From positions 1 to 30,523 of the IMG/VR virus record IMGVR_UViG_3300007735_000594: a stretch of 30,523 nucleotides of DNA. One strand, 5' to 3'. How positions within the stretch are numbered: position 1 is the first letter of the stretch; each line of letters begins with the position of its first letter. The notes below the pieces were generated by a model. It saw only the letters and a program-made list of their open reading frames with translations, was not told the DNA's origin and did not search any database. The translations under genes and the position numbers were made by a program. This DNA comes from a virus. Of the stretch, positions 1 to 30,523 are shown in pieces.

Positions 1-505
1 GCCAAGAGAACCCAAGCATTTTGGTACGCAAGACAGCAAGTTCATACGCTTGTTGGATCATCCAATGATCATCCGCAGTCAACCATACGGGAGTGCGTTT
101 CAGTTTTGCGTACCGTCTCCGTGCAGTGTCCGAATTGACGCGCCCCTTGTTGTTTTGTTTGGTGCGCTGCGCATACAGTTTTACTTTTTCTGTATTGCGT
201 CTACTCCACTCAGCAATGCCTGCGCGAAATAATTCTTTGTTCGCCGTGCGATAAACTTTGTCTTTATCGCGTTTTTGCTGAACAAGCACAGGATTTTTTC
301 TTGCTTTGTCGTAATCTTTTTTATGTTGCGCTTTGGTGCGCTCAGGATTTGATTTACGACTTTGGCGAAGCGCAATCCTTGCACATTCAACACAAGCACC
401 AGAAACACGTCGCAACCCGTCAAGTTCGGGATGCTTTGAACACGCGCTGCCATAACACGTGGGTAGCCCCAGTGCTTTAGCTTCTTGGCGCGTATGCTTG
501 ACCAT
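1..505 (-). CDS. HNH endonuclease, C-terminal part cut by window edge
   Basis: An open frame of 168 codons reads leftward from ATG at 505 and runs off the window without a stop. It starts 4 bases after the stop of the adaptor gene at 510. The N-terminus has a four-cysteine pattern (C-x4-C, then C-x2-C about 20 residues later) that looks like a zinc finger. A long Lys/Arg-rich helix follows, and then the sequence RTPVWLTADD leading into an AYELA helix. In free-standing phage HNH proteins this arrangement directly precedes the HVDHI catalytic segment, which here would lie outside the window. The catalytic residues are therefore not seen. The assignment rests on the family layout and on the position of the gene as a downstream guest in the late operon. 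Confidence 0.6.
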   Translation of the reverse strand, partial: MVKHTRQEAKALGLPTCYGSACSKHPELDGLRRVSGACVECARIALRQSRKSNPERTKAQHKKDYDKARKNPVLVQQKRDKDKVYRTANKELFRAGIAEWSRRNTEKVKLYAQRTKQNNKGRVNSDTARRRYAKLKRTPVWLTADDHWMIQQAYELAVLRTKMLGFSW

Positions 506-509
506 GGTT

Positions 510-1175
510 TTAAGTGACAGCTTGGCGGAATTGGCCAGATCTATAACTGTCTTGCCGCTCCATTCCGTCCCCAAGGCGTTTAGCCATAGCCAAGGCTTCA
601 GTATATTTTTGATTGTAGAGCGATACGAGATCCTGCTCACCCTTCATGTAGGTGATTGCTTCAACCATGGAGCCATACAACAACACAGGATCGTAATTAT
701 CGCCAAGCCACGTCGTATTGGCCGTAACGATTGATTCCGGTAGGAAGAAATAATGCAGCTCTACCGTGTACGAAGCCGTCGGGGTTGGGCCAAGGATGAA
801 CGTCAACTCTTGAGGCAATCCGGTAGTCGGGCCAAACAAAGCGTAATACTTTGGAATGCCCGTGGACGTAGGAACAGGATATGCCTGACGAATGAAGTTG
901 ACATCCTTGTTGAGCAAATACTCATACTCGCTGGTTGTGGGATTAACCACTGCCATTGAATACACAGCAAGGAAGTCGGTGGGACACGCCAAATACTTGT
1001 TGCCGCCCGAAGTCACACCCGTCACGTTTTTACGTAACGAAGGAAACTGGATCGTGTTGTAGATCCGAACTTCTGCTTGCTTGATGAACGTGTCAATGAT
1101 CGTCGGATCATTGGCGTAATCAAAGCTGTTTTCGCAGTAATTCTGGATGTTGGCAACAAGCTGGGTGTAATTCAC
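510..1175 (-). CDS. Putative head-tail adaptor (connector) protein
   Basis: 221 residues, mostly helical at both ends with a beta-rich centre. The layout is an N-terminal NYTQLVANIQNYCENS helix, an EVRIYNTIQFPSLR helix, a middle domain, then DPVLLYGSMVEAITYMKGE and a C-terminal helix. This is the layout of phage adaptor proteins that sit below the portal (P22 gp4/SU10-type adaptors), which fits a gene at the tail side of the head operon. I chose the GTG at 1175. It overlaps the TGA of the upstream gene as GTGA and has GGGGG eight bases upstream. An in-frame GTG at 1193 would add six residues (MPGADG). Function is inferred from fold-like pattern and position, not from a diagnostic motif. Confidence 0.55.
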   Translation of the reverse strand: MNYTQLVANIQNYCENSFDYANDPTIIDTFIKQAEVRIYNTIQFPSLRKNVTGVTSGGNKYLACPTDFLAVYSMAVVNPTTSEYEYLLNKDVNFIRQAYPVPTSTGIPKYYALFGPTTGLPQELTFILGPTPTASYTVELHYFFLPESIVTANTTWLGDNYDPVLLYGSMVEAITYMKGEQDLVSLYNQKYTEALAMAKRLGDGMERQDSYRSGQFRQAVT

Positions 1176-1435
1176 GCCATCGGCCCCCGGCACATAAATC
1201 CCTTAGTGGCAGCGCCAGCCCCGCGCATCTTGATGCCCGAGGTCTTTGGCTCAGGATAAGGCTTGCTGCGCACAGCATTAACACTGACTGCCAAGTCATC
1301 AGCCTTCAGGCGGTTGCCGCCTTCATAGCCAGCGTTCCTCAGATCAACACCTTCTTTGCCATCCATGGTGTGAGGAGGAGCGTAGACCTTGGCCTCGCCA
1401 ACTTCTTTACCCATAACTTTTTTGCTGAATGCCAT
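1172..1435 (-). CDS. Small basic phage protein, unknown function
   Basis: 87 residues, rich in Lys and Gly, with no membrane segment or catalytic motif. It starts with MAFSKKVMGKEVGEAKVYAP and ends GAGAATKGFMCRGPMA, the last codons overlapping the adaptor start. The ATG lies two bases beyond the stop of the upstream 56-residue gene, so the two are probably translated together. The low-complexity basic make-up matches the other short proteins of this operon segment, which I take to be minor virion or assembly factors. That role is inferred from context only. Confidence 0.6.
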   Translation of the reverse strand: MAFSKKVMGKEVGEAKVYAPPHTMDGKEGVDLRNAGYEGGNRLKADDLAVSVNAVRSKPYPEPKTSGIKMRGAGAATKGFMCRGPMA

Positions 1436-1438
1436 GGT

Positions 1439-1609
1439 TCACCCCGTCTTTTGGTTGGCTGCGCGAGACAGATTACGACCCAAGCGCATACGGTCATCGG
1501 TGGTCGGCCCACCCTTCTTCATGCCCTTAGCGTGCATACGGCTCTCGTGACCTTTGACAGCCTTTTTGGCCTCAACGTCAGCGATCTTTTTAACCTGCTT
1601 TTTGTCCAT
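1439..1609 (-). CDS. 56-residue basic late protein
   Basis: A complete short frame from ATG at 1609, with GGAG eight bases upstream, to TGA at 1439. The product begins MDKKQVKKIADVEAKKAVKG and contains HESRMHAKGMKKGGPTTDDR and MRLGRNLSRAANQKTG. It is one third Lys/Arg with a helical N-terminal half. It fills the gap exactly between the 87-residue and zinc-ribbon genes. The KGMKKGGPT-DDRM-LGR-SRA pattern looks like a conserved short phage protein. It may bind nucleic acid, but no domain is recognised. Confidence 0.65.
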   Translation of the reverse strand: MDKKQVKKIADVEAKKAVKGHESRMHAKGMKKGGPTTDDRMRLGRNLSRAANQKTG

Positions 1610-1617
1610 GTGAACTC

Positions 1618-2049
1618 CTACGTCACAGATACCGTAACTGTACCGACTTCCCTGGCTGAAGCCAAGTAGTTTGGCGTTAAACCATCATCATTGGCCCTTG
1701 GCCCACCCACAGGATTCCAATTCCATTGAATGACCAACATGCCCTCGCCCGGATATCCTTCTTGGTCAATACCTGTGCCCGTGGTCGGGGAGGTCTGCAA
1801 ACCTGAAGTTCCTGACGCATACCAAGTGTTTGTGTCTGGACGCGGATCACGGATGGCCTGCGGGTCTTCCACAGGATACATGCCAAGCTGCAACTGCGGA
1901 TGATCGGGAGTCCAACAAGACGGGCAGACCTTATATTGAACCTGCTTGGTCTTGATGATCAGCTTCTTGAGATTCTTCAGGTCATAGCGAAACCCGCAGA
2001 AATCGCAAAAGCCAAACGCCTTATAACCATTGGCAAACCGGTTGCTCAT
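1618..2049 (-). CDS. Zinc-ribbon protein of the late operon
   Basis: 143 residues. Two CxxC knuckles (C15/C18 in GFCDFCGF and C42/C45 in KVCPSCW) about 24 residues apart form a likely zinc ribbon. The LQLGMYPVEDPQAIRDPRPD segment follows, and the C-terminal half is glycine-rich and beta-like, ending EVGTVTVSVT. It lies between the two adaptor-like genes, so it is probably a structural or assembly protein rather than a transcription factor. I recognise the overall pattern as a recurrent aquatic-phage late protein but know no tested function. The upstream gene ends at 2050, with no gap. Confidence 0.65.
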   Translation of the reverse strand: MSNRFANGYKAFGFCDFCGFRYDLKNLKKLIIKTKQVQYKVCPSCWTPDHPQLQLGMYPVEDPQAIRDPRPDTNTWYASGTSGLQTSPTTGTGIDQEGYPGEGMLVIQWNWNPVGGPRANDDGLTPNYLASAREVGTVTVSVT

Positions 2050-2745
2050 TTAGCCCCCGATAAAATACTGTCGTGGCACAAACCGAACTGCGGCTTTCTC
2101 CCGGTCTTCCGTGGAGGCTAAGTCCCAGGCTTCGTCATATTGAGCCTTGAGAACCTGCATACGATCCATGGCCCCAGGGATCTTCATGGACAAGTAATAG
2201 GCCAATCCTGCGACAAGCGCGTTGATAAAGCGGAACGGAATGTCCTGTGTGTTAACACCGTTGCCCGCATCGTCAATTCTCCGCAAGCGCCAATAGACAA
2301 ATTGGTACGTCTGTGAGCCATCAGGAACAGGCCAGACCGTGAATTGAGGGGCGGCTTGCTGGCGGTTGATCCACACCTGAATTGGGCGGGCCTGCTGCAA
2401 CTTGTTGGGAATAGAGGAGTAGGTAGAAACACTGATACGTGTAATTTGCAAGTCGGCTTGCGTTGACGCATTCCCGGCTCCAGTACGGATCACATGCTCA
2501 ATAAGATCAACAGTGTCAGCAGGTAACGTGTAGGTGGCGGTGCCTTGAGTAAGAGTCTGAGTCCCTTGCTCAATAGTCCACATGTTGATACCGCGATTAG
2601 CCCAATCAGTGAACAAGAGATTAAGGCTGCGTCGTGCAGTCCTAAAATCATATCCACTACGAAGCTCGGCTCCGCATCGCTCGAAAGCCTCTTCGATATA
2701 TTCGGAGAGGTCAAGATTGAAATCCGTTGTTCCTGAGAGGGCCAT
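2050..2745 (-). CDS. Putative adaptor / gp4-like tail-attachment protein
   Basis: 231 residues. The N-terminus (DLSEYIEEAFERCGAELRSG then DFRTARRSLNLLFTDWANRG) is typical of short helical adaptor proteins that join the portal to the tail in podovirus-like phages. It is followed by a beta-rich insert (TQGTATYTLPADTVDLIEHV), a WPVP-DG segment and a C-terminal helical part ending RFVPRQYFIGG. A second adaptor-like protein is encoded at 510-1175. Two stacked rings or a gp4/gp10-like pair would fit, but I cannot tell which. Translation starts right after the 58-residue upstream gene, whose stop overlaps the region before this ATG. Confidence 0.6.
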   Translation of the reverse strand: MALSGTTDFNLDLSEYIEEAFERCGAELRSGYDFRTARRSLNLLFTDWANRGINMWTIEQGTQTLTQGTATYTLPADTVDLIEHVIRTGAGNASTQADLQITRISVSTYSSIPNKLQQARPIQVWINRQQAAPQFTVWPVPDGSQTYQFVYWRLRRIDDAGNGVNTQDIPFRFINALVAGLAYYLSMKIPGAMDRMQVLKAQYDEAWDLASTEDREKAAVRFVPRQYFIGG

Positions 2746-2748
2746 GAT

Positions 2749-2925
2749 TTACTTCTTCAGTCCCTTGAGGGTCTGAGCCAAACGAGCGCGTTGGCCCATC
2801 TTGCCCGGAGCTTTAGCTGCTTTAGCCAGCTTGCCAGCAGGAATGTTCTGTCCTTCTTTGACGCCCAGAGACTTGCGCAAAGAATTTGGCTTGGAAATTG
2901 CCTTCTGAATCCACTTCTCAGCCAT
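2749..2925 (-). CDS. 58-residue basic late protein
   Basis: Complete short frame with ATG at 2925 overlapping the upstream stop as TAATG, and TAA at 2749-2751. The product begins MAEKWIQKAISKPNSLRKSL and contains KEGQNIPAGKLAKAAKAPGK and ARLAQTLKGLKK. It is strongly basic and predicted helical. The stop/start overlap on one side and tight spacing on the other support it as a real operon member. Function is unknown, and it may bind DNA or another virion protein. Confidence 0.65.
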   Translation of the reverse strand: MAEKWIQKAISKPNSLRKSLGVKEGQNIPAGKLAKAAKAPGKMGQRARLAQTLKGLKK

Positions 2926-3158
2926 TATCTATACCTTGCGGTCTTTTGGGCAATACCCTTGGGTTGGCTTACGAACTGCTTGCCTTTGGCTTTCCCAGCA
3001 CGCTTTGCACGAGTAGTCGCAGCGTACTCAGCAGGGCTGAGAGCCTTGATAGCAGCCTCTGGAAGATATCGCTCGCCAGTTTTAGAAGACGGTTTACCAC
3101 TTTTGGTTCTCCATTTCTGTGCTGTCCAATCTTTCAGGGACTGCTGCGGGGATTTCAC
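2925..3158 (-). CDS. 77-residue conserved-looking phage protein (WTAQKWRTKSGKPS)
   Basis: The product has a compact motif set: LKDWTAQKWRTKSGKPSSKT, ERYLPEAAIKALSPAEYAATT, and a basic end with KGKQFVSQPKGIAQKTARYR. I recognise this pattern as a small family seen in several phage groups, but no function is established that I know of. Many Arg/Lys and aromatic residues suggest binding to DNA or RNA. It overlaps the end of the endonuclease VII-like gene by four bases and the next gene by one. Confidence 0.65.
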   Translation of the reverse strand: MKSPQQSLKDWTAQKWRTKSGKPSSKTGERYLPEAAIKALSPAEYAATTRAKRAGKAKGKQFVSQPKGIAQKTARYR

Positions 3159-3631
3159 GACTGTGTCTCCTCAACGTGCAGCGCTTTATGCTCGTCTACA
3201 TACTTGGCCGCTTTGCGTAGCAAGTCTGGGTTGTCCTGCAACAAGCCCAACCCCCGATTACAGTTAGGGCACAACAACCCCCGAATTCTGCCCGTGACGT
3301 GATCGTGATCAATACACAACCACGCAAATTTTTCTTCCGGCTCGTTGCACAACGCGCAGCAGCCTTTTTGGGCTTCATACAAAGCATCGTACATCTGCTG
3401 CGTTGCCCCCCGCCTACGCAAGCGCCGCCCCGCTGCAATCCAGTTGTTGCGCCGCCAGTCGTTCAAGTGGTCGCGGTTTTTATCCGCCCATTCCTGTCTT
3501 TGCGACTGCATACATTGTTTGCATCGCGACTTGTACAGATGTGACAACTTCCCACCACGACTGAAAAACTCAGTTAGCGGCTTTTGCTGTTGACATCCAG
3601 TACAAGTTTTAATCACGGTATCCACCACCAC
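3155..3631 (-). CDS. Endonuclease VII-family (HNH) nuclease
   Basis: 158 residues. An N-terminal zinc knuckle pair (C10/C13 and C37/C40) precedes a linker helix. The C-terminal domain has C92-x2-C95, the catalytic-type segment CIDHDHVTGRIRGLLCPNCN (D108-H109-D110-H111, then C121/C124) and the LGLLQDNPDLLRKAAKY helix. This is the signature of the recombination endonuclease VII family, named for T4 gp49. T4 gp49 resolves branched DNA before packaging, but free-standing relatives are often homing-type endonucleases. The gene overlaps both neighbours (23 bases upstream, 4 downstream), so it is well embedded in the operon. Whether it serves packaging or homing cannot be decided here. Confidence 0.85.
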   Translation of the reverse strand: MVVDTVIKTCTGCQQQKPLTEFFSRGGKLSHLYKSRCKQCMQSQRQEWADKNRDHLNDWRRNNWIAAGRRLRRRGATQQMYDALYEAQKGCCALCNEPEEKFAWLCIDHDHVTGRIRGLLCPNCNRGLGLLQDNPDLLRKAAKYVDEHKALHVEETQS

Positions 3632-3893
3632 GAGCCTTATATTGCTTTGCTAACAACTGACTCTTTCTCGCGCTCCATTGACCTGCCGCAGTGCCTTGGG
3701 TTGCTTGACCCTTGATCTTCTCAAAGAGTGACTTGCGCATACCCGGCTTGGTGTAATTGCCTGCTTCATTCACGCGGGATACCTCACCACCTTCAGCATA
3801 TTCAGTGAAGTCAGTGTTGTCCCGACGCGCTTTGCGCTTCGGCCCAGGCATCTTTGATGGGTTGATTGCGCCCATCCCGCGTGAAGCCATCAT
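3609..3893 (-). CDS. Short Gly/Lys-rich late protein
   Basis: I chose ATG at 3893, which overlaps the upstream TGA as ATGATGG and has GAAGGG six bases upstream, giving 94 residues. A longer frame reaches 3923 inside the upstream gene. Features are RGMGAINPSKMPGPKRKARR near the start, TEYAEGGEVSRVNEAGNYTK, then KSLFEKIKGQATQGTAAGQW and a basic end LLAKQYKARGGGYRD. The YAEGG phrase echoes YAKGG in the upstream protein. Probably a minor virion or assembly protein, with no enzyme motif seen. Confidence 0.65.
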   Translation of the reverse strand: MMASRGMGAINPSKMPGPKRKARRDNTDFTEYAEGGEVSRVNEAGNYTKPGMRKSLFEKIKGQATQGTAAGQWSARKSQLLAKQYKARGGGYRD

Positions 3894-4450
3894 TTTTTGC
3901 CCTTCATGTAGCCGCCACCGCAAGCTACGATCATGCCGCGAGTTTTTCCTCGTTGAGCGATTCCATCTGCTCGCTTGGATGCAGAACCGACTGAGCCGCC
4001 TTTGGCGTACGGCAGCATGGTGTTCGGATTCACACCAGTCATGCTCAAGCGTTTAGCTTTAGGCTCCATTGCACGTCCCCGAACTTCACGGGCTAGCTCC
4101 GATGCAGCCTCACGAGCTCTGGCTGCGCGAGCCTCAGAAGAAGCGCGAGCACTTGCGGTTTCAGCCGCTGCACGGTCAGCCATCTGACGCGTAACAGACA
4201 CAGGCATAGATTCACCACGGGGACGCCCAGGAACAGGTGCAGAAGACTTAGAACCTGCCACCTCAGTGGTGTACTTCTTACCGTTCCACATGAACGTCTT
4301 ATCCCCTGCGGCGCGGGCTTCAGCAAAAGCTTCTTTGAAAGTCTTGGGCTTTTCGGGCTCCTCGGCTTTCATCTCCGGCACTTCGCCATAACCACCTGAA
4401 CCTTCTTCAAGTTCAGTTTCACCGCCATCGGCGAATTTACGGCGCTTCAT
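3890..4450 (-). CDS. Late protein with C-terminal RADGIAQRGKTRG motif
   Basis: 186 residues. The N-terminal 50 residues are acidic (ETELEEGSGGYGEVPEMKAE). A central Ala/Arg/Glu-rich stretch around residues 90-130 (ADRAAAETASARASSEARAA) is likely a long helix or coiled coil. The last 40 residues carry YAKGGSVGSASKRADGIAQR followed by GKTRG and a glycine-lysine tail. The SASKRADGIAQRGKT segment recurs in the protein at 4856-5275 and in weaker form in that at 4452-4856. This suggests a shared docking partner. The overlap with the next gene is four bases. Function is unknown and a structural accessory role is inferred. Confidence 0.6.
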   Translation of the reverse strand: MKRRKFADGGETELEEGSGGYGEVPEMKAEEPEKPKTFKEAFAEARAAGDKTFMWNGKKYTTEVAGSKSSAPVPGRPRGESMPVSVTRQMADRAAAETASARASSEARAARAREAASELAREVRGRAMEPKAKRLSMTGVNPNTMLPYAKGGSVGSASKRADGIAQRGKTRGMIVACGGGYMKGKK

Positions 4451-4451
4451 T

Positions 4452-4856
4452 TCAGCACTTTCCGCCGCGCTTCATGGTGATGACTTTACCCTTGGTCTTG
4501 CCTTTGGAAGCAATACCGTCACGGCTAGGAGCAGCCGTCTTTACGGGAGCCATCTTTGATGGAGCAACACCGCCACCCATCGCCATTTTCTTCATCTTCA
4601 TACCAGCCTCTTCTTTCTGCTCGCCACGAGCGTACTGTTGGGGGGAAATCTTGCCAGACTTGATTGCCTTGGCTTCCTTCAGTTCTTCGGCGTAAGTCTC
4701 CTTGCCGCCGAAAAGTTTCTTGGCCATACCGCCTCCTGCTTTGTGTGCTTCAAACTTTTTTCCCACTGATTGTGGAATGCCAACTTGCTTTGCAAATGCA
4801 GGATTGTGGGCAACTGCCTGCATCAACCGTTTTTGCTTGTCACTTGCGTATGGCAT
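4452..4856 (-). CDS. Late protein, apparent fusion of short basic modules
   Basis: 134 residues. Residues 1-45 (MPYASDKQKRLMQAVAHNPA, then VGIPQSVGKKFEAHKAGGG) look like a small stand-alone phage protein type. Residue 44 onward (MAKKLFGGKETYAEELKEAK, SGKISPQQYARGEQKEEAG) looks like a second module with its own Met. The end (APSRDGIASKGKTKGKVITM, KRGGKC) is a divergent copy of the RADGIAQRGKT motif found in both neighbours. I read it as fused modules, with unknown function. Its start overlaps the stop of the upstream gene by one base. Confidence 0.6.
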   Translation of the reverse strand: MPYASDKQKRLMQAVAHNPAFAKQVGIPQSVGKKFEAHKAGGGMAKKLFGGKETYAEELKEAKAIKSGKISPQQYARGEQKEEAGMKMKKMAMGGGVAPSKMAPVKTAAPSRDGIASKGKTKGKVITMKRGGKC

Positions 4857-5275
4857 CAGATGTACCTGCCTTTGGTTTTGCCGCGTTGGGCAATTCCGTC
4901 TGCGCGTTTAGATGCAGAAGAAACTTTTGGCTTGGACTTTACTTTACCGCCACGTTTAAATCCATCTTCGTCATCAAAGCTGCGACGGCGCAAATTAAAG
5001 TCTTGGCCTACAGAAGATCCTTCCCCACGACCACCTTCTTCTCCGCCACCGGGGACATTGGGAGCATTACGCATAGCTTCCAAAGCTTTATCTTTGACAA
5101 AGCCTTTGGGATCAGTGATAAGCTGAGAAGGAACTCCAGTTGCTTGACCAACGGCATTTCCCAATTGTCCCATGGCATAACCTACAGGATTTGTAAGACC
5201 AGATGGAAGCCCAGCAGCTTCAAGACCTTTTCCTGCCAAATACTTTAAACCAGCAGCAGCGAGCGGAAAAGCCAT
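4856..5275 (-). CDS. Late protein with hydrophobic N-terminus and RADGIAQRGKTKG tail
   Basis: 139 residues. The N-terminus (MAFPLAAAGLKYLAGKGLEA AGLPSG) is weakly hydrophobic and alanine/glycine-rich, then GYAMGQLGNAVGQATGVPSQ. A flexible Gly/Glu stretch around residues 73-88 leads to a basic end with SSASKRADGIAQRGKTKG. The N-terminus could be amphipathic and membrane-active, as in small ejection or lysis-linked proteins, but no clear transmembrane span is present. The shared tail links it to the next two genes. Function is unknown. Confidence 0.6.
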   Translation of the reverse strand: MAFPLAAAGLKYLAGKGLEAAGLPSGLTNPVGYAMGQLGNAVGQATGVPSQLITDPKGFVKDKALEAMRNAPNVPGGGEEGGRGEGSSVGQDFNLRRRSFDDEDGFKRGGKVKSKPKVSSASKRADGIAQRGKTKGRYI

Positions 5276-5284
5276 ATCTACTCC

Positions 5285-5533
5285 TTACCCCAGCGCACTG
5301 CGCTGCTCCTTCATAAACGAGTCAAGTTTTGCCTCAAGCCTGTCCAAGCGATCCAGTACACGGTTGATATCCGTGTGAACATCTGCCTTGGTGACATACT
5401 CCTTGGCAATCTCTTCCCGCGTGCGGTTCAGCAAAATCTGAATGCGCTTCTGTTCTTCCGACGTCTGCTTGACCCAGAACACAATCAGGGCTGAGGCAAA
5501 CGAAAGAAGGGCGTTCCATATCAGCACTTCCAT
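5285..5533 (-). CDS. Small membrane protein with C-terminal coiled coil
   Basis: 82 residues from ATG at 5533, two bases after the stop of the NUMOD4 gene. A start at 5587 is possible but would put charged residues before the membrane segment. Residues 3-21 (VLIWNALLSFASALIVFWV) form one transmembrane span. The rest is charged and helical, with REEIAKEYVTKADVHTDINR and DRLDRLEAKLDSFMKEQ as likely coiled coil. One N-terminal span plus a coiled-coil body fits holin-like or spanin-like proteins, or a virion membrane protein. No lysin gene is visible nearby, so the lysis role stays a guess. Confidence 0.6.
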   Translation of the reverse strand: MEVLIWNALLSFASALIVFWVKQTSEEQKRIQILLNRTREEIAKEYVTKADVHTDINRVLDRLDRLEAKLDSFMKEQRSALG

Positions 5534-5534
5534 A

Positions 5535-6047
5535 TCAGCACACTTTTTCTGCTTTAACTCTAAATCGGCCAACAATTTCACCAGCATCTCGCATGGCCTT
5601 TATTTTTGCCTGAGCCGCATTTTGAAACTTTTCTTTAGCCTCTTTATTTTTAAAACAAGGATGAAGCAACGCATGTTGTTGCGCCGTAAGAATCCTAAGA
5701 TTGCTCCAATGATTGTGAGCATGATCCCCATCAATATGATCTACATGGCAACCATCAAACAATTCACCAACAAAAGCTTGAGCAACAAGTCTGTGCACTA
5801 AAAAAGATTTGCAATGAACATGCCTTGGAGAGCCATCGCGAAGTTTAATCTCCATATAAGGCAGTGTCCTGCCATTGTTGTTTCGTACTTTTTGACAAAG
5901 CGCCATTATCTTTCCAGGAACAGGAACAAGCGCGCCTGCTTTGCCGCGACGGAATCTAGCCAACGAGCGTATACGACCATGATCGCTAACTTCATAACGA
6001 CCCTCGTACCCAAAAATTGGTGCCCAACGCTCAACTAGCAATTCCAT
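5535..6047 (-). CDS. NUMOD4-HNH homing-type endonuclease
   Basis: 170 residues. The N-terminal NUMOD4 DNA-binding motif is visible as RWAPIFGYEGRYEVSDHGRI (residues 7-26) followed by RSL. The nuclease core is VHRLVAQAF (84-92), then HVDHIDGDHAHNHWSNLRIL (101-120), which holds the His-Asp-His and Asn residues of HNH_3 enzymes. Such genes are mobile: they cut a homologous site and spread by repair. The gene is more AT-rich than its neighbours, overlaps the 87-residue gene start region by 13 bases, and interrupts a run of structural genes. This fits a guest inserted without breaking the host genes. Confidence 0.9.
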   Translation of the reverse strand: MELLVERWAPIFGYEGRYEVSDHGRIRSLARFRRGKAGALVPVPGKIMALCQKVRNNNGRTLPYMEIKLRDGSPRHVHCKSFLVHRLVAQAFVGELFDGCHVDHIDGDHAHNHWSNLRILTAQQHALLHPCFKNKEAKEKFQNAAQAKIKAMRDAGEIVGRFRVKAEKVC

Positions 6048-6298
6048 GCTTTTCGCGCCTTTCTAAGCCGACTGTTTGGGTCTTTCGCCGCTTCCGGAAA
6101 CATCTTCGCTTGTCCTGCGGATCGGGCGCAAAATGACTTGCGCCTCTTTGCGTCCTTCTCCGTCTTTGGATGCGGGGCAGGTGGCTTCAACCCCGGTTTC
6201 CCAGGATTGGCGCGATTGTAGGAGGCGCGGCCTTTGGCGTTCAGTCCGCCCTTCGGATTCTTGCCCTCTGCTCGCTGCCATGCTGGTGACTTAGCCAT
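6035..6298 (-). CDS. DUF6321-like small basic protein
   Basis: 87 residues. The N-terminus MAKSPAWQRAEGKNPKGGLN then AKGRASYNRANPGKPGLKPP is the hallmark of a phage/viral family I recall as DUF6321. The name is from memory, the pattern is seen. The C-terminal part KRRKSFCARSAGQAKMFPEA holds the basic RR-SF-AR block of that family. No function is established. It overlaps the NUMOD4-HNH gene at its end (13 bases) and the preceding small virion gene at its start (8 bases). Confidence 0.7.
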   Translation of the reverse strand: MAKSPAWQRAEGKNPKGGLNAKGRASYNRANPGKPGLKPPAPHPKTEKDAKRRKSFCARSAGQAKMFPEAAKDPNSRLRKARKAWNC

Positions 6299-6575
6299 AG
6301 AACACCGTAGCGGTGGTGCCGGTGCCTGTTACTGCCACATACAGATCGGTAGCGCACACCACGCCTTCGCCAGGGACGATGACGTTAAACGGGGTGCCAT
6401 TTTGCAACGTAGCCGTTGAGAACAACACCGTTCCGCTTGCACCACCGTCACGAACTACCGCAGTACCAGCCAACGATCCCGGCGTAACAACCAAACCCTT
6501 AAAGCGAGTACGGCCACTAAACACCGTAGCGGAGGACGATACGTACCCCGCCTTGACATCAGTTTGCATCGCCAT
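6291..6575 (-). CDS. Small beta-rich virion-type protein
   Basis: 94 residues, nearly all beta-prone: VSSSATVFSGRTRFKGLVVT, GSLAGTAVVRDGGASGTVLF, and a C-terminal TDLYVAVTGTGTTATVFYG. Short repeated strands with Gly/Thr turns and no charged helices are typical of decoration or fibre-like proteins. It follows the 160-residue beta-rich protein with a 13 base gap, and the two probably form one structural pair. It has no catalytic motif. Confidence 0.6.
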   Translation of the reverse strand: MAMQTDVKAGYVSSSATVFSGRTRFKGLVVTPGSLAGTAVVRDGGASGTVLFSTATLQNGTPFNVIVPGEGVVCATDLYVAVTGTGTTATVFYG

Positions 6576-6588
6576 GATGCGCCCCTAG

Positions 6589-7071
6589 TTATTGCTGTGA
6601 AGCGGTCGGATACATCGCGCCGTCAGAGCCGCGAACGATGTAAGAAATCACCAACGTACCAGAGCCAGTCGTCACCGAAGTGCCGCTCACGGTGTAGGTG
6701 ATGATTGCATCGGTAGAGCCGACGTTCGTTGCCAAAGCAGCATTAGCAGCCGTGGTGGAGAAAGCCATCGAATAAGAACCACCCGTACCAGAGGTGGGGG
6801 TAATCGTGCCAATGGTCGTAGAACCATTCTTGATGGTCAGCGTGGGAGACGTGCCGTTAAACACAGCACCATCAATCACCAACACAACCGAGGTAATGCA
6901 AGCACCAGCAGGCAAAACTGCGAGCGTCGTGGCGGAAGTTTCAGCTTTGGTGGCCGTCTTGGTCTGAGAGACAACAGTTGCGCCCAGATTCTGAATCGTG
7001 CCTGCGGTCGTACCAGTCGTGTTCTTGACGGTGCCCAACAGCCACGGGCCAAGGTGAGTTGCGAATCCCAT
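6589..7071 (-). CDS. Beta-rich virion-type protein
   Basis: 160 residues rich in Thr, Ser, Gly and Ala with alternating beta strands: TLAVLPAGACITSVVLVIDG, SPTLTIKNGSTTIGTITPTS, TDAIITYTVSGTSVTTGSGT. There is GAGGA seven bases before the ATG at 7071. It is the first gene after the tandem terminators, so it probably has its own promoter in 7072-7170, though no clear one is seen. A head decoration or fibre-associated role is likely from composition and place. The family is not recognised. Confidence 0.6.
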   Translation of the reverse strand: MGFATHLGPWLLGTVKNTTGTTAGTIQNLGATVVSQTKTATKAETSATTLAVLPAGACITSVVLVIDGAVFNGTSPTLTIKNGSTTIGTITPTSGTGGSYSMAFSTTAANAALATNVGSTDAIITYTVSGTSVTTGSGTLVISYIVRGSDGAMYPTASQQ

Positions 7072-7175
7072 GGGAATATCCTCATACTGCGCTTACTGTC
7101 TTTGAGGGAAGTCCGCCAAGCCGGTCAGTAAGCTGTGAAAACATCTTGGACTTGCAGCTTTATATATCAAAAGAA

Positions 7176-7196
7176 AAAGGGGCGCAAGGCCCCTTT
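7176..7196 (-). terminator. Rho-independent terminator (second of tandem pair)
   Basis: On the minus strand the stem GGGGC/GCCCC closes on loop CTTGC and is followed by TTTTTCTTTTG. Adjacent A/T bases extend the stem. It ends whatever is transcribed from the 7197-7420 island, or acts as backup for the capsid transcript. Confidence 0.75.
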
Positions 7197-7420
7197 CAAA
7201 ATAATTGTTGGCCCCTGGCGCAACCCAGGGCTATTGCATCCTTATTCAGCATGAAGTTCCACTGCTCACCGCGCTTGCGGGCCAACGGTCGGCACACACT
7301 CTCCAGAGGCACCAACACGGCTGGACACTGATCCGTCAGGTTAAAGCTTCATGGGATGCGCTGACGTTCGCACCCAATTTGCCTCAATGTCCATGCGTGT
7401 TGGAAAACACAATGTAACAA

Positions 7421-7448
7421 AAAGAAAAAGGGGGCACAAGGCCCCCTT
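7421..7448 (-). terminator. Rho-independent terminator after the major capsid gene
   Basis: On the minus strand the stem GGGGGC/GCCCCC closes on loop CTTGT and runs into TTTTTCTTTTTG. It lies about 20 bases after the capsid stop. Strong stops directly after a capsid gene are common in phages and set head-protein amounts. Confidence 0.85.
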
Positions 7449-7467
7449 GGGAAGGGTTTCCCCTTGA

Positions 7468-8379
7468 TCAGGCCGATCCAGGCGATCCGAAGATGCCCAG
7501 AGGATCTGACACGCCGAAGCTGTAACGCTCACGGGCCTTGAAACGATTGTTTCCGGTGTCGAAATCCGCGTCCATTGAAGTCGCCAGAGGCACACGCACG
7601 AAGTGCTTCAGACCGTTGGGCACGTCCGTGGTCAGGAACCACGCATTGGTGTCGGTCAAGAAGTGGTTCACGGTGTAACCCTCGGGGATCGAACCGTTGT
7701 TCTTCAGCGCGTTGATATCGTTGTCGGTGGTGCCAACACGCAGGCTGGTTTCCAACAGACGGGTAGCAACGAACATCAGGTTCGGCGGAACGATCAGCTT
7801 CTTAGGCTTCGCAGCGATCAACAGACCACGCTCATCCGTCCAACCAGCGATCTGAATAACGGCGGCTTCCAGGGAAGTCTCGTTCAGGTCAGCGCCAGTG
7901 GATGGGCGATTGCTGTTGTAGCCACCAGAGACCAGCGGATGCTGGGTCGAGAACAGGCTCACACCGTCGCCATAGGTCACAGCGCTGGAGAAGCCGTTGT
8001 TCAGAACCGATGCAGCCTTCACTTGCTTCGTGTAAGCCATGGCGCGAGCCAAAGACTTCGTGTAGCGTGAAGACAGGCTGTCGTACAGGTTATCTTCCAT
8101 CGCCTCTTCGGTGACGGAGAAACCCATAGCGATGGTCTCGTGGTTGTAGCGAGCCGTCCAAGCTTCCTGCGCATTGTCGTAACGAATGGCAGTGCCTTCG
8201 TTCTTCACCGGAGCGGCGGAGAATCCAGACAGCTTGGTTTCCTCTTCAAACGAGCGCTCAGAGGTCTCAGTTTCGTAGATCTCTTTGTGCTCTTCGCCGT
8301 AGCGAGCGTACTCCATACCGAACAGCGCATTCAGGCCGGGCAGGAGTTCCTTGAGTAGTTGGGCACGTGAAATAGCCAT
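7468..8379 (-). CDS. Major capsid protein (Mu gpT-like, HK97-fold type)
   Basis: 303 residues, the size expected for a phage coat protein of the Mu-like major head subunit (gpT) class. Seen features are an N-terminal helical arm (AISRAQLLKELLPGLNALFG), an acidic E-loop-like stretch (HKEIYETETSERSFEEETKL), the segment ETIAMGFSVTEEAMEDNLYD with a following spine helix SLARAMAYTKQVKAASVLNN, the QHPLVSGGYNSN loop and a P-domain-like end. AAGGAG lies upstream of the ATG, at a rather long 11 base spacing. A strong terminator follows, and the scaffold-like and portal genes lie upstream. There is no protease gene, so the scaffold-like protein at 9684-10658 would serve assembly. High confidence in role, moderate in subfamily. 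Confidence 0.88.
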   Translation of the reverse strand: MAISRAQLLKELLPGLNALFGMEYARYGEEHKEIYETETSERSFEEETKLSGFSAAPVKNEGTAIRYDNAQEAWTARYNHETIAMGFSVTEEAMEDNLYDSLSSRYTKSLARAMAYTKQVKAASVLNNGFSSAVTYGDGVSLFSTQHPLVSGGYNSNRPSTGADLNETSLEAAVIQIAGWTDERGLLIAAKPKKLIVPPNLMFVATRLLETSLRVGTTDNDINALKNNGSIPEGYTVNHFLTDTNAWFLTTDVPNGLKHFVRVPLATSMDADFDTGNNRFKARERYSFGVSDPLGIFGSPGSA

Positions 8380-8392
8380 TTCAGATCACTCC

Positions 8393-9223
8393 TTAAACGG
8401 CGGTGGCGGTGTAGTACTCATGGATGCCGAAGTTCAGCTTAACCAGAACTTCAGGATACTGAGTGAACACCAGGGTTGCGCTAGAACCAAATGCAGCCGA
8501 GGGGGCAGCATTCAGAACAACGGACGTGTCGCCAGCCGCAGCGGCAGTAGCCACATACGACCCGCTGGGGATGAACACGCCAGCAGTGCTCAACGAGCCA
8601 ACGTCAGTACCCACGGGCAGTGCATAAGGCAAAGCCGAGCAGGTGACGGTAGCAGTTGCAATGCTGGTGAACGTGGCCGTTCCCAGAGAGGCGGCGGTGT
8701 CAGGCACCAAGCCAACCACGCGAGCAACATAAGCGCTGCTGGTGGTAGCGGCAGGAACCAACAGACCGTTGTACGAGTCACCGGTGTTGGTGTTGCCAGC
8801 CAGATCAGAGCCTTGTAGGTTCTGACCGACCAGAGCCATAGCAGCCGAGCCGATGGTCGTGCCACCGTTGGCCGTCACGATAGCTGCCTGGAAGACAGTA
8901 TCAGGATCGTCACAAACGATAGCCACGGCATCGCCAGCAGCCGTACTGGCGGGCCAGTATTGGCTGAATTGCTTCTGCTTGGTCGTGGGGTTGGTGAACG
9001 AGCAGCCCAAGAAAATGCCAACCATACCGGCGGCACCGCCAGCGGTCGTCACAGTTTGACGCTCAACGAAACCACGGTTCAGCTTAACGAAATCTCCGTA
9101 GAAGATGTTCGTGCTGTAGCCGTACATGATGGGCAAGCTACGGGTAGAACCCGCAAAGACCTGCCCGCCGATCAGATTGACCGGCTTTAGGCCGTAAGGC
9201 CCAGAAACAGTCGGGTAAGCCAT
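8393..9223 (-). CDS. Putative capsid decoration / coat-associated protein
   Basis: 276 residues. The N-terminal 130 residues (SGPYGLKPVNLIGGQVFAGS, YSTNIFYGDFVKLNRGF, GIFLGCSFTNPTTKQKQFSQ) form a domain I recognise as frequent next to gpT-like capsid genes in aquatic phages. The C-terminal half is Ala/Thr/Ser-rich and beta-prone with a likely inserted module around residues 175-250 (TATVTCSALPYALPVGTDVG, SYVATAAAAGDTSVVLNAAP) before the terminal PEVLVKLNFGIHEYY. AGGAG precedes the start. It lies 13 bases before the capsid gene in the same operon. A head-surface protein is the best reading; an alternative coat subunit is possible. Confidence 0.65.
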   Translation of the reverse strand: MAYPTVSGPYGLKPVNLIGGQVFAGSTRSLPIMYGYSTNIFYGDFVKLNRGFVERQTVTTAGGAAGMVGIFLGCSFTNPTTKQKQFSQYWPASTAAGDAVAIVCDDPDTVFQAAIVTANGGTTIGSAAMALVGQNLQGSDLAGNTNTGDSYNGLLVPAATTSSAYVARVVGLVPDTAASLGTATFTSIATATVTCSALPYALPVGTDVGSLSTAGVFIPSGSYVATAAAAGDTSVVLNAAPSAAFGSSATLVFTQYPEVLVKLNFGIHEYYTATAV

Positions 9224-9232
9224 TTAAGACTC

Positions 9233-9691
9233 CTATGATTGAGGTGTACCGCGACCAAACGAAACCTCTGAGCGACGCTCTTTAAACAGAGGCATCCGAG
9301 GATCGTTGTCGCGCATGAAAGTGTTGTCTACCGATTGCATCTGCCCATCTGCCTGTTTTTGGTAGTAGGCGTCGCGCTGTTCGGCAAACTCCTTTGGTGT
9401 TTTGCAAAGCAGAAGACCTCCGATCTCAATGCTGTCTGGGAAACGGTTCTTGGAACCACTGCCCATCAATTGGATCTCCGGGTGTTCAGAAGCTTTTACA
9501 GGCTCCCAGCCTTCGCGGAGTTTTGAGGAGACATTGCTGGGATCATCAGTCCCAAGCGTGCTGACACGAATCCAACGAAACGCATACCCTGGCTCCGGGT
9601 TAGGAGAAGGCAGCGTCTCAGGGGGCATCCATTGTTTTGGTCGCTCCATCTTGATCCGTGAATCCATTTCGCGGGAAATACGTTCAGCCAT
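9233..9691 (-). CDS. Conserved late protein between scaffold and capsid genes
   Basis: 152 residues, mainly charged and loop-rich. Seen features: an N-terminal MAERISREMDSRIKMERPKQ, then AFRWIRVSTLGTDDPSNVSS, LREGWEPVKASEHPEIQLMG and an IEIGGLLLCKTPKEFAEQRD core, with a disordered C-terminus. The WEPV-A-EHPE and GGLLLCKTPKEF phrases mark a domain often found beside capsid genes in aquatic phages, but no function is known to me. It overlaps the scaffold gene by eight bases and is nine bases from the next gene. Confidence 0.6.
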   Translation of the reverse strand: MAERISREMDSRIKMERPKQWMPPETLPSPNPEPGYAFRWIRVSTLGTDDPSNVSSKLREGWEPVKASEHPEIQLMGSGSKNRFPDSIEIGGLLLCKTPKEFAEQRDAYYQKQADGQMQSVDNTFMRDNDPRMPLFKERRSEVSFGRGTPQS

Positions 9692-10658
9692 TTTGATCCC
9701 TCATTTGTTCCGCAACTTTTTTAGCATAGAGTTCCAGAGGAACACCAAGCCGTTTTGCGATGTTTACTTGCGATTGCGTTAGCCTAATTTTTGTGGCCGA
9801 CGTAGATCGATTTGATGGCGCTACAACCGTAGCGGGTTTTTTTGCTGGAGGCTCGTCAGATTTCTCGACGGGTTTGAAGTGGTCGGGGAAGACCTGTTTC
9901 ATCCGATTATCGATGGCATCGTAGTATTCCTGCGACTTCGTATCGTAACCAGCTTTGACAAGTTTATTGTGCAGGCCGAGCGCGAAACTTGTCATTTCAT
10001 CGTCATCCCCAAACCACGAATTCCGTTCCCTCCAAGCAAGTGCTTTTTGGTCAACTTGCGGAACTGGCGGTTGCTGGGCCTGTTGAATCTGGACATTATC
10101 AGACTCAGTTTCCTTTTGCAAGGGGGTCGGTTTAATTGCTTTTACGCGCTCTTGCACGTAAACAGCCTTATTCAAAGCTGCTTGGGCCTCCACAAACGCT
10201 TCAGTATCACCAGCCTCATGTGCTGCTTTAAGCGCTGCCTTAGCCTTTTCAACCTCGACTTCAGCTAGCCGTTGTGCCTGAGACACAAAGGTACTTTCCC
10301 CCTTCGACAATCGTTCTTTGAGTTTTTTATTTTCCTCAAGAACATTCTGAGCCAATCGAATGGTTTCTTCTTTCTCCCGCAAAAGAGCTTCTTTAGCGCG
10401 ACGTTCGTCATGACGAGCGTGCGTCAGTTCTTTAATGCGGGATTTGACCTTTTCGCTGTAATCCTGAAGCTCATCATCCGTTGGATCCACCACTTCTTTA
10501 GCAAGTGGTTTACGCCCACGGTCTTCTTCGGGAGTGTCATCAACGATCTCAATATCTGCTTCTTCGGGTTTACCCTTAGCTTCTACTTCTGGTGTTGCAG
10601 GAGCCTCTTGTTGCTTCTCATCAGGAAACTCAAATTCTGTTTTTTCCATCTCTGCCAT
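9684..10658 (-). CDS. Putative scaffolding protein
   Basis: 324 residues, highly charged. Residues 1-70 are acidic (EFEFPDEKQQEAPATPEVEA, ADIEIVDDTPEEDRGRKPLA). Residues about 70-175 form a long coiled coil (ELTHARHDERRAKEALLREK onward). The middle is Gln/Pro-rich, a globular part contains LAWRERNSWFGDDDEMTSFA and DAIDNRMKQVFPDHFKPVEK, and the C-terminus is basic and helical (IRLTQSQVNIAKRLGVPLEL). An acidic front, coiled-coil body and basic helical end that docks on coat protein is the usual plan of phage scaffolds. The position between portal and capsid also fits. No protease motif is seen. Confidence 0.75.
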   Translation of the reverse strand: MAEMEKTEFEFPDEKQQEAPATPEVEAKGKPEEADIEIVDDTPEEDRGRKPLAKEVVDPTDDELQDYSEKVKSRIKELTHARHDERRAKEALLREKEETIRLAQNVLEENKKLKERLSKGESTFVSQAQRLAEVEVEKAKAALKAAHEAGDTEAFVEAQAALNKAVYVQERVKAIKPTPLQKETESDNVQIQQAQQPPVPQVDQKALAWRERNSWFGDDDEMTSFALGLHNKLVKAGYDTKSQEYYDAIDNRMKQVFPDHFKPVEKSDEPPAKKPATVVAPSNRSTSATKIRLTQSQVNIAKRLGVPLELYAKKVAEQMRDQNG

Positions 10659-10669
10659 GGATGCGCTCC

Positions 10670-11074
10670 TTATATGCGGCTGATACCACGTGGATCTTCA
10701 ACAACTGCCTCTACGCTGTCGTCGTTGATGATTCGGAATTCACGTCCGTGAATCCTGACCCGAGTCCCGGTATTTGGACGAACCAAAATAAAGTCCCCCG
10801 TCTTACAAGACGGGCCGCTTGGGAAACGCAGTGGGTCTTTGTAGCAGTCAGGCCCCATGGCAACCACAAACAAAACAGGCGACATCACTTCTTCAAAGTG
10901 CATGGTCTGGCCGGATTTAACCAGCCCGCTGTCGTATTTGTCATCAATCTCCGGTAATACACATAGGAGGTGATAGGTTGAAGGCATCGGAAGCTGCTTT
11001 GCTTTTTCCTCAGCCGTTTCCGGAAGTACAGTGGGAATTGCTTCCTCACCGGTTGAAAGGAGTATTTCACTCAT
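10670..11074 (-). CDS. GroES-like co-chaperonin
   Basis: 134 residues. The core from residue 33 (TYHLLCVLPEIDDKYDSGLV) through VLFVVAMGPDCYKDP (67-81), CKTGDFILVRPNTGTRVRIH (90-109) and EFRIINDDSVEAVVEDP (112-128) follows the Cpn10 plan: a beta barrel with a mobile loop near residues 50-66, and the GD-V near the middle. GroES proteins cap the GroEL ring and help fold client proteins. In T4 the phage co-chaperonin gp31 is needed to fold the capsid protein. The gene lies in the head module, which suggests the same job here. The ~30 residue N-terminal extension is not part of the fold. It overlaps the 67-residue gene by eight bases. Confidence 0.75.
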   Translation of the reverse strand: MSEILLSTGEEAIPTVLPETAEEKAKQLPMPSTYHLLCVLPEIDDKYDSGLVKSGQTMHFEEVMSPVLFVVAMGPDCYKDPLRFPSGPSCKTGDFILVRPNTGTRVRIHGREFRIINDDSVEAVVEDPRGISRI

Positions 11075-11270
11075 CTTCAGCTTGCTCCATAGAGTTTTGC
11101 AGGTCTAGTAAGTCACGCTCTGCAAGGGCCAACCCGTGAATAACCCCGCAGAGATTCCGGTAGTCACCGAAATCCTTGGCGCTGCCACCCGCAAGGGCAT
11201 CAGCGGTATCGTTCATACGTTCTCTAATTTTTGCGCGAAGAATCCTGAGTGAAGCAATGTCTTCCATCAT
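11067..11270 (-). CDS. 67-residue helical protein between portal and GroES-like gene
   Basis: Starts at ATGATGG overlapping the portal stop TGA, so either Met could initiate. The product is all helical: DIASLRILRAKIRERMNDTA, then GGSAKDFGDYRNLCGVIHGL and AERDLLDLQNSMEQ. The D-YR-LCGVI-GLALAER phrase looks like a conserved short phage family. Translational coupling to the portal gene suggests a portal- or head-assembly helper. No function is established. Confidence 0.65.
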   Translation of the reverse strand: MMEDIASLRILRAKIRERMNDTADALAGGSAKDFGDYRNLCGVIHGLALAERDLLDLQNSMEQAEDE

Positions 11271-13705
11271 CTAACCTTAGGTTGAGAGTTGCGACTCATG
11301 TGTTTGATCAATTCAAGCTGCGCGTTTGCGGCGCGGTCAGCATCCTTGGCTTGCTTATCCATGTTGGCTTTAGCCATGGTCTTTTGCGCATCCACCGCAA
11401 TGCGCTGGCTTTCCAGTTGAAGACGCTGGGCAGCGATCTGTGCATCCACGCTATCTTTCTGGGCTTTACGCTGTGTTTCCGCCTGCTTAATTTGCAGTTC
11501 AGCCTGCGCCATTTGAAGCTCAGGATTTTGCATCTGCTGTTGCGCCTGCATCTGCGCAGCCATCGCTTGGTTCTGAACCATTGTGCGTTGTGCAGCGGCA
11601 GCGATTAGCGGGGCAAGATTCTTCTCATCTTGCATGCTGACAGGCGCTTCATCATCCGCATCAAGTGCAGGCAACGGCACACCCAGCGCCATCTCAATCT
11701 GTGCACGGTACGCAAACGCCGCGTGTTCAGCAATGTGCGCCATCAACGCGGACATCATCTGTTGTGCAGCGGGGTTCTGTCCAATCGCAGCAGCAATCTT
11801 CGGGTCCTGCATGAACGACTGGTGCGTGGCCATGTGGGCTTCGTGGTCCTGATACGCAAACGCCTTTATTGGTTTGCCACGCAGCACGTCCATGTTCTCG
11901 GACACGGGGTCTTGCGGCTTCTTGTCTTCTGGCAACTCAACGATCTTGTCGGCGTTCTTGATCCCAAGGATGTCCAACATCTGCCTGTGAAGCTGGGGCA
12001 GGTTGTAGATCTGCGGAGCCATCTGGGCAAGTTGCAGTGCAGCTTGATACTGCACCACACGCTGACTCATCGTGGCCGCGTTGGGATCACTGACAGGAAT
12101 AATCTCCGTCGTGTCGTAGTCACTGCGCTTGGCGCGAGCGCCTTCTTCCCCATCAGGCTCATACGAATAGCTGTCGTCCGTGTAGTCACGGATGATCGCC
12201 GCCAACAACTGAAGCTCTTGCTTCATACTGTAGTGCATGCGGGCCTGAACCGCCGACATCACTTTCAACTGACGCTCAAGAATAGCCAGCGTCGTACCCA
12301 CCGGAGCTTGTGCGCTCATGTCGCTGATCTGCATATCCGCAGTGGCAGCAAATCGGCGTGCTTCTTCAACGATCTGATTGAGCAACGCAAGCAGCGTCTG
12401 GCTTGGCTCCTTGTACGGCAGCGGCATGATGTTGTCACGCACAGTGCCAGACGGAACATCTACATCACGGAATTCCCCAGGAGCGATCGGTGTATCGTCA
12501 CCCTTTATACGCAGTCCCCGAGCCTTCAAGCCACCGGGCAAGTTACTCAGCGTACCCGAATCAACCAACTGACGGGTCAAGGACGTGGCGCTCTTGGCAG
12601 CACCACCAATCAGGTGGATCAAACCAAAGCCATAGCTGCCAAACCCAGGGATGTACTGGTAATGGACAAAGTGCTGACGCTTATGCTTGGTAACGTCATC
12701 TTCGTACCAATTACGGCGGATTGAGAGAATCTGCTGCGTATCTTTGATGATCGTAACGACATACGGCAGCGCAATGCCAGTAGGTTCACCGTGCTTGTCT
12801 TTGTCCTCAAACCCTTCAAGGTTGAGCTCGACATGGACCTCTAGTAGGAGGAACCGGTCATCATACGAAGCTGAGAACCCAGTTTCTTCATCCTTCTTTT
12901 TCTGAATCTCGTCAATGTTCTTTGACGGCTCGCCCAATTCAACATCCGCATAAAACCCAGCAACCTGAAGTTTCGTGATGTCGTTTTTGGACTTACGCAT
13001 CCGGTGGGTGATACGCGGTGCAGAAAATATCTCTGAGACCCCGTACGGCAAAACAATATCTTCTGCCGGAACAAACATGGAGACTTGCCGCTGCAAGCTC
13101 GGATCGTAATAAACCTTCTTGAACGCACTGCCTGAGATCGGCAGGTTCCACAACATCTTCTCATGCTCAGGCCGATACTCCACCATGACATCAGTCAACT
13201 GGTAGTTCATGTCATCCTGAACACGCTCGGCGGCTTCTTCCTTCTCACGGGTCTGCTTGCCGATGATTTGGGTTTTTACCGGACCTGAAGCGGGGAACAG
13301 CTCAGTGATGGCCTCAGACTGAAACCGAACAACAGCTTCCGTCAAGATGGGGGAGAACACCCCGCAAGCTCCCGACCACGGCTCGGTGCGCTCTTCGTAC
13401 TTTAGACCCAGCAGTTTTAGACCTTTGGCGTAAGTTTCTTCCCAGTCTTTACGGCTGCTCAAATCATTGTCGTAGTCTGAGATCAATTCACTGGCCAAGG
13501 TAGCCAATGCACCTGAGTCAATCTCATCAACAAGGTTGGCATCAAACTCACCTTCTGGAGTTTCCTCAGCCCCAAGCTGAATCTCAAGTCCATCGATGCC
13601 GATGGTGACTGATTCAGGGTCTTCAATCTCAATTTCCAACGCGGGTTCTGCACCCATGTCTTCGGGATTGAATGGCGTCAGAGCGCGGTCAATGTTTGTT
13701 GCCAT
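11267..13705 (-). CDS. Portal protein
   Basis: 812 residues, in the size range of large podovirus-like portals. Seen features: an acidic N-terminal 60 residues; SSRKDWEETYAKGLKLLGLK and EERTEPWSGACGVFSPILTE, a hallmark of this portal class; VPAEDIVLPYGVSEIFSAPR; a YIPGFGSYGFGLIHLIGGAA segment; and a helical stem. A C-terminal ~150 residue Gln/Ala-rich coiled coil (QAMAAQMQAQQQMQNPELQM onward) would form the barrel or internal tail. The portal forms the dodecameric DNA gate on which terminase docks. It follows terminase with an eight base gap and has GAGGA before its ATG. The long acidic N-terminal extension is unusual but not unique. Confidence 0.9.
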   Translation of the reverse strand: MATNIDRALTPFNPEDMGAEPALEIEIEDPESVTIGIDGLEIQLGAEETPEGEFDANLVDEIDSGALATLASELISDYDNDLSSRKDWEETYAKGLKLLGLKYEERTEPWSGACGVFSPILTEAVVRFQSEAITELFPASGPVKTQIIGKQTREKEEAAERVQDDMNYQLTDVMVEYRPEHEKMLWNLPISGSAFKKVYYDPSLQRQVSMFVPAEDIVLPYGVSEIFSAPRITHRMRKSKNDITKLQVAGFYADVELGEPSKNIDEIQKKKDEETGFSASYDDRFLLLEVHVELNLEGFEDKDKHGEPTGIALPYVVTIIKDTQQILSIRRNWYEDDVTKHKRQHFVHYQYIPGFGSYGFGLIHLIGGAAKSATSLTRQLVDSGTLSNLPGGLKARGLRIKGDDTPIAPGEFRDVDVPSGTVRDNIMPLPYKEPSQTLLALLNQIVEEARRFAATADMQISDMSAQAPVGTTLAILERQLKVMSAVQARMHYSMKQELQLLAAIIRDYTDDSYSYEPDGEEGARAKRSDYDTTEIIPVSDPNAATMSQRVVQYQAALQLAQMAPQIYNLPQLHRQMLDILGIKNADKIVELPEDKKPQDPVSENMDVLRGKPIKAFAYQDHEAHMATHQSFMQDPKIAAAIGQNPAAQQMMSALMAHIAEHAAFAYRAQIEMALGVPLPALDADDEAPVSMQDEKNLAPLIAAAAQRTMVQNQAMAAQMQAQQQMQNPELQMAQAELQIKQAETQRKAQKDSVDAQIAAQRLQLESQRIAVDAQKTMAKANMDKQAKDADRAANAQLELIKHMSRNSQPKVR

Positions 13706-13713
13706 GATTATCC

Positions 13714-15261
13714 TCAGTAGTACGCCACCCTACGGTGCGCAAAATAATCGCGGTCCCGGTAGTCACTTGGCAAACTGATGAACCCACCCTGTCTAAACCG
13801 TGTCAGTGCCATGGATGTGCAGTCAACCAAGTCATCATTTGACCCATATGGAAACGCCACGCACTGTTCAATAAGTTCCTCAGCCCATCTACGCCCTTGT
13901 GGATACCAGACCATCCCACTGCGCAGTATATCGGCCACAGCGTTCAAACGGGCAACTTTATCGCCTGTGCCTCTGTGGGGAGTGAATTCTTGGACCGGTA
14001 TCCCAATACGCCTGAGTTCTTGATACAACTGCGTCCCGGCGGATTTCTTTTCCACAATGAACGAGTCCGGTTCCCAATCTTTCCATTCCCTGAACGCCAG
14101 CTCTTTTAACTCTGGAAACTCCACCCGCACGTTGATCGCGTTGAGCAGTATGAGGTGTGACGCACCCCCAGTGAGGTTGTCATCAACAAACACTCCCCAC
14201 GTCGTCAGCGCCGTATAGTCCGCCCGGTTATGTTTCTCCGCTGCCGCATCCAGCGTCATGATCACGTACTCGCACGACGGGGCATCCTCTGATGTCCAGG
14301 GCACCCACCACTCGCGCTTGATGATTGCAGCTTCTTCCGAGGTGGGGGACTGCATGTACTGCGCGTTCCACTGGAATGACGGCATTGACGCCTTGGTACG
14401 CTCCAGTGCATCCAGATCAAACTTCTCAGGCCATAGAGCTTTTTGTCCAATGGCGGTTTCCAATATGGCCGGAAACTCAAAGACTTCGTACTGGTCAGCC
14501 TTGGGGTTGTTAGCAGCGTCCCTGACCAAGTGGCCGATCAAGTCATCCTGATGCCAGCGGGTGTGCACCACCGCCACACGGCCTTGAGACATCAGACGGG
14601 TTCGTGCTCCAAACATGAACCACTGGTAGGCTTTCTCCAGTGCATCGAAGTTCCCTGCGAGCAGATCCTGCTCATCATGCGGGTCGTCAATCAGCAACAG
14701 ATCAGCACCGCGACCCGCCAAAGCAGAACCAACGCCAGTGGCAAAGTACTCACCACCACGATTAGTAGACCAACGTCCGGCGCTTTTGGAGTCTGCTGCA
14801 AGGGACACCCCCGGAAAGATGGATTGGTACTTGGAGTCAGCGATGATGTTACGCACTTTGCGCCCAAAATCAACCGCCAAATCTGTGGTGTTTGACACCA
14901 TCAGCACCTTTTTATCAGGGAATTTACCTAAAAACCACGCCGGAAATAGCGTCGAAACAAGGTGAGATTTGCCATGCCGAGGGGGTACGGACACCGCAAT
15001 ACGGTCTTTGTTGCCGTAAGCAATCTCAACCAGCAGTTCTGCCAGCCTTCTGTGGTGCGCTGCAACAATATACGTGGGGTCGATGTGTTTGCAGAACTCA
15101 ATCAGGTCGTTTTGGCAGCGTTTTGACTGTGCTCTGCGCTCCAATTCTTCTGAAATCGCCAGAATCTGCACCTGTTCTTCAGGCGAAAACGACGAAATGT
15201 TGTCGTGCAGGAGTTTTAGCTCATGCGCAGTCAGGGTATTTAGACCAAGGGCGTCTATCAC
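13714..15261 (-). CDS. Terminase large subunit
   Basis: 515 residues from GTG at 15261, which overlaps the small-subunit stop as GTGA. ATPase domain: Walker A VPPRHGKS (92-99), Walker B LLLIDDPHD (188-196), and a coupling segment VVHTRWHQDDLIG (231-243). Nuclease domain of RNase H type: MTLDAAA with D338, FIVEKK with E404, and GSNDDLVD with D476/D477/D480, so the expected acidic triad is present. It pumps DNA into the procapsid through the portal and cuts concatemers. Length and motif order match full-length terminases, with no truncation. The subfamily, and so the packaging mode (cos, pac or other), cannot be set from these motifs. Confidence 0.95.
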   Translation of the reverse strand: MIDALGLNTLTAHELKLLHDNISSFSPEEQVQILAISEELERRAQSKRCQNDLIEFCKHIDPTYIVAAHHRRLAELLVEIAYGNKDRIAVSVPPRHGKSHLVSTLFPAWFLGKFPDKKVLMVSNTTDLAVDFGRKVRNIIADSKYQSIFPGVSLAADSKSAGRWSTNRGGEYFATGVGSALAGRGADLLLIDDPHDEQDLLAGNFDALEKAYQWFMFGARTRLMSQGRVAVVHTRWHQDDLIGHLVRDAANNPKADQYEVFEFPAILETAIGQKALWPEKFDLDALERTKASMPSFQWNAQYMQSPTSEEAAIIKREWWVPWTSEDAPSCEYVIMTLDAAAEKHNRADYTALTTWGVFVDDNLTGGASHLILLNAINVRVEFPELKELAFREWKDWEPDSFIVEKKSAGTQLYQELRRIGIPVQEFTPHRGTGDKVARLNAVADILRSGMVWYPQGRRWAEELIEQCVAFPYGSNDDLVDCTSMALTRFRQGGFISLPSDYRDRDYFAHRRVAYY

Positions 15262-15857
15262 AGGTCGCCTAGAGCGTTATCCACATCAATTTTGACCGGA
15301 TCGACCACGGGCATGGGGTTAATTTGTACATCCTCGGCAGTATCCGTACCCATCAGGCGACGCAGCTTGTCTTTGAGCGTGTTTTCAAGCTCCAACGTGG
15401 AACGATTGTTGATTGTGACTTCCGTACGCTCGCTAAACAGACCCACATCGCTGATTTTGCCCAGCATTTCCAGGGCTTTGATGCGGATTCGCGCATCCAT
15501 GTTCTCTGATTCCAGGATCAGCTTGTTTGTGACGTAGTTTCTGATGCGCTTGGCATCTTGTACCACAGCCATATCGAACGCAGTGAGCACCGCATTGACC
15601 TCGATTGCACCTGAAGGGGTCTGAATCAGGGGATCAATTCGCGCAGCAGCGACTTCCTTACCCGCTGCCATGTCCGTGACAAGTGTTTTTAGGCTGAACT
15701 CAAAGTCTTTTGAGTTGGCATCTTCGCCATCATAGCCTTCGTCTTGCAAAAGCTTGGCTGCATTGCAAGCTGCGCGTGCTTTATCACGGATATTTCCGTA
15801 GGGTTCTTGCAGCCCCACGGTGATTGGCACGAATTCTTCTGCGTGACAGGTAATCAT
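15258..15857 (-). CDS. Putative terminase small subunit
   Basis: 199 residues directly before and overlapping the large subunit. The N-terminus FVPITVGLQEPYGNIRDKAR is followed by helices (ARAACNAAKLLQDEGYDGED, VLTAFDMAVVQDAKRIRNYV) and a central IRIKALEMLGKISDVGLFSE segment, then a disordered Pro/Val-rich tail. The KALE-LGKI-DVGLFSERTEV phrase is a feature I associate with DNA-recognition subunits of phage terminases. A classical HTH is not obvious. The ATG at 15857 has no Shine-Dalgarno site and lies about 10 bases from a predicted -10 box, so the mRNA may be leaderless. Confidence 0.75.
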   Translation of the reverse strand: MITCHAEEFVPITVGLQEPYGNIRDKARAACNAAKLLQDEGYDGEDANSKDFEFSLKTLVTDMAAGKEVAAARIDPLIQTPSGAIEVNAVLTAFDMAVVQDAKRIRNYVTNKLILESENMDARIRIKALEMLGKISDVGLFSERTEVTINNRSTLELENTLKDKLRRLMGTDTAEDVQINPMPVVDPVKIDVDNALGDL

Positions 15858-15866
15858 TGCGGGTGC

Positions 15867-15895
15867 AGCATATACAAAAATAAAAGCGGGTGCAA
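15867..15895 (-). promoter_or_regulatory. Leftward sigma70-like promoter for the packaging/head operon
   Basis: On the minus strand TTGCAC (15895-15890) and TATGCT (15872-15867) are 17 bases apart. Matches to TTGACA and TATAAT are four of six each. Transcription would begin two to four bases before the ATG at 15857. The 9-mer GCGGGTGCA occurs once across the -35 side and once between the -10 and the start codon, with a 27 base period, so a repressor or activator could bind both. Confidence 0.5.
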
Positions 15896-16062
15896 GTACC
15901 TGGGACTCCTACCCGGGGGGTGTTCCTATATTTGGGGGTATTTAGCTTGGGTAAAAATGCGTAGGGGGGTATGTCCTTTATTTTTGCAGCGTCGCTAAGT
16001 TTTTGGTACTTGGGGGAGTGGAATACAGCGACAGCGGCGCGGCGGAGTCCCAAACCATAGCC

Positions 16063-16084
16063 GGGGGGTGGGGGATGGGTGGGG
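16063..16084 (+). repeat. G-quadruplex motif
   Basis: Four G-tracts of 6, 5, 3 and 4 bases with loops of 1, 2 and 1 base. Such tight loops give very stable parallel quadruplexes. It ends one base before the first operator-like dyad. Confidence 0.7.
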
Positions 16085-16098
16085 TTATCCGGAGATAA
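16085..16098. promoter_or_regulatory. Operator-like dyad 1 (TTATC-CGGA-GATAA)
   Basis: Five-base arms TTATC/GATAA around four bases. Other copies are at 16894, 16977 and 18385. All four are intergenic, which suggests a common DNA-binding protein. Confidence 0.5.
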
Positions 16099-16174
16099 AC
16101 ACAAGAAACACCATCACTCCAATAGTGTAGGGCATTTGATCCTACGTTTCATCAATCAAAACCGGAGAGTTAAA

Positions 16175-16747
16175 ATGTCGAAACAATCTGTTATCGTTTC
16201 TTTGTTGTCCAATGTGGTCGATGCCGCGAGAGTGTACGCTAGTGCAGGGACGGGCCTAACCCGTGCCGCCATGCTCGCCTTGCAAGGTGGAGCCCATGTG
16301 GAAGACGTTATCGAGGCGGCCCGTGGGGGATTCGAAGAGGTGGGCGAGGTTATCCCTCGGGCTTTCCCTTCGAACCTGCGCAGGGTTGCAAAAGCGGACC
16401 CTAAATTTTTGCAAGCGATTCTAGATTCCGATCGTTCACTGAACAATGAATTGTTATCAGACCTTGCGGTTCCAACCCAAGGCGCAAAAGGCGGCCGCCC
16501 GAGCAAGGCGGAGAGTGTCGATAAGGCCACTGCGACACCTAGTGCACCGGCCGCGAATGATGCGCAAGCTAACCCAAGGGAGACCGCGATCGCAGCGCTG
16601 CAAAATATTATGGCGATTCGCACCAAACTTGGGGTCCCCATGGGTTCACAATTCACCGAATTGGAAGATCACTTGTCCGCCATGCTTGCGATCCTTCGCT
16701 CTATCAAGGTAGCGCAAACCCCCGGACCCGATGCAGTGAAGGCTTGA
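16175..16747 (+). CDS. Orphan 190-residue protein, first gene of the right arm
   Basis: I chose ATG at 16175 because CGGAGAG lies five bases upstream. An upstream in-frame ATG at 16079 would run through the dyad and hairpins. The product has an N-terminal helical domain (SVIVSLLSNVVDAARVYASA), a middle helical part (VEDVIEAARGGFEEVGEVIP, AFPSNLRRVAKADPKFLQAI), a short GGRPSK segment reminiscent of an AT-hook core at about residue 106, an Ala/Pro linker and a C-terminal helix (PMGSQFTELEDHLSAMLAIL). It stands alone between dyad 1 and its own terminator. I do not recognise the family. Position in the control region suggests a regulator or early factor, without direct proof. Confidence 0.7.
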   Translation: MSKQSVIVSLLSNVVDAARVYASAGTGLTRAAMLALQGGAHVEDVIEAARGGFEEVGEVIPRAFPSNLRRVAKADPKFLQAILDSDRSLNNELLSDLAVPTQGAKGGRPSKAESVDKATATPSAPAANDAQANPRETAIAALQNIMAIRTKLGVPMGSQFTELEDHLSAMLAILRSIKVAQTPGPDAVKA

Positions 16748-16765
16748 CCTTCCAACCCTAACCCA

Positions 16766-16790
16766 GCCCCGCTTCGGCGGGGCTTTTTTT
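16766..16790 (+). terminator. Strong rho-independent terminator
   Basis: Seven-pair stem GCCCCGC/GCGGGGC with a TTCG tetraloop followed by seven T. It ends the 16175 gene transcript about 20 bases after its stop. Confidence 0.95.
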
Positions 16791-16893
16791 CGTCCCTGCT
16801 TTTTGAGGCAGGGACCGGGTGTCAAGAGCACGCGAGGCTAGCACGCCAGCACGCGGGCGCGACGGCGCAGGCCACCACGCGAGCCAGACCGAG

Positions 16894-16907
16894 TTATCTC
16901 CAGATAA
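16894..16907. promoter_or_regulatory. Operator-like dyad 2 (TTATC-TCCA-GATAA)
   Basis: The best copy: the flanks extend it to AGTTATCT-CC-AGATAACT, eight-base perfect arms around CC. Confidence 0.55.
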
Positions 16908-16976
16908 CTGACACGCAATAGCGTGCGTGGATAGGCGCAGGGCATTATTCTGCGCGGGACCGGGTGTCGGGGGGAG

Positions 16977-16990
16977 TTATCCCCAGATAA
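16977..16990. promoter_or_regulatory. Operator-like dyad 3 (TTATC-CCCA-GATAA)
   Basis: Lies 83 bases after dyad 2, about eight helical turns, on the same side of the GTTCCA repeats. Shares AG upstream with dyad 2. Confidence 0.5.
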
Positions 16991-17016
16991 TTTAATTTTT
17001 GTGTCTTTTTTGGTCT

Positions 17017-17041
17017 GTTCCAAATGTTCCAAAGAGTTCCA
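17017..17041 (+). repeat. Three GTTCCA direct repeats (iteron-like)
   Basis: GTTCCA at 17017, 17026 and 17036, spaced by 9 and 10 bases, so on nearly the same face of the helix. Inverted GGAAC copies occur at 17049 and further right. Confidence 0.45.
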
Positions 17042-17293
17042 GAAGCACGGAACAAAAAAAGCACGCTAAGTTGTTGATTTGCAAGCTCAGAAATTTGCAG
17101 TGCTCCTTCTGTTCTCTTGTTCCTATTTATTTTTATTTTTATATGACTGGCTACAAACGACTTTATAACTTGTGTCTTTTTTGATTCGGGGCTAGAATTC
17201 CGACACAATGTATAATCCTGCTCGTAGCCGCACCTTCTCTACCGGAACGTAATAGAACTTCACTCACCCCCAAACCCAAAGGAGGCTAACACG

Positions 17294-17392
17294 TTGTCAC
17301 TCAATGCAATCGACTCTGTCCCCATTTTTACTTTTCGTTCTCTATTAACAAAACACGCCGGAACATCCGGAACAAAGGACCTCCAACCATGA
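17294..17392 (+). CDS. Possible 32-residue leader peptide, TTG start
   Basis: AGGAGG at 17280-17285 sits eight bases before TTG at 17294. The frame reads (M)SLNAIDSVPIFTFRSLLTKH and ends GTSGTKDLQP at TGA 17390-17392, which overlaps the ATG of the next gene as ATGA. A strong ribosome-binding site with no other start nearby and the ATGA overlap argue for a coupled mini-gene. The composition is not informative, and it may only tune translation of the HTH protein. Confidence 0.35.
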   Translation: MSLNAIDSVPIFTFRSLLTKHAGTSGTKDLQP

Positions 17393-18306
17393 AATTCTGC
17401 ACACCCGAGTATCTCGTTCTCAGGGTTTACCTTGATGAGCAACTCCGCCCACGTTTTCGAGCCAACTCGCTAAACAACCCCGAAATACACTGCAAACCTG
17501 TGCCCGTCTTTATCGGACCCGAAGACTACGTGATGTTCCTGGGCAAATTCATGGCGAAGTGGGCGTGGTATAAGGACTTCCTTTTATTCACTCGGCACGT
17601 GTCTCCAAGTGCCCATCAATCCAAAATCCCACTCGATTGGCCACTCAATTTCGGCCCCCAAATCCGCAGTGTTGCTGCTGCCCGAGACATGATCACCACA
17701 GGCCATATGCAGGCACGTCGTGATATGCGAGCCGAGGCGATGGGCGATCGGTTCGCTGCCTTGAACAAAAAGGGCTGGGCCCACACTGCCATAATTACCC
17801 GCATCGCCGCTGAGTTCGACATCACCCGCATCACTGTACGCAAGATGTTAGCTGAGATGGGACTGATTGAGCCACCGCCACCCCCAGCGCCGAAAGAAGA
17901 AGTTGCCATTAACAGACTGCGACGGGCAGACCCTCGATACGATACCTTGAGGCGTGTGTGTAACGTAGCCAGGAGTAAGCTGCACAGTCGCAATGGGGCG
18001 TTCAGAAGTTCGTTCAAGATCACTGATCTGTACGTCAACGATGAGCTGCCCACCACGTGCCCTGTGTTGGGGATACCCCTGAGCTACGAAAACTTTAAGT
18101 CTTTATCCGCCGTGCGCATCGGGCGTAAAGATACGAGCAAAGCAGCCACCCCGAGGAACGTGTTGCTCATGTCCCGCCTCGCACAGCGCATGATCGAGGG
18201 CACGGGAGACAGGCGTCGATTGATCAATGCCCTTGAGACTCAGGAGATGCGGCAGCGATGGATGGACTGGTACACCACCCACCACACGGAATGGCGGAGA
18301 GAATGA
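17389..18306 (+). CDS. HTH protein with degenerate HNH-like C-terminus, possible regulator
   Basis: 305 residues. Residues 131-158 (AHTAIITRIAAEFDITRITV then RKMLAEMGL) form a good helix-turn-helix. A Pro-rich linker at 161-168 follows. Residues 224-272 (CPVLGIPLSYENFKSLSAVR, ATPRNVLLMSRLAQRMIEG) follow the C-terminal plan of phage HNH proteins of the CPVLGIPL...SLDRI...GNV-V-S type, but the usual Asp and His positions are changed (S-AVRI for S-DRI). This suggests binding without cutting. The N-terminal 110 residues are unrecognised. Dyads lie on both sides of the gene, and the strong rightward promoter begins 16 bases after its stop, so it is a candidate repressor. The role is inferred. Confidence 0.65.
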   Translation: MKFCTPEYLVLRVYLDEQLRPRFRANSLNNPEIHCKPVPVFIGPEDYVMFLGKFMAKWAWYKDFLLFTRHVSPSAHQSKIPLDWPLNFGPQIRSVAAARDMITTGHMQARRDMRAEAMGDRFAALNKKGWAHTAIITRIAAEFDITRITVRKMLAEMGLIEPPPPPAPKEEVAINRLRRADPRYDTLRRVCNVARSKLHSRNGAFRSSFKITDLYVNDELPTTCPVLGIPLSYENFKSLSAVRIGRKDTSKAATPRNVLLMSRLAQRMIEGTGDRRRLINALETQEMRQRWMDWYTTHHTEWRRE

Positions 18307-18322
18307 CCGACGCTTTAGGGGG

Positions 18323-18351
18323 TTGACAAACCCTACGTTATATGGCATAAT
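18323..18351 (+). promoter_or_regulatory. Strong sigma70 promoter for the right arm
   Basis: TTGACA at 18323-18328, 17 bases, CATAAT at 18346-18351: a perfect -35 and five of six at -10. It reads into the structured leader and the 18764-24891 gene block. Operator-like dyad 4 begins 34 bases after the -10, where a bound protein could block elongation. Confidence 0.85.
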
Positions 18352-18384
18352 AGAGTCTGGTTGGGATTTATTTATCGACGGGGT

Positions 18385-18398
18385 TTATCTCCAGATAA
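18385..18398. promoter_or_regulatory. Operator-like dyad 4 (TTATC-TCCA-GATAA)
   Basis: Same 14-mer as dyad 2, placed just downstream of the rightward promoter and nine bases before boxA. Confidence 0.55.
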
Positions 18399-18406
18399 CT
18401 CAGCCA

Positions 18407-18418
18407 CTCTTTAACAAT
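18407..18418 (+). promoter_or_regulatory. boxA antitermination element with following hairpin
   Basis: CTCTTTAACAAT matches the boxA of proteobacterial rRNA leaders (consensus core CTCTTTAACA), which binds NusB-S10 and lets RNA polymerase pass terminators. Twelve bases later an eight-pair hairpin with a seven-base loop (18430-18452) takes the place of boxB in a lambda-type nut site. Located about 56 bases after the -10 box. Confidence 0.7.
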
Positions 18419-18763
18419 TCATCATCAGCGCAGCCGGTTAGCACCCGGCTGCCATAGCGTAGCTATTCAGTACGCTGTCAGAACTAGGTGTGCGTCTAAG
18501 CGTACACAAGCGCAGGGAGTGATCCCTGGGTACGACGTTCGGCTGCCTTACCACTTCAACGTAGCAGACCTGTGTGTCTTGCGTAAGTCGTCCCTGTGGT
18601 GGGTGGAATGTGACAGTCACGGCGGGGCCACCGCTGGGGCGGAACATCTGACAGTGTGAGTAATAGCTTCCCGCGAAAGAGTCGGTAATACCCGCAGGGG
18701 ATACGGTCCCCTGCCTTAAGGCTAGTGCTTTAAGGCAGCATGGTGCTGCGAAGGAGAGATGAA

Positions 18764-18943
18764 ATGGACGAAGGACAAGAGTACCAATGGAACATTGAAC
18801 TTGTCAGTATGCGTGACTGCGTGAAGTTTGCACTGAATAACCTAGACAGTCTTAGCAAGCGTAACCACGTGCAAACCTTGCTTGAGGCAGTGCATCGGCG
18901 GCTCAATGAATTGTGTGAAGCAACCCGAGGAGAGAAAGAATGA
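18764..18943 (+). CDS. 59-residue helical protein, first gene after the leader
   Basis: ATG at 18764 with AAGGAG seven bases upstream; the frame-extending ATG at 18740 lies inside a hairpin before the ribosome-binding site and is rejected. The product is one amphipathic helical unit: NIELVSMRDCVKFALNNLDS then RNHVQTLLEAVHRRLNELCE. Unknown family. As the first gene behind a long regulated leader it may act early in infection. Its stop overlaps a nine-codon frame (18940-18969) described in the findings. Confidence 0.65.
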   Translation: MDEGQEYQWNIELVSMRDCVKFALNNLDSLSKRNHVQTLLEAVHRRLNELCEATRGEKE

Positions 18944-18964
18944 AGACCAAAACCGCAGAGTTAA

Positions 18965-18978
18965 TTTAACCAGTTAAA
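18965..18978 (+). repeat. Intercistronic dyad copy 1 (TTTAACCAGTTAAA)
   Basis: Six-base arms TTTAAC/GTTAAA around CA, followed by CAGGAGAG, the ribosome-binding site of the 404-residue gene. Further copies are at 21283 and 22508. Confidence 0.7.
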
Positions 18979-18991
18979 CAGGAGAGTTAAT

Positions 18992-20206
18992 ATGAATACC
19001 GCAGAGTCTACGAACCGTGTTTTTGAACTGGCTTTTATCATCTCGAAATACCGTTCATGGTATGCACGAGAGCGTTCCCAAGCCAAGCTGCATCCGTTCG
19101 TAATCCGTGCGCTCGACGCAGGTCATGTACCTGCTGACTGGCACCAGTTGACCCTTGAGTATCCCCACATCCCAGACGATGGGGCTCGTGCCAAGGTAGC
19201 GTATACCCGTGACGAGCGTTCGGGCGAGGCAGATCGGCAGACCGTGACCACACTGGGCAAATACTTAACGCGACATTTTCCCGGCATGCCTGACCATAAG
19301 ATCCGTGACCTCGTAGCCCTGGCTGCGCCTGAGTCGTGCAAACTTGTGCACACAATGGCCGAGATGCTTTTCCATCTGCTGCGTGGCCCGGGCTCGTGCA
19401 TGGCCAAGGAGTGGCGCACCCCCGAGGAGCACCCGTACAACGTCTACAACCCGGCGCGTGGTTGGCACATGGCGGTGCGTGTGGATGCTGACGACACAGT
19501 GGGCCGTGCCCTGTGCATGGACGACGGCGAGGCTAAGTTCTTCGTTCGCTCGTACAAGAAGGGCGATGGGTACAGCTACACCGACGAGACGCTGGAGGCG
19601 TGGCTCGTGGACCAGGGCTACGAGAAGCGCGACGACTGGGAAGGCTGCACGCTGGACTTCATCGGCACCGGCTGGAGCGACGACTTCATCGCTCCGTATC
19701 TCGACGGCTCAGTGCAGACTGTGGACATAAAGTACAGCTCGGGTGAACGGTACTTGTGCATCACACCGTACGGTGAGTACGAGTGCAACAACACCGACGG
19801 CACGGTCAGCACAGGCGAGGAGTGCGAGGACTGCGAATCGCGGTTCGGTGAGGGCGATGGGTACTGGGTCGGCTACCACGAGGATCGACAGGTCTGCGCG
19901 AACTGCTGCGACAACCACTACCGGTATGCGTATGGTCGCAACGGCAGACAGTATTACGTCCACGAAGACGATGTGGTCTACATCGGCTCGCAAGATGAGT
20001 ACTACCACCAGGATTATCTGGAAGATAACGAGATCGTCGAGCTTGCCAATGGTGACTACGAACACCAGAGCGAGGCATGGCAGTGCGCTGACTCAGGCGA
20101 CTGGTACAGCAACGATGAAGAGTACGTCGAGATCGACGGCGAAACCTATCACCCCGACAGTGATACGGCCAAGGAACATCTGGAAGAACAATCGGAGGAA
20201 GTATGA
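18992..20206 (+). CDS. 404-residue acidic zinc-ribbon protein, unknown function
   Basis: The N-terminal 135 residues are helical (RVFELAFIISKYRSWYARER, LGKYLTRHFPGMPDHKIRDL, LVHTMAEMLFHLLRG). A middle domain contains PYNVYNPARGWHMAVRVDAD, RALCMDDGEAKFFVRSYKKG and LEAWLVDQGYEKRDDWEGC, perhaps binding a ligand or protein. A zinc ribbon follows (C278/C281 and C302/C305). The C-terminal 90 residues are acidic and tyrosine-rich, with loosely repeated units such as QDEYYHQDYLEDNEIVELAN and DEEYVEIDGETYHPD. No enzyme motif is recognised. It opens the block that holds the peptidase and ATPase-VWA genes, and its stop overlaps the next ATG. The acidic end could mimic DNA, which is only a guess. Confidence 0.75.
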   Translation: MNTAESTNRVFELAFIISKYRSWYARERSQAKLHPFVIRALDAGHVPADWHQLTLEYPHIPDDGARAKVAYTRDERSGEADRQTVTTLGKYLTRHFPGMPDHKIRDLVALAAPESCKLVHTMAEMLFHLLRGPGSCMAKEWRTPEEHPYNVYNPARGWHMAVRVDADDTVGRALCMDDGEAKFFVRSYKKGDGYSYTDETLEAWLVDQGYEKRDDWEGCTLDFIGTGWSDDFIAPYLDGSVQTVDIKYSSGERYLCITPYGEYECNNTDGTVSTGEECEDCESRFGEGDGYWVGYHEDRQVCANCCDNHYRYAYGRNGRQYYVHEDDVVYIGSQDEYYHQDYLEDNEIVELANGDYEHQSEAWQCADSGDWYSNDEEYVEIDGETYHPDSDTAKEHLEEQSEEV

Positions 20207-21281
20207 ACACACCAACACAACCAAACTCTACGCTGCACTTGATCGTGCATTGACCCTGGCTCGCCCACATGGTGGCGCAGGTGTATGGGAACTCATGATG
20301 TGGCTGACTGACAACCTGCCCGAGCGATGCCAACCCCATATCTTCCTCGACAGTGCGGACAACCTGCACATCGACAATCGCAAAGCCCAGACCAACCGCA
20401 CGCTGTTCGTCGCCCACCTGGACTCGGTGCACAGACAAGACGGTGCCAACCCTGTGGCCAAGACTGCACAAACGTGGAGCGCAGCCGGTGGTTCGTGTCT
20501 CGGTGCAGATGACGGCGCAGGTGTGGCCGTGCTGTTTCACATGCTCTGGTCTGATGTGCCGGGTTACTACATCTTCACCCAGGGTGAGGAGTGCGGCGGC
20601 ATCGGTGCCAAGCACCTCGCTGACCATGACAATGAGATGCTCATGGAGTTTGATCGTGCCATCGCGTTCGATCGCAAGGGTATGACTGATGTGATCACGC
20701 ACCAAGGCTGGGGTCGGTGCTGCTCCGATACGTTCGCCGCTGCGCTGGCGACTGCGCTCAATGATGTACACCCTGACTTCCTGCTGCTATCACCTGACGA
20801 TACTGGTATTTACACTGACACCGCAGAGTTCGTTGACTTCATCCCCGAGTGCACCAACATCTCGGTCGGCTACGCTGGAGCGCATGGTGCAGGTGAATCG
20901 CTTGACGTGCAGTACCTGGAGCGGCTGGCTGATGCTGCCGTGCGTATCGACTGGGATGCGCTGCCCACCGAGCGTGACCCCATGGTGCAGGAGAGTACGT
21001 ATGAAGCGTGGGGTGAGTGGCACCCCACCCAGCGAGGTGAGTACACACTAGAGGATGAGTTGCTCGATGCTCTGAACGATGCGATGCGCGGAGCCACGGG
21101 TCCACTGGTGCGCTTGCTTGCCAAGCACATCTACCCACAGGACGTGGAGTTTGCCAAGAAGATGATCAACCGCCATGCCCTGACCGACGAGGTGCTGGAG
21201 CATGTAGAAGACAAGCTATGGGGCGGTGAACCTGCCCTGTATTTGCTTGATGAACTGTGCGACACAGCACAGATGCACTGA
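20204..21281 (+). CDS. M20/M28-like zinc peptidase, frameshifted at its start
   Basis: The protein frame (from 20220 to the stop at 21281) reads KLYAALDRALTLARPHGGAG onward. It shows the metal-site phrases of co-catalytic zinc peptidases: VAHLDSVH, CLGADDGAGVAVL, FTQGEECGGIGAKHL and AIAFDRKG, then SVGYAGAHGAGESLD. The family cleaves peptides or amides with two zinc ions. The only well-placed start, ATG at 20204 with GGAGGA before it and ATGA overlap, is in another frame and stops after 16 codons. Removing one AC from the ACACACC run at 20208 would restore MNTNTTKLYAALDRA. Other options are initiation at TTG 20250, programmed shifting, or sequence error. The last 80 residues are helical and unrecognised. 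Confidence 0.75.
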
Positions 21282-21282
21282 G

Positions 21283-21296
21283 TTTAACCAGTTAAA
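21283..21296 (+). repeat. Intercistronic dyad copy 2 (TTTAACCAGTTAAA)
   Basis: Starts two bases after the peptidase stop and is followed by CAAGGAGAG, the ribosome-binding site of the 78-residue gene. Confidence 0.7.
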
Positions 21297-21308
21297 CAAG
21301 GAGAGAGA

Positions 21309-21545
21309 ATGAAAGTCAACATCGAAGTCACCGACACGTTCGGACATGAGGCCAATTACTCATGGGTTAAACGACACGTCATTGACGTGATTGATTGCCT
21401 GTCTAAATACGCTATTGTCCGTAGGGTAAAGCGTGAGATCGGATGGTCAGGCCATCGTTGTATAACCATAGACAATAGTGATATAATTGAGCTTCGCCCT
21501 TACGGGGTTAACCAAGTTTGTTTCATTACATTCCAAGGAGAGTAA
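21309..21545 (+). CDS. 78-residue conserved-looking phage protein
   Basis: GGAGAG lies six bases before the ATG. The product reads KVNIEVTDTFGHEANYSWVK, VRRVKREIGWSGHRCITIDN and IIELRPYGVNQVCFITFQGE. The EANYSWVKR and IELRPYG--QVCFI phrases match a short phage family I have seen in many unrelated phages, without known function. It is probably an alpha-beta fold binding a partner. It sits between the peptidase and the DUF3150-like gene and uses the same dyad cassette, so it is probably co-regulated with them. Confidence 0.7.
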   Translation: MKVNIEVTDTFGHEANYSWVKRHVIDVIDCLSKYAIVRRVKREIGWSGHRCITIDNSDIIELRPYGVNQVCFITFQGE

Positions 21546-21547
21546 TC

Positions 21548-22507
21548 ATGAATAAGAACGCAGCTATAGCGAACCTTCCATCCATCGCATCAGCATCCAT
21601 GCTGGGCTACCTGAATATCGGCGTGTGGGAGGCACGCAAGAAAGACAAGAAGACTGAGGCCGAGGTCGGCGCTGCCAAGGGCGCACGCTCCAAGCGTGCT
21701 GCATCCGTGCACAAGCATCTGTTCAGTGAGTCCCCTGCACTGGAGGCGATCAAGTCTTTGCGTGGTGAGGTGCGCCACTGGTACAACAACGTCACGCTGC
21801 CATGGGATGACAACGGCGGACGCATCATCACAACTTCTTCGTACATGGAGATCATGGCTGACGCTGCCAAGTATGAGAAACGCTTCAACGATCTGGTGCA
21901 GATATTCTGCAACGTGTACACCACCGAGGTCAGTAAGCAAGCGTTTGAGAACGGTGCGTTCTTTGACCGCAGCGAGTATCCACCCGAGAGTCAAGTCAAG
22001 GACAAGTTCTATTTCAACCTTGTGGTCTCGCCCATCCCCATGGCTGGCGACTTCCGCCTAGACATTGCCACCGAAGCATTGCAGGAATTGCAGACCCGGC
22101 ACGAGGGCATCGTCGAGGCGCGTGTGGCTGCTGCCCTGGCCAGTACGTGGGACCGCGTGAAGCAGCAGGTTGAGTGGGTGCGTGAGCGTATGGATGCTGT
22201 ACTCAAGCATGACCCCGATGCCACCGAAGAGATCAAGGAGGTAGACGACGAAGGCAACGTGCTCAAGGTCACCATCAAGAAGGCACGCCGTCCCAAGCTG
22301 CACGAGTCTATGCTGGACCAGGGGCTTGAGTTGTGTGGCCTGTTGCGCGATCTCAATATCACCAACGACCCCAAGCTAGAGGAGGCACGACAGATGCTGG
22401 AGCGCACGCTCACTCGCATCGACATTGATTCACTGAAAGAAAGCAAAGCGTTGCAAGAGTCCACCCGCAGTGCAATGCAGAACATCATCGACAAGTTCGC
22501 ACTGTAA
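21548..22507 (+). CDS. DUF3150-like protein, partner of the ATPase-VWA pair
   Basis: 319 residues from ATG at 21548 (CAAGGAGAG eight bases upstream; an earlier in-frame ATG at 21518 lies in the previous gene). Seen: LGYLNIGVWEARKKDKKTEA, LRGEVRHWYNNVTLPWDDNG, IITTSSYMEIMADAAKYEKR, DRSEYPPESQVKDKFYFNLV, SPIPMAGDFRLDIATEALQE, then helices with LLRDLNITNDPKLEEARQML. The W-AR--D, TLPW-D-G, YP----I--KF and SP-P-A-DFR order is that of DUF3150 proteins, as I recall them, usually encoded beside CobS-like ATPases in phages and prophages. The function of that family is unproven. Direct succession by the ATPase and VWA genes supports a three-part complex. Confidence 0.8.
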   Translation: MNKNAAIANLPSIASASMLGYLNIGVWEARKKDKKTEAEVGAAKGARSKRAASVHKHLFSESPALEAIKSLRGEVRHWYNNVTLPWDDNGGRIITTSSYMEIMADAAKYEKRFNDLVQIFCNVYTTEVSKQAFENGAFFDRSEYPPESQVKDKFYFNLVVSPIPMAGDFRLDIATEALQELQTRHEGIVEARVAAALASTWDRVKQQVEWVRERMDAVLKHDPDATEEIKEVDDEGNVLKVTIKKARRPKLHESMLDQGLELCGLLRDLNITNDPKLEEARQMLERTLTRIDIDSLKESKALQESTRSAMQNIIDKFAL

Positions 22508-22521
22508 TTTAACCAGTTAAA
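22508..22521 (+). repeat. Intercistronic dyad copy 3 (TTTAACCAGTTAAA)
   Basis: Directly after the DUF3150-like stop and followed by CAAGGAGAG before the ATPase ATG. Confidence 0.7.
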
Positions 22522-22535
22522 CAAGGAGAGATACC

Positions 22536-23606
22536 ATGGACTTACGTCTATCAATCAACCAGATCGCCAAGCTCATCTCTGTCAACGGGATGGACAAGAC
22601 CTACATCGTCGAGGGACCGATGGGTTCAGGCAAGTCCAGCATCCCGCAGGTTGTCCGCACACTGGTGGGTGACAAGTACAACTACATCACAGTGGACTGC
22701 ACGCAGCTTGACGTGGGTGACATTCAGGTTCCTGACACGGATCGTGAGCAGATGGTCACACGGTTTTTGCCTAACGTGTTGTTCGTAGGTGACGGCAGCA
22801 AGCCCATGTTCATCCTGCTCGATGAGATCGGCAAGGCACCACGCCCCGTGCAGAACGCCCTGCTGCCCATCATGCTTGAGCATCGTGTAGGTATGAAGCC
22901 CCTGCCTGATGGCAGCATCGTCATGGGTGCGACCAACCTAGGCGCTGAAGGTGTGGGCGATTTGTTCCAACCCCATGCACGCAACCGCGTGTCGTTCCTC
23001 AAGATGCGCTTCGCAACCAACACCGAGTGGATCGAGTGGGCGCTGGAGCATGGCGTACACCATGCGATGCTGGCGTGGGCGAACGAGACCCCGTCGCTGT
23101 TCCAATCGTTCGAGGACGTAGAGGACCCGGCTGATAACCCGGTGATCTTCCACCCCAAGGAGCAGCGCAAGTCGTTTGTGACCCCTCGCTCGTTGTTCCT
23201 CTCATCGCTTGAGTTACGTGAAGATCGGCGCAGTGCAGTGGACGATAACGCAGTGACCCTGGCAGCGATTGCTGGCAACATCGGACCTCGTGCTGCGCTT
23301 GACCTGATGGCGTTCGTTGACTTGGCTGACAAGCTCCCTGCCTGGGACACGATCGTCAACGCACCTGACGTTGCGCCTGTGCCTAAGAACAACGCAGCAG
23401 CCATGATGATGACGGTGCATCGTGCCATCACCCGCGTCACACCCGAGACGCTCATCCCTGTGCTGGAGTACATCGAGCGTTTGCCCAAGGAGATGCAGTG
23501 CATCTTCGCCCGTGGCGTGCTCAAGATCCCGGCCAAGGCAGCCAAGTGTGCCAGCATCAAGCAGTTCACCGATTGGGTGAATGCCAATCATTGGATCATG
23601 AAGTGA
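22536..23606 (+). CDS. MoxR/CobS-like AAA+ ATPase
   Basis: 356 residues. Walker A GPMGSGKS (27-34), Walker B MFILLDEIGK (91-100, D96/E97), sensor-1 type N134 in MGATN, and a possible arginine finger in PHARNRVSF (147-155). The phrase LLDEIGKAPRPVQNALLPIM followed by MLEHRVGMKPLPDGSIVMGA is typical of MoxR/CbbQ/CobS ATPases, which use ATP to remodel a partner bound through a VWA protein. The C-terminal lid region is helical (NIGPRAALDLMAFVDLADKL). The gene next to it encodes exactly such a VWA protein. In bacteria such pairs insert metals or remodel enzymes and complexes. The target in this phage is unknown. Confidence 0.88.
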   Translation: MDLRLSINQIAKLISVNGMDKTYIVEGPMGSGKSSIPQVVRTLVGDKYNYITVDCTQLDVGDIQVPDTDREQMVTRFLPNVLFVGDGSKPMFILLDEIGKAPRPVQNALLPIMLEHRVGMKPLPDGSIVMGATNLGAEGVGDLFQPHARNRVSFLKMRFATNTEWIEWALEHGVHHAMLAWANETPSLFQSFEDVEDPADNPVIFHPKEQRKSFVTPRSLFLSSLELREDRRSAVDDNAVTLAAIAGNIGPRAALDLMAFVDLADKLPAWDTIVNAPDVAPVPKNNAAAMMMTVHRAITRVTPETLIPVLEYIERLPKEMQCIFARGVLKIPAKAAKCASIKQFTDWVNANHWIMK

Positions 23607-23613
23607 GGCCAGC

Positions 23614-24891
23614 ATGTTTCAACCAACCACAATGACAGCAGAAGAGCGCATCCTGCGCCAACGTACCAAGATCATGCAGGAGGATCGTTGCCTGGGTGTA
23701 GCCAGCGTGCTCATGATCGGTGAGTGGCGTGTGGTGTCTGACATACCTACGGCTGCGACCAACGGGCGTGACGTGATGTTTGGCCGTGCGTTCGTGGACA
23801 GCATCGATGATGCAACGCTGCGCTTCGTGATCTTGCATGAGTACTTCCATCTGATGTTCATGCACATGACGATGTGGAAGCATCTGTTCGACGAGGATGC
23901 TCAGACCGCCAACACTGCCACCGATATCATCATCAACAACCTGCTCGACGAGACGCTGGTACAAGGCGGCGACGCCTTCATCACGATCTGGCCCCACGCT
24001 GCGCTCGATCATCAGTACGATGGCATGGATACGGGCGAGGTATATCGCAGGCTCAAGCAGCAAGGTGCAGCCAACAAGCCCAACCCAGGCAACGGTCAGC
24101 CTGGACAAGGCAAGCCCGGCCCCGGTCAACCCGGTGCTGGCAAAGGTAACGGTGCTCCCGTTCGTAGCGCATCAGGTGGCCAAGCGCAGGAGTTCGACGA
24201 GCACGACACGAGTGGCGGCCCTGCCAAGATGAGCGATGATGAGGTCAAGCAGTTACATGCTCAGATCGACACGGCGATTCGCCAAGGTGCCATCATGGCT
24301 GGCAAGGTTGCAGGCAGCGCCAACCGCATGCTCGATTCGCTGATGGAGGTTAGCGTTGATTGGCAAGAGGTGTTGCAAGACTTCGTGAAGACGCACGCAT
24401 CAGGCAACGATCTGTCTACGTGGCGCAGGTTGTCCAGGCGCTGGATGAGCAAGGGTATCAAGATGCCATCCCGCTACACCGAGGCAGCCAAGCGCATCAC
24501 CATCGGCGTCGATACATCAGGCAGCATAGGCGACACACAACTTCAGCGTGCGTTGTCTGAGATCAAGGGCGCGTGCGATACCGTTCGACCTGAGTGCGTC
24601 GATGTGATTTACTGGGACTATCAAGTTGCAGGACACGAGACGTATGAGGCCGATGCTGTGGAGCAGTTGACCCAAGTGACCAAGCCCAAGGGTGGTGGCG
24701 GCACCCGCGTGCGCTCGATGCTGGACTACATGAACTCCCGAGACATCAAGCCTGACTGCATCATCATCTTCACGGATGGTTACGTTGAGCATGACTGGGG
24801 CGGCGACGGATGGTCTGCGCCTGTGTTGTGGTGCGTCAGCACCAAGGGTATCGTAGCCCCGAGCGGCAAGACTCTTTATGTCCCCATTTAA
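23614..24891 (+). CDS. Metallopeptidase-like plus VWA protein (DUF2201/CobT-like)
   Basis: 425 residues. The N-terminal domain has HEYFH (75-79), an HExxH zinc-protease motif, in the ATLRFVILHEYFHLMFMH helix. D104 in TATDIIIN could be a further ligand. A Gly/Pro/Gln-rich linker spans about 155-205. The C-terminal VWA-like domain has the metal-ion-dependent adhesion site: DTSGS (300-304), T364 in GGGGTRV, and D388 in IIFTDGY. This is the layout of DUF2201-type proteins that partner MoxR/CobS ATPases. The eight base gap after the ATPase gene supports one complex. All key residues are intact, so peptidase activity is possible but not certain. Confidence 0.88.
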   Translation: MFQPTTMTAEERILRQRTKIMQEDRCLGVASVLMIGEWRVVSDIPTAATNGRDVMFGRAFVDSIDDATLRFVILHEYFHLMFMHMTMWKHLFDEDAQTANTATDIIINNLLDETLVQGGDAFITIWPHAALDHQYDGMDTGEVYRRLKQQGAANKPNPGNGQPGQGKPGPGQPGAGKGNGAPVRSASGGQAQEFDEHDTSGGPAKMSDDEVKQLHAQIDTAIRQGAIMAGKVAGSANRMLDSLMEVSVDWQEVLQDFVKTHASGNDLSTWRRLSRRWMSKGIKMPSRYTEAAKRITIGVDTSGSIGDTQLQRALSEIKGACDTVRPECVDVIYWDYQVAGHETYEADAVEQLTQVTKPKGGGGTRVRSMLDYMNSRDIKPDCIIIFTDGYVEHDWGGDGWSAPVLWCVSTKGIVAPSGKTLYVPI

Positions 24892-24909
24892 TTCTTTCGG
24901 TGTCTCTTT

Positions 24910-24922
24910 GACACCCGGTCCC
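24910..24922 (-). repeat. Third, inverted copy of 13-mer GGGACCGGGTGTC
   Basis: Reads GACACCCGGTCCC on the plus strand, between the VWA gene and the next gene. Its first six bases also pair with GGTGTC at 24899-24904 as a short hairpin. Confidence 0.5.
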
Positions 24923-24936
24923 TAGAAAGGAACAGT

Positions 24937-25281
24937 ATGCTTGGTGAACGCGACCCAGACACGACTTACCGCGTGGCTTTGTATGAAGACTCCGAGGGGC
25001 AGTGGTGTGAGATTACGGTGTACCCGCCCTATTACGGAGGTAACAAAGCCAGAGCTATTCATAGACTCAAATCCGCCAAATTTGAGTTACCCAAGTGGAT
25101 GCGCGAGGGCATGCACATTTTGGATGTAGCCGGTTATGGCGTACAGATTCCTGGTATAGGAACTAAGATGCTAGGTACCTACTGGTTTGAGACAGGTAAA
25201 GAAACCCTAGAAGAAAAGTTGGAATTGCTTGGCGCTACTGCAAGTGCTATATTGAAGCGTCTTGACACCAACGTAATATAG
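24937..25281 (+). CDS. 114-residue hypothetical protein
   Basis: GAAAGGA precedes the ATG at 24937. The product is alpha-beta, with YRVALYEDSEGQWCEITVYP near the front, RAIHRLKSAKFELPKWMREG in the middle, and helix ETLEEKLELLGATASAILKR at the end. No catalytic motif, zinc site or membrane span is seen and the family is not recognised. It opens the second block of right-arm genes. The inverted 13-mer repeat sits just before it, which may mark a break from the ATPase-VWA block. Confidence 0.6.
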   Translation: MLGERDPDTTYRVALYEDSEGQWCEITVYPPYYGGNKARAIHRLKSAKFELPKWMREGMHILDVAGYGVQIPGIGTKMLGTYWFETGKETLEEKLELLGATASAILKRLDTNVI

Positions 25282-25291
25282 GAGTAGTTAC

Positions 25292-25543
25292 ATGGCATTT
25301 GTAGTAGAGTCTGGCATCCCGCCAGTGGTCAACCGCAAGGGGCGTAAACCCACACCGTTTCCGTTGATTGAAATGGATGTAGGTGACTCCTTCTTAATTG
25401 CGTGTGACCCAACCAATAAAAAAGAAACCGAGAATTGGCGCAGGAAGTTCATGGTGGCCAAGAAGGCTTTCCTTGAGAAGTACGAAGCCAAGTTTCAAAC
25501 TGCAACCGTGTCCGACGGCATCCGCGTCTGGCGCACTGAGTAA
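25292..25543 (+). CDS. Small phage protein (possible DUF7303 type)
   Basis: 83 residues with TAGGAGTA before the ATG. The pattern RKGRKPTPFPLIEMDVGDSF, then a loop, then a basic helix (RRKFMVAKKAFLEKYEAKFQ) and DGIRVWRTE looks like a family of short phage proteins with PF--M-VGDSF and a terminal RVWR-E. I recall the name DUF7303 but cannot check it. Function unknown. Confidence 0.65.
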   Translation: MAFVVESGIPPVVNRKGRKPTPFPLIEMDVGDSFLIACDPTNKKETENWRRKFMVAKKAFLEKYEAKFQTATVSDGIRVWRTE

Positions 25544-25610
25544 AGAAGGAGGTAGTCGCATCACTCTTTACGCTCTGCAACAGCAGGGCGTTTTTACTGG
25601 AGAAACGATT

Positions 25611-25841
25611 TTGTCAGCCAACGAAACGCAAGTGGGTGGGACCCACTACAAACAATTCAACTACGAAACGTGGGATGTCATCCACGACTGGGGCCTGGGT
25701 TACTTCGATGGCAATGCCGTCAAGTACTTGAGCCGTTGGAAACACAAAGGAGGAATAAATGACTTACGCAAAGCAAGACACTACATCGACAAACTCATTG
25801 AACTCGAAACTGGGCAAGGCAATCCCCAAGCCAAAGGCTAA
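25611..25841 (+). CDS. DUF3310 (SaV-like) protein
   Basis: 76 residues from TTG at 25611, with GGAG eight bases upstream. The text SANETQVGGTHYKQFNYETW, HDWGLGYFDGNAVKYLSRWK, KGGINDLRKARHYIDKLIEL is the full DUF3310 core, so this is a secure family call. Members are widespread in phages and have been linked to nucleotide metabolism, but their role is not settled. The next gene starts inside it at 25759 in another frame. A stronger AAGGAGG lies further upstream, seven bases before an in-frame ATC at 25560, so a longer product cannot be excluded. Confidence 0.8.
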   Translation: MSANETQVGGTHYKQFNYETWDVIHDWGLGYFDGNAVKYLSRWKHKGGINDLRKARHYIDKLIELETGQGNPQAKG

Positions 25842-26133
25842 GACCAAGCGCAAGGCCAAGCCGCCCACCCTGGCAGCGCGTATCCGCGTGCTGCGAGAGC
25901 AGGGGTTCAAAGCCGGTCAGATCGCTGCGATGATTGGCTGCGACGTTCAGTGTGTGTACAACCAGAACTACCACGACAAAAAGATGCAAGCGGCCAAATC
26001 CGTTAAGCAGAAGGCCGCGTTGGAGGAGCACGTGGAGAACTTGAAGCAAGCGCAGAGCGTTGTCTTCGCTGGGCCAGAACCCAAGCTGTCATTTAAACAA
26101 CGACTGCGCGTCCTGTTCACGGGGGTTGTATGA
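25759..26133 (+). CDS. HTH-containing basic protein
   Basis: 124 residues. AAAGGAGG lies just before the ATG at 25759, which fixes the start even though it overlaps the DUF3310 gene by 83 bases. The N-terminal 38 residues are basic and disordered (KPKAKTKRKAKPP). Residues 39-75 contain LAARIRVLREQGFKAGQIAA then MIGCDVQCVYNQNYHDKK, a helix-turn-helix of the kind found in small recruitment or transposase-like DNA binders. The end is helical and basic. Perhaps a small DNA-binding regulator. Confidence 0.7.
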   Translation: MTYAKQDTTSTNSLNSKLGKAIPKPKAKTKRKAKPPTLAARIRVLREQGFKAGQIAAMIGCDVQCVYNQNYHDKKMQAAKSVKQKAALEEHVENLKQAQSVVFAGPEPKLSFKQRLRVLFTGVV

Positions 26134-26342
26134 GCACTAAGCCACTTCCATTTAACACCGGCAAGGTTCTCATTGGCTCACGCTATGAGCCACCGAGGAG
26201 GTACGAGATGTCACGAGACATGGAGACCTTGCAGCGCAAGCTGCTGGAGGAGCGGCTCGGGCGGCGCGCAACCGCTGCGTCCGCGATTGTCCTGTACATC
26301 ACGGCGTTGTTTTGCTTGGCCTTGTGGTGGGTGATGAGATGA
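26130..26342 (+). CDS. Small membrane protein
   Basis: 70 residues with ATG overlapping the upstream stop as ATGA. The N-terminal 45 residues are charged (MSRDMETLQRKLLEERLGRR). Residues 47-68 (ATAASAIVLYITALFCLALW then W) form one transmembrane span with a short basic end. Topology suggests a cytoplasmic helix anchored at the C-terminus. Unknown role, perhaps in host membrane takeover. Confidence 0.6.
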   Translation: MSTKPLPFNTGKVLIGSRYEPPRRYEMSRDMETLQRKLLEERLGRRATAASAIVLYITALFCLALWWVMR

Positions 26343-26797
26343 ACTTGCCGAGCAGCCCCCAAGAATACTGGGATGCCTGTCTTATCAAAGCGTGGCGGAT
26401 GGACAGGCGAGTTTCAGGTGCCACGCTCATGTTCAAAGCCATCACAGGTAAAGAGTTTTTTGAGTGCGAGCCGAAACTAAAGCGCATTCCCCATTACGGG
26501 CTACCTTGGACAATCAGGGTACGTGTTTTTGTTGCGAGTTTTTTACCCAAGATCAGTGAAAGACTTTGGGATCAACCGCCAGAAAAAGACGTTGAACTGC
26601 TACGCAAACTTGCCACAAGCAACTATGACACGCTTAGAACCCAGACCCCCGAAGATGTAGAACTAAAAACAGCGCGAGTACAAGTACACACCAATAAAAA
26701 ACGCAACAACCTGATATATCAAAAAATCATGAATCGTAACCATGACACTGACTGGTCGGTAACAAAAGGCCCAACAAAGAAAGGCAAAAGGGGATGA
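26339..26797 (+). CDS. 152-residue hypothetical protein
   Basis: ATG at 26339 overlaps the stop of the membrane-protein gene as ATGA; the longer in-frame start at 26312 is not needed. N-terminal SPQEYWDACLIKAWRMDRRV then FKAITGKEFFECEPKLKRIP, a central basic/aromatic stretch, and a strongly basic tail (VHTNKKRNNLIYQKIMNRNH, KGPTKKGKRG). The basic end suggests nucleic acid binding. The stretch is AT-richer than its neighbours. No domain recognised. Confidence 0.6.
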   Translation: MNLPSSPQEYWDACLIKAWRMDRRVSGATLMFKAITGKEFFECEPKLKRIPHYGLPWTIRVRVFVASFLPKISERLWDQPPEKDVELLRKLATSNYDTLRTQTPEDVELKTARVQVHTNKKRNNLIYQKIMNRNHDTDWSVTKGPTKKGKRG

Positions 26798-27006
26798 AAC
26801 TCACACCTTGGTTCGGAGCAACAACGAAGCCTGTTCGTCCCGGCGTGTATCAGCGCCGTCATCGTTCGTTCGGGTTCTACATCTTTGCGAAGTGGAACGG
26901 CAGCAAGTGGATGCGTGGGTCTTCGTCTGTTGATGAAGCTGCTGAGGAGACCATTGCGTCCATCAGTCAGATGACTAATTTTTACTGGAGGGGGATTCAT
27001 GGCTAA
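26794..27006 (+). CDS. 70-residue small phage protein
   Basis: ATGA overlap with the upstream stop. Sequence LTPWFGATTKPVRPGVYQRR, FYIFAKWNGSKWMRGSSSVD, AAEETIASISQMTNFYWRGI. The KPVRPGVYQR---F--F--WNG--W phrase and terminal WRG are typical of a short beta-fold phage family seen in several genomes, without known function. It overlaps the next gene by eight bases. Confidence 0.65.
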   Translation: MKLTPWFGATTKPVRPGVYQRRHRSFGFYIFAKWNGSKWMRGSSSVDEAAEETIASISQMTNFYWRGIHG

Positions 27007-27241
27007 GTTACCGTACACATTCACAATCTGCCCCGATGGGCCAGAGCCTAAGAAGTTCACTGCAAGCTGCCCGGAGATGGGTCAGTTGCTCAAGGACAGT
27101 CCCAATGGTGATCTGACGATTGATGACCGTCGCCGTGGGATGTGGGAGACATGGAGTGGAAGGCCCGTGCAGATGGCTCCGCTGGAAGAACGCATCGCCG
27201 AGGCGATTGACCAAGCAAGGCGGGAGAGGGGAGAGAAATGA
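26999..27241 (+). CDS. 80-residue hypothetical protein
   Basis: Starts inside the end of the previous gene, with GGAGGGG before the ATG. YTFTICPDGPEPKKFTASCP then LKDSPNGDLTIDDRRRGMWE, and a helical end APLEERIAEAIDQARRERGE. The charged last ten residues partly encode the ribosome-binding site of the next gene (GGGAGAG). Family not recognised. Confidence 0.6.
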   Translation: MAKLPYTFTICPDGPEPKKFTASCPEMGQLLKDSPNGDLTIDDRRRGMWETWSGRPVQMAPLEERIAEAIDQARRERGEK

Positions 27242-27516
27242 CCCGCGATGAAGTTCTTGAGTTGGCAAAACAAGCTGACTTGTGGATGAGCAGCGACGAG
27301 CGAATCTTGGCGGTGGAGCGATTTGCCGAGCTTGTGATTACTGCCGAGCGTGAAGCATGTGCGAAGGTGTGTGAGGAGAAGCAGCAATACGCAATGCCAA
27401 TTCCATGCCCAGATGGGATTGATGGGTGTTCGGTAATGCACTGTGTTCCTGCTCAACGGGAAAAGACAGGTCAGGAGTGCGCAGAAGCTATCAGAGCAAG
27501 GGGGAACAAGACATGA
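27238..27516 (+). CDS. 92-residue early protein (EREACAKVCEE type)
   Basis: ATGA overlap start. Helical N-terminus (DEVLELAKQADLWMSSDERI), the phrase ITAEREACAKVCEEKQQYAM, a Cys/His-containing loop (CPDGIDGCSVMHC) and the end AEAIRARGNK. The EREACAKVC---...CA-AIRARG pattern recurs in many phage small proteins of unknown role. The cysteines could bind a metal. It is coupled to the next gene by ATGA overlap. Confidence 0.65.
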   Translation: MTRDEVLELAKQADLWMSSDERILAVERFAELVITAEREACAKVCEEKQQYAMPIPCPDGIDGCSVMHCVPAQREKTGQECAEAIRARGNKT

Positions 27517-27695
27517 CACCAACACCGAAACTGCGTTTTGCTAAACGTGTAATACCAACACCAGAGTTCGGAGACAACACTGGTAGGTATGTTCACATCC
27601 TTCAGCAATGGTGGGAGGACACATCTACCGATGTGTATTGGATCAACGGGAATCCCGGTGAATGGCGTGACGTGCCTGTGGAGGATGAGAAATGA
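27513..27695 (+). CDS. 60-residue hypothetical protein
   Basis: ATG at 27513 overlaps the preceding stop. Begins TPTPKLRFAKRVIPTPEFGD, then HILQQWWEDTSTDVYWINGN and GEWRDVPVEDE. The LRF-KR----------LQQWWED------EWRDVP phrase looks like a short phage family with a beta sheet and aromatic face. Function unknown. It ends in ATGA overlap with the next gene. Confidence 0.65.
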   Translation: MTPTPKLRFAKRVIPTPEFGDNTGRYVHILQQWWEDTSTDVYWINGNPGEWRDVPVEDEK

Positions 27696-27976
27696 ACATC
27701 ACAATAGACCGCGCTGTCATTGAGCAGGCGCTGGAGGCGCTGGACGAGATTATTAAATGGTATGGAGCAAGAGACAAAGAAGAGGTCTTGATGGCTCCGC
27801 ACAATCAAAATCCAGAAATTAAACAAGCGATGGAAGTGGTTTTTGCACTACGCACTGCGCTGGAGCAGCCTCAACCTGTACAAGTGTCTCCTCTGGAGTT
27901 CACGCACATGGTGATTGACAAGGAGGACATGGTTGGCAAACCTATCTTCTGGGCCGAGTGGCCGAATAAGGAATAA
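27692..27976 (+). CDS. 94-residue hypothetical protein
   Basis: N-terminal helix IDRAVIEQALEALDEIIKWY with IKQAMEVVFALRTALEQPQP after it, as in many small phage proteins with a VIEQALEALE start. The end FTHMVIDKEDMVGKPIFWAE is beta-like and may be an added module. Start coupled by ATGA overlap. Function unknown. Confidence 0.6.
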   Translation: MNITIDRAVIEQALEALDEIIKWYGARDKEEVLMAPHNQNPEIKQAMEVVFALRTALEQPQPVQVSPLEFTHMVIDKEDMVGKPIFWAEWPNKE

Positions 27977-27979
27977 CAC

Positions 27980-28285
27980 ATGAACAAAGACCAAGCACTA
28001 CTCTTGGCTCTATCGGCGTTGTATGACAGCATTCCGGGCAGCCCAGAATGGATTGCCAAAAGGGAGCAGTCTGCTGCCGCCATCAGAGAAGTAATAGACC
28101 CATCACAACTGGATCTTGTATCAAAGCGTTATTCATTTGACGGACGCGGCTGGAAGCACACTGCGCCTAAACGTGAATGGGTCGGGCTGACTGATGAGGA
28201 GATGGCTGAGTTATGGGAAAACAATGGTTGGTATGTCACCATATTTAAAGCTGTTGAAGCCAAACTAAAAGAGAAGAACACATGA
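27980..28285 (+). CDS. 101-residue protein with WVGLTDEEMAEL module
   Basis: Helical front (NKDQALLLALSALYDSIPGS), then a C-terminal module REWVGLTDEEMAELWENNGW followed by IFKAVEAKLKEKNT. The W-V-LT--E---L...A-EAK-KEKN module recurs in the protein at 29175-29549 and is common at the ends of small phage proteins. Its last codons (AAAGAGAAGAACACATGA) double as ribosome-binding site and start overlap for the next gene. Confidence 0.65.
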   Translation: MNKDQALLLALSALYDSIPGSPEWIAKREQSAAAIREVIDPSQLDLVSKRYSFDGRGWKHTAPKREWVGLTDEEMAELWENNGWYVTIFKAVEAKLKEKNT

Positions 28286-28473
28286 AATACGCGCAAGCCA
28301 AACCGTTACTGGACGAACTCTGCCAACTGGCTGTGATGTATCACGCATCGCAGGCACTCAGAACCAAACTTTTTGATGCGCTAAACAAACACATCCCGCA
28401 CCTTGACGAGGGATGCTTTGAGAGAGGGTGCCCAATGGATGAAACACATCCGCTAAAGGAGAAAAATGTATGA
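28282..28473 (+). CDS. 63-residue hypothetical protein
   Basis: ATGA overlap start. Reads KYAQAKPLLDELCQLAVMYH then TKLFDALNKHIPHLDEGCFE and RGCPMDETHPLKEKNV. Two Cys six residues apart near the end with His might bind metal. The terminal PLKEKNV again encodes the AAAGGAGAAAAA ribosome-binding site of the next gene. Confidence 0.6.
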   Translation: MKYAQAKPLLDELCQLAVMYHASQALRTKLFDALNKHIPHLDEGCFERGCPMDETHPLKEKNV

Positions 28474-28622
28474 GCAAGAATGAAGCAGTACGCATGGCGC
28501 AAGAGGAACGCGAGTTCACAATTGAGTTTAATACGCAAGGCGGATCGTCTATTTTGGGGCGACTACTTCGTTTGCTTTGGTTCCCCATCGCATGGATATT
28601 TACGGGGAAGGCTTATCTATGA
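28470..28622 (+). CDS. 50-residue small membrane-associated protein
   Basis: ATG at 28470 overlaps the upstream stop and has AAAGGAGA upstream. TGA at 28620 overlaps the next ATG. The product is MSKNEAVRMAQEEREFTIEF then a C-terminal hydrophobic part ILGRLLRLLWFPIAWIFTG, with two Arg inside, so a membrane anchor or amphipathic helix. The tight coupling on both sides supports expression. Confidence 0.65.
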   Translation: MSKNEAVRMAQEEREFTIEFNTQGGSSILGRLLRLLWFPIAWIFTGKAYL

Positions 28623-28858
28623 ACACCGCAGTAGCCTCCACAGAACAGTTACACAAGGACGCCGCGCAATACGCAACCAACCGAAAGAACGCCTATCTTG
28701 AAAAGATGAAACGAAAAGAGGTTGACTCCATGAGTGAAGCCGCGCTCAATGGAATTTGGCTTGCTCATTACGAAGGCTACCGAGAGGGCTATTGGGTTGC
28801 CACTGGCGACGCTAAGTTTTCAACCGACCCAACCAAGCTGAAGGAGAAAAACACATGA
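28619..28858 (+). CDS. 79-residue hypothetical protein
   Basis: ATG at 28619 overlaps the preceding stop. Helical: STEQLHKDAAQYATNRKNAY, MSEAALNGIWLAHYEGYREG, then TDPTKLKEKNT. The alanine/aromatic middle with WLAHYEGYREGYW may be a short helical hairpin. It carries the same LKEKNT end as other genes here, which supplies the ribosome-binding site for the next one. Confidence 0.6.
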   Translation: MNTAVASTEQLHKDAAQYATNRKNAYLEKMKRKEVDSMSEAALNGIWLAHYEGYREGYWVATGDAKFSTDPTKLKEKNT

Positions 28859-29040
28859 GCTTGACACCTGAACAAGAAAATCAAATGTTAGAAGAATATA
28901 GCCGAAACCATTGGGCTAAACTAATTCGAGGGGTGCGTGTAGAAAATGACACTGTGGTTATAACAGTCAAAAAAGGCAACGATGTCGCGCGCAGACTTTG
29001 CGATGAACTTATAAAAGAAATGGAGGCTCGCGATGGATAA
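28855..29040 (+). CDS. 61-residue hypothetical protein
   Basis: ATGA overlap start. TPEQENQMLEEYSRNHWAKL then IRGVRVENDTVVITVKKGND and a helix VARRLCDELIKEMEARD. A compact alpha-beta protein with a basic strand. No known family. A ten-codon frame (29033-29065) between it and the next gene holds the AAAGGAG site of that gene and is probably not functional on its own. Confidence 0.6.
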   Translation: MSLTPEQENQMLEEYSRNHWAKLIRGVRVENDTVVITVKKGNDVARRLCDELIKEMEARDG

Positions 29041-29064
29041 GACATATCAACCAAAGGAGAACAC

Positions 29065-29178
29065 ATGATCTGCGATCTACTCATTGGGTTTTGCTTCGGA
29101 GTCTTTACGATGGCTGTACTCGGTTTTGTCGCGGGGTTCATTGAGGCATGGTTAAGAGATAGAAAGGGAATGAAATGA
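29065..29178 (+). CDS. 37-residue transmembrane micro-protein
   Basis: ATG at 29065 with AAAGGAGAA six bases upstream and TGA at 29176-29178 overlapping the next ATG. The product MICDLLIGFCFGVFTMAVLG then FVAGFIEAWLRDRKGMK has one transmembrane span (residues 3-28) and a basic tail, so the C-terminus probably faces the cytoplasm. Typical of the tiny membrane proteins in phage early regions. Function unknown. Confidence 0.6.
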   Translation: MICDLLIGFCFGVFTMAVLGFVAGFIEAWLRDRKGMK

Positions 29179-29549
29179 AACGACAACTTAAAGAAGGTGA
29201 CTGGATCGCATTGCGACTGCTGGCGCTGCTGCTAAAGACGGATGCGAGCAACCAGACGATCCCTGAAGTGCGCAAGACTATGGACTATTACCGCCATGAA
29301 CTTGGTGTACCGCTGTACACAGTAATTTGGGAGTTGATCAAAGAGACTGCCGACGAGGTTGAAAACCCTGAGAGCGCGATGCTGAGTAGGTTTGAGAGTA
29401 CGTTGGAAGTGACCTATGAAAAGCTGAAACGCCCGTGGGTCAACTTGACCGAGCAAGAAATCGGTGAGTTATACAAAGCAGGATGGGCGAACAACATGGA
29501 CTTTGCCAGAGCCATTGAAGCTAAGGTAAAGGAAAAGAACGGTGAATAA
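29175..29549 (+). CDS. 124-residue protein with WVNLTEQEIGELYKAG module
   Basis: Helical protein with ATGA overlap. KEGDWIALRLLALLLKTDAS, VPLYTVIWELIKETADEVEN, then the C-terminal RPWVNLTEQEIGELYKAGWA and FARAIEAKVKEKNGE. The last part matches the module of the protein at 27980-28285. Its end supplies the AAAGGAAAAG site for the next gene. Function unknown. Confidence 0.6.
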   Translation: MKRQLKEGDWIALRLLALLLKTDASNQTIPEVRKTMDYYRHELGVPLYTVIWELIKETADEVENPESAMLSRFESTLEVTYEKLKRPWVNLTEQEIGELYKAGWANNMDFARAIEAKVKEKNGE

Positions 29550-29781
29550 AGAAAAACTTGCGAAACAAATCCTTGAGTTTATTGAAACACAAGACGGCGA
29601 TCGTGATGTTGAATGGTACGCGTCTCCAAGAGATTTCGCCTCCGTAGTGCTTGGAGATTTTGCTAAACACTTGGGTATTGAGTTGGTTATCCCAGAATAC
29701 ATCCCAAGAAAAACAGTACCTGAAGTTGATCGTCAACAGATGTTTGAGCAACTGCTGCCTCATATAAAAAAATCTATTTGA
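29542..29781 (+). CDS. 79-residue hypothetical protein
   Basis: GTG start at 29542 overlapping the previous stop as GTGA. Helical (KLAKQILEFIETQDGDRDVE, RDFASVVLGDFAKHLGIEL) with a C-terminal helix VDRQQMFEQLLPHIKKS. No domain recognised. A 30 base gap with a GAAACGTACGGAG ribosome-binding area follows. Confidence 0.55.
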   Translation: MNKEKLAKQILEFIETQDGDRDVEWYASPRDFASVVLGDFAKHLGIELVIPEYIPRKTVPEVDRQQMFEQLLPHIKKSI

Positions 29782-29811
29782 TCTTGAATACAGGAAACGT
29801 ACGGAGCAATC

Positions 29812-30000
29812 ATGAACGACCACATCCCTGATGAAGTCAAGCGCTGCGATGGACGTAAGCGTGATGACCCGGTGCATCCTCTCTGGCACCCAGAGTGCAT
29901 GAGTTGTGTGCGACGCTGGGTTGAGTTAAAGAGCAGAGAAAAGATCAGCCCATGGACGGGTCATGGCCCGTGCCCCGACAGACTGGAGATGGAGAAGTGA
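29812..30000 (+). CDS. 62-residue Cys/His protein, possible zinc binder
   Basis: CGGAG seven bases before the ATG. VKRCDGRKRDDPVHPLWHPE, CMSCVRRWVELKSREKISPW, GPCPDRLEMEK. Five Cys/His residues in the first 33 positions (C12, H22, H26, C29, C32) suggest a small zinc site. Its stop overlaps the NrdR-like start as GTGA. Function unknown. Confidence 0.6.
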   Translation: MNDHIPDEVKRCDGRKRDDPVHPLWHPECMSCVRRWVELKSREKISPWTGHGPCPDRLEMEK

Positions 30001-30224
30001 AATGCCCAAGATGCGACGCATGGACAATAGTCAAGGACACACGGAACAACAGACGCCGCAGGGAGTGTGCGAACCTGCATCGTTTCTGGACGCTGGAACT
30101 CTTAGAAGAGACAGTCCGTGGCCATTCAAATGGACTCTCCAAGACAACCGCTGGTACGTCAACAAAGCAAGACGTGCTAGACAAGCTCCCAAGAATTATG
30201 AGGAAGCTCCGTGGTAACCCCTGA
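29997..30224 (+). CDS. NrdR-like zinc-ribbon protein
   Basis: 75 residues from GTG at 29997, which overlaps the upstream stop and has GGAG eight bases upstream. VKCPRCDAWTIVKDTRNNRR then RRECANLHRFWTLELLEE reproduces the zinc-ribbon half of NrdR (C-P-x-C, D-R, RRRREC, HRF-T-E). Full NrdR represses ribonucleotide reductase genes through a following ATP-cone, which is absent here. One ribbon Cys is replaced within CANLH. It probably binds DNA, and its target is unknown. Confidence 0.7.
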   Translation: MKCPRCDAWTIVKDTRNNRRRRECANLHRFWTLELLEETVRGHSNGLSKTTAGTSTKQDVLDKLPRIMRKLRGNP

Positions 30225-30501
30225 AGTCAAAACAAAACAAAAAGGCGTGGAGATTTTTAAGAAGCATGGTGCTTATTACTTCTTCCCCGCGCAGAACGGA
30301 TACGGGCGTGCAGGTGTTCCTGACGCCATCGTGTGTTTCAAAGGCAAGTTCCTTGGCGTAGAGTTCAAGGCTGGCTACAACAAGCCCACTGCACTGCAAG
30401 AGCGGGAGATCATGGCCATACACAAAGCAGGCGGCAGCGCGATGGTGGTGCGCGACGATACGCTTGAATTACTAGACCAATGGTTTGTGGAGAACAGTTA
30501 A
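30211..30501 (+). CDS. VRR-NUC domain nuclease
   Basis: 96 residues, complete. VEIFKKHGAYYFFPAQNGYG then RAGVPDAIVCFKGKFLGVEF, KAGYNKPTALQEREIMAIHK and AGGSAMVVRDD. The catalytic set of VRR-NUC (PD-(D/E)xK) enzymes is visible: D38 in GVPD, E51 and K53 in EFKAG, Q63 in ALQ. Such stand-alone phage enzymes resolve or trim branched DNA in replication and repair. Starts at GTG 30211 within the end of the previous gene, and its stop overlaps the next ATG as TAATG. Confidence 0.9.
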   Translation: MVTPEVKTKQKGVEIFKKHGAYYFFPAQNGYGRAGVPDAIVCFKGKFLGVEFKAGYNKPTALQEREIMAIHKAGGSAMVVRDDTLELLDQWFVENS

Positions 30502-30523
30502 TGGAAATTGTGACCGTCGATTT
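30501..30523 (+). CDS. Start of next gene, possibly DNA polymerase or exonuclease
   Basis: Only seven codons are inside the window, reading MEIVTVDF if the last is completed as Phe. That opening resembles the first strand of 3'-5' exonuclease domains (I-T-DFET) in phage family A DNA polymerases. It fits a replication gene after VRR-NUC, but the evidence is very short. Confidence 0.35.

Follow-up and report, generated by a model that had tools for sequence, protein, structure and literature searches.

Outside ribosomal RNA, control by Nus factors acting at boxA has been associated chiefly with lambda-like phages that have an N protein. The lambda nut site lies in an early phage leader and consists of a boxA followed by a hairpin. 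Phage T7, which later uses its own polymerase, carries a TTGACA promoter (A3) followed after 70 nt by GCTCTTTAACAATC and then by gene 0.3. The E. coli rrn leader is made of a P2 promoter, a boxB-like hairpin (followed by TGCTCTTTAACAATTTATCA in rrnB), boxA and boxC, with long untranslated structured RNA 3' of boxA. On rRNA, the Nus complex guides folding of the nascent transcript (PMC6614801, PMC5725501). An untranslated stretch of 567 nt in an E. coli 5' UTR leads to Rho termination, and an rRNA boxA relieves this termination in a way that needs NusB and SuhB (PMC4807359). In the suhB mRNA leader, a boxA of the same consensus is separated from the ribosome site by 6 nt and is repressing (PMC5725501). 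Large, modular, covarying phage RNAs such as GOLLD and ROOL are also known.

The locus described here shares features with each of these systems. It lies in a stretch of DNA from an environmental tailed phage, 30.5 kb in length (30,523 nucleotides; hereafter the window). As in rrn, a consensus promoter, a predicted stem, boxA and a long untranslated structured RNA follow one another; unlike in rrn, the RNA downstream is not ribosomal, the leader contains an operator-like palindrome, and protein genes follow. The promoter-boxA spacing is as in T7, which however has only about 110 nt between boxA and the start codon and hence no long structured leader. Like lambda nut, the boxA precedes a hairpin in an early phage leader, but there is no boxB-type loop and no recognised N, the boxA is of the rRNA type, and the elements stand in rrn order. 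As in suhB, the boxA belongs to an mRNA leader, here at a distance of some 340 nt from the ribosome site. The RNA resembles GOLLD and ROOL in being large, modular and covarying; unlike these, it matches no Rfam family and leads an early mRNA with boxA. The family of structured RNAs is new, and so is its combination with a boxA of the rRNA type.

Gene context, promoter and palindromes

Structural genes (terminase, capsid) occupy the minus strand in the left part of the window, and small genes and genes of replication type the plus strand in its right part. The leader region is flanked by an endonuclease-like gene (17389-18306) on one side and by the first gene of the right arm on the other (Table 1). 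Behind it, between 18992 and 21278, a 404-amino-acid protein and an M28-type peptidase are encoded; distant relatives of the two, likewise arranged, occur in the early region of Autographiviridae such as Klebsiella and Vibrio phages. A search for the T7-type RNA polymerase family gave no match anywhere, the controls being likewise matchless.

Only five sigma-70-like sites were found in the interval 15000-30523, against an expected 10.0 +/- 3.2 sites scoring at least 9/12, and the promoter, a strong one, ranks first among them. The sequence TTGACAtaa-N-TATAAT is found in the matching position of 15 aligned leaders, and a start motif common to the relatives (GTCGGTGGGAGATCA in the window) lies just after the -10 box. 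Further on, the leader contains the palindrome TTATCTCCAGATAA. Its recurrence at 16894, 16977 and 16085 marks it as a dispersed operator-like site, not a chance dyad; relatives have different palindromes (GTTAAACGCGTTTAAC) at the leader position and elsewhere in their genomes. Lying just downstream of the expected transcription start, the palindrome is probably an operator.

Other repeats were noticed in the window. A second palindrome, TTTAACCAGTTAAA, occurs in three exact copies (18965-18978, 21283-21296 and 22508-22521), each immediately ahead of an early gene's ribosome site, and the nearest relative retains it (L002, positions 2815, 5125 and 6973); the arrangement resembles the start-associated repeats or stoperators of mycobacteriophages. 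A perfect inverted pair of 16 bases, AGGGACCGGGTGTCAA and TTGACACCCGGTCCCT, is found at 16810-16825 and 24908-24923; both sites are intergenic, and 8 kb separate them. The sequence gcacgcgaggcta, about 14 bases long, is present as tandem copies in L002 (691-745) and as a single copy near position 16830 of the window.

Table 1. Positions of the elements of the early leader and of associated features (window coordinates unless a contig is named)
Feature	Position	Strand	Remarks
Palindrome TTATCTCCAGATAA, fourth copy	16085-16098	-	One mismatch
Palindrome TTATCTCCAGATAA, second copy	16894-16907		Exact
Palindrome TTATCTCCAGATAA, third copy	16977-16990		One mismatch; L002 has GTTTAACGCGTTAAAC instead
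Sigma-70-type promoter, TTGACA-17-CATAAT with extended TG	18323-18351	+	11/12; transcription start expected near 18358
5'-terminal RNA stem (18358-18365 with 18399-18406)	18358-18406	+	Predicted; dyad inside; closes directly 5' of boxA
Operator-like palindrome TTATCTCCAGATAA	18385-18398		Also repeated in L002
rRNA-type boxA CTCTTTAACAAT	18407-18418	+	Exact
Hairpin A, eight perfect pairs, loop UUAGCAC	18430-18452	+	Equivalents covary in relatives
Middle of structured leader	18453-18693	+	GCGTACACAA common to relatives; rest mosaic
3' triple-hairpin module (P1 18694-18714, P2 18715-18734, P3 18735-18749)	18694-18749	+	Covariation; covariance model R1
Ribosome binding site AAGGAG	18751-18756	+
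First early gene	18764-18943	+	59 aa; without family; first gene varies among relatives
Intrinsic-terminator-like hairpin, nine pairs and T run	25570-25591	+	Between two right-arm genes
Promoter-boxA-tRNA stretches	L106:10126-14602, L112:4187-12487, L130:776-9977, L129:1094-1585

The nearest relative is 97.8% identical to the window across promoter and leader. The match stops abruptly a few bases 5' of the promoter, and identity in the endonuclease gene there falls to 72%; on the other side, the next two genes are 91-92% and the genes beyond them 97-98% identical. That the leader is better conserved than genes next to it is thus no clean argument in this comparison, as the later genes also reach 97-98%. 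The wider and more informative comparison set consists of phages with a related terminase, nearly all of them 63-80% identical. A DNA search of the phage GenBank collection returned no relative of the leader region. Neither relatives of the terminase nor the 3' motif of the leader were found among 84,980 species genomes, which thus pointed to no host and no prophage form.

The boxA sequence and its conservation

In the window, CTCTTTAACAAT is the only match with at most two mismatches, 1.6 being expected by chance. Compared with the published boxA consensus, GYTCTTTAANA (PMC5725501), it agrees in 10 of 11 positions, with A for the first G; most relatives agree in 11 of 11. Together with the next bases (CTCTTTAACAATTCATCA, 18407-18424), it shows one difference in 18 from the E. 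coli rrnB leader. The rrnB boxC, TGTGTGGGC, has no counterpart at 18419-18460, and the phage site is therefore classed only as carrying an rRNA-type boxA and not as a full rrn-type element. Between the expected transcription start and boxA, a stem is predicted in the window and in the relatives, weakly so in two of them (L092 and L059).

Forty loci with a related terminase were examined for a boxA defined by at least 11 of 14 bases and a position 30-92 nt after a TTGACA promoter. Promoter and boxA follow one another on the strand of the early genes in 27 of the 40, and in 19 of the 22 loci that have at least 6.3 kb on the early-gene side; the opposite strand, the reversed sequence and Markov sequence, 548 kb in all, contained none. 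Eleven of 17 whole records have a single boxA and none has more (one match in reversed controls). In the alignment, column conservation is 78-100% over the 14 bases of boxA and mostly 30-50%, with a few columns up to 70%, outside it; the members of this alignment had been selected by boxA itself, so that the fair test lies in members found by another criterion. Four leaders (L010, L015, L036 and L066) were identified by the covariance model of the 3' leader alone, without the boxA criterion, and all four have a boxA of 12-13 out of 14 bases at the expected place. Some relatives have a weakened boxA (CTCTTGAACAAG in L017, CTCTTTAGCGGC in L098, and also L043 and L067).

A preliminary description of this DNA, made from the sequence of the window, had located promoter, dyad, boxA and eight-pair hairpin exactly where we find them and had assigned the boxA to the rRNA type, in line with the above comparisons. 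It interpreted the ensemble as a nut-like leader. The rRNA-type boxA and the role as early leader of the right arm are retained here; the analogy to nut in the lambda sense is not, there being no boxB-like loop, no recognised N and an order of elements as in rrn. Its further proposal, that antiterminated polymerase transcribes the whole right arm, goes beyond the present evidence. A nut site of the lambda type would consist of boxA and a boxB hairpin bound by an N-like phage protein, and would make the polymerase ignore intrinsic and Rho-dependent terminators. The hairpin does begin 11 nt after boxA, and the right arm contains a terminator-like hairpin with a T run at 25570-25591, contrary to the preliminary statement that no terminator was visible to the end of the window. 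However, eight pairs with a 7-nt loop are unlike boxB, which has a short stem and a GNRA-like pentaloop 8-10 nt after boxA, and both the loops (UUAGCAC, UUCG, GGGA and others) and the stem length differ among relatives. We also agree with the preliminary description in recognising no N-like protein among the early ORFs: arginine-rich stretches are confined to out-of-frame ORFs and short ORFs far downstream (for example, a zinc-ribbon-like one at 29997-30224), and no PHROG antiterminator was detected among the early ORFs scanned, although a short, diverged N is easily missed by such a scan. Taken together, we consider a lambda-type site very improbable.

The untranslated leader RNA

The untranslated leader is about 406 nt long, ends at the first early gene and includes about 350 nt of folded RNA after boxA. 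This RNA is the most notable part of the leader and lies mostly outside the interval covered by the preliminary description. Up to 18763, the leader has stop codons in all three frames, and there is no ribosome site before 18759/18764. An ATG in the P3 loop was considered as the start of a leader peptide and rejected: it is out of frame, it is followed at once by a stop in L016, and it is missing in L010 and L015. Predicted folding of the stretch 18358-18760 gave a z score of -5.27, with none of 100 shuffled sequences folding as well. Taken alone, the hairpin at 18430-18452 stands out only moderately from shuffled sequence (z -2.6; equalled by 2 of 200 shuffles).

Comparison of fifteen leaders reveals a shared layout: start motif, 5' stem, optional palindrome and boxA, behind which two hairpins, a middle part of mosaic make-up and finally a constant 3' end follow. 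Modules of the middle part are gained and lost between phages. The constant end consists of GCAGGGGG...CCCCCTGC, a second helix and GCAGCA...TGCTGC; the ribosome site comes next. When the 5' domain of 10 sequences was aligned with MAFFT and analysed with RNAalifold, 11 of 15 pairs were found to carry pairing-preserving changes on both sides; the covariation score is 0.52 versus 0.23 in shuffles, none of 500 shuffles being as high, and slid partners score at most 0.15. In the 3' module, whose loops were trimmed by hand and whose arms were fixed by the adjoining invariant CTGC and GCAG, 10 of 21 pairs show compensatory change (none of 500 shuffles did as well, and slid versions scored much lower). 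In its middle helix, P2, all eight pairs have changes on both sides. Since P1 and P3 share the arms GCAG/CTGC, every member could equally well adopt an alternative pairing in which P2 is longer. Judging from compensatory changes in excess of both shuffled and slid controls, the leader is a conserved RNA secondary structure. The outcome is the one for which the preliminary description had proposed an alignment of related leaders: boxA is kept while its neighbours diverge, and the downstream hairpin maintains its pairing through compensatory changes.

With Rfam 15 at gathering thresholds, no family matched the window or 18 relatives and other phage loci, and a comparison of the leader with Rfam at E values up to 10 yielded nothing above chance. 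The first gene after the leader varies among phages that carry the same leader, which indicates that the RNA does not go with any single gene; a gene-specific riboswitch was discarded on this ground. An elaborate conserved RNA that heads the operon whichever gene comes first, and hence is not gene-specific, might itself be a protein-independent antiterminator similar to the put RNA of phage HK022, or some other RNA that modifies the polymerase, boxA being an accessory; the two alternative pairings of the 3' module would suit such an activity. We regard this as improbable in light of the gain and loss of middle modules between phages and because Rfam, at gathering thresholds, relates the leader to no known RNA.

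Possible functions of the leader and boxA sites in other phages

An untranslated, folded RNA of about 350 nt before the first gene reproduces the situation in which rRNA boxA was found to counter Rho (PMC4807359), and we therefore read the locus as an rRNA-type boxA leader served by host factors. By this analogy, it seems reasonably probable that the region comprises the promoter and 5' leader of the early (right-arm) operon, and that boxA works with host factors alone, recruiting NusB-S10 for the untranslated structured leader. From the elements and their order, the conservation of boxA, the covariation of the helices and the absence of reading frames, all directly observed, we infer NusB-S10 binding, protection from Rho and help in folding as follows. 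Host RNA polymerase would start near 18358. In the nascent RNA, the 5' stem would form and leave boxA single-stranded, with folding resuming directly 3' of it. The host proteins NusB and S10 (NusE) would bind boxA and travel with the polymerase, probably accompanied by SuhB and NusA, as is the case on rRNA. Rho would thereby be kept from stopping the polymerase across the approximately 350 nt of untranslated leader, and the leader would be held, and perhaps folded, as it emerges from the polymerase. Ribosomes would enter only at 18764. The presence of boxA in front of a compensatorily conserved RNA suggests that the phage borrows the host's ribosomal RNA transcription machinery.

Counting against the host-factor reading are the weakened boxA of some relatives, the lack of a recognisable boxC and an arrangement seen in another phage contig, L113. 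There (6123-6240), a promoter is followed by two hairpins, a perfect boxA, a ribosome site and, 27 nt on from boxA, a start codon. This layout recalls the suhB leader more than rRNA, and repression is as likely an explanation at that site. It is conceivable that in the window, too, the Nus complex recruited by boxA mainly folds the RNA, with the leader looped to the polymerase, or delays ribosome entry at the first gene, protection from Rho being secondary. The heavily structured, covarying leader and the L113 arrangement are compatible with this alternative, as is the work on Nus factors themselves, which on rRNA act chiefly in folding and not in Rho protection and at the suhB boxA repress translation (PMC5725501; PMC6614801). 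Against it, boxA lies at least about 340 nt from the start codon in this family of leaders, whereas suhB repression has been studied at short distance, and Rho classically acts on long untranslated RNA. On balance, we consider a main role in folding or translation control rather unlikely.

Viral contigs were also scanned for a promoter followed by boxA. This gave 27 stretches, several of which are chance matches inside AT-rich genes. In four unrelated phage contigs, the pair lies directly 5' of tRNA genes on the same strand: 19 tRNAs in L106, 23 in L112, 20 in L130 and 2 in L129. Other leaders, about 540-680 nt long before the first likely frame, are found in other phage groups (L114, L128 and L121). 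These tRNA-array and long-leader cases fit a tentative rule by which boxA is placed before long untranslated RNA. Three of the four tRNA contigs share a further motif, AATTCCAATTAGGTGCTTCGCGACCTGTCGGC, 3' of boxA. Promoter, hairpin and boxA are seen in L114 (10710-11450), L128 (5785-6570) and L121 (2493-2578), which possibly have structured leaders of other sequence.

A bolder version of these ideas can be put forward only tentatively, as possible but rather unlikely: that the leader represents a class of large, structured RNA new among phages which, made at the head of the early operon under an rRNA-type boxA, itself acts on the transcription or translation machinery of the host (for example by diverting Nus factors or modifying the polymerase), and that it is a general habit of phages to head long untranslated transcripts, tRNA arrays included, with an rRNA boxA.

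The group of environmental phages described here thus has a boxA of the rRNA form, with no recognisable N, before a structured untranslated RNA that is absent from family libraries. T7 and the phage tRNA arrays make a simple general rule testable, namely that boxA is found where long untranslated RNA must be transcribed. If the boxA of the environmental group is active, these phages would use the rRNA transcription complex of the host directly for their first transcript.
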